DNA of 64,000 nucleotides from Bryum argenteum (taxonomy: Eukaryota; Streptophyta; Bryopsida; Bryales; Bryaceae). This document shows, piece by piece, positions 1 through 64,000 of this stretch. Position 1 is the stretch's first letter. Every line of letters starts with the position of its first letter. The stretch is taken from positions 9,122,001-9,186,000 of the forward strand of contig CM073321.1 in the NCBI GenBank assembly GCA_037043015.1. The letters are read 5' to 3'. The translations under genes and the position numbers were made by a program. The notes beneath the pieces were generated by a model. That model was not told the DNA's origin and ran no database searches. It saw only the letters and a program-made list of their open reading frames with translations.

Positions 1-1090
1 GTCTTTCCCTCGAATGAAGTGCGATACTCGCACGACACCATCAAGTCTTACATGGTCGGGAAGATGGAGGCGGGGCTCCTTGACCACATCGTGGGTGGCA
101 TTCTGAATGTGAGCTCTCCGAAGAAGTTTGTGCAGACCTACCAGCTGTATTGCATGCATATCTGGAGTGCTCTGAACGACTTTGAGAGAAGCAAGGCGAA
201 AGGCAAAGCACCCGCAAGGAAGGCACTGATGCCTGCTTTTGAGGAGGGTATCGGGTCAGGAACAACGCGGTCTGGTATGGCCTCCATTGAGGTAACTCCT
301 ACGCCTTCGCGGAAACGCCACAACTCGAACCCCTCGCAAGTGAAGCAGCCCAAGAGAATCAAGAGTAATTTGGCAGGCAGTACAATTACGTATATGAATC
401 CTTCAATCAAGCATGCCACAACCGAGAAGGACATCGACTACGATGCTGCAAGCAAGACTCTTAAGGACTTCTGGGAAAAGTGCGAGCCTTGTTACGTTTT
501 TGGAAAGGACTCGGCTCCTGTCAATGTGGACATCGATCTCCTCCAGAAAGCTGATGCGCGGTTCATCGTCCGAAAGCTTGAGCCTGCTGGAGTTGTCCAT
601 TACAAGAATATCCTGACGAATTCGATCGATTTGAATTCAAGGTAGACCATCATCATCATGCCCATCATCAGTGTGGCTCCTCCGACTTGGGACTGGAATG
701 CACTACTCGAGTCAAAGTGCAACTTCCAAGTGATCGATGGGCAGCATCACGTCGAAGCTGTGAAGGAGCTTATCAAGGAGGCTAGAATCTCCGAGGATAA
801 GATTACCGCCTTGAAGACCTGGCGGGCTCATGTTGTTTGGCATTCAGACGCGAAGATGGTCATGGACGTGTCCATCATGGCGAACAAGACCAACAACGCG
901 GGAACATTCACACCATCGTGGGCCACAAACATATTGGCCGCGAGAAGTGTTTGGATAGAATACGGGTCGCCTGCGAAGTGTGGTGCAAAGCCCAAGTCTG
1001 GTTGAGAGACAATCGAGCAAGCTATCGCTCGAAAGAACTATGAGGTAAGTCTTGCATTTTTTTATAATTTTCTCTGCTTGATTTGTGGCG

Positions 1091-1201
1091 TTTAGGTCGA
1101 CGCCACCTAAGTTTCAGGTGTTTACGTCGATGCGAGCTAAATTCTGTGCATTTAAGTAGACTCGACCTAAATTTCGTGCGTTTAGCTGGACTCGAGCTAA
1201 A
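1091..1201. repeat. Palindrome array in copy A intron 1 (30-bp period, 4 units)
   Basis: Four degenerate palindromes start at 1091, 1121, 1151 and 1181, an exact 30-bp period, inside the intron 1045-1249. The units diverge in sequence but keep TTTA at the left and CTAA at the right. The last unit (TTTAGCTGGA, then ctcgagctaa) is closest to the consensus seen elsewhere. Confidence 0.85.
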
Positions 1202-2608
1202 TGATCATCCCGTCATGTTCTTGAATTGATGTCGATTTTTCTTTTTCAGGATTTTGAAGAGGCCATGGTGAAACGCTTCATGAGTATAAACACAAAATCC
1301 CTCGACAAGCTCTTGAAGCCAGCGGACCTCCTCAACGAATTAGAAATCATCACCGCTTCTGAGGAGGTGTATCAGCTGTGGTCGGAAGTTATCATTGCAG
1401 TCGGGATGGGAGAGTTGATAGACCCCGACACTTGCGAGCCTTTCAACCGGAATCTTGACTGGGAGACCAAATCCAAGGAAATCGTTTTGACTCGAGATAC
1501 CTTCAGGCAAATGTCTGGATTTGAGGAGCACGACTTCAAGACACTAGCGCTTCATCTTCCGAATAGGACTCCGGACCGGGACCTTCCGTATCCCAAAGTG
1601 TCCTTGAAGAAACCGAAGCTGAACTACTGGGAGTGCGTTGCAATAAAGGTTTGGCTGGAGAAGCGCAAGAGGAAGAAATGCGTTGCAAGAGAGTTCCACA
1701 ACATCAAGCCATCACTGGGATTATTCGACAGTGCTGACAAGTTTGTGGTTGAAAAGTGGAAGCTTTTCAAGTTTGAATACAACGTAAATCGGCAGACCAT
1801 GTCGATGCTTCTTTCCGTGCCTGGGGACGTGTTCTTCAGCGACTACCGGCAGAAGAGGACGAAGAACAAGAGTTCTGAAGAGATCTCCGAGTACGCTGCG
1901 GAGTTCTTCAAGAAGTTCTTGGAAGTGAAAGGGGATTTTTCGCTGCCAACCCCGGAACTTCATACAAGAATGTTTGATGCTGAGGCGTTTCAGTTCGCTG
2001 GCTGGGATAATGGGTATGCTTGGGACGATGGAAGGTGCGCGTTGGGCATTATCGACCTGAGATGCGTCCCGGACCATAGTAGCAGGGTGGATGACATTTC
2101 GAATGTGTACTTCAAGGACTTCCTAAATGCTTGGAAGGATTCTGTGTATGACCCCTCCATCAAGAATCCTGACGTCTGGCTTATCATAACGGAGACTACC
2201 GATCGTCATTGCCAGGCCGTTGTATATTTCAACGTTTTCAAGGATATGTACAAGTCGAAGGCAGTTCACTACGCACCCGCGAACAACGAGCGTCTCAACG
2301 GTATCTTGGAGGGGAAGGTCGTGGACAAACACCGCATTCCGCTCTTGTTTCTCCTCAAGAGAACCTCCCATGTATCGGAGGTATTCGATGAAATTCCGGA
2401 GGTATTCTATGCCCCGGAGTTGCCCCTGTATCAGAAACCAGGAGCTTACAGGGAGTTCGATTTCTGCATCAACGACAACGAGTTGCGCTTGGAATTTTAC
2501 ATTCGCGTACTACGAATGTTTACAGTTCCAGGAAACAGATTTTTGTCGATCATGGGTGGATCTAAGCCCATGCTTGCATGAATTGTAAGTTTGTAATTCC
2601 TTTGGGCG

Positions 2609-2768
2609 TTTGGGTCGATGCCACCTAAATGTCTGTTTTTGTCAAGTTAACATCGTCTCTTCCGTTTTACTTGTCAATTTAATTCGTCTCTATCTAAAGT
2701 ACACTTGATTTACTTGGCGTTCGTCAGACTTGACACTGATTTGGGCGTTTAGGTCGATGCCACCTAAA
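2609..2768. repeat. Two degenerate palindromes in copy A intron 2
   Basis: Copies at 2609-2629 and 2748-2768 lie in the intron 2585-2841. Each is embedded in a longer repeated block that begins TTTGGGCGTTT and continues CCACCTAAAT, so the block was duplicated at a 139-bp distance. The AGCT of the consensus has become AGGT on the left and ACCT on the right, which keeps the inverted symmetry of the outer arms. Confidence 0.8.
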
Positions 2769-3515
2769 TTTCTGTTTATTCAAGTTCCCATCTGCTCTTC
2801 TGTTCTTCTTAGTGGACTAACTTTGTGTTTTCATTTCGCAGATGCTTAATCTTCAAACTCATTTTGTCTACGAGGACAAAGATGAGTTAGAGAAGTACGA
2901 AGCCGTCCGTGACAGTAGTTTCAATCTGGATCCGAACGACTTCTGTGTGGACGCCTATGTAAATCCAGATTGGGTTCATGGTCCGAAGCCTGGGTCCTCG
3001 CCTCAGGCTGGGGTTACCGGAACTGCTCGTCGTGGTCGTGGCGAGGCATCGGCATCTGGTGGTCATGCTCGTCGTGGTAAGGCATCCTCTCATGTTGTGG
3101 CTCCTGATGGCGAACCATCGTCTGGTGGTGGTGGGAATCCTTCGTCTGCTGGTGGTGGCGATCCGTCCTCTGCTGTTGGTGGCGATCCGTCGTCTGCTGG
3201 TGTTGCTCGTGGTGGTCGTTCTTCGTCTGGTGGCCGTGCTCGTGGTAGTAATCGGTCGTCTGGTGGCCGTGCTCGTGGTAGTAATCCGTCGTCTGGTGGC
3301 GCTCCTTCATCCGGTGCTCGTGGTGGGCGTGGTCGTGGTCGTGGTCGCGGTCGGGCATCTACTGGGCCTTCTGGCGTGCGGGCTTTGAGTATTGAGCCCA
3401 TACAGAGCATCGATCCTGTTTACAGGAACCTACTCATAGATATTGGCCCCGATGACGACGTTGATGAAGCTCTTCCATTGGTCGAGCGGCGCGGCTCCTT
3501 GGCCCGTGGTGGGGG

Positions 3516-3536
3516 TTTAGGTCGCGTCGACCTAAA
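3516..3536. repeat. Palindrome within coding exon 3 of copy A gene 1
   Basis: The 21 bases have arms TTTAGGTCG and CGACCTAAA. They are read in frame as part of a peptide LGRVDLNP between the RGG and acidic segments. Copy C carries a canonical palindrome at the matching coding position (23434-23454), read as LARVELN. Confidence 0.82.
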
Positions 3537-4990
3537 TCCCCCTTCACTCCTCGAGGAGACACTCGCCTCCACCGGCCTCCCCGAAACTCTTAGCGACGAT
3601 GACAATGAAGAAGACAACTCAGATCATCGTCGAGAGACCTGCACCAAGGCTGCAAATGATGTTTTCGGGTCTGATTCGGAGGAGGACGTGGTTCTCGGGC
3701 AAGAGAGGTTGCCCAGAGATGCGCCTACTTCGGATAGTTCTGACGGAGAGAACGCCGAAGAGGGTGCCGAGGAGGGTACTGCAGGGTCTGACGAGGATAA
3801 CAATATCGATCCCTCTCCTATGAATTTGGGAGATGATGTCGTGTCCTCCCCGGCTCCTATGCAATCCGGTTCGTCGGATCCAGCAGTTGCAAGAGAGCCA
3901 TCCCCGCCTGCGCCACCTACAAGACAATCATCCCCGCCTCCGCCGTCTCTTGTGCTCGCATTGCCTGCTCCTGCCCCTGTTCGCGGACGGTACCTCCCTT
4001 TCATGAAGAAGGGGGTTTGAAATAATTACGCCGAAGACCCTGCTGAGAAGGTGGAGACTACATTTTTCGATTTCTCAGCTGAGCCGGATTCCCCCACGCT
4101 AGCGAAGGAGGCTGACGATCCTCTTATCAATCTTGGTCTCGTTCCGCAAGAGAAGGGTGAGCCTTCACAACCGCGAGTCATGATTGAGGCGAACATTCCC
4201 GTTCCACTCTCGAAGGATGCCAAGCGTGCCCTGCGTGAGAAGGAAAAGGAATAGAGAAGGGCAGCAAAACGAGCTGAAGAAGAAGCTGCGAACGCAAGAC
4301 GGGAGGCGCAAAGACTTGCAGATCTTGCGAGGTTGGAAGAGCAACGGCGAGAGAATCAACAGCGCGTCGAATCAAAGTTTGCGAATTTGGAGAACTCAAA
4401 TTCCAGAGTTCTTGGCGATTTGAGTGATTTGAGGGTCTTGTTGACGCAGATAGCACAGGTGGCTCTTCCCCTTGCCTCCTACAACCCCGTCAATCAGCCT
4501 ACTTTGGCTATCTGTGGGCCTTCAACCTCCACCAGCCAAACGCAACCCCAACTCGCAGCACCTCCGAATCCGGCAATTCCAGCCTGCATTCTTCCTGCTC
4601 CGTCTACGCCAGTACCCGACGTTGTTGTTGAGGAGATCATCAGTGACGCATCTCGTTCGGAAGCTGATATCGCCAAGCAGGATGAGAACGATGGCGTTCA
4701 TCCGCTCGAGACGCCAGACCAGCGAAACGACGACATGGACTACGAGGCAAGCGACCACGGACGAGCAGATGAAGATCTTCGTGATGGTGCTTCCTCACTC
4801 TTGGTGTCCTCCGTTTCGGTTGATGCAACCTCCATGCATGAGGTTCCCCAGGGTAGTCATGCCTTGCAGGAAGATGCAGAAATAGCGGTACAAGGTACCC
4901 CAATCTCCGATGTCTCTGCGATCAACGAACTGGACTCAGTACCTGCGACTAATCCCACGGTAAGCTTCTTATCAATGGTTGCAAATGTTA

Positions 4991-5011
4991 TTTAGGTCGG
5001 GTTGACCTAAA
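4991..5011. repeat. Degenerate palindrome in copy A intron 3
   Basis: The outer arms TTTAGGTC and GACCTAAA lie in intron 4960-5114, just after the donor. The sequence that follows (AATTTCTGTTTAT) also follows the intron 2 copy at 2748, so the palindrome moved or was copied together with its flank. Confidence 0.75.
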
Positions 5012-5217
5012 TTTCTGTTTATCTTGTTGAAGAGCATCTGCTCAAGTTATTTCTCTGCTTGTATCATTTTTCATATTGTAATAATTTTTTAAGCCGGCGC
5101 TCCTTGTTTTACAGGAGTCCGGCATTGAAGACGGCGAGTAGGTCTTGCGAGTTAGTCTTCGAATTATTGGATGGTGTGCCACGATTGTAGATATTACCAT
5201 GTAGTGACTCCCCATTC

Positions 5218-5223
5218 AATAAA
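5218..5223 (+). promoter_or_regulatory. AATAAA polyadenylation signal, copy A gene 1
   Basis: AATAAA lies 77 bases after the terminal TAG (5139-5141). The same signal occurs at the equivalent place in copy C (22347-22352, reverse strand). This supports gene 1 and gene 2 being separate transcription units. Confidence 0.65.
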
Positions 5224-5342
5224 ATGAAGACTTTTTATTTTATCACTTGCGTCTGCACTGCATCCGCGTCGGTCTCCTTCATTCTTGGCGCTAAATATCG
5301 TCATTCTTCTATCAGGCCGCGCCTCTGAGTACCTTATTCCGT

Positions 5343-6987
5343 CCGCTTGCCACGAGATCCCCCACCAACCACCTTGACCTGTGCGTCGGTGCGGTGGTCC
5401 GGTCCTCAATCACTCCGAGCAGTCATTTGCATGCTTCCGCATTTCACAAGGTAACACTCTTGTTTTAATATCATCCACTATTGTCATTGGTCGTGCTGCA
5501 GGCTAAATTGCCCAAATCTTCAAGCAAGACTTTTCCTACAACCCTCAGTCAACCCCTACCGCGTGTGCCATCAGTTAATGGACACCGTTCCATGCCCAAG
5601 TGGTTGAACGTGGTGTTGGAGTTGAACGGCGTCCTTTGTTCTACTACCCCTATGTCTCAAGCCCCATCCCAGTACCTTATTTTTCCTCATCCCAAACACC
5701 CTCCTGTTCTTTCCTCAACTATCCCCACCGTAGTTGCTGACACGGTAGTATATTGTCGTCCTGGACTTACTCCATTCCTCAATGTGTTAGACCGTTTCTG
5801 CCACATCCACGTTTGGAGTACCCTTCAACCTGAAGTAGTCGACGGTCTCTGCACCTTCCTTTTCTCTAGAACTGTTGCCGTTCCGCAAATCATACTTGCT
5901 TCAAACTCCTGCGATGGTCTCTTGCTGAAGAATTACACGACGGCCATGTACCCTGGCACGACTAATCCTATCTTACTTAAATATCCACGTCGACGTCTCT
6001 TCACTAGAAGGGATGCTAATTTCAACGTCCAGAACTTTATTATGGTCGATAGCAATCCTGCCGCTTGTATGGTTGTTCCTCCACTAAACACTCTCTTTCC
6101 TGATCCTTGGGTCCACCCTCTGACTCTTATCCACTGAAATTAATCCACGAGTTTTGTTTTGCCGTACATTTGAGAGGTCCGCAGAACTTCTGTCAAGTTA
6201 TGACTAGTAGACCCTCTCACAATGACTTTTCCAAGGACTCGGTGTTGTACGGCATTATGTCTCGGAATTTGCCCTATGTGTGGAACCAGCTCCTACTAAA
6301 TGGAAGAACCATGTCGTGATTACTTTCATTTACGGTATTGGTTAAAATTTGTTTTTTTGCTTTTTCCTTGACTCACTGTTCTAATGTCTGGTCAGATCAT
6401 CACCATTTCGTAGTCATGGATTTGCGAATTGTCACTTTCGATTGTTCTTGTGAGTCTACCATTAGAATGCCTTTTAAAGATTTAGTGTTTGTTTATATTA
6501 TATTCAGGTTTTCAGCGATGGACAACAAAGTGCCTCCCTGGATGATATTCTCCCAATGGGTCCCTCTACGATGTCAGATCCCTCTTACAATAGTGAGGGG
6601 TCGAGGACACTCACGGAGTTGGAGCGAGGGCTGTACATTTATCTTGCTCGAGATGACGCATCTGCTGTGGACTACACCAAAGACGTCATGGATGATGATG
6701 ATGATGTTGTTGATAGTTACGTCACTGTACCGAGTCGAATTGTGGCGGCTTCTCGTGAGAACATCCCGGCTACGGCGACAGGCACCATGGCACGGATTAC
6801 TGATACCTCTAGTCATTCTACGGCCCTTGGTGTACCCTGCGATTTAGCTCCCGTCAACCTAAATCATCCTTTGCGAACTACAATGGCCCGTGTGGGACTA
6901 TCCTTTGAAGGAGACTATCCCCGAGTCGTTGGGAAGCGTGACAGAAATGAGGCTTTTGGTGATGCACGTCCACGTAGTACTATGTAG
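5343..6987 (+). pseudogene. Copy A gene 2: FCP1/SCP-like HAD pseudophosphatase
   Basis: A first exon ends at a GT donor near 5452, a second starts after the acceptor at 5503, and the last is 6508-6987. The domain is of the NIF/FCP1 type: motif I reads LELNGVL, followed by CRPGLTPFLNVL, HVWSTL and a motif III-like MVDSNP with a downstream proline and asparagine. The catalytic DxD of the family is changed to ExN, so phosphatase activity is unlikely as written. The frame shifts between about 6115 and 6145: one frame ends at 6137, and the continuation homologous to copy C is in another frame. The last exon is acidic (DDDDD near 6690) and carries the palindrome at 6843. No ATG is present where copy C has one. 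Confidence 0.72.
6843..6863. repeat. Degenerate palindrome in the last exon of copy A gene 2
   Basis: TTTAGCTCCC then GTCAACCTAAA, read in frame as DLAPVNLN. Copy C gene 2 has its palindrome (20667-20687) at the matching place, read as LTRFGLN, so the insertion predates the split of the copies. Confidence 0.72.
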
Positions 6988-7055
6988 ATTTTTCTGGGCT
7001 TTACTTTAGGAGGTCTACAATTACACCAATATTTTGTTTTCTGGATTTTTCAATC

Positions 7056-7061
7056 AATAAA
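7056..7061 (+). promoter_or_regulatory. AATAAA polyadenylation signal, copy A gene 2
   Basis: AATAAA lies about 70 bases after the TAG at 6985-6987, in an AT-rich 3' flank that contains two similar blocks ending in GAGAATA (around 7170 and 7215). The signal suits the end of the gene 2 transcript. Confidence 0.5.
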
Positions 7062-7307
7062 CCTTTCTCCTTTAGTAAATTTGTGTTAATCATTGATTGT
7101 ATTTTGAATGAATTCTTCTTTTTGATTAAGTATAGTTTGTATATTCATTTCTATGTCTTTTTATTTTGAGAATATTCTGCTATATTGATAAAACGTGCTG
7201 TTTATTTTGAGAATACTTCTCTCTATATTGATAAACTTACATTATTTGGTAATGTATTTGGCTTGGTGCAGTCTAAGTTCGATTGTATTATCGTAAATCG
7301 TATTTAC

Positions 7308-7345
7308 CATTTTGTGTATATATTCCCATTATAATGAATTACGTG
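7308..7345. mobile_element. Right terminus of copy A (terminal motif, TTAA edge)
   Basis: Read on the reverse strand from 7345, the sequence is TTAA followed by AACACGTAATTCATTATAAT and a GGGAATATATA tract. Nearly the same sequence starts at about 20186 next to copy C and at both ends of the short element 38464-38637. In each case the module or element lies on the inner side. On the outer side here the gypsy integrase reading frame begins at once. Confidence 0.75.
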
Positions 7346-7590
7346 TTTTAATAGGTCCAATGTAATCCAACCCCCATTTCATGAATGGTTCCGCTGGCAT
7401 ACTGGTCACTAGTTGCGCCAGGCCAGTATTTGCCATACCAACCACCCTCTGACACCTGTCACAGCCCTTGCAGTACTCAGCAACATTTTTATGTATAGCC
7501 GGCCACCATCAGCCAAAGTCCAATATCTTCCTGGTGGTGATTTCTTGTGATAAATGACCACCCGCCACTCCATTATGCATTTGCTACATC
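7346..7590 (-). pseudogene. gypsy integrase N-terminal fragment (HHCC zinc-binding region)
   Basis: On the reverse strand the frame shows His-x-His spacing in MHNGVAGGH and two Cys pairs in CKGCDRCQ, the HHCC region of retroviral-type integrases. Then comes GLDYIGPIK, the usual start of the catalytic core. A TGA replaces a Trp or Tyr codon before WWP. The frame ends at the copy A terminus, so the DDE core is missing from this side. Confidence 0.82.
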
Positions 7591-7768
7591 ACTATCTTCG
7601 CTTGGGCTGGGTCCAGTACCCTCCGTAGTACCAGATCGTGGCCCTTCTTGTAAAGCATGCTGTTGTTGAGTGTATATGGTAAGGCCTTCAAACTAGTCTC
7701 CTCTGCTCCTCTTTTGATAACGTTTGTCGAACAACTCCTGTTTGTAGATAGGAAACTATATCCTCCAG

Positions 7769-9061
7769 CTACTCTGGTTTGACATAAAACAACCTTGCGT
7801 CCTTGGTTTGGCCCTCCACGCCTGTCGCTCGTTCCCCATTTGGCAATCTTGATAGCGCATCCACCACACCATGAGACTTCCCTGGTTTGTAAACCACTGT
7901 AAACTCATATTCTTGGAACAACCACAACCATCTTGCAATTCTGCGCGGTACCCGGGGTTTGTTCACAAGGTACACCAGGGCCATGTGATCAACAAAAAAT
8001 ACAAACTTGTTGCCCAACAATTAGTGCCTATACTTGTTCAACGCATAAACCATTGCAAGAGCTTCTCGTTCCGTCGTGCTATAGTTCTTTTCAGCAGAAT
8101 TTAAAAGTGTCAAAGCATAAGCAATTGGTTGGTCACACTTCCTTGTTGGGTTTTGGGCCAACATTACACCAACTGCTATATTAGACGCATCAATATGCAC
8201 ATGGAATCCAAGTCCTATCTTGGTGCAATCAGGATTGGCGCATTCTGATACTTCTCCTTAATTTGCTTCCACGCCTGCTCACACTCGTCTGTCCAGGTAA
8301 AGTCCTTGGACTTCCTCATGAGTTTTGTAATAGGTTCCATAATATGTGCATATGACTTGATGTAGCACCTGTTAAACTGGGCAAAACCGTTAAAGACCTG
8401 CACATCAAGTGGCTTCTTTGGTCTAGGCATGTTTTCTATGACCTCAAGCTTCTTAGGGTCTGGGAATTTACCTTCCTTTGATACGACATGACCTAGAATG
8501 ATTCCTGAATACACCAGTACAAAACATTTTTCCGGGTTTAAGCTTATGCCATAGTCTCGACATTTTTCAAAACATAGCCGCAATTTGACCAAATGACTAG
8601 TGATGCCGCTATGGACACTAAAATCATCCAGAAACAATTTCATGAAATCTCCAATGTAATCGCGAAAGGCTCGATTTACTGCCCTTTGGTATGTTGGTGG
8701 TGATTTTTTCAATCCAAATGGCATGACCACCCATATGAACGCTCCCCAAACGGTCACAAAAGCGGTCTTATACCTGTTCTATCCGAATCTGATGATACCC
8801 TGAGTACCTGTCCAGAAATGAATACATTTCATGTCCTGCCACAGAATTCAACACTTCCTCAGTGAATGGTAACGAATAGGGATCCTTTTTAGTAGCAGCA
8901 TTTAACTTCCTAAAATCAATACAAATTCTTAATTTTCCATTCTTTTTTGGCAAAATAACAATGTGTGAAAGCCAAGTGGTATCCTCCACTGGTGCAATGA
9001 ATCTTGCTTGGAGTAATTTGTCCAAGTCTTGTTTCACTATGCTGGCGTAATTCGGATTCAT
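7769..9061 (-). pseudogene. gypsy reverse transcriptase and RNase H
   Basis: Reverse transcriptase motifs appear in order: an LPKKNGKLRICIDFRKLN block (about 8930), SFLDRYSGYHQI (about 8800), the catalytic FLDD (about 8630), and LNPEKC with a downstream G-x-x-V (about 8550-8490). RNase H follows, with a DASN start and the block ending in KSHGVVDALSRLP (about 7830). The frame breaks between 8768 and 8757 and again after 8215, so the pol gene is not translatable as one protein. The family replicates through an RNA intermediate inside cytoplasmic particles. Confidence 0.9.
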
Positions 9062-9565
9062 TCGGTATCAAGCCTGATGTGATGGTGGAATATCGTCCTC
9101 CAGCTCGATTCGGTGTTGCACAATAGAAGGAGGTATGTCCTTCAAGTCTTTGTAAGTTCAGGCAAACACATCTTTGTACTCTCAAAAAAGTATCTCCGCC
9201 TCGTTGGCCTGCTCCAAATTGATGTCTGCATTTATTTGTAGAAACTGGAGATCTTCGTCTGAGCCCAAGTATACTTTTCGTAACTACTCGGATTCCGGTA
9301 GAGTCCAAGCAGCAATCTTCAAATTCTTCACCTTCTCTCGGGCAGGGATTTCATCCACTTCAATCTGGCCCTCCTCAAACGTATAGTAATGTTCTGGATA
9401 CGATCGTACTTTGACCTCCAGCAAGCTCTTTTCTCTCGTGTGGTGTTTGCTACTGGCCTCGTCTTGGTCTCTGAGCTGCTCTTTGGGCTGGTCCTAAGTT
9501 TTGTTTTTGTTTATTTGAGGTAGTGTTACTGTTCCAATGACCAGTACATCTTGCTCGGTAGCCAG

Positions 9566-10333
9566 TCACCGTGCCTCCTCTTCGTCTGTAAGACCTTCTA
9601 CAAAATTGTAACAGACCAACACTTCCGGTAATTTTGGTCTCGGCCCCTTCCTTTGACTTACCGATACAGTTTTGACCGTCCCATTGCCCAAAATAATGAC
9701 CATATTGTTGCTCCAATCATGATTAACTTTAGCATCAATTAACCAAGGACGACCTAACAACATACTATAGGCTGCATTAACTTCCTTATTTTTAATTACA
9801 GTCAAAGTAATAAGGTAAGGAATACGATGAATGTGAATTCTCACATTGCGTATCAAGCCCTCTAAGTCGACCATAGTCTGGTCTGCCATTCTCACTCTGA
9901 ACGGGGCAGGTTGCGGGTCCTTCAATCCCAGGCGCTTCCGCTCTTCGTCACTTATGAGATTGACGCCAGATCCTCCGTCTAGAAGTACATTCTCTAGAAC
10001 ACTATTGCCAATCTGCACTGCTAGCACCGACAATTCCCTGTCTACATCAATAGCAAGACTAGTTATCAGATCTTTCTTACCTCTTTCACCAATGATCGGC
10101 TTGATTGCTGGTGTTTGAGCAGAACTAGAATCCTCCTTATGGCCCAGTTGAGAAAATACATGGTCTTTGACAAACTCAGTTATGTTTGGTGCCATTAGCA
10201 GCAGTTGGCCTAAAGACAATGTGATTGGGCTGGCTAATATTTGTTTGCCCACCACTGTCGCAAAATGCTCCTCCTTGTCTTGTCTGATACTGTTTTCCGG
10301 GAGTATGCTTGGAGCTGACCCCGCAGTCTTCAT
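9566..10333 (-). pseudogene. gypsy aspartic protease region
   Basis: The reverse-strand frame contains LLDGGSGVNLIS, the active-site motif of retroelement aspartic proteases in its D-G-G variant, then a hydrophobic flap region and the LLGRPWL block typical of the C-terminal half. It lies between the zinc-knuckle gag and reverse transcriptase, as expected. The frame is open for about 255 residues. The join to the reverse transcriptase region (9061-9566) is broken by stops. Confidence 0.85.
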
Positions 10334-10573
10334 TGTATAATGTAGAGCATCTGAATCTGGAAATCATGCCCATTCATTTTCCAGCAACTTTTCTGAAACG
10401 ACCTCATTGGCCTGAGACTGAAGGGCCTCTCTCCCCTGTTCTTCGACTCTTTCGTCTTCCTCCTTAAAATCAATTTCCTTCAATGTATCAAACATGAGGT
10501 TTCTGATCCGCTCTTCCTCCTTCCAATCTTCCTTAGTTCTGGCCTTCCGAGGTTCGGGTGCGCTAGATCCCTC

Positions 10574-11626
10574 CTAAATTGGAGGCAGTCCAGCCTTTTG
10601 GCGTTGAGCCTTGGTCATACTGGTCACGTCCACTAGTTCCTCCTGGTTGTCTAGCAACTCAATTTCCACGTTGCTCACATGGTGGTCTGGTTGTTTAGCC
10701 CTCAGATCTTTGTCTGCTAAAAACTGATCCCATTGGGCCTTTTGGGGGCAGTTCCAACTCCTGTGTCCATCTTCGCGGCATAAATAACACAGATCTGGTT
10801 TATCGCCCAAACCTGCCTGTTGACTGGTACTTGGTTTTGAAGTGGATGGTCTCTAGTACCCCGGGTTGTAGTTACCTTGGTAAGTTGTTGTTGACTCTTG
10901 TATTGACACTTCATTCACCCCCACTGGTTCGTCGCCATCCTTCTTGGCCCCTTATCCCCTTTGGTTTGTTGGGTTGAACCAGCAGTTCTTGTCATCATGT
11001 CCAAACTTTTTACATAACCCACATTGTATCCTGGCAGCTTCTGATACTAGCACTTTTCTAGCCACATTGACTGGTTTACTCGTTGATTCCATCCTCCTCA
11101 CTTCAAACTTAGTAGGCTTGCCACTTGAATCAGTACAGTTTTCTTCACACCTTAGAGCAGCATCAAGCGGTTTTGCATACAGATTGCGTACAGGTGCTAC
11201 ACTTGTTGGGATCTTGATGTACTCCAGTAAGCCAGCTCGAAAGTTGGTGATTCTGAAACCTTCTCCTGGGACTGACTGTAGACACTTGTTCAACGTCAGG
11301 AACCGATCATTATAATCGTGCACCTTCTCCTTGTCTTTTGTTTGATGGATTTCAGCTCTCTGAATACAGCCTCATTTGTGTTCTAGTCTCGGTACCTTCT
11401 TCTAAAAGTTGCCTTCACCTCCTCCCAAGAACAGTAGAGATGGTTCTCCAGGAAGTTCTCATACTAGGCTCCTACTTTGTCTAACATAGTAGTACCCAGT
11501 AAGTTGATAATTACTTGTTCATCTCCTTCTCCATTATGCCATAGCGTTCATTCAAACTGCCAAATATAAGCATCAGGATTTTTGTACTCCTTGAACTTTG
11601 TGTATGGCAAAGGTTTCCTTTGAGCC
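10574..11626 (-). pseudogene. gypsy gag core with two CCHC zinc knuckles
   Basis: The frame starts at MAQRKPLPYTKF (near 11626), continues through a capsid-like region (about 11570-11200), and has a zinc knuckle CGLCKKFGHDDKNC near 11010 and a second, CYLCREDGHRSWNC, near 10760. Zinc knuckles bind element RNA during packaging in this family. Stops interrupt the capsid part at positions where related elements have Trp or other sense codons. It lies upstream of the protease on the same strand. Confidence 0.82.
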
Positions 11627-11689
11627 ATGCCGAGCGTTGTCAAAACTGGTGATACTTCTAAGCCTGATGTTGATCGAATACTAGATCCT

Positions 11690-11830
11690 TATACTGGTGG
11701 TATGGCGGGTCCCACACCTGGTGGTACGGCGGACTCCACCTTGGGTAATACGGCAGAACCCACCACTTGTGGTACGCTACGTCTCACTATAGATAATGCG
11801 GCGCGTCCCACCTCTGGTGGTTATCGGGCA
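11690..11830. repeat. Short tandem repeat upstream of gag core
   Basis: About four imperfect units of roughly 36 bp share a GGTGGTA(C/T)GGCGG core followed by a CCCACC block. They sit directly 5' of the gag start on the gypsy strand and may encode a proline/valine-rich gag linker. Units are diverged, with the outer two least alike. Confidence 0.55.
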
Positions 11831-11869
11831 ATGTTTTTTCGATTGAGTGCTCAATATGTTTAAATGCGC

Positions 11870-14800
11870 ATCAAGAATAAGTATAGTGTCTAGAATCCGA
11901 CCTAAGTATGTGATAGGCCGTATACTATAGGGCAAATAAGCTTAAACATTTATACGTTAACCTTAGAATGTAGTTTTCAATAAGAAGGATAGGTTCACGA
12001 ACCCGTACTCCGCACTCGAACGGCGAGGACGTACTGTCACAAGCCGAACAGGGTTTAAATACGCGGATGAAGGCCGGAGTGGGTAGAAGGACAATATGAT
12101 GCGGAGTGCCAAAGACGGCTCCGTACGAGGACGGTCGTGATGGCGCACGGACAAGTTATGATGGCCGCATACCAATTTGACCCTCCCTATAAAACGCGAC
12201 TTGTTCACTCTTGTCGTTACCTGCCTTCTCGCTTTCCTGCTTTCTCGCCTTCTTGCGATCCTGCTTCCTGCCTTCTCGCTTTCCGTCCTACTATTCCGAT
12301 CCAGCCCCCTGGCCGATCTCAGCCCAGCCACTCGTTACTTTCTGTCCAATGGCAGGATCGGCGTCTGCTTCCGCTCCGGCGCATGAGGAGGTAAAGATAT
12401 CAATCAAGTTGGTGCTTCCGACCATTCCGGCCGAGCAAGAAGGGAAGAAGACGTTGATCGAAGACCTCAATCAAATGGGCCTGTCCGGCATGCTGGACAC
12501 CCCGTAGAGATTGCGCGATGCGGGGATGGTGCCCGAGATAAAGACCGGCGAGCTAAACTTGTTTGAGGGGACGGTCAAAGGCAAACCACCGACCTAGACT
12601 GCCAATCATTGGAGGGCGGTTTACGGCCTAATCGGAAACAAAGGAGTAGGGTTATGCGGCCGGAAAAACAAGTGGGCAAAGACAGCCTTTTACAGGAAGC
12701 CACACAAGAACAACGGCTACGCGGTGGAGGATTGCAAGGATCCAAGGGAGCGCGCGGTGATCATGTTCTTGGCTCATTCACGCGGGAAAGCCGCATCGAA
12801 TCACCGTCCGGCTTGCCAACACCGTTCTAGGGTCGGTACGTGGAGAGTGCGAAGTGGACTAGGGCATTGTCATCCGCGACTATGTCGCCCGGCTCGTGGA
12901 GAATGTGGGTAAGAACTGGCCAAGCCCTATCACCCCATTTCTTTACCACTTGTATCACAAAAAGGAGATTTGGACAGAGGACGAGGAGTCGGTGTACGAG
13001 TTGTCGTTGGCGACTCAAAACAACGGCGTCTTCAAATCCGAGGAGGACGTAGGCAGCAAGGCCGACTACTTGGACAAGGAAGACGAGGCCGGATCCGAGG
13101 ACGAGGAGGTGCAGCCGGAAGCGCTCGAAGAACCGGCTCGGAAGGTGACCTCGACACGAGCGGTACCAGAGGTAATCATCCTTCCGACCCCGTTCCCCGC
13201 TGAGAGCCAGACCTCGGTCGGAGTCCAAATCGACTGTCGCCAGACTTCTACAGCGAGAGAGGATTACGAGGTCACAGCGGATTAGACAACTCGGATCCAG
13301 CCCAACCACAACCACTCCGTCCGGCCATATCCTCCCAGACCATCCGGACTCGATGATGAGGGCATGGCACCATTTTACGGAGGCCCCCACCACGTACTTA
13401 CACTATCAAGAGCTGATTGCCATGATGTGTAAGGATTTTGGAGTGCATAATTTGGTGGAGGTGAAGAAGAAGTGGGACTCTAAGCCGACCAAGGAGCAGC
13501 ATCAGCAATTGGAGAGACAGATCACGAAGTTTACACTCGACGATAGACGCTTGAGGGAGACGGTCAAGCAAAGAGAGGAAGAGCTCGTGATAAGCCGGCA
13601 AGCGCTGCAATTTGTTCACGAGCAGGTGGTGAAACTCGTAGAGGTTTGTAAAGTTCCGGTAGGAGTCCTCCAAAAGGCGAACCTGTTCGAGGCCGGAATC
13701 CTGCAGTTGGAAGTCTTCAAGGCAGAGACTTTCTGTAAGTTTCTGCTCGCAGCAAAGACCTACTTGACTAAGATCGAGAAGAGCAACAGCGAAGTAAAGG
13801 TAATTCTCAATTCTGTCCGTGAGCGGATTGCAAAGATGCCTCCGATTTCGGCCTATGCAGCCATGCAAGCGCAAACAGCGGTTAAGCCGGCCGAAGCTCG
13901 GAGGACGGATGCAGTACCTTCAAGTCCGCCCAAGGGAAAAGTGAAGATAGAGGAAAGCAAAGCCGGCCTAGCTGGTTCTCCGGCCAAGACTATCCGCTCC
14001 GTAGCGAGGCGGCTAACGAACTAAGAATGGGAGAAATCCCCAGCCGCTCACAAGTTCCATGAGATCGGTATCAACCTCTCAGAAGAAGAGGAGTTGAAAA
14101 GCGATGGTGATACGGACGAGGACGAGAGCGACAAGAAGTTTGTAACCGACACGGGCAAGAGAGTCAAGGTGGGCCGGATTGCAGCAACACCCCTGAAACG
14201 GCCAAAGCATGGAGTGAGCTCAAAGCGGAAGAAGTAGGACGGATTCAGATTCCGTAAGTCAGAATCCGGCCCAAGGTTAGGAAGTCGGATCAATAGATAG
14301 GATCTTTTTTGGAAAGCGGGTCGCTTTTTGCGAAGTAGGCCGTGTAGATTGGCGCCGCAATCTAGTTAGGTTTCTAAGTCGTTGACTTACAAGTACTTAT
14401 AGGTGAATGTTTGATCACCTAAGACATTCCTTATTTGTTAATCAACAACCTCTTATGCGCATATTCAGTGTGATCCTTGCTCTGTCTCCCTTTTGAGGTC
14501 GAGTGCTTAGAAGTCGTATCTAGTGTTTCTGAGTTGTAAGTTGGAGGTTAGGAATCCGGATTCCTTGCTAGATCGTATCCTTAGAGTTGAGGTCGGGTTG
14601 GGCGTATTAGCGAGTGCCTTGTGTCTTGAACTGGTCTGCGTGTCTGAGAGAAGGAAACTACTGTGGTAAAACACCTTACCGTCTGGAAGGGTCTGAGAGT
14701 AGAGTGTGCGAGGCCGGATTACATTCCGACCTCCAATTGCTACAGAACTTGGGTTCCTCTGTAGTCTCAGGGGACAGATCAAGAATAGTACGTGACCGGA

Positions 14801-15200
14801 ATACGTGTAGACGTCCTCTAATCGGATTTGGATCTCTTGGAGTTTGTCATTGTAGTAAGTGTGATAGGGCAATGAGGACGGCCTGCGTGACCTGCTAATT
14901 CGGACGGCTAGGACGGATTAGTTATGCTTGCCTATATGTGGGTGTTTGTGTGAGTAGAGTCTAAGTGTGGACGTTTCCGCCTTGATAAACATAAGAGAAA
15001 GAGTCTTTGTGCATCCCTCTTGCAAAGGGATACCCTTGCCAAACAAGGTTAAACATAAGTTGGGAAATAGTACGGTTGGTTGTTGGTTGACGTAGCACTA
15101 TTTGGTCTTGGTCACTTTACAGAATCCTTGGAACGATACACGAGTCACGTCAATACGAGTATTACACTAATAAACGTGTTAGGGAAGACAACGTAGATAC
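11870..15200 (+). mobile_element. Probable insertion splitting the gypsy gag gene
   Basis: The gypsy reading frames stop at about 11.85 kb and resume at about 15.2 kb. The intervening 3.3 kb has its own + strand coding region (12350-14238), a TATA-like CTATAAAA near 12186, and a non-coding 3' part (14240-15200). I could not find convincing terminal repeats or a target duplication. At about 15202 a CA is followed by TGGCATCCAACAGTGG, which could be an LTR end and primer site but is unproven. Confidence 0.45.
12350..14238 (+). pseudogene. Unrecognised + strand gene inside the insertion (gag-like?)
   Basis: The start is ATGGCAGGATCGG at 12350. The coding region can be followed past stops (12505-12507, 12596, 14022-14024) and at least one frameshift to TAG 14236-14238. 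Visible features are a basic region with a zinc-free GRKNKWAK stretch (about 12660), an acidic Glu/Asp-rich segment (13030-13130), a predicted coiled coil (13490-13820, heptad-like Leu/Val with Gln, Glu and Lys), and a C-terminus of basic clusters ending SSKRKK. I do not recognise the family. The layout, acidic then coiled coil then basic, would suit a gag or a nuclear structural protein. Confidence 0.45.
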
Positions 15201-15209
15201 ATGGCATCC

Positions 15210-16420
15210 AACAGTGGTACACCAAAGGGAAACACTAGTGGTATTGTTCGTATGTCTAGTCATGTTCCGGTGTCTAGTGACATCCCAGGCCTATAATGCC
15301 CACTACCAGCTAATGGAGCTCCTACTCCCCCACTTGGCCAGTGCACTGACTTTGATGCCGCTGGTAAATATTCATCACCAGTTAAGTGATCTTTATACAT
15401 CATTGGATTTCCTCCTTTCCCCAACGGACCAGTATGTGACCTTTGAGTATGAACATGGGTACCTTCTGTCTTCTTTTGAACAGCGGCAGGGGGTATTGGA
15501 ACTCCCAATACTTCTCCACCACTCCTTTGGGAAAATCTCCAATCCTATATTTCTGGTGATCTAGGCCAAACCCACTGGGAGGCCATTTGTTGAGCCTCCT
15601 GTTCGGCTTCTTGTTTTTGCAGCACTTCTTGCCAGTGAAGTATGCTAGCCTCTTGTTGAGCTTTTAGCCTTTCAGTCTGCCTTTGTTGCTCTTCCAGTCT
15701 CTGAGCCTCCTGCCATAAGCGCAGGGCCTCCTGGCGTAGAGTCTCCTGATGTGTGGCTTCTAGTCTTTCTGCTTCTTTCTTCTCCTCTTCCCTTCTTTGA
15801 GCCTCCTGCCAATATCTAAATTTGGTTGCTTGCTCTAACTCTTCCATTTGATTGGTGTACTGGTCCGTTTTGACCTGCTCGATTCTTCTGTGTTTTTTCG
15901 CTTCTCTCTTCTCCTTCTGTCTCGCCTTAAATTCCTCCACCTGTCTTCTGTCTTCTTCATCTTCATCCCTTACTACTTCCTGAAGCTTGTCTTGTGCAAA
16001 GTGCACCGTCTGCCTCCTTGGAATAGGTGGCTCGGGTCTGATACTTTCAGAAGCTAAGAATGCTGCTCGAGATGCCTTATCTTCTGCTCTGATTTGGTCC
16101 AACTTCTTCTTCAATGTTTCAATTAACTCTGCCAATTCTTCAGGATTCTGGCTTCCTCGAATTGGTGTATGTGGTCTACTATCGCCTCTCCTAGCTTCCT
16201 CTTGGTGTCTAATGACTGAACTTACTGGTCCTACATTAGAATGCCAGAATTGTTGCGCTTTTTTAGTTCTTGATCTCGGTAGTTCTCTTATATTGGTCCT
16301 TCATGTGAGGACCGGACCCTCATATCTCCTAATCTCCTCTTCCTCCTGCCAATTCTTGAAACTAGCTCTAGGATCTGGTCTTCTTGGTATTGTCTTCCTG
16401 CTTACTCCTATCACCGTGTC
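15210..16420 (-). pseudogene. gypsy gag N-terminal coiled-coil region
   Basis: A frame from about 16420 down to 15545, and past a TAG to about 15210, encodes a strongly charged coiled coil between 16135 and 15590 rich in Glu, Gln, Arg and Ala, with QEAQRLEE-like repeats. A Pro/Gly-rich segment (GVPIPPAAVQKK) follows. It lies on the gypsy strand upstream of the gag core, and I read it as the N-terminal gag extension, now separated from the core by the insertion. An in-frame TAG also occurs in the upstream part (about 16305). Confidence 0.6.
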
Positions 16421-16424
16421 TTAG

Positions 16425-17340
16425 CTGGAGTTTTCTCCCACCAGGTCCATGTTGATTAGGTCCCTGATGCTTCCTTTGGCAATGCTCTCCTCCGAGCCAA
16501 TCTGCCCTCCCATGTTCTTCCTTGTTTCGACTGCTGCCCACTACTCTCCTAGCTCGAATCTGGCCAGCCTCTCTTCTGCTTGTCTCCTTGCTATGTCCTC
16601 CTTGCCGCCTTCTTGGTAGCCTCTATTCATCATAGGATAGTTGTGTAGTCACTGCTTCTTCGAACTCCTGGTTCTTGGCAGTACGTCCCTCTGCCACCCC
16701 AATCTGGTCCTTGTTGTGTTCGTCAGTAGCTACTGCTTCTACTTAGATTTGTACTTCCCACTAGGTTTTTAAGGTTGTAATTAGTCTAGGAGTTTTGCAA
16801 GATCTAAGTACAATTCAATCTTACAAGTGTCTCTAGGTGCATTCCTATGCTTCCCTAGTTCTTACTATCAATGTTGGTGGTTAGTTCACTGGTGTTTTTA
16901 GCCCTAATTCTTCCAACTCTAAAATTTGCATTTTTATTTTTTTATGTTCTTTCCTTATATTCCTTTAAACTTTTTCTACTCCTGCTTAGCATGACACTCA
17001 AAATCAATGAGTGAGAGATGAAAGCTTACCAAAGGAATAGGCAACCATTCTCCTTTCTGTTGCAGAGCTGTCCTCATTTGTTCGTGTAGATCGCCACGTC
17101 TAGTATCAACTTCTAGGTCTTCGATTGCCTAAACTTAGTAGACAGGTTTCCGATTTCTCAAGTCCTCCTAGCCGCTCCCGATATGGTCACTATGCCTATC
17201 ACCGCTTCAATACAATTACCGTCGTAGAGTTTTGGCATCAGCAGCAAGAGCCACATGGTCCAAATTTAAGCATGGTCGCTAATGTGAAAGTGGTATTCTT
17301 CCTATCCCTTCAATTATCTTATCCACTGACCTCCCTTTAG
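16425..17340. other. Stretch without a supported gene
   Basis: This part contains reverse-strand fragments that may be the 5' end and leader of the gypsy element, rich in CTCC and CTTCC on the + strand, and no clear coding frame. An LTR could lie here, but no matching partner is visible because the 3' end was lost at copy A. Confidence 0.4.
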
Positions 17341-17815
17341 TCCCAAAACTGGTCTCCAAACTAGTCCCCCAACTGGTTTCCAAACTAGTCCCCGAACAGG
17401 TCCCACAAACTGGTCTCGACCCCAAACGCGACCCCAAACAGGACCCAAACTGGTCCCCAAACTGGTCTCCAAACAAGTCCCCAGAATGGTCCCACAAACT
17501 CGTCTAGACCCCAAACTCGACCCCAAACTGGTCCCCAAACTGGTCCCACAAACTCGTCTGGACCCCAAAGTGATCCCACAAACTGGTCCCACAAACTGGA
17601 CTCCAAACAGATCGTAATTGAAACTCGAAATTGTCCTAGACTCGAAACTGGTTCTAGTCTGAACCTCAAACTGGTCCTGGCTTGGACCCCAAAGTGGTCC
17701 TGGTTTGGACCCCAAACTGGTCCTGGCCTGGACTCCAAAACTGGTCATGGTCTGGTCCCAAAACTGGTTCTGGCCTTGTCCCAAAACTGGTCCTGGTCTG
17801 GACCCCACACCATGG
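17340..17815. repeat. Minisatellite based on AAACTGGTCCC
   Basis: A run of about 475 bases is made of short imperfect units around AAACTGGTC(C/T)C and GACCCCAAA, with higher-order units near 30-45 bp. Long open frames on both strands (for example 17314-17916 reverse) are products of the repeat and not genes. Confidence 0.85.
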
Positions 17816-17989
17816 ATGTCAATTCGGACGTCTTTTGAGATTTTTTGGTCGGACGGACGTCCGTCTGGGGGGTAAATCGGAATAACTATGACAATAGTAA
17901 ATCTTTTAACCGTCAAATCGTATTTGAGATTGCATCTTAGCCGTTGAAATTGTGTTGTGAGTTTAGGTGATTACCATTCGATTGTATTG

Positions 17990-18290
17990 GGCGGCCCAGG
18001 ACCGTCCAATCGGCCACGGCCAATCGACGGGTTGACGGCATTGGATCGGTCGCAGCGGACGGATCGATCGTCTAATCGGTCGCAGGCCGTCCGATTGGTC
18101 GCGGTCTCGGTCGGCCGTCGGATGGGGCGCGGTCGGCGTCGGCCTTCCGATCGGTCGCGGTCTCCATCGGCCGTCCGATTGGTCGCGGTCTCCGCCGGCC
18201 GTCCGATCGATCGGGCCGGTCGGCTAGCGACCGTCGGATCTAGGTCGGCCGGTCGGCCATGCGACCGCGTCCTACACCAGGCCGACCGGT
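17990..18290. repeat. GC-rich tandem repeat, CGGCCGTCCGAT family
   Basis: Units of about 30-45 bp contain GGCCGTCCGAT and GGTCGCGGTCTC and are repeated at least six times with drift. The block is far more GC-rich than its surroundings and rich in CpG. It lies directly upstream of the kinase-like pseudogene and could act as its promoter or could be unrelated. Confidence 0.75.
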
Positions 18291-18448
18291 CCTCCACCCT
18301 CCTCACTTCTTTCCTTCCTTTTCAGGGTGCGGAGTGGTTGTGGGTTGGAAATTCTTTTAATTTTCATCCATTGGCTCCTTATCCTGGGGAGGAAAGCAGT
18401 CTTTCTGTTTGTAAGGGGGGAGGTTTTGTTTTTTTTTTTTTCAAAAAG

Positions 18449-19939
18449 ATGCCAAAACATGGGGTTGGGGGCAGTGGGGGGAATCGAGGCCGGAGACCGG
18501 GGGCGTTTACACAACTTGAGGGGTGGGAGCATCCATCGAATAAGTGCAAGAACTTTCTTCGGGAGAATGTAATCGTGCGATTTTATGAGGGCAACAGTCT
18601 TTCACGTTTGTTCAGCAAATACGTGAGATACAAAGAGGAAGCTCCTGCCAAATTCAAAGAGGACATGATGGACCTCATGATGGAAGCGCTCCAAGATGTG
18701 GTGTGGAGACCGGAGACCGATAAGCGTGGAGTTACAAATTGGATGGAGGATAGATTAATCGATGCTCTCTGGAACGTTGTCGACATATTGAAGAGGTACC
18801 AGAGAACGAATCGAGCGGGTGATGAGGAATATAGAGATGTGATATTGAGGGCGGAGGCTTTTCAACAAGCGATGAGGCCGTATTCCAATAATCAAAACCG
18901 GCGCGGCTCCATAGGATGGTGGCACACGGATGAAGGAAGGTTAATCGAGTACGGTCGCATGAATAATTTGATAGTAATTCATGTCACGGCCCGTATCATC
19001 GAACTTGAGAAGAAGACTCTAAGAGGAGGTTACGGCACAAATTCCAAAGTTCACATAAGAGGGGTTTCGGCCATTGAAGAGTACTGGGAATTTGCTGCAA
19101 AGACTCCCAACCATGCTGTGACACGACCAGACTTGGCCAAGGTGGAGCATCAGAATGAGGCGTTTGCCGTGAGGATACAACACCTAGGTGTTATTCGTTT
19201 TATAGCCATTCATGCAAATAAGTTCCAAGGCTATACGTATTGGTAGAATGGCGGCACAATTCGATCGATGTTGGCCCTTGATGCAAACTATAGAGATGAT
19301 GTTAATGGAGAGATCGGACTCACACCTCATTCCGATGATGAGCGTATTCGAGCTTGGTAGTTGGTACGGTTTCGCAAAAAACGAACAGAGCTTGCTTGGG
19401 CTCTAGGGTATATCATATGTGAAGTCCACTGGTTGAACTACCTCCACAACGATGTGTCTCCAGACAACATACTTCTTCACTTCCCTCAAGATGAATCACG
19501 AGTGTATATTGGAGTATGCGATTGGGGGCTAAGCACGAGCATGGATGATAAAATGAGGTCCTTCTACACGTTCACAAAACCCCAAGAGAGAATTGATACT
19601 CTACAAGCACAATATTGGGTGGATCCTCGGGTGGCGTACTTGTACAAACGGAGTGATGACATTGACGTTATTTTCTTTTTTTATTGCGCTTTGGAGGAGT
19701 TTGCTACGATACGGATAGCACAACAAATCCTCAAGAAGAGCATGCCGAGGGCGTACGAGAATTTCCAAAGTATAACGGGGCCTGAACGGTGGTCTAATCA
19801 AGACACGGCAAATGCTTTTGACCAATACTTGGAGATGGTGGCTGATGCAAAGTATACGCTGACCCACGTTGTCAACCGCTTCATGGAATCATTCCATTGG
19901 CCGATGCCAAATGATCATTTTCGCACCAAGTATGATTAG
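18449..19939 (+). pseudogene. Kinase-like protein with HND and DWG motifs, two in-frame TAGs
   Basis: From ATG 18449 the frame runs to TAG 19244-19246, and continues in the same frame past a second TAG near 19358 to 19939. The N-terminal 170 residues are not recognised. A glycine loop GGYGTNS (about 19030) and a Lys in FAAKTP (about 19095) suggest the small kinase lobe. LHNDVSPDNILL (about 19440) matches the catalytic loop with HRD changed to HND, and VCDWGLS (about 19520) matches DFG as DWG. Both catalytic Asp residues are kept. It has no introns. It may be a captured kinase in a repeat or a retrogene; substrate unknown. Confidence 0.6.
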
Positions 19940-20185
19940 TGAATTATTTCTGCGCATCTGTTTTAGTTCTTGCGGCTTTATTAGCATTTTAGATTCTTCA
20001 TTGAAGTCCTCATGTAGATGTAGGCAAATTTTTTGTAGTCAAATGTATTACATGCCTTCTATTTGTAGCTACTTCAAGTACATTCTTGTTTTTATATACC
20101 TTGCAATGATTCCAATGAATGATTTCTTCGCCATTGTTTGTTATTTTTGTTTACAGATTAACATTTGATTTTACTACTTAATAAA

Positions 20186-20222
20186 CACGTAATTCGTTAT
20201 AATGGGAATATATACTGATTTT
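20186..20222. mobile_element. Left terminus of copy C (terminal motif)
   Basis: Starting at 20186 the + strand reads AAACACGTAATTCGTTATAA followed by TGGGAATATATACTGATTTT, preceded by TTAAT. This matches the copy A terminus in inverse orientation and the left end of the 38464 element, including the ACTGATTTTG beyond it. Copy C lies to the right with its 3' side here, the same relation as in copy A. Confidence 0.75.
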
Positions 20223-20455
20223 GGTAATTAAGGAGACTTCCATTTAGATCGATTCTGACCTGATTAGTTACCAAATCACCAGGTTTTTACTGATAATGAT
20301 GAATTTTCTCAATATAAAAGACAATCATAGAAAAGAATTCATAATGCAAGCTAAGAAATATGCTCCCCCAAGAGAAAATTTTATTGATATGAAAGCACAA
20401 ATACAATTTATTGGTGTAATTGTAGACCTCCAACAGGTAGGCATTCTATTATCTA

Positions 20456-22317
20456 CTAATTACGACGTGGCGGAGAGGAGGTATCACCACAAGAATCTTT
20501 CTTAGTGAATACACGATCCATCTCCATAAGCCCACCACTTCTACGACGCTTCGGTGCACGTCTCCGTAATAGACGGTGAGTCTCAGACGAAAATCGTGTT
20601 GGATGAACGCGAGTGTTTGCCCCAAGACATAAGGAGCAATGAGCCACAGTATTTGGCAAGTAACTATTTAGCCCGAATCGAGTTAAATAGGCACGGCCAT
20701 CAACGACGGGGTTGCGTAATACAGCTTCAACTTGGGGTGCCGCTGCAATCAAGGTCATCACACCGATTCGATCATGGCAGGTTGCAATAATTGGTTGAAT
20801 CTGAATAGGGGGACCGTCTACTACACCGTCATCGTCATTATCCATGTCCTCCTTTGTGTAATCTACAGCCGACGCGTCGTCCGGAGCATAGTAGATCAGT
20901 CGTCCTCGCATTCGTTCCGAGAAAGTTCTGGAGTCCTTACTTGTAATGGAAGCATCCGACACCGTTGAAGGACCAATTACAAGATTTGCTTGCAAAGCAC
21001 ATGATGGACGTGGAGAGAGCTGACGTTCAACAGCAGCAACCTGGTTCATAAACACACCCATTTTAGAAAGTGAGTCCATGACACTAAGTGCAATGAAAAA
21101 GGTTTACAATATAACAACGCATTTAATCATGTATGTCGAGGGGGAGATTCACCAATCGATCTACGATATATCTTCATCTAAGCAACCGATAAACATAAGC
21201 TTTCTAGGATAAAAATCAGAATAATACCACTGATAAAAGTATTCAAGGCAAATTCTTCCCACTGATTCGGTCCTGATTCCACAAATATGGAAGATTACGG
21301 CTCAAGAGCATATACAACTCTGAGTCCTTCGACAGTTCATTATGCGTGGGTCTACGATGGCGCATAGTCTCGTGAAAATTCTCAGTACCGTTCAAATGCA
21401 CGGAAAGACATATCTTGCCTATCCTCTTTAATAAGTCGGACTTTGGCTCCTCCGAACAGGAATGGTTCCACGGAACAGTGAAAAGTGTGTTCTTTGTGGG
21501 AACCGCAATGCAAGTCTCAGGCTTGGAATCGACAATGAGCAAGTTATCGTCATTGAAATTGGCACCCTTCCTAGGATACAACCCTCGTCGAGGATATGTT
21601 AAGAGGATGGGATTTGTCGTGCCAGGGTACTTGGCGAATGTGTAATTCTTCAACAACAGATTATCGCATTGGTTGGAAGCCAAGACAAGTCCATAGGCAG
21701 CGTCTGACTTCAAGAACAAAAAGGAGCAGAGTCCATGGACAACCTTAGGCTCTAGGGTACTCCAAACGTGGATGTGGCAAAAAAAATTTAGTAAGCAAAG
21801 GAACCCAGTCAACCCGGGACGACAGTAGACGACCCTGCCGGCAACTAAGGTTGGGACGGTGGAGGAAAACACCAGAGGATTATTGGGATCCGGAAAAGAC
21901 AGACACTCTGCAGGCGTTGGGGTAGACACAGAGGCCAAAGGACCCCGTCCAACTCCAACATCACATTCAACCTCTTGGGCTTGGATCGTAAAAGACTGCG
22001 CGAGATATGCGTAATGGGTAGCTCGGGCGAGATACGCTTTTTGGGATGTTTGGACGGTCCTGCCTGCAGTGAGGGAACAGTAACAATAGCAAATGGTATT
22101 AAAACAAGAGGGTGTGTACCTTGCAAAATGCTAAAGTATGCAAAGAACTGCCAGCACTGATTGGGTATTGAACCGCAACACCCAGAGGTAACATGAGGTG
22201 GTTGGTGGGGGATTTTGAAGCAATCGGACGGAACAAGGTATTCAGAAGGGGGGCCTGGTAGAAAAGGACGATGTTTAGGGCCTTGTAATGAGAAGGACGC
22301 AGACTCACTGAAGACAA
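20456..22317 (-). pseudogene. Copy C gene 2: FCP1/SCP-like HAD pseudophosphatase
   Basis: The exons on the reverse strand are about 22317-22120 (GT donor at 22119-22118), 22063-21243, and a last exon ending 20456. An ATG in the first exon gives an N-terminus MLPLGVAVQ, and the junction is phase 0. Motif I is LELDGVL, where the usual nucleophile Asp is Glu. CRPGLTGFL, HVWSTLEP and IVDSKP follow as in the FCP1/SCP family. About one base is missing right after motif I (near 21937) compared with copy A, which breaks the frame. The last exon holds an acidic DNDDD run, an Arg-rich LLRRRAPKRRR cluster that could be a nuclear signal, and the palindrome at 20667. Confidence 0.72.
20667..20687. repeat. 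Degenerate palindrome in last exon of copy C gene 2
   Basis: TTTAGCCCGA then ATCGAGTTAAA, part of a wider symmetric stretch CTATTTAG...TTAAATAG. It lies in the coding frame at the position matching 6843-6863 of copy A. Confidence 0.72.
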
Positions 22318-22346
22318 AAAGTCATGTGAAATAAAAGAGTCTCAAT

Positions 22347-22352
22347 TTTATT
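22347..22352 (-). promoter_or_regulatory. AATAAA polyadenylation signal, copy C gene 1
   Basis: The reverse-strand AATAAA lies about 90 bases after the TAG (22444-22442), inside a block homologous to the 3' end of copy A gene 1 (GCCGGCGCTCCTTGTTT before the last exon is shared). The spacing is conserved between copies. Confidence 0.65.
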
Positions 22353-23433
22353 GAATGATGTTTCAATAAGTACAACGATTATAAGTGTACTATGTACAAA
22401 AAGCGAAATAGCATCCAATAATTCAGAGACTACTCGTCGACCTACTCTCTGCCATCGGTGTCGGACTCCTATGAAACAAGGAGCGCCGGCTTTGAGATTA
22501 CTAAATGCGAAAACTTCAAGACATGAGGGAATAGCAGAGTAACTGCCATAACCAGCAACGATCACAAAGACAAAGAGAAGGAAAGGATAGTAACTAACCT
22601 CTGGATTTACCGGTGAAGTTATAGCCGTCTCGGTAGCAGCCACGGGAGAGTCAGGGGAAGGAGCAACCTCTGCATGCTCCCCCAATGCGACAGCAGAGGT
22701 TTGATGGGTCGGCGTCGGCGCTGCCTCAGTCAGGACATCATCCCCGTTAGCCGGCTTATCCGAAATCTCGAGGGGTATGGGGCGCGATGCGATCTCCGCT
22801 TCGGCAACATGAGGAGGTTGTGGAGGCGCGACGATGGGTGTTGGACTCGCGTCACAGATGCTGAGGCGAGGTTGATCGGGGTTGATGGAGGCAATGGGGA
22901 CAGGAATATTAGGCAGTTGGGATAAGATATTTCCGAATGATTGAAATATATGCTCCATCTTGCCCAGTGCCATGCGGGTTTCAGACTGAGAGCTCAGGAA
23001 TGTGGACTCCAATCTGTCCACTTTCACAAAGCATTTGTCGTACTTACCCTTCTCAATCTGCCTCCGGGGTGCGCTCTGCAGACATTGGGGAGCAGGCACC
23101 AAAGTAGTCTCCTCCTGGAATAGATCAGGAGCCACCTCGTTGACTAAGGTCATGGCCGCGTGGTCAGCATTATCAGCACGGTCATCGTCGTCGTCGTCGT
23201 CTCTCGCACCCTCAACATCGTCATTGTCTGACGAGTCAGAGCTGTCGGATGTTGGTGCATCCCGTGGCAGTCGCTCTTGCCCAGGTACTACATCGTCTTC
23301 GCTAAAGAGATCCCGGTAGATGTGATCGTTTAAGTTCTTTGAACGAATCTCCCTTCGAACACCCGAGGGTGGAACCCTGTGTTGAACCGGAGTCCCAGCG
23401 GCCTCAAGATCGACGACCCTAGAAGACTGCTAG

Positions 23434-23454
23434 TTTAGCTCGACTCGAGCTAAA
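23434..23454. repeat. Canonical palindrome within coding exon of copy C gene 1
   Basis: Perfect arms TTTAGCTCGA and TCGAGCTAAA around a C. On the gene strand it is read LARVELN and is followed at once by a TAG (23432-23430). It matches the exon copy at 3516-3536. Confidence 0.85.
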
Positions 23455-24155
23455 TCCTCCTCCGATGGACGAACACGACGCAGGCGCCGGAGGGGGGGGG
23501 GCTCTGAATGTCCCCGACGACATTGCAGGCACCATAGTTGGCTTCGAGCGCCCTCTCTGCTTGAGGCACAGAAGCACTTCTTGACCAAGAAGCCTCTCCA
23601 GCTCGCGCCTCAGAAGAAGAGCGCTTTGCAGATTCGCGCGGGGAGGCCCGTGCTGTACCGCGGCCATGAGACGCTAAAGACCGAGCTCGACCGCTTCCAC
23701 GACCCTGAGGGGGAGCACGAGCAATACCACGACCACGAGGGGGAGCACGAGCAGTACAGGACGGAATTGCCACCGCAGCCCAGTCGATTGCGGGAGGAGA
23801 CACCAGAGGAACAGTTGAATCCATGGGGGAATTCATCCCCGCCGGAGAAGAAGCACCACCTTCATCTTCACGCTCGTGCTGTGAAGCTGAAGAGTCGTCG
23901 CTTAGAGGCCGGGTGGACTTCTTCTTCGACTTCCTCTTCTTTCCCTTCTCCAACCCTTCAGTAGAAGGCTTCGGAATGCGATTAGCTTCCGGATTTACGT
24001 ATGCTGCGACGTTGATATCGTTGTAGTCCAGATGTTGGTAGTCCGCCGCAGCATTCTTATAAGCATCCGCCTTGTTCTCGCCGACAACAACATATGTCTC
24101 AACCTGGCACATTTGTTTTAGAAGGAGACAGAAACTTATAAGACGACGAAGACGA

Positions 24156-24385
24156 AATAGCTCGACTCGAGCTAAAAGGCCATGGACAAAATACAAAGAA
24201 TGAAAAAATTTAAGCATGAGACTGTTTAGCTCGACTCGAGCTAAACGAGCATGAGACCGTTTAGCTCGAGTCGAGCTAAACGAGCATGATACCGTTTAGC
24301 TCGAGTCGAGCTAAACGAGCATGAGACCGTTTAGCTCGAGTCGAGCTAAACGAGCATGAGACCGTTTAGCTCGACTCGAGCTAAA
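24156..24385. repeat. Homogeneous 35-bp palindrome array in copy C intron 2
   Basis: Five canonical palindromes start at 24225, 24260, 24295, 24330 and 24365, an exact 35-bp period. The 14-base spacers are almost identical (CGAGCATGAGACCG type). The central base is C, G, G, G, C. A sixth, degenerate copy is at about 24156. All lie in the intron between exons 2 and 3. The near-identity of units shows recent amplification. Confidence 0.92.
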
Positions 24386-25812
24386 CAAGCAGATGCAGTT
24401 TGCAATTAAAGGAATGGTGCGAGGTACTTACAAATCCAGCCAACATTGGCTTTGTGCCACCCATTATCGATAAGAACTTCCCTCCCGGAGATGAAAACAT
24501 CTTCAACACTCGACAGTAGAACTCCAATCGCAGCTCCGCGTGACTGAGACCAAGGTCGTGTTCTCTGTACGCGCCGGACTTCAAGTAGAGGGGCAACTTT
24601 GGCGCGTAGAATACAGAGGGTATTGTATCCAACACACTCTGAGCATGGCTGCTCCTCTTGACAAGGAAGAGGAGGGGGAGCAAGTGCTTCTCTGAAGCTT
24701 TTCTCTCTCCTATGCCATTGAAACGCTCGTTGCTGCAAGGCATGTAGTTGGCTGCCTTGCGAGCGTACTCGTCCTTCAACTTCTTGTCAACGTAAACCAC
24801 TGCCTGGCAGTGATGGTCGACATTGGACGTGATGAACATCCAGACCTCGGGATTTTTGATGTGAGGCTCGGTCACAGTGTCTGCCCACACATCAAGGAAT
24901 TCTTGGAAGTATGGACTCTCCATGTCGTCCACTCTACTTCCACTACCAGGGACAGATCGCAAATCTATCAAGCCGATATCACACTTGCTAGATTGGTTCC
25001 AGGCGAAGTCCTTGTTCCAAATCCCGAATCTGAACTCGGAAGAGTAAAAGAGCCGCGTGTAAACAATCGGTGCAGGAGGTTCAAACGTCCCTTTGACATC
25101 CACGAACTTCTTGAAGAACTCGGTTGCATATTCCAAAATCTCTGCTGCACTCCTATTCTTCGTCTGCTTTTGGCGGTAGAGGGTGAAGAACGAGTCGTCC
25201 GGGACCGAAAGAAGCATGGACATAGTCTGACGAGTCAGATTGTAGTCCCTCTTAAATTTCTCCTAGTTGTCGACGTCGAATTGCCAATCGGAGTCGAAAA
25301 AACCCAGCGAGGGCTTGAGGTTGTGCAATTCCCTCGCGGCAGTGTTCTTCCTCTTCCGATTCTCGACCCACTGCTTCGCACTCATACACTGGAAGTATTT
25401 CTTCGCAGGCTTCCTCACGGCCACCTTCGGGTAGGGCAATGTCCAATCCGGAGTCTCGTTTAGCAAGTGCTGCGCCAAGACCTCGAGGTCCTCTGCGTCT
25501 AACTGCCCCATTCCCTTGAAGAACTCCCTGCTCAAGCTGAACTTCTTTGCAGCAGTTTCCCAATCCTTTGCCTGATTGAATGGGAGCTCGGTGTCGGGGT
25601 CGATTAGCTCTCAAAGTCCGTAGTCGGTGATGAACCTCTTCCACAACTCGTAGACGTCGTCCGGAGATGTGATGATCAGGAGCTCGTTGCGAAGGTCGGA
25701 CGGTCTGACGATCCTATCCTTCGCGTTTGTGTTGATGCTTATGAACCTCTTTACCATAGCAGCCGCGAATGCCTGCACCAAAGCCAAACGATTAAGGAAC
25801 AAGCTATGTTGT

Positions 25813-25834
25813 TTTAGCTCGAGTCGAGCTTAAA
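25813..25834. repeat. Palindrome with one extra T in copy C intron 1
   Basis: TTTAGCTCGA, G, TCGAGCTTAAA: canonical except for one inserted T in the right arm. It lies in the intron before exon 2, matching the arrays in copy A (1091-1201) and copy B (31863-31948). Confidence 0.82.
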
Positions 25835-25965
25835 TGACGTCCCCAAAAACGTCGACAGACAATACAAACTACGCCAACCAGAAGCAGAAAAGAACAAGTA
25901 ATCTCATACTTCATAACGCTTACGGTTATCTACTTCAACCCGTGTTTAGTGTTTACTAGATAATT

Positions 25966-26215
25966 GCATTACAAGAACATCTTGATGAATTCCCTCGATG
26001 TTACTTCTAGGCAAACCATCATCATTATGCCGAAGATTAATGATGAGCCTGAGATGTGGGATTGGGAAGATCTAGTCCAATCTTGTCGGTTCCAAATTAT
26101 CGACGGGCAGCACCACGTTGAGGCTGCGAAACAGTTGATTCGTGACAAGAAGGTCGACGAAGCAAAGATCCTTGCCCTTAAAATATGGAAAGCCCATGTT
26201 GTGTGGCATATGGAC
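25966..26215 (+). pseudogene. Inverted DGQH-domain segment of copy C gene 1
   Basis: This piece encodes on the + strand the stretch from HYKNILMNSLDVTSRQ through FQIIDGQHHVEAAKQL to KAHVVWHMD, homologous to copy A 597-850. The parts of copy C gene 1 on either side are on the - strand. The segment has therefore been flipped, and sequence matching A about 850-1000 is missing. TTATCTACTTCAA occurs near both edges (25928 and 26229). The key DGQH residues are intact, and here the frame reads Gln where copy A has the 643 stop. Confidence 0.78.
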
Positions 26216-26751
26216 ATAGGCAATAGAATTATCTACTTCAATTCCGGTCGGTTCTAGAGATCGCACGATAAACCTTGGTTCTGCAGGGTCGAGCAGGTCG
26301 ATCGACACGTCAAGCGGATTGTCGCGACTGAAGACATAACACTCTGCACAGTTGTTCCAATAGTCCTTCAGAGACTTCGTCGCTTCCTCATACTTGATCT
26401 CCTTCTCCGAGACAGCCACGTTCATTGTAGGGTTCATGAACGTAAGTGCGCTGCCGGAGGATTTGCTCCTTTTGGAGCCAGAACTGGATGAGATCAGGTT
26501 TGGCCGCTTCGATCTCTGCCCGCCTAGACTTCCCTTTGGAGTGCCTAGACCCGACGGAGCATTCTCGGATGGAGCCTGCAACAGTAGACTCCCGGACCGT
26601 TTTATCGGAGCCTTGCCTCTCTTCTTCGCAGTTTTGAAATCAGACAGAGCCTTCCAAATCTGTGCAGTGTATGGAATGTACGATCTCACGAAGGCTTTTG
26701 GCGAAGAAACATTGGGCTGCAATCTCGTGTCGATATGATGAAGCTGAGTGA

Positions 26752-26790
26752 ACCCCATATTCGTTATATTGGGAAATATGCAGGACTTTG
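26752..26790. mobile_element. Degenerate terminal-like motif at the B/C junction
   Basis: The + strand reads ATTCGTTATATTGGGAAATAT, close to the ATTCGTTATAATGGGAATAT inner part of the terminus, but the outermost AAACACGTA is not recognisable. Its orientation fits a 3' terminus of copy B. Copy C homology ends at about the same place, so B and C appear to be abutted or nested here. Confidence 0.42.
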
Positions 26791-26829
26791 GGAGATTTAA
26801 GAATAGAGAATCATCTAAAATATCGATCA

Positions 26830-27050
26830 ATGTTAAGCATAAAGTACTAGATCTATATCAAACATGATATGCGTATATGTAAAAAGAGACATCGCCCTGA
26901 ACAAACAATAGAAAACGGATGGGAATAAAAGAATATTCCATTTATTCGCTTGTAAATATCAATCATGATTCATAGAATATGTCATACAAGAGTGATGACT
27001 ATCAAATCTGTACATAATTACTTCGGTAACTAATAAATGTAACTACTACG
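26830..27050. other. AT-rich 3' flank of copy B
   Basis: About 220 bases separate the B terminal-like motif from the end of copy B gene 2. No gene is seen. ATTCCATTTATTCGCTTG near 26935 may be part of the copy B 3' untranslated region. Confidence 0.4.
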
Positions 27051-27051
27051 G

Positions 27052-29160
27052 AGTTCCACCATAAGCGACAATACAAGATTGGATGAATGCTCGTTGACGC
27101 CGACGAGTCCAGCTAGAATCATTGTCTTGCATCAATGGACTATCAAGAAGGCTTTGCAGTCTTTCGCGACGCCGGTCCTCAATGCTTGACTTAGGTAGCT
27201 AGTGGCGGCGGGTTTCTGACGAAGGCTTGATTGCTCCCCGTTCCATAGACTTCGAAGGACATGCTTTTTGACTCTCCAAAACACGATCCTGAACAAAATA
27301 AAACAACGGCATTTCTTTTAAGTTAACGAGCGAATAGATACATACATGCAATAGGTAGCATATGAGTACAATGTCTAAGAATTCTCTAACGTATTAGAGT
27401 GTATAGCAGTAGATCTACAAATAGTTATTCGTTCTTGCAAACACTCAACTCAAAGCATTAAATGCACACTCTGATACAAACCTTCACGAAAGCTTCTTCA
27501 GAAATATCCAGGTCAATGTTGTATAACATACGCTTCGTAGGCGTAAATGTATTTTGAAGAGGAGAACCATTTTGGTTAAATGTTCGAGGCGACACAGGGG
27601 AGGCGGATTGCAACACCTTTGGAAGTGATGACTTAGTGACAGGGCTGTTAACTACTCCATCTTCTACTGCCATTGTCGAAAAATCCATGGTAGATTGAGC
27701 CATTTCAGCAGACAGCAATAAACGTCCTCTACTCCGAAGTGAAGGCCTGAAATCCGCAGCATTCATCAAAGAATCCACAGAAGCACGACAATCACCCTGC
27801 GTAATCTATTTCCACAATTTTCCAAACAAATCATCAATTATCTAGAGTACATAAAGTTCATGCAAGAGAGACTTTGTATTCAGAAACTGAAAATTCTAAA
27901 ACCTATAAAAAGTCCTACAAATCTACTACGGGAGCTTCACATTCTAAGATACAAATTCAAATAAAATCAAAGGGTCGAAATTTGTCGACAATAGAATATA
28001 AAATAATTTTTCATTCTATTGATGCCTTTTGTATATCATTATACAGATCTAATGATGCATGATCATCATATATCATGGCACGTCCAAATGGAAAGGATGA
28101 CCGAAACTTGCTAAGGGGACCGTCAAACTCATGGAGCTCTAACAGATACGGCAAAACCTCATCTAACAAAATAGAATCCTCGTGTGCCCTATTGTCCTTG
28201 TGAGACCAAGATGGTAGTAAAAGAACATTTTCCCGCTGATTAAGCACATGCTTAACCGGACTATCATCTATGATGAGCGTATCAGCCTCTGTATAAAACC
28301 CATCAAAGCTATTGAAGAAATGAGCTGACAAGGTCTTAAGGAAGATAGACTTTTGAGTTCCCGGTTCCTTCATGAACAAAGGTCGGCTCCCACCAGATTT
28401 CAAGGGAATCATATCACAATCTTCTTGACCAAGAACTCGTAGTAGCCTTATAGGGTTTATAGGACCGAAGAGAAAATCACAAATGGCTCTTGTGGTTGTT
28501 CTCATCATCCAACTCCAAACCGTAATGGTAGCAAACGATGCCACCCGAGAGAGGAAGTCCTTACAGTTTGGCCTCACCCATACAAGCTTCTTCCCCACCT
28601 CGGTTGGCAACGTGGCCGAGTGAACAAGGAAGTCACGGTTTCTGTATCCTTTAGCTTCCCAAAATCGGGTACAACTGCAGAGGATACCATTAAGGTCGAG
28701 AACAACATTTAACCAAGTACCGGAGGATTTCTTTGGAACCGGACCTATGTCTTCTCTAGATATTAAATCATTGACCGATGCTTCGTTGACCTGAAATGAA
28801 AACGACGCACCACGACAAAATTACTGGGGAGCTTTCGTCACTGGTGTGATGAATTCAAGGTCAGAAACATAAAATACATCGCAACGATGGCATGGGTGAG
28901 CAGTGTTTCTGGAACAGAAAATAACTGATTATCACAATTGCTCTCCTCTAAGTCAACATAGACACCCATTGACCCGAGTGACTGCTCAGTGCAATCTATC
29001 TCATCACGGACAACAACAATATTCTCTGTATGTGAGACATCATGCATTTTAAGTGTGTCCTCCAGCGATGGAACCCGCTCATGGTGATAACATTCAAGCG
29101 TGACATCATCCATGACTGGAACATCGATTGCTTCGTCCTCCAAATTAACATCTGGCAGCG
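27052..29160 (-). pseudogene. Copy B gene 2: FCP1/SCP-like HAD protein
   Basis: The FCP1-like exon starts after a good acceptor at about 28792 and runs to 28011. Motif I reads VVLDLNGIL, so the nucleophile Asp is present but the second Asp is Asn. VWVRPNCKDFL, ITVWSWM and LIIDDSP follow. Downstream exons are about 27778-27458 and 27298-27052, the last with an in-frame TAG (near 27199). A possible first exon lies at 29143-28838 (acidic, MEDEAIDVPVMDDV). Copy B is the most diverged of the three but keeps motif III best. The family dephosphorylates Ser residues, for example on the RNA polymerase II tail, in the nucleus; no activity can be claimed here. Confidence 0.65.
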
Positions 29161-29249
29161 CAATACAAATTCATGGAATCAGGAAACAATAAGATGGAGG
29201 AAATAGAATATGGGAGCCAATAAGAAGCAGATAGGAAAAAGGGCAACAG

Positions 29250-29270
29250 TTTAGCTTGAGTCGAGCTAAA
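29250..29270. repeat. Near-canonical palindrome between copy B genes 1 and 2
   Basis: TTTAGCTTGA, G, TCGAGCTAAA with one mismatch, flanked by CAG and CTG so that the symmetry extends to 27 bases. It lies between the end of gene 1 (29393) and the start of gene 2. Confidence 0.85.
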
Positions 29271-30275
29271 CTGCAAAATAGTAAAGGCCTGTATTAATTA
29301 CAAAAAAAATGTCTGAGTTTGATACAAAATTTCACATGTATATGTGTTTTCCGGAATATACAGCTTAAATACTATACACTCGATCCAAAATCTAAGATGA
29401 AGGAGGACCTGTAGATTCTTCTGCGCCACCCTTAGGTTATAACTCAGACGTAGGAGATGAAGGCGTAGGCACGGAAGGCTCTGTAGTTGGAGGCGGCAGA
29501 GACGTGAGTGGTTGCAGAGAAGTAGGATCAGCATGTATAGCAGTAGTGATTGCCATTGTCTGCACCGAAGTTAATGCGTTGCCGGCAGTAAAACTCTGCA
29601 TCATCTCCATCATCCTGTCATGGCGTTTCTGGTCCCTCTTATCGCGTTCCTGCTGCGCAATTTTCTGCTGCGTAAGGAGCTCTTCCAACTTCCTCCGGTG
29701 TGTCGTCTCCTCCTCAAACTTGCGCTGTAGTGCTGCCAACTCGTTACTCTCCTCAGCCTTGAACCTACTTGAGGGAGAGTCCTTTGACAGGGGATTACGT
29801 TTCCGTATTGCACTCCCCCTGCCGCCTCCTCGCCCAGGAGCCGTACGCGACTCCTGCGGTGTCCGAGGGGTCGTGTCCAACTCCATGTCTTGCTCTTCGC
29901 CTGGAGCGGGGTCATCTCCTCCGGAACCAAGGCTGTAAGTGCTGCCTCCGCCGTGAAGTTGCTTTCCGCTTGACCCAGAGTCCTCCCGGTCGGGGACATC
30001 CGCCTCGTCGTCAAGGGCCTCGTCATCCAAAGACGCAACAGCTTTGCGCTTACCCTTCAAGAGCATGGCCCCAACCTCCAAAAACTGGACTTTGTCGACG
30101 AAATAGCCGTTCACGGAGAATCAGTGGAATCAAGAGTAAGCCCATCGCTGTACGCTTGGTCGATGTCCTCTTTATCTTCGAGATCGAATATGGCGTAGGC
30201 ATCGAGAGACAACATCTACAAAAAAAACACTGCAGCTTAGCTAAAGCGAACATGGTTGGAGAACAAGCATGACAG

Positions 30276-30368
30276 TTTAGCTCGACTCGAGCTAAAATGT
30301 ATTGCATTTTAACTCGAGTCCAGCTAAACTGCCACACAGCCATACAGTTTAGCTCGACTCGAGCTAAA
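30276..30368. repeat. Three palindromes in copy B intron 3
   Basis: Copies at 30276-30296 (canonical), 30308-30328 (two mismatches) and 30348-30368 (canonical) sit in the intron 30411-30216. Spacing is 32 and 40 bp. Flanks CAG and CTG extend the symmetry of the outer copies. Confidence 0.88.
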
Positions 30369-31862
30369 CTGTAGGGAATCATTTAAGCGTAAATAGAGTA
30401 AGTCAGCTTACCACGCTTGCGCAGACTGCTTTTCCGCCGGCTGTCTAGACAAAAGATAACATTCTCCTGCTCCTGGCAAGAAAGCTGGATGACCTGCAAA
30501 TAAAAATCCATCCTCAACTCGATCGGGTACATGTGATACCGAGACTCGTTGTACTTCCGCGGCTTCTCGTAAAGCGCGTGCTTAGGAGCGCGGTACTCGG
30601 TCTCTGGCAATCTCGCAAGTTTTATGTCTTCCCTGATCATGAAGAGAAGACGCACGGGCTGCGAGGCTTGCTTGGCTTTCGCATTGAATCCAGCGATCCG
30701 TTCGTGCGGGGATGGAAAGTACATCGATGGAATCAGCTTATAATTTGCCCCTTGGAAGTAGGCAGGATTTTTTGCAAACGCCTCGACTTGCAGGTAATCA
30801 TTGTCATCCCCTCAAATGAAGAACCAACAAGGTACATCTTTAAGAGCTGGCTTGTTCTGAGACGAGAAGATCGCCATGAACACTTTGATGAATGGGTGTT
30901 CAGGCGAGGAATCTGCGGAGGTGCTACCACTACCCGGAATCAATTTGAAGTCAATGATTCCAACGTTCATCTCAGGAGCAACCTCCGGCCATGAGTTCTC
31001 AGGCCAGTCTCCGAGCCTCTGTGGTGTTCTGCGGTGGAAGGAATGGAATATAACACTACCAACAGGGCCTACGAACTTCTCGCGCTTTTCCAAGAAAACC
31101 TCGAAGAATCTCTTTGGGTAGGGAAAGGGATCCTCGCAGCTGGTATTCCTGTGCTTGGTCTGCCTCTGATCCGCATAATATTTGTCAAGGATTCCCCATT
31201 CCAAAAGAGCGGGCTTGGAGGCCTTCGTGACGTGGTAGTCTTTCTTGAACTTCTTCCACGCATCCACGTCGAACTCATTATTCTTGAAGATCCCAAGTTC
31301 GGGGCGGATCTTGTGGATCTGAAGCTGGGCGGTCGCCTTCCGCTTCAACCGCTCAACGTACTCCTTCACGGAGTAGCAATCATCAAGAAGAGTTACTGGC
31401 TGTTTGAGGGTAACCTTCGGGTATTCCAGTTTCCGCGACGGACCTGACTTATTGAGCATATGGGTACAGAGTTTCCTGTGGTCCAACTCTGAAAGGTTAC
31501 GGAGGTTTTTGAAAAATTCCCTCGACAGGGTTTGGTCGTTATCTGGTTTGAACCTTGGCTTGTCACACAGCTGCCTCAAGGAGTAGGGGTCGATAAGGGT
31601 CCCCTGCGCGACACTTCCGATCAACTCTGCCCATAGGTGCCAGAGATCATCAGGGAAGGTGATGATCTTTCGCTCATTCGTTAGGGACAAGACCTTGTTG
31701 TTCACCTCTACTTGGGCCTTGGCAACATCAATCATGGCGAACCTATGCCGTATAGAGTCAACGAATTTCTCCAACGGCACAGAAGTAATGTCAGACTTCA
31801 GACTATAAGAGAGCTTATGTGTGAATCCGAAATTAAGAAGCTTGTTGAAACTGCGGTGACAG

Positions 31863-31948
31863 TTTAGCTTGACTCGAGCTAAACTTCAATGACAGTTTAA
31901 CTCGACTCGAGCTGAACTGTCATTGCAGTTTAGCTGACTCGAGCTAAA
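31863..31948. repeat. Three palindromes in copy B intron 2 (33-bp period)
   Basis: Starts at 31863, 31896 and 31929 give two exact 33-bp steps. The third has lost one base in its left arm (TTTAGCTGA). Spacers contain CAATGACAG or GTCATTGCAG, themselves partly complementary. All lie in the intron between 32013 and about 31781. Confidence 0.88.
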
Positions 31949-33521
31949 CTGTCGTTGCAAATGATTGCAGTTAGAGAAGGTAGAGTTGCGATGCGGCATG
32001 AGGTAATACTTACGTCAAAATTTGCGAATTGTGACAAAACTCGCTTCGCTTGAACTCGTTTGTCCGCCACCCCAGCTGCTGCATGTCTGTTGGCTGGGCG
32101 CCCATAGTTCTCCCACACGGTGCGGGCGGCAAGGATATTTGATGCCTATGTTGGCTTAAACGGAGTGAAATGGTTCACTCTGTTATAAAACGCCGATATT
32201 TTGCGTAGCTTGGCTTCATCCTTCATCCAAACTACGAATGCAGACCACACCCGAAAGTCCTTACGAATTGTTTCTTTGAACTCAAACATGTGCTTGGAGG
32301 CGGCAACATCGTGCTGGCCGTTGATTATCCAGAACTCGCAGTCCTGCATATGTTCAATTCCGTTCAGCTTGACCTCCAATTTTGGCATCACGCAGAGCGT
32401 TTGCTTCTGCGACCTGTCGGGCATATTGATGAGGAAATTCATCAAGTCCATCTTGCCCCTCTTCTCGAATGCTCGAATTGTCCATTGTAGAGGGGACTCG
32501 ATCATCTTCATTGTGTCTATCTCCATCTTCGTGTCAGGTTTAGGAAAGACGAAACAGTCCTGACAATCCGTGAAGAACTTCTGATAGATGAGGTTGACGT
32601 TCTCGAAGTCAATTTCCTCCACGGTATTAACGTTCTTTGGAATGCATTGAATAGCATCGTTCAAAGCCGTTAAAGCATCCTCTTCCGGGATGAGCATGCT
32701 CTTCTTCTTTTTTGCCTCGGTCGACTTCTTTACAGGAGCTTCTCTCCTCAATACCGGCGAGTCAGTCGTCGTGCTGATTGGAGGGGCAGGCCTTGTAGCA
32801 CGTTGGGGGCGTGTTTGGGTCCTGCTCTGTACGCCGCTCCCCGTTGCTGTCAGCCCAGATCCCTCGAGTGGAGCTTTCCCTTTGAGGTGTATATTTTTCG
32901 CCATTATGTCAGCGTGCGTCAGAGCAGAGACTACAGATCGCAATTTGATCGCGAGCTGCTTGGCCTTGAGAGCTCCCCCCTGTTTGATTTGCCATGCTTT
33001 AGTAAGCATATCATGTTTCAGTGTTGATTTGATATCATCAAAACTGGACGCCTCTAAGCTCTCCACCAACTGCTTCAAGTCGAAACGAGTCTGCTTGATA
33101 TCGATCAGTATGGCGTAGTTGTTGCCACACTCCTTGTCATTCTCCTTGAAGGTTGTGCACGTCGCTATGACTTCCTTCTCTGTTTCGTGGTCGAAGTCAG
33201 TGAGCTTGGAATCGATGCCAACGCACATGGGGTCTTCTACATCTCTTTCATATGTGATGACAAGGGTGAGGAATGCTGTGTATGGGATCTATCTCGCAGA
33301 CCACGAAACCACTTTTGATGGGTCTTTGAATTCCCAGCAGTCTAATTGCTTCGTGTCGTCTCCATCGTCATCGTCAGCGTCCAGCGGCTTGAGTTTGAAG
33401 AAGTGCTGGAGCGCCTCTTGAACTCGTGCCTTCTCTTGACTGTTCATGTAAAGGTTGTGTTAGTTGATAGTGTCGGTTTCGATACACATAAAGCGTAATT
33501 CATACATCCTAGTACTTGCAG

Positions 33522-33772
33522 TTTAGCTCAACTCGAGCTAAACTGTTGTTGGCACAAGCCCCTACAGTTTAGCTGGACTCGAGCTAAACTGTAGAGGCCT
33601 GTTTTATCAACAATTTAGCTCGAGTCGGGCTAAACTGTAGGGACATTGGTCACCTACAGTTTAGCTCGACTCGAGCTAAACTATTAATGAAACCGGCCTC
33701 TACGGTTTAGCTCGGATCGAGCTACACTGTAGTTGACTCAAACCCCTACAGTTTAGCTCGACTCGAGCTAAA
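33522..33772. repeat. Six palindromes at exact 46-bp period in copy B intron 1
   Basis: Starts at 33522, 33568, 33614, 33660, 33706 and 33752: five consecutive steps of exactly 46 bp. Palindromes are canonical or carry one to three changes. The 25-base spacers begin CTG or CTA and end ACAG-like, which extends the symmetry to about 33 bases, but their middles differ (for example TTGGCACAAGCC against GGACATTGGTCA). The array fills the intron 33836-33440. Confidence 0.93.
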
Positions 33773-33849
33773 CTGTAGGGAGTACCTATCTATTTATTAG
33801 CTAAATTTTCATCAGAATGCAGGTGATGATCGTTACATGTCTGCCATTA

Positions 33850-35500
33850 TCGTTTTTGTAGTCGATAATGCGCTTGTTTGCTGCGCTTGTCCTTGGCTTG
33901 ACCTGCACAAGAATGTATTTAGTCATGATATGGGAAGGATGTGATTAACTTCGTTTGCATGTTAGCAGTTGTGATGAGTTACAGATCTTGTATAAAAAAA
34001 ATTGGTTGGAGAGTTAGATTGGGAGTTTAATGGTAGTGTAGGTGAAGGACAAAGTCTAATTTCTCCATTCATAAGCCGACCCATTTCATCAGAACATGCT
34101 GCATCTATTGTTTTTTTGAATGCTTAAAATGAAATTCACACATATACACGATTCAACATCAATGCAGTCAGAAAAAAAGTGCTATTGTGAAGAACAGAAA
34201 TCAAATACTGCTGGGCACATTCGAAGTCAAAATTAGTACATTAGTGCTGGGCACATTCAAAGACAAAATGAACAATGAAACTGTACTGTATGTTACAGAA
34301 AAGAACATGACAAGCAATGCACAACAGTGGAAGCAAGAATCAAATCATGCATACAAACACAACCCTACTAGTGAACCGCTCACTGAAATTGCGCAAATAC
34401 TTCACGTCGAGCTAAATCTCAAACTAAGAATTGCAAAATCTCATAAGAGATTGAAAATTTCAACTCAAATCCAGTTCCTACCTGCAATAAATCGGAAAAT
34501 GCGTGGATGTATGTTTCTCAAATGGGATGCAAGCAAAGTAAATTAAATTGGGACTGAGGACTTACGAGGAAGAAGACTTCACCAAATTCTATCGCCGCTA
34601 ATCACTTTCAAAAAGCAGAAGTCGCCGCCAATCACTCCCCCGTACTCCGCAAGCAGCAGTCTCCAGCAATCCTCGGCGCAAACGAACAGGAACACCAACT
34701 CCCTCTAATAAACATGAACACCGAAATTCCCTAACTAAGAAACTCTAAATTTCTCTAACGAGCAGAAATTGCAGATTTCTCTCATGCAGCTGGAGCAATC
34801 GCTTAGAGACGCAAACTCTAAAAGCAAAAGTGGTGGCCTAGCTTACCTAAGATATTTGTAACCGCACCAGTGAACGCGCAGCAGCAGCTTTTCCTCTGGA
34901 AGCACAACCTCCGACAACCAGCGATGCAGAACCGGAAGAAGAACCCCAAAAAGCAGAAACTTCGGGCTCCGGCAAGCAGCTGCACCTCCGGCAGACTAAA
35001 CCCCCGGAATAGCCGCACCTCCGCGAAGGAGCACCTTCGAACCCCCGCAAGCTGCACAGCTCCGGCGAGCAGCACCTTCGAACTCGAACTCCCGCAAGCA
35101 GCACAGCTACAGCTCTGGCGAGCAGCACCTTCGAACTCCCGCAAGCAGCTGCACCTCCGAACAACGTCACCTGCGGAAAAACAAACCTCCGCCTCAACGA
35201 CATAGCTCGACCAACCTCCGCCAAGCACTCAACTACAAATCCAAACCCTAAACCTCTGCCACGCGCTGAACTACAGAGCTTCAAGAAATACCTCCACCAA
35301 GCACTCAACTGAAAAGCCTCGCAGCCTCACCTCGGCACAAACCCCTACACCACTCAAGTACAGAGTCTGAAGCAAAATGGCGCAAAACGAAATAAGCGCA
35401 AAACGACAAAACGAGTGGCACGACTACTGCGCCGCAGAGGAGATAGATTAACGACAAAACCCTAATGCACGAGTCTAACAGCGCAAAGGAGAGAGAGGGA
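33850..35500. other. Upstream flank of copy B, no supported gene
   Basis: A short exon-like stretch before the proposed ATG has an acceptor-like TTGTGCAG at about 33907. A half palindrome (GTCGAGCTAAAT) occurs at about 34410. An open frame at 34187-34546 has no recognisable features. The region 34560-34800 shows nothing distinctive. The left terminus expected for copy B was not found here. Confidence 0.4.
34970..35180. repeat. Imperfect tandem repeat, AGCAGCACCTTCGAAC family
   Basis: Units of about 25-45 bp combine CTCCGGC(A/G)AGCAGC, CACCTTCGAAC and CCCGCAAGC in changing order. The repeat gives rise to Ser/Cys/Gly-rich open frames on the reverse strand (34818-35308) that I do not take as genes. 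Confidence 0.65.
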
Positions 35501-35592
35501 ATGCAGGAAAATAATGAGCCTGGATGGAGTGGGGTGTCGGGGGGATGGACAGTGCGTTGGCGGCGGTGGTGGGACGTGGAGGTTCCATCATG

Positions 35593-35714
35593 AAAAAGTT
35601 TTCCATGCCCATGATCATGTGCATGGGCATGGTCATGCACATGGTCATACACACATACATGGCCATGTGCATGACCATGCCCATGCACATGAACATGGGC
35701 AGGGAAAACTTTTT
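35593..35714. repeat. 122-bp imperfect hairpin of CATG-rich sequence
   Basis: Left arm 35593-35648 and right arm 35659-35714 are each 56 bases and pair with three mismatches, around a 10-base loop ACACACATAC. The arms begin AAAAAGTTTTCC and consist mostly of CATG-based hexamers. Transcribed RNA would form a long near-perfect stem on either strand. Confidence 0.93.
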
Positions 35715-35850
35715 TACTTTAGTGATTTTTAGTTTACTAATATTTACTAATGTTTACTAATTTTTACTAATGCTTAAAAAATTTTTACTTATGTTTACTA
35801 ATTTATACTAATGTTTACTAGTTTACTAATGTTTACTAATTTTTTCACTA
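35714..35850. repeat. TTTACTAATG tandem repeat
   Basis: At least nine imperfect copies of a 10-14 bp unit TTTACTAAT(G/T) follow directly after the hairpin. The units are AT-rich, and spacing drifts between 11 and 17 bp. Confidence 0.8.
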
Positions 35851-37790
35851 ATTCTTGGCTAAGTTTTGACTAGGATTTGACTATGTTTATGTCCAATTTT
35901 TGCCCAAAATTTGACTAAATACATGTTTAGGTTTTTAATGAAAGTTTGTGACTAAATTTAGTATTGTAAAGTACTCTAAATTCTTAGTTTTAACTCGTAA
36001 ATTTAGAGAGTACATTGTTCCCTATCTACTGTAATAAAGGGCTGCCATGTTTTGTTTTTATCACCTATAGTATACATAGGTAAAAACCATTTTAGAATAA
36101 AAATAATTCTATATAAGGCTCTTCACCTTGTAATTGATTTGTAATTTTTTTATCATCCAAGTAAAACAAATATACTGAATTTCTGTTAGAAAAATTGTCT
36201 TATACAAATTAATTTCTTCTACTTCTGTAGTATGTACTATTTTCAGATGATGGGTATTGACAAGTACAAATAATATTTTGTTAGTATAAATATATATAAC
36301 CATAAGTTTTTAGAAAGGTGAATTTTCGTTTTGTACTCTAGTTTCATTGGAGTTTACTTAAGTATGAAAAGATATATGCGATTACATTGAAATGCAAAAG
36401 TTTAAAAAGAAAAAATTGATGTCATTTCTAAAAAAATCAGGAATCAAAATGATCACTCTCTATCATAATAGCTCTTCTATATTTAGGAAAAATAAAAATA
36501 TAATTAAATAAATAAATAAGTAAGAATCTAACTTTTTGTAAAATAAGTTATTTTTGTATTACTCGTTAATAAATAATATCTTTAATGGATTATTTTTTGG
36601 ATAACATAAGTCTTAATGAAGAGATTATTTAATACACATTTAATTTGTCAATCAGTAGAGACTTTATAGACTTTTCAGGAATATGTTAATGTACAGAAAT
36701 AAATAAATATACAATCATATAATAAATTGATCAGCAAAAGATACAATATCTTATAAATATAGTACTTTGAAAAATAACTAACAATAAACAAGTTATTGAA
36801 TACACATTGAAATAAGGGATTATTGATTCGACTATTTATTAAACATATTAATATAACTAAATATATATATATAATTTAAGGAACTAATACGCTAATATAT
36901 ATATGATGTTAAGAATTTGGTATTTGAAAATAGTAGGTCAATAAATCAATTATTTGTAAAGTTCAATTAAGAGTTTTATTGACTTTAATAGACTAATAAA
37001 TTGGTTATCCAATAAATATAGTATTTTATAGATATGTTATTTAGGTATAAGAAATTAATAAATACACTCTTTCATACAAGAATAATTTAGAGAAGGTTAG
37101 GAATAGATTATTACCACATATGAAATACACTTGTTTTTTGAGAATGAGCTGATATTGCATAAAGTTATTGTTGAATATAAAAGTTTATATATAGATAATT
37201 AAAAAATATAATATGATATTTTTTTAATTTTTGATACTTCTATAAGTAGTGTCTTTGACAAAATTAGTTAATAACTGAATTATTAATTCGAACATTATTT
37301 TAGAATTCAAAATTTGAGGACAAGAGATTCATAAATATAATTAAGTAGGACAGTGAGTGTTAGCACAAATGCAAATTTGGATTTTTTTGATGTCGAATAT
37401 AGGTTAATGATATTAAGTGCTCTGAAACTATAAAATCATGCTATTGCCTAGAGGGTTTCAATAAAATTCATAGCTTAGAAGCTATAAATATTGCCTATTA
37501 TGTAGAATTTTACCAGCTATATAAATGAAAAAAGACATATTTTAGATAGTATAATGACTATGATTACATTCTAAAAATATGAAAACATGTATTAGTGTAC
37601 ATTGTTGGCCACATTTTTATTTACATTGTACAACGATCATTTCTGTACATTTATTCTTATTGCATGTTCATTTAAAACCATTTTTGTTCTTGAGTATGCG
37701 TTTAAATATATTTATAAAGTAGTAGAATAAATTATTAATGAAAAGTCACGTTCAAAACATAAATACGTCGATGAAGTTCATCACTCTCTA
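35850..37790. other. AT-rich gene-free tract
   Basis: Nearly 2 kb of very AT-rich sequence with no convincing coding frame, no palindrome of the 21-bp family and only simple A/T runs. It looks like old, decayed intergenic DNA. Confidence 0.6.
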
Positions 37791-37925
37791 AGGTTGTTCA
37801 AACGACCATTTGTTCTCAGGCCAATCTTTTAGCCTCTGTGGTGTTTTGCGCTCGAAGGAACGTAATATAAAACTACCAACAGGGCCAATAAATTTCTTGC
37901 TCTTTTCAAGAAACTCGATACCATT
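37790..37925 (-). pseudogene. Fragment of module gene 1 (fourth copy)
   Basis: On the reverse strand the frame reads EFLEKSKKFIGPVGSF and then a block ending RLKDWPENKW, homologous to copy B gene 1 near 31120-30990 (EKFVGPVG, RLGDWPENSW). Sequence to the right up to 38051 is in frame but not similar. Only about 45 residues remain. It shows the module was once present here too. Confidence 0.72.
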
Positions 37926-38463
37926 GCTACAGAATTTGAAGAGAATCAGCACCCACTCTATATCAAGCCAATTCGTCGCTGTAGGCAGCTCTGCGTCTAA
38001 AGCGCTGAACATTCTACGTTTTGAAGGCATTGCTAACGATGGAAGGCTCACAATGAGGCTGAGTCTTTTTTACTTTGCAAGCGGCATTCAAAATCAAGTG
38101 GATTAGACAATAGAGTGTTGAGTACATGGGCAATAATGTGTTATCAGTCAGGATATATTATCGAGTACTCTAAGATAGTCTTAAAGCGAAGCTTATTCAT
38201 TTAAAAGTATAGTTTCTACAAATAATTTCAAAAATATAATTTCAATAAACGTAAATAATTTTTACAATCCTTAATTTGAAGTATGAAAATCTTTTTTTAA
38301 AAAAAAATGTCCAAGATTAACTACAATACTTAAAATAAATATAAATTATACTATATTGCGTGGAATAGATCATAATAGGGCGTAAAGAGTTGCATATGTT
38401 TATGACTCCTTATAATAATTACAACGAAAACAATATAATTATGATGAAATAAACTCGATTCGG

Positions 38464-38637
38464 TTAAAACACGTAATTTTTTATAATGGTATTCTTCACT
38501 GATTTTGAGAAAATTAATGTGGGTTTAGCTTGGGTCGAGGTAAATGTACCCACACAGTACATTTGGCTCAACTCAAGCTCAATTTTCATCAATTTGATAA
38601 TCTGAATATTTTCAATATAACGAATTACGTGTTTTAA
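38464..38637. mobile_element. 174-bp short element with module termini and TTAA flanks
   Basis: The left end reads TTAA then AACACGTAATT, and the right end reads AATTACGTGTT then TTAA. The termini match those of copies A and C, with similarity extending to about ACTGATTTTG on the left. Inside are two degenerate 21-bp palindromes (38524 and 38572, 48 bp apart). It has no coding capacity. I read it as a non-autonomous derivative of the two-gene module. Confidence 0.78.
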
Positions 38638-38639
38638 GC

Positions 38640-40510
38640 TTACGTTTAAGCTTAAGAAGGTCCTGTACTGAAAAATTTCATTTCTTGAATTGATTTTCAT
38701 AAATCTTATTCTTATGATTTCACAAGGTCAAATAATTTAAGACATAAGCATAGAATAGGTTCAATTTCTCACACATAGACTTTCTTAAATACTCAGATGT
38801 TTATTTAGTTATTTAATCCTCAAGAATGAAAGTATAAATCTAATATAACGTCACAAAATAAGTAATACTAACGATAAGAATAAAATGGTTGCCTTGCTTT
38901 CTCCAACATGGACGCAGTGAAATTGAACTCTCCGTGAAGATGCGAAGTACCAACGGCTAAACAGTAAGACCCCGTGCACCTTTACTATAGCTTTGCAGTG
39001 ACAACCTTGATTGAATGTGTAAGATAGGTGGGAGTTGGTGACGTGCAACGTCACCTCCAATCTTGGAATATCACTCTTTCGTCTAAGGATGTCTAAGTGC
39101 CAAAACAGAGGCGGAACACTGCATGTTGGTTAGTTTATCTGGGGCGGATGCCTTTAAGGAAGGTGCGCTTGGATGGAAACATCTCAGGCTAATCTGGCTA
39201 TATGCTGAAATCTCCATTTCTTGGACGATCAGCAGGGATTTAATTAAAGATAGTTACTGAAATTTGCAGGATAAAATTTCAACTTTAAAGATCAATGGAT
39301 GTATAGATTGTATTTGATAAATGCATATTTCAAACAAAAAGATGTCTATATTTGCAACTAATTTTGAACATTTCAATACAACATCCAATTGTAAGGTTAA
39401 GCATCTACAAATGAAATTAAAACGTTCAAATGTAATCTTATTTTGGTAAGCTTTATGTTAAAGAAAATTAAATGACATATATACCATTGAGCATCTATAC
39501 AATGAAATTAAGTTTAAATATAAAATTTTATGTATATTAAAACTTCTTTAATTAAATCTTTAATTAAATCTTCCAAAGTGTATTTAACAAGATTTACAAA
39601 CTTACTTATGAAATAGTATAAATTTTTTATCGTTCATAACCTTGAAAATTTCATTTAAAATTTAAAGTTAAAATATTTGATTTCATCAGTACAGTTTATA
39701 GCTCAATCAATTTGATACTCTACATAATATACTAAGATTATATTTACATTTTATGAATTTACAATTTGAAAGATATATTTTTTATTTATAGATAAATAGT
39801 ATATAATATAATATGTAATAAATATCATTTACTATATTAAATTATATATAATTATCAAATGTATTACGTATATACGAAGAAGTAAATAGAATTTAATAAA
39901 AATTATGTTTACTCGTACAATTTTTAACAAGATATTGCATATGATAGAATTAATTTGAAGTGTATAATAATCAACATTCAATTAAAAATTGTTAGCAAGT
40001 GCATACACACAAAAACGTTAATAGTAATAAACTTATAGATAAGATATTAAGAACCTAATACTTAATAAGACTTATGCATCATTTAATTAAATATGGAGTT
40101 TGGGCTTATTATGGACGTTAAAACATGGGGAGATCCCTCCATCCATAACCTTAAAATATACGTATTTGAAGAGTATCCTCATGGAATCTATATTATAGAA
40201 ATCATTTTGCAACTATTGTTCCTAATTGTAGATCGTGGACTGTCCATATTTAATTAAATATGTCATACTTCACCTTAAGGTAAATATAACATCAAATTTA
40301 TTGAATACGAACTTTATTAAGAAAGAAAGGTTTGAGCTTAAGAATACTCAATTCACAAAAATATGAAATTGAAAGTTGTATCCATTGTATTGCTTCCAAG
40401 TAATTATACTAAAATTTTATTGTGTCATTGAGTATTTGCTAACATAGTATTCCTCACTGTAGGTGTATAAAGATTAACATTTTTTTGACCAATTACAATT
40501 ATCACACACC
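38640..40510. other. AT-rich tract without supported genes
   Basis: Mostly A/T-rich sequence. A less AT-rich patch at 38870-39240 has no clear frame; a 69-codon reverse frame at 39060-38851 is probably chance. TTTAATTAAATAT-like strings recur (40083, 40248). No palindrome copies. Confidence 0.5.
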
Positions 40511-40518
40511 TATAATAG

Positions 40519-40640
40519 AAACCCTAAACCTTAAACCCTATAACCCCAATCCCGCCAATTTTCAAATGGCGGCTCGTTTCTTTCCGCCCATTATTAACTG
40601 TTGACACTTCATCTGTCGAGACTTCACTTCCCGCCAATTT
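40519..40640 (+). promoter_or_regulatory. Telobox and E2F-like promoter region
   Basis: AAACCCTAAA at 40519-40528 and a second ACCCTA at 40535-40540 are telobox-type motifs. TCCCGCCAA occurs at about 40550 and TTCCCGCCAA at 40628-40637, which match E2F sites, and TGGCGG lies near 40567. In plants these motifs mark genes active in dividing cells. The likely target is the transposase-like gene starting at 41943. Confidence 0.5.
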
Positions 40641-41188
40641 TCAATTTTCTAAAAGTCAATTCCCTCCCATTTCCTATTTATGGGTTAGCGCGAAAACGGC
40701 ATTGCGCTACGCAATGACCTTCGAAATCCACGACGAAATGATTCTTTTTTCAATCTCTCAGTTTGCTGAACTCCCTCGACGTATTTCGGTTCTCCGCGCT
40801 TCCTTCAACTCGCCCTCTACCTTCGTGTACGTGTTTCCCGATTGCATTTATGCATGATTGTTTGTAGTTCAATTCGCTTTGCACAGCTTCTCGCATTGTT
40901 AGATTCATCATTCTTCGTAGTTTTCTCCTTATCTTCAGTGGTAGTAGTTGATAATTTTAGTTCAATGGTTGTATTCTAATGGCTTGTATTTCAGCATGGT
41001 GCATTCGGAGTCGTTGTTGTTGACATATTATTTTCATTTGACGATTACGTTGGTACAGGAGTATATTTTGATTCCTGCGTGTGACGACAAAATGGGAGAG
41101 CGCTGGTTGTAACAGAATTTTGAATTGTATTCACATCCCGTGAAATCCGCCGGAAGTTTCGGGACTAGTATGGTACTTTGCCATGCAG

Positions 41189-41854
41189 TTTAGCTCGACT
41201 CGATATAGATGTATAGATGTATAGATGTATACATCAGCAGTTTAGTTCGAGTCGAGCTAAACTGTATGCGTGCAAATATCTGCAGTTTAGCTCGAGTCGA
41301 GCTAAACTGTCTTGCATGCATGTTCTTGCAGTTTAGCTCGACTCGAGCTAAACTGTATGCGTCCATGTTCCTGCAGTTTAGCTCGATTCGAGCTAAACTG
41401 CAGAATGAATGAGTATTGCAGTTTAGCTCGACTCGAGCTAAACTGCAGTAACGTGCCCGCTTACAGTTTAGTTCGAGTCGAGCTAAACTGTATTGCATGC
41501 ATGTTCCTGCTGTTTAGCTCGACTCGAGCTAAACTACAATATTCCTTCGTATCTGTAGTTTAGCTCGAGTCGAGCTAAACTGCTGTATGCATCTTGTCGG
41601 ACAATTTAGCTCGAGTCGAGCTAAACTGTAGCATATATCTCGTGAAATTGTTTAGCTGGTGTTGAACTAATCAATAGCGCGGGACAGTATTCCCCCTTGT
41701 GCTCGAGTCAGGCTTTACTGCTAGGGGTTTAGGTTAATCATTTTAAATCGCGTCGAGTTAAACTGATTGATCGAATACATAATGCAGTTTAGCTCGACTC
41801 GAGCTAAACCGTAGAATGTATTCTCTTAGTAAGTTTATCTCGAGTCAAGCTAAG
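41189..41854. repeat. Long palindrome array with 45-46 bp period (14 phased units)
   Basis: Units start at 41241, 41286, 41332, 41377, 41422, 41467, 41513, 41559, 41605, 41651, 41697, 41742, 41788 and 41834. Every step is 45 or 46 bp. A half unit lies before them at 41189. Most are canonical; 41651-41742 are degenerate but still in phase. Spacers are 24-25 bases and largely different from each other, although three share TGCATGCATGTTC- or CATGTTC-like text. The array lies between the presumed promoter and the first ATG (41943), probably in a 5' intron ending TTGCAG at 41941. Confidence 0.95.
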
Positions 41855-41942
41855 CTGCACTTGTTCGTTTCTCATACAGTCTTGGAGTTGTGACCATGTT
41901 TTTTTCTAATTAATTTCTAACCTTGTGAGGCCATATTGCAGG

Positions 41943-44824
41943 ATGGATTTCTCTTCAGACGATGACACTTTTGGCGATGCACCTATAAATCCTGGTTTAC
42001 TTGCTGCTCAAGTTGTTCCTCCACGGCTCTAGACAGGGAGGACTGTTGCAATGCTTGATTCCGATGGACTCAGAATCGCTGAGGGTTTACTTCGAAACCT
42101 ACGATCCGGCGCTGTACCGGATTGTCACGGCCTACTCGGTGATTCCCGAGTTGTGGTGCAAGTTTCAACTTTGTTTGTTGAGGTCGAGGATCCAGACGAC
42201 TGGATATACTCCTTCAAGTCGTGGCCCATCCAACAAGTCCTCCTAGACGGTGTTACTCTTTTTGACCATAGTCAGCAAGATGTTTACAACAGATGGGTCC
42301 GGGAACGTAGTCGGCGGCAGGGGTCATCTCGAACTCGATTGTATGATAATTCTTCAAGGAATGAGTCTACCCCAGTTTCGCGCAAAGCACAGTATCTGAT
42401 GACAGCAGAGTCAATCAATGCGGTCGCATGTAATACCTGCTGTAAGCACAACTGTGTTCAACTATACCCAAGGGAGAAAATTAAGGTTCTCAGGTGTCGC
42501 ATGTACGACAAGACAACTGTGCAGTTCAAGAATCACGTCAAACTCGATGTCCATAGGCAGTTTCATAGAAACGCTGAAAAGCGAAATGTAGTCACTTTAG
42601 AGGGTATTGATGTTTGTCCGATTGCGTGACTGAAGATCATGGGCGTGAGCAACGGTACGTTTTATCGCAACGCCCAGAGTGCAGCTGATGGGCATGAGGC
42701 CCAGTTACACGGGAACATGGGCTTGCGAAAGCCTAGGAGGCATATGATTGTTGCTTTTGCCGTCTTAGGGGCAATACTTGATAGACATGCCGATCACATG
42801 CCTCACAAGTCCCGGAGCCTTCCATCAGGGGAGAAGGTCGTTGCCAAGGTACTTCCTTCAAGTTTTAAGTGGAAGGACCAAATTCATCTTCTTGATCATC
42901 ACCTTCAAGAGTGTGGGCTTCTGCCGGTGTCAACTTCAAACCTTAGTAAGATATGCCGCGTCAATTACCCAGAATACTATGCCAAAAGATCGGGGGACAA
43001 TTTCGCGCGTTGTTCCAAGTGTGATGAGTTACAATCCATGATGAAGCTCACTCTTCCCGGGACACAATCATCGCTTATATGGTCAAGAAGTTGAATGTAC
43101 ACTTAGATTCCGCATATGCGCACAGAGACTTGTACTACCTCAACCGTTTTTAGGTCGAAGGAGTCGCCTCAAGATGTTTTGACCATTATGCATGACAAGA
43201 TGGACCACTCAAAAACAGCATCACCTGCCTTGTCTCATAAGGTGAAGAACTTAGACGGACTCATGAAGTTACCTCTTGCAGCTACAGGAATTCTTGCTCA
43301 TGGTCATGTAGACCAGCGATACGCTCATTATGGACTAGATGTTTACTCACATGATGCCAATTATACGGATGGCTCATTTGCAAAACTTCTGCGGGATCTC
43401 GAAGCTGCACCTAAATCCTCATCTAGACATCTCCTTACAAATCCCCCATCGCATCCTCTGTATACTGCTCTTTTACAAGGTTCAGAGGTGTGTATGGATC
43501 CACTAGGCCCGATTCCTGACATCCTAGTTCCAGCAAAGTCTCTGCCTCCGATTTTGAATGTCCAAATGGATAATGCTGTAAGTGATAACAAGAATAGATT
43601 TGTTTTTAGTTTCTGATCTCTTTTGGAAGCGAAGCGAGTATTCCGAGAGATATATGTAAATTTTATGCTCGTTGGTCATACTCATGATGACATAGATGCG
43701 TTATTTGGGCGTTGGAGCATGGCGTTGCAAAAGGAGGATTATCCTACCATCCCTCTTCTCATGAAATCTTTTATGAGGATAGAGAAACTTCCTGTTATTC
43801 CACACCTCGTTCAAGAAGTTCCGGACTTCAAGAAATTCATTGAAGAGTGGATGTTAGTTGGCGATGAAGCATTGGTAGGGCATACGAAAGCGCATCAATT
43901 CAAGTTTTACATGGATCCAATTGGATGCCCCGTAATGAAGTTTAAGATTTTCTGTCACGACGAGGAATGGCTTCCTAGAGGTGATCATGCTGGTATTAAA
44001 TTGTGGAAGGAGGATTCTCAAGGCAGATCATTATGGCCACGTGGTGAACCGGATGCAATGCGTCCAAACGAGATGAGCCATTTGCCTGAGGTGGTGAAAG
44101 GGATTTCAGGCTTTGTTGATCATTGGGAACGATTATCACGTGAGTCAATTGAATCGCGGAGATTGTACGAGCCACTTTCATATTACTGGAGCGGCGTTAA
44201 AAATGCTCTTTGTATATCCATGGATGTACTTGCATCGTCGCAAAATGGGATTCCGTCAAGTTTGGAGGAACCATTACCGTTACAACATGGTTTTTTGCCG
44301 TCAACTCGACTTGCACATGCTATGGAAGATGAGTTTACTTTAGAAGGGAATGTACGCGAAGAGTACGACGACGATGATCATTTTGTTGGCAGAGACGTGA
44401 TTGTCCTGCTCCGTCATTTTGAGTTGGACGTGACCTTTATAAGGGCTATTTTGTTGCACTACGTCCATGCGGCACCGATGGTCAACCTTTCTGGCTCGGG
44501 CGAGCAATGTCTGATCCAAATTCAAACCCAGACCTACCCAATACGGTTGACATCCAGTTCTTCCGTCCAATGTCACGCTCCAAAGAAATTCTGAAGTATT
44601 ACACAGATTGGGATACAAATAGAAAGCTTCGATGGACAATTGAAAAAGGTGTAGATGTATGTTCGCAACCTACAGATGCTATTTTCACTGCTTGGAAATC
44701 AAGAATTACGCATTCTGACGAGGAAAGCAGTGAAGGTATAGACGCAATTATTACGATACCCAAGAAGCAGGTCGAAATCATCAAGGCTTCTTTACGGGAG
44801 CTTGCTTCATCTTCTCAAGAGTAG
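41943..44824 (+). pseudogene. Transposase-like protein with GHTHDDID motif, decayed
   Basis: From ATG 41943 one frame runs to 44594, with in-frame stops at 42030-42032, 42627-42629 and 43614-43616 and two opposite frameshifts around 43060 and 43155. A last frame shift near 44490 leads to 44824. Features: a Cys-rich patch (NTCCKHNC, about 42440), FARCSKCDEL (about 43010), LNVQMDNA (about 43555) and VGHTHDDIDALFGRWS (about 43670). From memory these last blocks resemble the DUF7869-type RNase H-like domain found in many plant and animal repeat proteins. Stops at 42627 and 43614 probably replace Trp. It is flanked on both sides by palindrome arrays. Confidence 0.65.
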
Positions 44825-45748
44825 TCGTCTAGTATATAGTATTTATTATGGAAGTAGGTGTGATAGTACTTAAACTTGGTATTGACATATATATTACATT
44901 GATATTTAGTATATAGAGTATTATATTTTTGTACTATTTACTATCCATATTCAATATATTTATTTTGTATGAGTAGATTGTTTAAGTTGACTCCATCATT
45001 ATTATCAATTGAAAGAAAATTATTTTTTGTTGGTATGTTAATCTTGACATGTACCGTATCAAATATATGTATGGTTGGAAACGTTTTTTAAGATAAACAT
45101 ATTTTCTAAGATGCAAGAGGTCTCATATCATCTCCAAATATAATGGAAACTAGTAAATTCCGAGTACATATGCATTCGGTGACACCCCTCTAAATGTTGG
45201 TTTTTGCTTCATCCGTTGTCTTGTTTTAATTTGGGAGATAAAAATGTTCCAAATATAACCAATATGGGGTTATTGAAATCTGATATAGTATTGTTTGGGG
45301 GAGAGTAATCTAAAAAATAATAGCAGAAATCTAATGTACATGCATGAGATGTGAGGATCGTTGTAAGGAATTATTTATGGTAATCAAGAATAAATGCTAT
45401 GGTAAGGTAGCCGTCAGCCACATTGCTGTCAGTCGCCCTCATAGCATGCATCGAGGTGACAGCCACCTCTCCCATGCTCATCTCCGACATGTCATCTCGC
45501 ACATTCGGCGTACTATAGGCTGGTCAATAGCATGTGTCGGCTTTCAGTTTCGTGGAGCGGTTGTCGCGGCTCTCGTTGACTCGTCAAGGCTATAAACATG
45601 ACTCTGGATTACAGTCAACACGATTTGGGGGACTCATCGGTTTGCATTGTTTATGTTGGTAATCCAGCATTACTAGTTGTGCTCGAATTTGAACTAGACT
45701 TCTTCATATTCTTCACATGTCTCGGACCTCGTTTTGAGGTCAAGCCCG
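44825..45748. other. 3' flank of the transposase-like pseudogene
   Basis: AT-rich sequence to about 45330, then a more GC-balanced stretch with GTCAGCCACATTGCTGTCAG at 45413 and a related ACAGCCACCT at 45460. No gene is supported. Confidence 0.45.
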
Positions 45749-45980
45749 TTTAGCTCGAGTCGAGCTAAATGAGCTTGGACTAGAGCCAAGTAGAGAGCCC
45801 ATTTAGCTCGACTCAAGCTAAATGGGCTCACTACTTGGCTGTAGTCCAAGCCCATTTAGCTCGAGTCGAGCTAAATGGGCAGGACCTGAACCTTAGTATT
45901 GAGTCCATTTAGCTCGAGTCGAGCTAAATGGGCTTGCCTTGAAACGAGGTTCGAGCCCATTTAGCTCAACTCGAGCTAAT
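45749..45980. repeat. Five palindromes at 52-53 bp period
   Basis: Starts at 45749, 45802, 45855, 45908 and 45960: steps of 53, 53, 53 and 52. The flanks GCCCA and TGGGC extend the symmetry to about 31 bases in most copies. Spacers of about 32 bases differ in the middle. This array uses AAATGGGC flanks where the others use AAACTG. Confidence 0.93.
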
Positions 45981-46033
45981 TGGGCTTGGGTTGTCCTAGA
46001 GAATGATAATTATTATTCCAATTAATTGGGCAT

Positions 46034-46095
46034 CGAGCTAAATGAGGAACGAGCTAAATGGGCATCGAGCTAAATGGGCATCGAGCTAAATGAGC
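46034..46095. repeat. Tandem half-palindromes (about 16-bp period)
   Basis: The half site CGAGCTAAATG is repeated four times as GGGCATCGAGCTAAAT-like 16-bp units. Only the right arm is present. It directly follows the 45749-45980 array. Confidence 0.85.
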
Positions 46096-46099
46096 TGAA

Positions 46100-47260
46100 A
46101 GTTGAAATGAGCGCATTTGAGCAGAGAAACACAAATTTCGAAGCGAAGAATACAAATTGGAAGACCTCCATTACTCTGCGAGCAACATTTCATAACATTG
46201 TGCCTTGCAATGTACTAAAAATGCTATGAAAATGCCAACTCAATCCAAAACCTAAAAAGCGAGAATCAGCAACTTACAATGAAGGTGGACAAAAAATGCG
46301 CTCAAGATGCAGCAACGATGCTTGCGTCGTAATGCAGGCAAGAGATGGACGAGCCGCAGCAACAAAGTGAAAATTCGGAAGAGGAAGAAAAGCGCAGAGA
46401 ACGTGCAGCAGAAAATCGCTCAGGGCGCGGCTGAATGAACACAAGAAAGAGGAAGAAGGCGGAGCATGCGCAAACACGGAGGAGGCGGAAACACGGAGAG
46501 CATTCGCAAACACGGAGGAGGCGGAAGCACGGAGCAGGCAGAAGAAACGCAGCAAAACGATGAGCAACAACGAGCCATGAACTGGCGCGGGAGCTGTGCG
46601 GGGGGAGGAAGGCGCAATGAGCTGTCGTGAGGCCGCTCCCGCCCTGTCCCCAGCCCGGGCTGCCCGGGCTGCCCGGGCTGCCCGAGCTACTATGACCTGC
46701 TTGGGCTGCCCAGCTGCCCGGGTTCGTCGTTATCTCTTTTTTTTTAAAAATTTATATATTTTTTTGTTTTTTTTCGTTTTCGTCTTGTTAGTTAAATTTA
46801 TTCTATGGTAAAAACTTTGATTAATTGGTAGGAAAGCAAATTAAGGTGAGGAAACATATTTTTAAATCTTAAAAAGGAAACCTATAAATATGATTGTGAT
46901 ATTTATAACTTGTATAACTTGTGTACAAAACGAATCTACATGCTACGGGTTTTTTGGAAAAGTTTTATTACTTTCAAACTTTGAATAATAAGTCAAATGT
47001 AAATAAATAAAATACGAGAATTAGATTGTTGTACTTTTATTACTTTATAAGAACCTTAAAAATATGAAAGAATCCTACACATAAATTATAGGGGTAACAA
47101 GTCTGCATGTCATCATCTACATTAACCCTCTTAAGTTTGTATAAAGAAGTGATTATCATTTCTAAACTACCTAAAGAAAACCATATTTTTGTAGTGAACG
47201 TGTTAAAAATATTATATGCTAAAAGAAACTATTTGTAGAAAGAAATGAGGATGGGGTACC
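46100..47260. other. Low-information stretch with small repeats
   Basis: A 37-bp unit containing CGCAAACACGGAGGAGGCGG is present twice (46463-46534). A GGCTGCCCG-type run occurs at 46650-46725. The rest (46740-47220) is AT-rich with poly-T. No gene is supported. Confidence 0.6.
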
Positions 47261-47261
47261 T

Positions 47262-47681
47262 TATCTGTCTGCCCTCGGCGTGGGCAATTCGCTGCATCGC
47301 ATATGATTCATACTGAAAATTTCGTGCCCGTCTTTTCGCCATTGCTTTCCTTTCTTTGGTGGCTGGACTCCTAGGGCGTCTATGACCTTGCTGCATGTAA
47401 AGGGCTTCCTGGGGTGTCGGTGCTTCGTGGTGATTCATTGAAGGTGGTGCCGTGTGAGCTGGGCGTGGAGCAATATGAGGTCGCCGTCGTTGGAACAGAG
47501 AGGATCCTTGGTATCGTGGCGGGAAAGTCTGTGGATTGCTTCGCATATCACGGCTGGGTTGCTGTGAGAGTTCCGGAGGCCATCCAAAGGAGGCTGCATC
47601 TTGTTGCGATCCTTGCTGCAAACCCTGCTGGAACCCTTGCTGTGACCCATGTCTTGGAGCTGCCCGACCCAAGCCAATCTG
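47262..47681 (-). CDS. Glutamine-rich exon of an unrecognised gene
   Basis: On the reverse strand an open exon is bounded by an acceptor ACCGCAG (about 47682) and a donor AG/GTACCC (about 47259). It encodes a Gln-rich stretch (QQGFQQGLQQGSQQ), a Pro/His-rich middle and a basic end with KERKAMAKRRARNF. It could be one exon of a transposon TNPA-like or nuclear protein. No neighbouring exon was found with confidence. Confidence 0.35.
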
Positions 47682-47759
47682 CGGTTAAATATTACAAAGA
47701 CACATTAGACCCAGGTAGTCTCTGTACTTCTATCACAGACGTTTAGCATGCTACAATGT

Positions 47760-48240
47760 GCCCTAGAAAAAGGGTCCCAAATGACAATACAAGTTTCAAC
47801 ACGGCTCATGCGTAAATAATCATAGCATTTCAAAAATGCAGCATAACAGAGTGACACGATGCATAGAATGCAAACGAATCCGACAATTTTCCACTATCGA
47901 ACTAAGTAGTTTATGGAATAGATGTGATAGTTTAGTGTTTATAAAAATTCAAAATCTGCAAGATTTTCAATCTGAAACTCCCAAAGACTTATCCTTCACA
48001 ATAATCTAAATTACCAAATAGTGGAAATTGAAGGTGGAATGGAAAGGTTTAGGGTTGTACATGGGTGGTCGTAACAAAAGTCGATCGTGAAGGGGCAGAC
48101 GCCATGACGGAGTTCCATAACAATGCTGGATTTGGAGGGAGGGTTATGGAAAGTCATGCGATTGAATTTAGCTAAGCTAACAAGTAGCAGTGCAAAAGCC
48201 AACTTCGGAGGGTGGTAGCATTACTAGAAAAATCGGGTTC
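47760..48240. other. Stretch without a supported gene
   Basis: Moderately AT-rich sequence. A short reverse frame (48202-48011) has no features. It ends at the short CACTA-like element. Confidence 0.4.
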
Positions 48241-48247
48241 TAATCAA

Positions 48248-48691
48248 CTACACTAAAAATTATATTTAGTGTTAGATGACAATTGGTGTAGTTATCACCA
48301 TCATGCTCCTACAGTATTAGTCAATTTGTGGACAATTAGTGTAATTTGGGGCCACCATTTCTTAATGACAGCCTCCCTTTTATGAACAGCTTTTGGACAA
48401 TTAGTGTTTCGGGGGCCACCATATCTTAATAGAAGCCTCCCTTTTAGTTGTCAAAGTTGCAAGTTAGCTGACACTAAATCAAAATCTAACACTAAATGTC
48501 AACTTCTTCATTTTTCAATTCTTTAATTCTTACTATTATTCACAATTGGTGTTGGAATTGACAATTACAGTTGCTACAATTCCACCTTTGTTGACAGTTG
48601 GTGTTGTTATTCGTAAGTGGTGTTCTTATTCGTAATTGGTGTTGTTATTCGTAATTAGTGTTGTTAATACCAACTATAATTTTTAGTGTAG
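48248..48691. mobile_element. Short non-autonomous CACTA-like element
   Basis: CTACACTAAAAATTATA at 48248-48264 is perfectly inverted at 48675-48691. If the ends are CACTA...TAGTG (48251-48688, 438 bp), the flanks are TA on both sides, so the duplication would be TA rather than the usual 3 bp. Subterminal repeats are present: TATTCGTAATTGGTGTTG-like units at 48608-48664, and a duplicated block GGGGCCACCAT followed by CCTCCCTTTT at 48350 and 48413. It has no coding capacity. Confidence 0.75.
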
Positions 48692-48710
48692 CGAGCAAGA
48701 GAATTGTCTT

Positions 48711-49130
48711 GGGGCCCCAGCTAGAGTACTTGGGGTCCCCAACTGCTCTAGTTGGGGCCCCAGCTAGAATAGTTGGGGCCCCCAGCTGCACTAGTTGGGG
48801 CCCCAGCTGGAATATTTGGGGTCCCCAGCTGAACTAGTTGGGGCCCCAATTGCATCAGTTGGGGCCCTTGCTGGAATAGTTGGGGCCCCACCGCATCGAT
48901 TGGGGCCCTTCTTTGGAATAGTTGGGGCCCCACCGCATCGATTGGGGCCCTTCTTTGGAATAGTTGGGGCCCCATTGCATCGATTGGGGCCCTTCTTTGG
49001 AATAGTTGGGGCCCCCAGCTGCATCAGTTGGGGCCCCCAGCTGCACTAGTTGGGCCCCAATTGGAATAGTTGGGGCCCCCAGCTGCATCACTTGGGGCCC
49101 CAGCTGCATCAGTTGGGGCCCCAACTGGAG
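48711..49130. repeat. Minisatellite of GTTGGGGCCCC units
   Basis: About 14 imperfect units of 26-32 bp are built on AGTTGGGGCCCC plus a variable CAGCTGCATC- or GGAATA-type part. A 56-bp higher-order unit containing CTTCTTTGGAATAG is present three times (48905-49010). Open frames on both strands within it are repeat artefacts. It starts 20 bp after the short CACTA-like element. Confidence 0.88.
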
Positions 49131-49171
49131 TAGTTGAAGCCCGAGGTATAGTTTTAATTTATACTTTTACA

Positions 49172-49290
49172 TTTTTAAAACTTATTTTAGAATTTTAGAT
49201 TTTTAAAACTTATTATAGACCATTACATTTTTAAAACTTATTATAGATTTTTACATTTTTAAAACTTACTATAGACTTTTACATTTTTTA
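49172..49290. repeat. 28-bp AT-rich tandem repeat
   Basis: TTTTTAAAACTTATTATAGA-type units start at 49172, 49200, 49228 and 49256, an exact 28-bp period. No gene between 49130 and 49445. Confidence 0.82.
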
Positions 49291-49445
49291 TTTTTAAATT
49301 GAAAAGCACATTAAAAGCTTGTTTAAGTAACTATATAATGTTAAAACTGTATATTATATTTATTATAATATATTTGGATATTTTGTGTGTTAAACTTTAT
49401 TGCTTTATATTTCATTAGTCTATAATTATCCACTTTATTGAAAAG

Positions 49446-50417
49446 ATGGATGAGCTTGTAGTACATGAGGCAAAAAAACCTAGAATTGCACAAGTGACTG
49501 CCCTTAACTTCATAGAATCGCAAAATGTTTTAGAGTTAATATATGATTCTAAAACGAGAGGTTGTAAAGCTCCACAACACTCTCAAAAATTGTTCGATTG
49601 TTTGTATGTTCTTTCATGCAAAAAAAGTTTAAAGTGCGAGTATTTCTATAAAATATTTATGGACCCAGTATCTAGAGTAGAATTGCCTATTCTTGCGAAA
49701 CAACAATATTATGTTCATTATTGCCACAAAATTTGTGGTGCTTGCCTTGAAAAGACATCACGTTGTCCCATATGTGAAGATTTGTTAAACATTGATTTCC
49801 AAAAGCACACAAAATATATCTTTGATACATCGATCACTAAAGATATTGAAATAACTTCTTTACAAGATTTTCATGATACTTTTGAACGATTACAAATCTT
49901 TTTACAAAAAAGGAGTGAAGAAAACAAAAAGAAGATGCCGCTTCCAAACAAGATACTTCAATGTGCATTGATGCAAAAAGGATATCTTGAATTATTTATT
50001 CTCAAGAAATTTGATATAAAAACTGACATGAGAATTGTTATTAGCTACACAAGCATTCCAGCAGATAAAAGTAAAAAAGAAACACCATATTGGGAGAATA
50101 TCAAATTTGAAAATGCATGGCAAGAAGTTTATGAAGACAATTATCTTATACCAACAACATCTATTGCTTCATTATTATTAGATGGTAATAAAATAATAAA
50201 TGATAAAATATTAAATCCAAGCGATTTATCACTAAATCATGTTTTATTCATTTATTTACCTGAAATATGGAATAATGATTTGGTTGCATATCAAAGCACA
50301 TTAGCTGAAGCAGATATATATTATGAAACTGGTCCCGGCGTCGGCGAGTTGGACCACATTTCTCGCACACCCGCAGACCTCTCTACAGTCAGTAACGTCG
50401 ATGATCAGCAACATTAG
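49446..50417 (+). CDS. RING-like Cys/His protein, intronless, AT-rich, chimeric 3' end
   Basis: ATG 49446 opens a 323-codon frame. A half-RING pattern CHKICGACLEKTSRCPIC (about 49730-49785) gives C-H-x2-C-x2-C-x6-C-P-x-C, as in RING or TRAF-type E3 ligases; the first Cys pair would be among the Cys residues of LSCKKSLKC (about 49615). A Lys/Glu-rich helix follows (about 49910). Codons are strongly A/T-ending, unlike other genes here. After about 50330 the composition turns abruptly GC-richer and the last 28 or so codons look unrelated, so the original C-terminus is probably lost. It could be a captured gene. Ubiquitin ligase function is only inferred. Confidence 0.5.
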   Translation: MDELVVHEAKKPRIAQVTALNFIESQNVLELIYDSKTRGCKAPQHSQKLFDCLYVLSCKKSLKCEYFYKIFMDPVSRVELPILAKQQYYVHYCHKICGACLEKTSRCPICEDLLNIDFQKHTKYIFDTSITKDIEITSLQDFHDTFERLQIFLQKRSEENKKKMPLPNKILQCALMQKGYLELFILKKFDIKTDMRIVISYTSIPADKSKKETPYWENIKFENAWQEVYEDNYLIPTTSIASLLLDGNKIINDKILNPSDLSLNHVLFIYLPEIWNNDLVAYQSTLAEADIYYETGPGVGELDHISRTPADLSTVSNVDDQQH

Positions 50418-50419
50418 CT

Positions 50420-50880
50420 GAGACAAGTGCCTCTTGCACGTGTTAACGAGCTAGATGCAAATCTCACACGAGAATCTCACAAATCTCATCTCGCATTATG
50501 ATGATAACGAGTACGAAGATGAAACAAATCTCGACTTTCCTTCGATTTAATGGTGTGATTAAAACAAATAGTGAGTGATGTATACTTGGATGCATCTTCT
50601 GAAATTGTTCCAATTCGTAACAGGCTTAGACAGAGAGTGTTTAGTTGTCGTTTATAGAACCACTTCGCTGCTTTGGTAGGACAGCACAGATGTTTGCTTT
50701 CTGAGAATTGAAACTACTTTATCTACATTGTAACAAGTCGTTTCTCTAAAATCGTTTAAAATTGTTTTTCATTCTAACAACAGAATCTGCATGGAGACCT
50801 GCTAATACGTAAACATTAACCAGTTCAGGAATAGTACCATGCCATATTTACTTTACAACGACATATGTATGCAGAATGGA
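50420..50880. other. Spacer before the CACTA element
   Basis: It contains remnants of GC-balanced coding-like sequence near 50420-50650 (continuing from the chimeric tail) and then AT-rich sequence. No gene is supported. Confidence 0.4.
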
Positions 50881-50900
50881 CACTACAAGAGTTTTGGTGA
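50881..50900 (+). repeat. CACTA left terminal inverted repeat
   Basis: CACTACAAGAGTTTTGGTGA matches the consensus start of plant CACTA elements. Nearby TTGAC and GTCAA strings (50907, 50996) may be subterminal motifs. Confidence 0.75.
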
Positions 50901-50924
50901 CCTAATTGACAAAAATGTGACTGG

Positions 50925-52530
50925 ATTTTGTTAATTTGGGTGTCATATAGGGTACCTTGATTCCGTCAAGCAATTAACAGACTTCTGTCAACTTCCTAGT
51001 CAATTCGGTTGAAAATACACGTAGACTTAATTTGCTCATGCCCCCTGGTCCATTCTGGATTCACTCACATTTATTTCTTTTACCCATGCTGAGAATTTGG
51101 TGTTGTTACGGCGTTGGCATCATTAATTGCAGTCCATAAAGTCATTTACCACTTGGTGAATATTTTTCACCCTCGGTTAAATTTAGACAAAATCACCGTT
51201 ATGTAAAAGATATTTTTTATTACTTTGAATGAGGATTTTCGGAAATTTCTTTGTAGGTTCGTCCACCAATATAGAGTATGTAAATTTTAAACCTGGAAAT
51301 GGGCATTTTACTTGTGAAATTTTACTATTGCGCCAGAAATGTTACTGGCTATTCCTTATTGGTTTAGGGTGAACGCTTTTGGAGGTTCCAAGTCGATCGA
51401 TTTAACCGGTTCCTGTTGAATCACAATTAAAACAATTGGAAATAATAAAAAAAGTTGCACGTATGGATTTGCATCCAATTTGCATACACATGGCAAAAAA
51501 TTTTAATTGTGCTAAATGATTTGCGTGTTGTCCGCTACGAGGAAGAGTAAACATTCCTGAACCCCTCTGTAATTTGCACAGGAAAAGCATTACAGATATG
51601 GCCAGATCCAAACTGAGAAGACGGCCGAATTTTTACCCCTACTTAATCCACTACTATCAACTGCACCTCCTACACATAAGATTGATGTGCTCAAATTCAA
51701 TCTATGTATACTGAAGTGACATGGGTTATGGTATTTTGTTTAAAAGCCGGACATAATGGCCATACCAATGGTTGAACTAAAATCGCTTCACCCGTTTCCT
51801 CATGGCGCGTGATTTTTTCGAGGTAGGGCTGCTCCCATCTCCCGTTGTGTCAATGGCGACCTGCACAACCATCAATTCTCCCAATCGTAATTTTACATCG
51901 ATCTCATGTAATAAGGTACAGATACCTATAACACAGAACTGAATCATTTCCAAGCTATCACAACTTGGGTTATTGATACATAGATAATTTTCGTTTGTTG
52001 GGAAGTAAGGTTCATGAATAGTGATCGTTTGTTGGAAAGTAAGGTTCATGAATAGTGACCATTTTCCTTGATCTATCTCCCAATATTGTTCACTTCTATC
52101 CTGGCTAAGAATGTCTCACCTTCTTCGCGTTTCCTGGACCGTCAGTCAACTGTCGTTCCTGTGCCACCCCCTTCAATGCATGTTAGTTACATATGTAGGG
52201 AATATTACACATTTCTCCAATTATACAAAAGTTCATGGTTGAACCACAGACATCTGGTCACACAAAGGTTTCATGCACTAATGTTTTTCACCTCTGAATG
52301 TTCAACGTCCCACTTTTCATTCCCTGCATCTCCTACCTGTGTTGCCTGTGCTTGAATCTAATAATCATACAAAATGACAGAAAATTTATCAATTTAAGCT
52401 CAAAATTTCTTCCCTGCCCATACCATGTTTAGGGTACATCAACTACATACATCCAGAACTTTAGAACCTACTTTCAGATTAAGGGAATAATGATTGAACT
52501 ACGATTTCTATTCTCACTCACGGATATCTT
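50925..52530. other. CACTA internal region 3' of the TNPA-like gene
   Basis: No gene is supported. A 16-base string GATCGTTTGTTGG / AAAGTAAGGTTCATGAATAG recurs around 51990-52060 as a short duplication. A further small - strand exon of the TNPA-like gene may lie at 52350-52080. Confidence 0.4.
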
Positions 52531-52533
52531 ACC

Positions 52534-54997
52534 TCAGCTCTCTCCTTGTCTGTGTGTCAATACTGTGATGCTAGCCTCTCCTGCCATTTGCTCTGCCCCT
52601 GTGTCGTTGAAGCTTACTCCTCCTGTAGTTCTGTCATCCTCAGATTCCGTGATACTTCTTCTATTACACGCGCTCAAAGTTGTTACTTCCGCTGATTTCT
52701 GTTTTAATGCGTTCTCCAAGGCTGCGAGTCGATCCATCAGGTTTACCACAAAAGGTTTATCAGCAATCTGTAAGTTCATGACACTGTGCAGTTGTGGTGA
52801 TGAACTATACTCTGCGGCAGTTGATTTTAGGCCTTCTACTGGTTCTAGCGGCTCTCCTGACAGTGGCGATCTTATTGAAGCAGCCACCATTTCTTCCTCA
52901 TCGTCGAGGTTTTCGCTGTCCACAGCGACTGCCGTCCCAGCTGCTTCCACCAAAGCGGGTACTGCTCGGGACTTGGCCTGCCCTGTGGAGGACTTCATGT
53001 TCTGCCGTTTGGAGTGTCCAGCATAGCCCTTGTCGCGCGACATTTCGAATTGAATTTCTTTTGGGTCAGAGGATCGCCGAAATTGTCTCCTCAGTCTTTC
53101 TCTAATACCTACCTCCCCAGAAGGACCCGTACGACCGAAGTTGATCCTGCTAGCATTTGCTTTGCTGCACATGAGGGACTTCCGTTGTGTTGCTCGGTTG
53201 TCTAGCTCTTTCTTCAACGAAATCCACGCCTTGTCTGACACATCTTCTGGTTTTGGCTCGCCGATTCGAATCTTCTTCCATAATTCTGAACGCCTGAGAG
53301 ACACACCACGAGCTACTATATCCCGTACAACCTCAAATCTCATGGGATTGCTATATTCCCAAGATTCACTGATCCACTCTGCTATTTCTTTAACAGCATC
53401 TAACGGTTGTCTGTTGATTTGACCTATAGACGGGTCTAATTTTTTGGAAAGTAATTTTATCTCCTTGTGCCAATCACCAACACCTGCACCATAAGGTATA
53501 CTTGTAAATTGATCTACTAGTAAGTAGTTCCGTGCTTTACCTTCTTTTTTCCGCCTATCCCCTTCCCTTTCCCTTGCTTTCTTTGCAATCCTTCTCTCTT
53601 TACGCTTCAGTGCTTCCGTAATACAATATTCATCTTCTGGAACTAAGTCTGTTTCCTCCGTAGGTACTTCTTCTCCTTCTTGTTCCAATTCTTCTTCGTA
53701 ATTCTTAGAGCTGTCATCGCTGCTCGCAGTCCCATCGTTATCAGATTTGTAAAATGTGTATGTTTGTTGCTGCAGTGGTTCTGTCGTTTTTGACTGCCGC
53801 CTTCTAGTCGCTGTCGACACTTCCCGATATCTTTGACGTCCCTGTGGAATGTGAGATGGGATTTTCAGAACATAAGTTGCAATTGACAATGGCAAATCCT
53901 CTTCGTATCCAAATAAAACTAAATCAATACACTTGAGTTTCCAAACCCAATCTACCATTGGTACTTGCATTCTCCTTTCTGAATGACTTCAGCAATCAAC
54001 ATTCATCTTTGGTTGATATTCAAGGGGGGGAAGTTCATACCTCGTTAACTCCGTCTGAATTTGCATGCGCTGGAGGTGCGCCTCTCGCACCCACATCATT
54101 ATGCTGTATTGTAGCTCTGACAGATGTCCGACCGCGGTCTGAAGTTGTTTGTGTTCCAGGAATTGCCAATTGGTGCCCATGCCTGGTACTTGGAGAGGTT
54201 GTTGGGACTGTTTTTTCTCTAGCAGCCTCCCTCCATAGAAGATTTGCCGTTCCAGTTGTGGATCCCATTAATATTTAGAGATATGAAATACATTTACTAC
54301 CTCCCATTCTAATTATTCTCCACTAATGAATGACATCAAAACAGTTCATTATTACCGTAATCGCTTCTGTTCTCTTACCTCGGTTATCCCCCCTTCGATG
54401 TTGTCTCGATGTACCACCATTTCCTTCTTCGTCCGATTCGCATTCTTCAGCCTCTGGATGTTGCGGAAGGCACGTTGCTCCATCCCGTGGAGTTCCTCCT
54501 GCACTTCCCGACGAGTTTCGATTATTCGGGGTCCATCGAGGCGGTCTGAACTTCGGTGGTGGAGGTGTACTCATAACCGCTGAAGGACTGAGGGAAGACA
54601 TCACCATCCGTGTGTCCCTTGCAATGATGTTCGAACTACGTCTGCGGCATGTGTTATCAACGTCCTCTTCTGCGACTGAAGAAAAGTCGGTAGATTTTTT
54701 CCTTCTTGGAGAACTCCCAGGTGTGTTCAGAGTTGGCGCATGGACCGGCAGGGAGGACTTGTTGACCCCCCTATTCTCCAGTACAGGAGCAGATCTTTGT
54801 TCATGTGCTTTTTTTCCATAGCTCGCTGATGGAAGTGATGATTTGTGCAAACTAGGATTCCCTATGGTATTTTTTTTCTTCCCAAAAAATGTAGAACCCT
54901 GGCCGATGAGGTTGGAAATGTCGATGTCGTCCGTCATACAATCGTTCCATGGGACAAATCTTTCGCCCCCTCGCTCTGAATGAGATGATCGGGCCAT
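52534..54997 (-). CDS. TNPA-like CACTA protein (Transposase_24-type region)
   Basis: Proposed exons on the reverse strand are 54997-54378 (ATG GCC CGA), about 54268-54041, and 53978-52534, with GT donors at 54377 and 54040 and an acceptor TTCAG at 53979. Exon 1 is Ser/Pro-rich and basic. Exon 3 has an acidic run, a Lys/Arg/Glu helix (about 53600), then a block from NPMRFEVVRD through WISLKKELDNR to KANASRINFGRTG (about 53340-53110) that resembles the plant Ptta/En/Spm Transposase_24 domain. A coiled-coil like ALENALKQKSAEV precedes the TGA. In En/Spm, TNPA binds subterminal repeats. The acceptor of exon 2 is uncertain. No internal stops were noticed in exon 3. Confidence 0.62.
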
Positions 54998-54999
54998 TT

Positions 55000-57900
55000 T
55001 TTGGGAGACAATAACATAGCACACACTTATTGCAAATCAAAACTGCAAACAATGATGCACATCAACATTCTTTCTTTCATTCATGCCCACATGTATGGGT
55101 CCCAGTTCCGTAACAATTTGGTAAAAAAAAGAAGTTACACCAAATCGAAGACACTTTACTCGACCACTGTATCGGACATTCTGAAGTCAAAGCAAAGAAG
55201 TGTACGCTATTTTTCATACACTGAAATATATCTCCTATGTTACAGTAACTATGTATCCGTATATCGTACGAGGAGGGTCTGTACCAGCCAAGTTCCTCAA
55301 CCGATTTGTGTGCATCTGGAGCAATGGCTTCATAGTATAGCATGCCAAAACACTATCTACGATACAACGCTTCCTCTTCCATTACTGTGGTAAAGTTCTT
55401 CGATGGCTATCCCATATATATTGAACAAATATACCAATATAACTACAAAAAATTTCTCACAGAATCTTAGAGGAGTCTGTTAACTTTGTACATGATATGA
55501 AATTTACATATGAGTATAATCTGGGGTTCAGGATAGAATTTACAATTTCGAATACATGTCATCCCTTAAACAAGGAGTTCATGCGATAGAATTTCTAAGA
55601 TTACGTTCTAGGAGTTCAGTTGAAGAAAACATAATGTAAGAAGGCATCTAGTTAACTTGTTGTAGACAAGAGAAACCGGTTATGTTTCTTCCACGTCCCT
55701 GCTGCCTTACATACCTTCATGGGACTTTGACAGGATATGTAAGGCATTTGAGTGGCAGTATATACAAATCTATACACTGTTTTGAAAGAAGTGCCATCAC
55801 AGCTGAGTTGCCTATGGCTTACTGTAAGGCTTTGTTGCTGAACAGATGGAGTCGATGCTCTTGTCCTCGATATCCGACGAGAAGTCCGCGTTGAAGTAGT
55901 TGAATTCACACTTCTGCCAATTCAATTTTTTTTTTAGTGAACAGATCAAGAAAACCACAAAGAACATCATAAACTTATGCTATGATACTTACTTATCACT
56001 CTCTCTTGTCTATGGATACGACAGTTGAAATGAGAATCGTGTCCATGTTATACTGAAGTACTAAATTTTTTTTATTACGTGGACTTGTAATAGAAAATAT
56101 GAAGAGTGCTAGATACTGACAATACTTCTTTAGCCAATTACACACAGTACCTAGAACCTCCTTTAATTTTTCTGGTTCATTGATCACCCTGTGAAGGAAT
56201 TCGTATTTGTCTAAGTATGAGGATATCTAATACATACAACTTCTTCAATAAAAACTTAGCTCATACCCACATAACCGGAACATTAATATACTGATTATGT
56301 GAAAGATTACAAATATGAATCAAGAATTTCTGCAAGGAATTCAGCCTGGGAGAAGTGGAGAACAAAAATGAAGCTGGAATCAGAAATTGAAACACACACA
56401 ACAACAATATCTATAGTTTTAGCGTACCTGAGACTCTGAGATCCTAATATGCCAAACTCACCGTCATACGGCTCCTTCTCAAAATAGGAGAAGAGCCGAA
56501 AATAAAAGCCAGCTAGAAAAAAAAAAAAAAAATCTGCAGAAACGGCTTTAATCGTTTTTTCGGCGTGTACTCCTACATTCTCTCTTTTCTTTGGTCTTCT
56601 TTTTTGTTCTACCGACTCATTTTGCAGCCTCGCCAATAATTTTCCTTATTTTCAAGTTATGGATTACACATTCAGTATTGTATCCGAATCTTGCAGAAGA
56701 GCTGAGATTTATATTTCTAAATACCTCTCTTAAGTTAAAACTCAGAGCAATCCCTGAACTGACCAATACAAAAAAATCAAACCACTACTTCATTTATTTG
56801 AATTCTTGTTTCTGCTTAATCGTCCATCCTTCGTAATGATGATGAGTGTGCCACTTCTGGGAGGTGGAAAGTACCAATTCATTGAAATTTCCAAACAAGT
56901 GAAGTATACACACTTCAGTTTAGAAGTTCAGAATTCACTACGAATTCCTCGATTCATCATCCCGTCACTAATGGAATACATGAGGTGGAGTACAGAATGG
57001 TTACACAAACTGATACGCCCATGGATGGCTTGAATTGCCAACTTCGAGGCTGCTGCCTTTCAGTTTACACTCACCTAAAATAATTGCGAATTCTATGTTC
57101 AACTTCTGACCGCAAAATTAAGGTATGCTAAGAAAATAATTTTCGGTCCTCTGTATATGTACATGTATTTGTCTCCTTATACTTTAAGAAAAAGTTTCTG
57201 TTCATTTTCGGGAGGCTATACAGTTTAGGATATGCAGGGTTCACCCTTCCACTAATTTTGAGGTAACTCTAACCATACTGTAATCTACTTCTGAGCTGGA
57301 GTACTCACATTATTGCCCACGCAGTGTTCACAGAGTACTGCATCACTGAGCATGCAATATGTTGTACTAACTATATGTTCAGCTCCGAATTCTTTAGACA
57401 TCTAGATCATACACGCAAAAAAGGTCGTTCACATGCATTACGTTCTGTTTTCATGTTGCTCTCGCAGGTCCCATGCAACACTTCACCTTATTCGTGAATC
57501 TAAAACCTACACTACCTTACAGCTTAAGCGATACAGCGCTCAACAACTCGGTTTAAGGACGTCTTCCTGAACATATATGTGAAGCTACAAACCCTGTAAT
57601 CACCTCGCACATTCAAAATCAGATGGGAGTACTACTAACCCGCGCCGCCGGCTGAAAGAAGCTTCGATTTCTTTTTATCCCATGTGTCCTCCTCACTGCG
57701 CTTTCTCGCAGCTTTCTCATTCGATACCTCAGAAGAAGGGTTGTTTTCCGCACTTCCGCAAGCGAAGAATCTGTTTAAGAAAACGCCAGTGGGTTTCTGT
57801 GGCACTCTGCAGTTCAAGGAAACACAATTGATGAGAGTAGTGACGCTCCGCAGTTACTTCTTCATGAACTCTCAAAGAAAGACCCAGCAGCATAGAAAAC

Positions 57901-60390
57901 AAGAGTACACTCATTGACTCACCTCAGACCCAACGCGAAGCGATAATTGTTGGCTGTGTCGTCAGTTTCTCCCTCCGGACCCTTCTCGAAACCCTTCCAC
58001 TTACTGAAGAAAGCAAATCGCCGGTGCGATGCCCCCCCCGCGGACCATAAACAATGAGGACATCGGATCACGTAAACACGGCAGGTAGAAGCAGAAATTG
58101 ACAAAGGCCATGCACACCACGACAGAATGAAAATGACCCAGCAAATGGACGTGGAGGTGCGTGGAAGTTAGTGCCTTGACTCACTCACTTTTCATCCATG
58201 AGAACCCTAAAAGTACGCCTTAACGACGACGACGACATTTCTTCATCTCCGATTTTCCTCTCAAATTTTTTTGACGCTGCATGGGAGTTGCTGCGTATGC
58301 ACTTCATAATTTCTGGAGTCAGTACATGGGAGGCGCAGGCGACCACAGCTATTTGCAGCGTCTCTTTTCGCATCCTCGAGATATTGGACTTCATTACTGC
58401 AATCTAAATCTGGACCTCCACCGTATTACTATTGCAGAGTCTGTAATATCTTCATCCAAGTTTCATTTGATCATTTGCTGCTCTACAAGGGAGGCTAATC
58501 TTTTGCGACTGCCACGAAGTGTACAAGATGAATATCAACAACTACGTAATCGGAAGCGTAAGACTCTCACGCCAGATTTATAGCCGCTTTTGCTTTGATT
58601 TCCATCTCATCGTTTTTGACTGTTTTTTTGTTATCTCCCAATTGTTTCGGTGGTGAATTCATGGCGCTTTTTGTACGCTGTGGCAGACCTCTCCTGTACT
58701 GTGTGGCGCTCTCCGGTTGCCTGCAATCAAAGCATACAAAATTACATCAACCGCTACTCTCATTTCACTCAGCAGGACAGGTATCGGGTGAACTGGAGCG
58801 ACCGAGAAAGAGGGGAAGCCAATCGGAACCGAAAGATAAGTTTCTACTTGCATCTCAGAGATTTTTCCCACTCCTTTTCGATGTTATCTCCCCCTCAGCG
58901 TAGCTGTTGTAGTTCTATTTGATTGCAGCCCAGGTCTTTCTTCTAACGCAGGTTTGAGAGAGAACATACGACTGAGCTTCAGAAACAACTTTGTATGACT
59001 GTAACCTACACTTCCTTTGCAGAAATTCGTGTTGTAGAACTCAATGCTTCAAAGCTGTATGAGGAGGGTGACAGGGTGTGTTTCTTATACTTAAACAACT
59101 AGAATGAGAACTCACAAGTGACATCTCTTACCTTGCAGACCAAGCAGTGAGCATGTAATTTAAAAATTAGATTGAAGACCTAGTGGTTACAGTCGAAACG
59201 TGAAAGAAGCAACAATCCGATGCTGCGGTTTAGGAGCACAGCGCGTACAAGCTTCAGTAACACGAACAAATTTGAGGAGTTTTCATAATCATTCAAGGTG
59301 AGTTCAAACATCTTGTCATTTGTGAGTGTGTGTAGTGTCCAACCGTGCCACTAACAGTCTATGCTGCTCAGCTGTATCCAACCGTAGATCTAAGAGTACC
59401 TGCTCAACAATTTGCTTGCTTCCAGGCCGTGCAAGACCCTGCTTCAGCACCTGCAAGGATGGAATTACACATTCAAGAAAGATAATAACTTGCAGAAACA
59501 CAGGTCGAACACCAGCTCTTCTGCAACTTCCACTACAGAATACAGACGACCTTGAATGGTTGGTGGTTTTGATCAGCAATTGGCTTGTTGCCTTTATATA
59601 TAGAGCTTTCTTTGTGCTTCCCATGGGGGATAATTATTGTATGTATTGGCTTGGGTGTCAAGGACACTCGACACATGAGCTTTAACTGAGGATGGGGTAG
59701 GTTTGAGCTCAAAATTTAGAACAGCTTGTCATTATTTTTGGGGACGGTGTAGATTTCAGCTTACAATATATAACTGCGAGCGAGCCTTTGTGCAAATCAT
59801 TTTTTGAAGTTCGTACTATGAAAGTGAAAATGTTATACAGCAAAAGCTTAAATGTCAAAGTTAATGGTTAAATGTCTATTTTCTTATGCAACAACACTTT
59901 GTTTGGCTATCATTGTGATACTCGAATTTTTTTGACCCTTAAATTCCAGAAATGTCAGGAAATGAAATCTGATAATTTCGTAGGTAATATCGATCCAAAC
60001 GTATCCTAGTTAGTACTGCAGGCTATGAAAGACGACAGTTATGAGTTAATGCTGCATTCGCTTGTCCCATTTCGTATTCTTCTTGTGCCACTTCCTTTGC
60101 TTTAAAGAATTTGGGTCTTTCTGTTCTAACATGCTAAAAAATGCAGTACGGGAGCGGTTTCTTATGGGAACTATGTGTCTTCTTGATGGGTGCAGCATCC
60201 AGCCTAGATCCATATTGATGTGCTCTGTTGAAGACAACACCATATTCGTGCGGAACAACAAACATCCAAAGGTTAGCTTTACGTTTTCGTACAAACTGGA
60301 GCCAGTTTTTAGCCTTTTTCCATTCAATCTCCTAAATGGCAAACGGGATACTTGCTTACTCAAAATATCAATTGAATGCAGGTAGAAAGA
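55000..60390. other. CACTA central region between the divergent genes
   Basis: It holds the presumed promoters of both genes and perhaps 5' exons of TNP2. Candidates are an open frame at 58198-58583 (starting MRTLKVRLNDDDD) and an exon-like stretch 60062-60270 ending CATCCAAAG before GT; neither is recognised. AATAAA-like signals and poly-A/T runs are scattered. A poly-A run lies at 56518-56530. Confidence 0.4.
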
Positions 60391-60391
60391 A

Positions 60392-63300
60392 ATGAGGCCA
60401 ACTCGCCTTGGAGAGGCGTACCACATTGAGAGAGCAATAGCTGCGAGGCAAGGGATCACACGATACCCATGTGGCTGTGAAACATGCCATGGTTTTAAGT
60501 CACAGTCAGCTCACAGAGTAGAAGTTCACCATCGGAAATAAGGGCGGGACCAGAGACTTATCGAGCCCCTTCTTGTAAGTTCTGAACTACCATAGAAATA
60601 TAAATGTTTCCACTTAGACTTAAATCTAACAGATTACGACTGCCCTCTGTATCGCTCCTAGAACAAGTCCTCCACACCCTCCGATGCAAAGGGGATAATC
60701 TGATATCCAAAAACATTGTGTTCTGTTATATAACCATGTTTGCGCTACTTTGGATTGTCACGTACAGCAAGCTTTTTGGACCTCAGATGACTTGTATGAT
60801 GCGTAATATTTGGCTAATCCAACAGTTTTTCCACCTGAGGTATGCCCAAGTGTACAGCAGATTGATGAATCTTATTTAACAGACTGCATGGGGTTTTGCA
60901 GAGGTTACCGTATGAATGGAATAATAACAGACATGAGGACTCTGACGAAAGTACGCACGTATTAGGAGAGGGAGAAAACAACAGACAAGAAGCAGAAATG
61001 CCTTCAGAAGCAGAGGATTTTGAGGTGTTCGAAGCAGCCCCTCCGAACACAGCAGTGAACTTCGAGGCACTAGCTGAAAACTACTTCGCAAGAGTAGACG
61101 AGATTCACAATGAATTCAGAGAAGTGGAGGACGAGCAATTGGATTTTGATGACTTGTCATCAGACGAAGAAGAACCAGACGAGACACCTGTAATGGAGGA
61201 TATTCTTTGGGAGTCGATGGAATCACTGTTTCCAGGTTCTAAGATAAGCAAACTCCAATTCAGCATTATTCTTATGTCATTATGCACCCTCTTTTCCATC
61301 AGTCACCACTGCTTGGATGAGATTTTGACATTTCTGAAACACGATGTGTTGCCTGAGGACAATAATTGTCCTAAGTCTTCCTACGAAATGAAGTCTCTAC
61401 TGAAAAAACTAGGGTTGTCACATGAGATGATACATTGCTGCGACTGTGGGAGGACTCTATACTGGAAAGATAAGGCAGACTTAGTGCAGTGTCCGTATTG
61501 CCAAAAATCTAGGTATATCCCAGGGTCGAACACAGTCCCAGTGAGAGTGCTTAGATATTTCTCGCTCATTAGGAGATTGCGAAGAATGTTTCGCTGTCTA
61601 GAGCTAGCAAGACATATGCGGTGGCACAGCCGTAATCATTCAACAGATAGCAAAATGCGATCGGTAGTTGACAGTGAGCAATGGAAGTTTATAGGAGATA
61701 ATTTCCCTCAGTTTAGCAATGAAGATAGGAATGTCAGGATGGGTCTGGCTCTAGACGGGGTTAATCCTCATAGCTTACAGTCGTCCAGACATTCAGTGTG
61801 GCCGGTTATGATAGTATTGTATAACCTACCGGCATATCTGTTGACTAAGCGATTCTTCATATGTCTAAGTATGATAATTCCCGGACCTTGTTCACCATCT
61901 GAACATACAATCGACGTGTATCTACAACCTCTTCTGAACGAGTTAAAGAAATTGTGGAAGGGCGTCCAAGCGGTAGACATGTCGGAGCCACCGGGAGGAA
62001 ATCGTAGGTTTATATTGCGAGCCATGCTTCTGTGGACTATAAATGATTATCCTGCATATACGTTAATCTCGGGACAAAGTGGCAAAGGATATGCAGGATG
62101 CCCGGTTTGCGGAGAGCATACGGTTGCTGATCATTCAAGGGAGGCCCATAAGACCGTGTTTTTGGGAAACAGGAGGTGGCTTCCGGAGAACCACCGCTGG
62201 CGAGGAGCATGCACAGCGTTCAGTGGACAACCGAACTTTGATCCACCACCACCTCGGCAATCTGGAGTCACAGTTCAACTTCGAGGCGCATGGCGTGACT
62301 CGTTCTTACAGCTGGGAGGCCGACCAAATTCGCGCTACGACCCAGTTAAGCTAACAGGAGTGAAAAGAGTGAGCATTTTGTATGAACTTCCTTATTGGGA
62401 GGTACGTTTATTCATTACCTCCTTAGGCAGACTTAGTAACGATTGCAAAAATTCTAACATTACAGAGTTACCAATTTTGTAATAGTAAAGCCCAATTGTG
62501 ATCCACAACTCGGTCAGAAATTATACCACAATCATAGCATAATCATCACTGAACATATTGAGCACGCTACATGTAGTACTTGCGGTTTTCAAAGTTTGAA
62601 GATTTGAAGGCAGGTTACTTATTGCAATTTAATCCTTTCGTTATCCTTAGTGTCTTGTGAGCTTACTGACAGGGTTGTAGGTTACAATATTCTGTAAGGT
62701 CCACCATACATAAATGACAGCAGACTTTACAAATTCCTACGGAATCAAATGTTTAAACGACGAGCTAAAATCACGCTTCACAGTATATTTCCGGCTTGGA
62801 GGCGATGTGAGTGAGGCCTCCACCAAACCACACCAAACTAATTTGTATAATTAAGAAAGAATGAAAGAAATGTTTATTCTTTGTTCATAGAAGTTGTGGT
62901 GTGTGTTCCATGTGTATCTGTCCAAAGCAGAAAAACATATTGATTCATTCCTATGCTTTATGAAGAGAAACTTCCGGCACGACACACTCTTGACGCAATG
63001 CATTGTGAGAAAAATGTTTGCGAAAATTTACTTAGAACTTTCTTTGGCGAGACAGACGATGCGAAATCAAGGGAGGACATGCGGGCTAGGGGAATCCAGC
63101 AGCATCTGCACTTGCGTTAGAATCCCGACGGACGGACCTACTTCAAGCCGGATGCGCCCTATGTGTTGAACAAGGAAGAACGGCTGCAATTTCTTAACAC
63201 ATTAAGGGAAGTTAAGTTTCCCTCAAACTATGTCAGTCCTTTACGGCAGCGAATTTCTGATGGTAAACTAAGGGGACTTAAAACCCACGACTTCCACATT

Positions 63301-63926
63301 CTATTGCACCAGGTGATCCCTTTATGTTTGAGAGATGTAGGTAATTCCAATGTAGTAGGAGCTGTAATGCGTGTCAGCAGGTTATTTCGGAAAATTTGTG
63401 CCAAAGTAGTAATGCCAGTGAGAAAGATGTGCTACTAGAAGATGTAGCAGAGACTATCTGTTCTTTAGAGAAAGAACTTCCACCTTCAGTGTTCGTAATA
63501 ATGATGCATTTACCAATTCATTTAGTGCAGGAGTTGTTTATTTGTAGGCCAGTCCATACTAGATGGATGTATCCGTTAAAGCGTTACATGAAGGGATTGA
63601 AAGGATTTGTAAAGAACAAGGCGAAGCCGGAGGGTAGTATGGCATACGGTTACTTAAGAGAGGAATCGATAGGATTCATAAATGAGTATCTATCCGAGTA
63701 TACACCTACTACTAAACGGGCGTGGGATGATAAGGAGGAGACTGCCATGTTCGACGAGATCTTGGAGGGAGCTAAAAAGGATCGGCCAATGACAGCGGAG
63801 TTCATGACATTGATACACGGATTCGTACTCAACAACACAGAGCACATGGTCCGTTTCATAAGGTATGGCTTGTATGAGTCTTTTATCAGATTTCCGAGTT
63901 TATATGCTGGAATGGAATTTTTGTAA
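60392..63926 (+). pseudogene. TNP2-like CACTA transposase with DUF4218-like tail
   Basis: Exons: 60392-about 60570 (CGCETCHGF, the N-terminal transposase-associated zinc patch), 60901-about 62401 and 62940 onward. The main exon has an acidic N-part, a zinc patch CCDCGRT...CPYC (about 61435-61500), LALDGVNPHS (about 61750, first acidic residue of the catalytic core), LYNLPAYLLTKRF and IDVYLQPLLNELK (about 61810-61960). The third exon has LDAMHCEKNVCENLL (about 62990) and GLKTHDFHILLHQ (about 63280). The DUF4218-like block HLPIHLVQE and RWMYPLKRYMKGLK is near 63500-63600. An in-frame TAG is at 63118-63120 and a frame change near 63430. It cuts and pastes elements with CACTA ends. The C-terminus may continue past the TAA at 63926. 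Confidence 0.82.
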
Positions 63927-64000
63927 TCCTGTAAAACAGACAAATATTCAGTACTCTTCAAAAATTCCCGAAGGCAGCATCTACTGAATACAGAGGGAGG

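Follow-up and report, generated by a model that had tools for sequence, protein, structure and literature searches.

Plant DNA transposons of the CACTA (En/Spm) and Ac/Ds types carry subterminal short repeated motifs, which bind a protein encoded by the element. Tandem sites bound by dimers are featured by the family of repeats of EBV oriP and by plasmid iterons, which are origins of replication and segregation of episomes. Clusters of binding sites carried by a transposon are already known: the 5' untranslated region of gypsy, in Drosophila, includes an insulator 340 bp long with 12 Su(Hw) sites. Of the intragenic Su(Hw) sites in the part of the Drosophila genome examined there, 88% are found in introns, the rest in 5' leaders and none in coding sequences (PMC2374998).

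The palindrome arrays reported here resemble the gypsy insulator in being transposon-borne clusters of one, here putative, protein-binding site, located in a transcribed leader and avoiding coding sequences. Gypsy, however, is a retrotransposon, while the carrier of the moss array, indicated as element A, is a DNA transposon; the moss arrays also occupy internal gaps of a second gene, and the Su(Hw) consensus, as given in PMC2374998, is not a long perfect palindrome, unlike the moss site. Like CACTA and Ac/Ds, element A is a plant DNA transposon in which a short motif recurs; the CACTA and Ac/Ds repeats are at the transposon ends, where element A has no palindromes with three mismatches or less. 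Tandem sites at a fixed short step recall EBV oriP and the iterons, but no sign of an episome was seen for element A. Minisatellites in transposon leaders show a similar change in tandem copy number; in the moss arrays, unlike them, conservation is strong, sharply bounded and limited to the palindrome. Searches of the open-licence literature, by title and abstract opening, gave no description of DUF7869 elements or of such arrays, in which a perfect dyad of 21-25 bases recurs along the leaders and introns of giant moss transposons. The clusters of this nearly invariant palindrome are not an immune memory; most likely, they are docking places of a paired DNA-binding protein which controls the genes of these transposons.

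The window, i.e. the whole 64,000-nucleotide stretch of Bryum argenteum DNA analyzed, contains the features listed in Table 1. The first-pass annotation described 14 palindromes locked to a 45-46 bp step, kept through four badly decayed units, with strongly different spacers. Each point was confirmed. The 21-bp cores start at 41241, 41286, 41332, 41377, 41422, 41467, 41513, 41559, 41605, 41651, 41697, 41742, 41788 and 41834: all 13 steps measure 45 or 46 bp, including those through the decayed units at 41651, 41697, 41742 and 41834 (5, 6, 4 and 3 mismatches in 20, respectively). A chance origin of the array is excluded: the window has 42 palindromes with up to three mismatches, and shuffled sequences have 0.01 on average.

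Table 1. Position of the palindromes and of the associated features within the window. Element types A, B and C are labels of our own.
Feature	Position	Strand	Remarks
Element A, DNA transposon	26751..45271	.	18,521 bp; terminal repeats AACCCCATATTCGTTATAT... / ...AACCAATATGGGGTT
Main array	41241..41854	+	14 palindromes, 45-46 bp steps; leader of transposase gene, in a putative leader intron
Truncated fifteenth unit	41189..41209	+	52 bp upstream of the array
Branch-like CTAAC and splice-acceptor-like CAG	41912..41941	+	just 5' of the ATG; putative splice site
Transposase-like gene (DUF7869)	41942..44824	+	interrupted by stops in the window copy
Left gene	28011..33459	-	several exons, exact ends predicted; cross-family exon homology
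Second leader array	33522..33772	+	6 palindromes, 46 bp; just upstream of left gene (minus strand)
Two palindromes	31863..31916	+	left-gene inter-exon gap; a third, with a one-base deletion, adjoins
Three palindromes	30276..30368	+	left-gene inter-exon gap; donor-like GTAAGC and acceptor-like TTTTTGTAG ends
Single palindrome	29250..29270	+	last inter-exon gap of left gene
Related array	24156..24385	+	35-bp step; homologous gap of another element type (C)
Related array	45749..45980	+	not within element A; 52-53 bp step; outer arms differ (GCCCA/TGGGC) yet are symmetric
Degenerate palindromes	1091..2768	+	around exon 1205-2581; third element type (B)

The constant repeat, the constant spacer length and the differences among spacers of one array were originally described as a CRISPR-like geometry, and this resemblance stands. 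It does not extend to the origin of the spacers: although their pairwise divergence is 35-39%, spacers of the window array are diverged relatives of one another, and orthologous spacers are found again in other copies of element A, so that they were not acquired one by one. The step, moreover, differs from array to array, and a Pfam scan of 18 protein stretches, from the window and locus L020, found no Cas family. Adaptive memory was therefore rejected, its probability being practically negligible: the spacers share ancestry and are orthologous between element copies, unlike spacers acquired from foreign DNA. The first-pass preference for a protein-binding array over immunity is supported.

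The array lies inside an 18.5 kb DNA transposon, which had gone unnoticed in the first-pass annotation. This conclusion derives from common ends, terminal inverted repeats and 4-bp duplications. The right end is common to 17 aligned loci (L027 is the window itself, and L009 shares the window flank), and the left end to other copies. Short terminal inverted repeats, AACCCCATATTCGTTATAT on the left and a near complement on the right, are present in 10 of the 10 paired copies; a 4-bp target duplication, judged by eye on printed flanks, is seen in nine of them. The right-end motif, with one mismatch at most, has 47 matches in the genome. The window copy is flanked by AGTG (26747-26750) and ATTG (45272-45275), one base apart. 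When its flanks were compared for an empty site, the left one matched L075 and the right one, palindrome-array matches aside, L009 and L027; this pattern suggests a rearrangement or a segmental duplication. Target duplications of 4 bp are typical of the Sola superfamily, to which element A is similar in this feature alone.

The middle of element A contains a block (36000-40000) of 25-28% GC, the gene regions of the element being at 42-49%. Within the block, a fragment which matches bacterial-type large-subunit rRNA (38984-39149, 68.8 bits) is found in a region common to other copies; the block also includes a left-gene-like fragment (37767-37913), as well as degenerate palindromes at two positions, 38524 and 38562.

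Element A carries two genes. The transposase-like gene is open over 989 amino acids in locus L020; it encodes a DUF7869 protein, whose named homologs come from the mosses Ceratodon and Physcomitrium, in line with the attribution of the array to a plant chromosome. As regards a possible DDE-type transposase, the protein features conserved D/H-rich motifs, and sequence searches of solved structures returned no useful match. The CAG preceding its ATG is present in 17 of the 18 aligned copies. Two CCCGCCAATTTT motifs, similar to E2F sites, are found upstream of the array, at about 40550 and 40630, and are perhaps the transposase promoter. In the left gene, open stretches are found at 33459-33292, 33288-32146, 31885-30812, 30120-29437 and 28820-28011; the last one encodes a NIF/FCP1-like phosphatase domain, which is thus transposon-encoded. 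This domain has DLNG in place of the usual DxD motif.

The core site is TTTAGCTCGA-N-TCGAGCTAAA, and the full one AGTTTAGCTCGA-N-TCGAGCTAAACT: two half-sites of 10-12 bases flank one free base. Genome-wide, 5,878 exact core sites are present, against none for the reversed pattern. All of them have one centre base, of any type, and the search found no copy with zero or two. This rigid spacing was tried as proof of a dimer and set aside as non-discriminating, since copies with arm deletions are nearly absent too (1 and 1). The compensated core variant GTTTAGGTCGRNYCGACCTAAAC is also nearly absent from the genome, with a single site. No exact match was found in viral contigs, while three prokaryote contigs have one site each. 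Steps of the arrays are 32, 33, 35, 44-46, 50-59 and about 100 bp. Helical phasing, suggested in the first-pass annotation with its 4.4 turns or so per step, is consequently rejected: from 32 to about 100 bp, the same palindrome spans 3.05 to 9.5 turns.

The sites of element A precede the transposase ATG and the left gene, or occupy the inter-exon gaps of the latter. When up to three mismatches are allowed, no site is present in the 1,260 bp of the left end or in the 447 bp of the right end, and only one in the 7.4 kb between the two leaders; subterminal transposase-binding repeats were rejected on these grounds. In eight stretches from five element types (A-E, our labels), one of 103 sites falls within the 22,308 bp, out of 59,177, with cross-family exon homology; tandem units are not independent, so that a p-value for this comparison is overstated. 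The only exonic site is at the start of an open frame which itself begins in an inter-exon gap. Donor-like GTAAGC or GTAAGT and acceptor-like ends frame two left-gene gaps, and such signals make the gaps which contain the palindromes putative introns.

The same distribution is expected if the palindrome acts in the RNA, folding into a short hairpin within an intron of the primary transcript and being recognised there by the splicing machinery of the element or by an RNA-binding protein. This intronic role is the main rival of a DNA site. It agrees with the positions in the left-gene gaps and before the transposase ATG, with ends devoid of sites and an intergenic spacer nearly so, and with the possible formation of a 10-12 bp stem with a three-base loop. 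Localization does not decide between DNA and RNA, because intragenic Su(Hw) sites are, in the Drosophila region considered, likewise confined (PMC2374998).

Other observations do not favor the hairpin. Among 351 units, read in gene orientation, transitions which keep pairing (C to T, A to G) are 44, against 56 which break it (G to A, T to C), with no excess of the former, although the test is weak, most changes being probably neutral. Dyad symmetry extends through the pair beside the centre (AnT), unable to pair in an RNA hairpin: these complementary loop positions are about as conserved as the others (10.5 changes per position for the two flanking the centre, 9.1 for the rest, as we summed them over the 351 units). 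Sequence identity, beyond mere pairing, is fixed at 99-100% in the E-type arrays, and an Rfam scan of the arrays in 26000-47000 gave no family at gathering score. An RNA-level signal is considered possible, but doubtful.

Conservation was described by the first-pass annotation as concentrated in the palindrome, and this proved correct within arrays. In the 16 arrays of family A compared, palindromes diverge by 5.6% and spacers by 35% when units with two mismatches or less are considered, a restriction which biases the estimate; without cut-off, for all 225 units, the figures become 18% and 39%. Palindromes are taken here as 27 bp without the centre, and 63 of the 225 units have more than two mismatches. 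The E-type arrays carry the conservation argument without any cut-off. In their 34 units, positions 1-10 from the centre are 99-100% conserved, position 11 is at 90%, position 12 at 84% and position 13 at 37%; at this depth of comparison, the spacers are close to random. A relaxed scan of three E-type loci found 35 units with 0-2 mismatches, all the remaining matches having 7-9, i.e. chance level: the contrast is not produced by the cut-off, because intermediate units are nearly absent.

Between copies, the difference is less marked. A first estimate, 5.3% against 10.3%, was obtained from few-mismatch units only, was biased likewise, and was redone at fixed positions. On figures pooled from 13 of the 18 copies and three of the five intact units, after exclusion of five copies with rearranged right ends, intact palindromes diverge by 6.4%, spacers by 10.6%, decayed palindromes by 13.1% and the right flank by 7.5%. 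Intact palindromes are significantly different from decayed ones only (P = 0.008, the sole significant result of four comparisons), and not from spacers (P = 0.18) or flank (P = 0.77). In our reading of this pattern, active lineages are under selection, and each copy, once inserted, decays neutrally.

An ordinary satellite or minisatellite, a passenger of the transposon devoid of function, accounts for the number of units, variable from 8 to 20 among the 16 arrays, and for the common ancestry of the spacers within an array. It does not account for the sharp edges of the motif, for its recurrence at homologous gene positions in diverged element types, or for unequal rates: spacers are from two times (decayed units included) to six times (decayed units excluded) as divergent as palindromes. 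The check which would have pointed to an old satellite, namely spacers of one ancestry diverging as much as the palindromes, found the shared ancestry and not the equal divergence. A neutral satellite was thus rejected, and is very unlikely.

The decayed units were followed in the 16 arrays having both anchors (4 of the 20 fetched loci, lacking an anchor, were left out). Decay affects the first two in every one of these arrays (4-8 mismatches) and the third in most of them (2-6); that of the fourth is mainly found in the window copy, the other 15 arrays having 0-2 mismatches. These data bear on a mutational origin of the symmetry, where template switching perfects imperfect inverted repeats in the absence of selection. 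Outer arms vary between arrays and are yet symmetric in several, with array-specific sequences, and compensated double changes are more frequent than expected (9 for an expected 2.6 in one set, 3 for 1.4 in a second one), as such a process would produce. It predicts, however, arbitrary perfect palindromes, while the same 21 bases are observed across types with unrelated spacers, and the first two decayed units are still imperfect in each of the 16 arrays. Palindrome-specific mutation or conversion is unlikely.

Recurrence extends to other elements. Window types A, B and C and loci L072, L073, L074 and L075 have sites at the same gene positions, and the identity of the unit is retained across element types despite different spacers and steps. 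On contig C1 (0.2-1.96 Mb), the clusters with flanks examined for homology, at protein or DNA level (L072 to L077), lie in relatives of the same element. Arrays were predicted beforehand for diverged transposases, 75-77% identical: leaders were fetched for 6 of the 11 listed copies with 74-79% identity, and all six carry 15-16 sites, counted at up to five mismatches in 1.1 kb. Their steps are mostly 46-47, 54-60 and 88-100 bp, and both spacers and steps are unlike those of family A. The test is not fully independent, the six arrays being 70-80% alike to the left-gene leader array of the E-type locus L063; this likeness indicates that, in one element type, the arrays of both leaders descend from a common array. 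In D and E types (L063, L078 to L083), the arrays of both leaders feature one higher-order unit of about 213 bp, with steps near 59, 55 and 100, and seem to have been copied from leader to leader within an element.

A palindrome behaving as a tiny REP-like mobile unit, inserting into introns, might also explain the same 21-25 bases in many spacer contexts. Copies of the family A arrays, however, mostly differ in length by whole 45-46 bp units, spacer included (other steps, of 29-30, 42, 47, 52 and 64 bp, are found too), and the sites keep homologous gene positions, being nearly absent from nearby non-coding DNA. Such a unit is regarded as quite improbable.

Homologs from other sources show the palindrome in translation. 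Of seven homologs of exon 1205-2581, four read past the exon end into LARVEL or FSS[ST]RA[KN], which are translated palindromes; the exon end GIVS, corresponding to a donor-like GTNAGY, is found in five of the seven, including two of the four which run into the palindrome. An eighth homolog (P0081) stops short of the exon end. Among 73 transposase homologs, one (P0021) shows a translated palindrome near its start; nearly all the others have the ATG as their first codon, so that a palindrome located before it would not appear in them.

The reading favored here, to which we assign about an even chance, is a homotypic cluster of dyad sites, bound by a dimeric protein which recognises DNA and acts within the transcription units. 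The sequence features fit such sites: the motif is symmetric around a free centre base, fixed in sequence and sharply bounded, the spacers are free to vary and the number of copies changes; the outer arms, too, are symmetric in several arrays, while differing between arrays. The protein would be a sequence-specific homodimer, a product of the host moss or of the element. It would occupy many sites in a giant DNA transposon, downstream of the predicted transcription start of either gene, and these would serve as intragenic enhancer, insulator or autoregulatory operator, enabling expression of the element genes. Active copies would have to retain the sites; spacers would merely separate them, and would for this reason drift, array length shifting by tandem duplication and loss. 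Some observations count against dyad DNA sites: their confinement to putative transcribed non-coding parts, as an RNA role also predicts, a fixed-position divergence of intact palindromes not significantly below that of spacers or flank, and the smaller within-array contrast of family A when its units with more than two mismatches are included. No candidate binding protein was found in this analysis. The first-pass interpretation, as a whole, is partly supported.

A broader, rather speculative proposal is that the palindrome is a tag, common to introns and leaders of a whole superfamily of giant moss transposons, which a dedicated dimeric protein would recognise in trans: a transposon-wide regulon of thousands of sites, by which an element would recognise, and selectively express, its own transcription units. 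About 5,900 perfect dyad sites in one plant genome, kept across diverged giant transposons while the intervening sequence drifts, point to a highly specific nucleic-acid-binding protein, for which the palindrome is directly usable as bait. Its study would reveal how very large plant DNA transposons regulate themselves, and would add to gypsy and Su(Hw) a further system based on homotypic clusters.

Elsewhere in the window, positions 48709-49136 contain another array of palindromes, TTGGGGCCCCAGCTG, with steps near 21 and 42 bp and no sequence relationship with the main one; a fragment of a CACTA-type tnp2 transposase is found at 60869-62482. Of the 47 right-end matches of element A, 36 are on contig C1 (44.1 of 258.8 Mb). 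Two of the three named Ceratodon homologs have gene names in the style of the V chromosome; contig C1 may be a sex chromosome.
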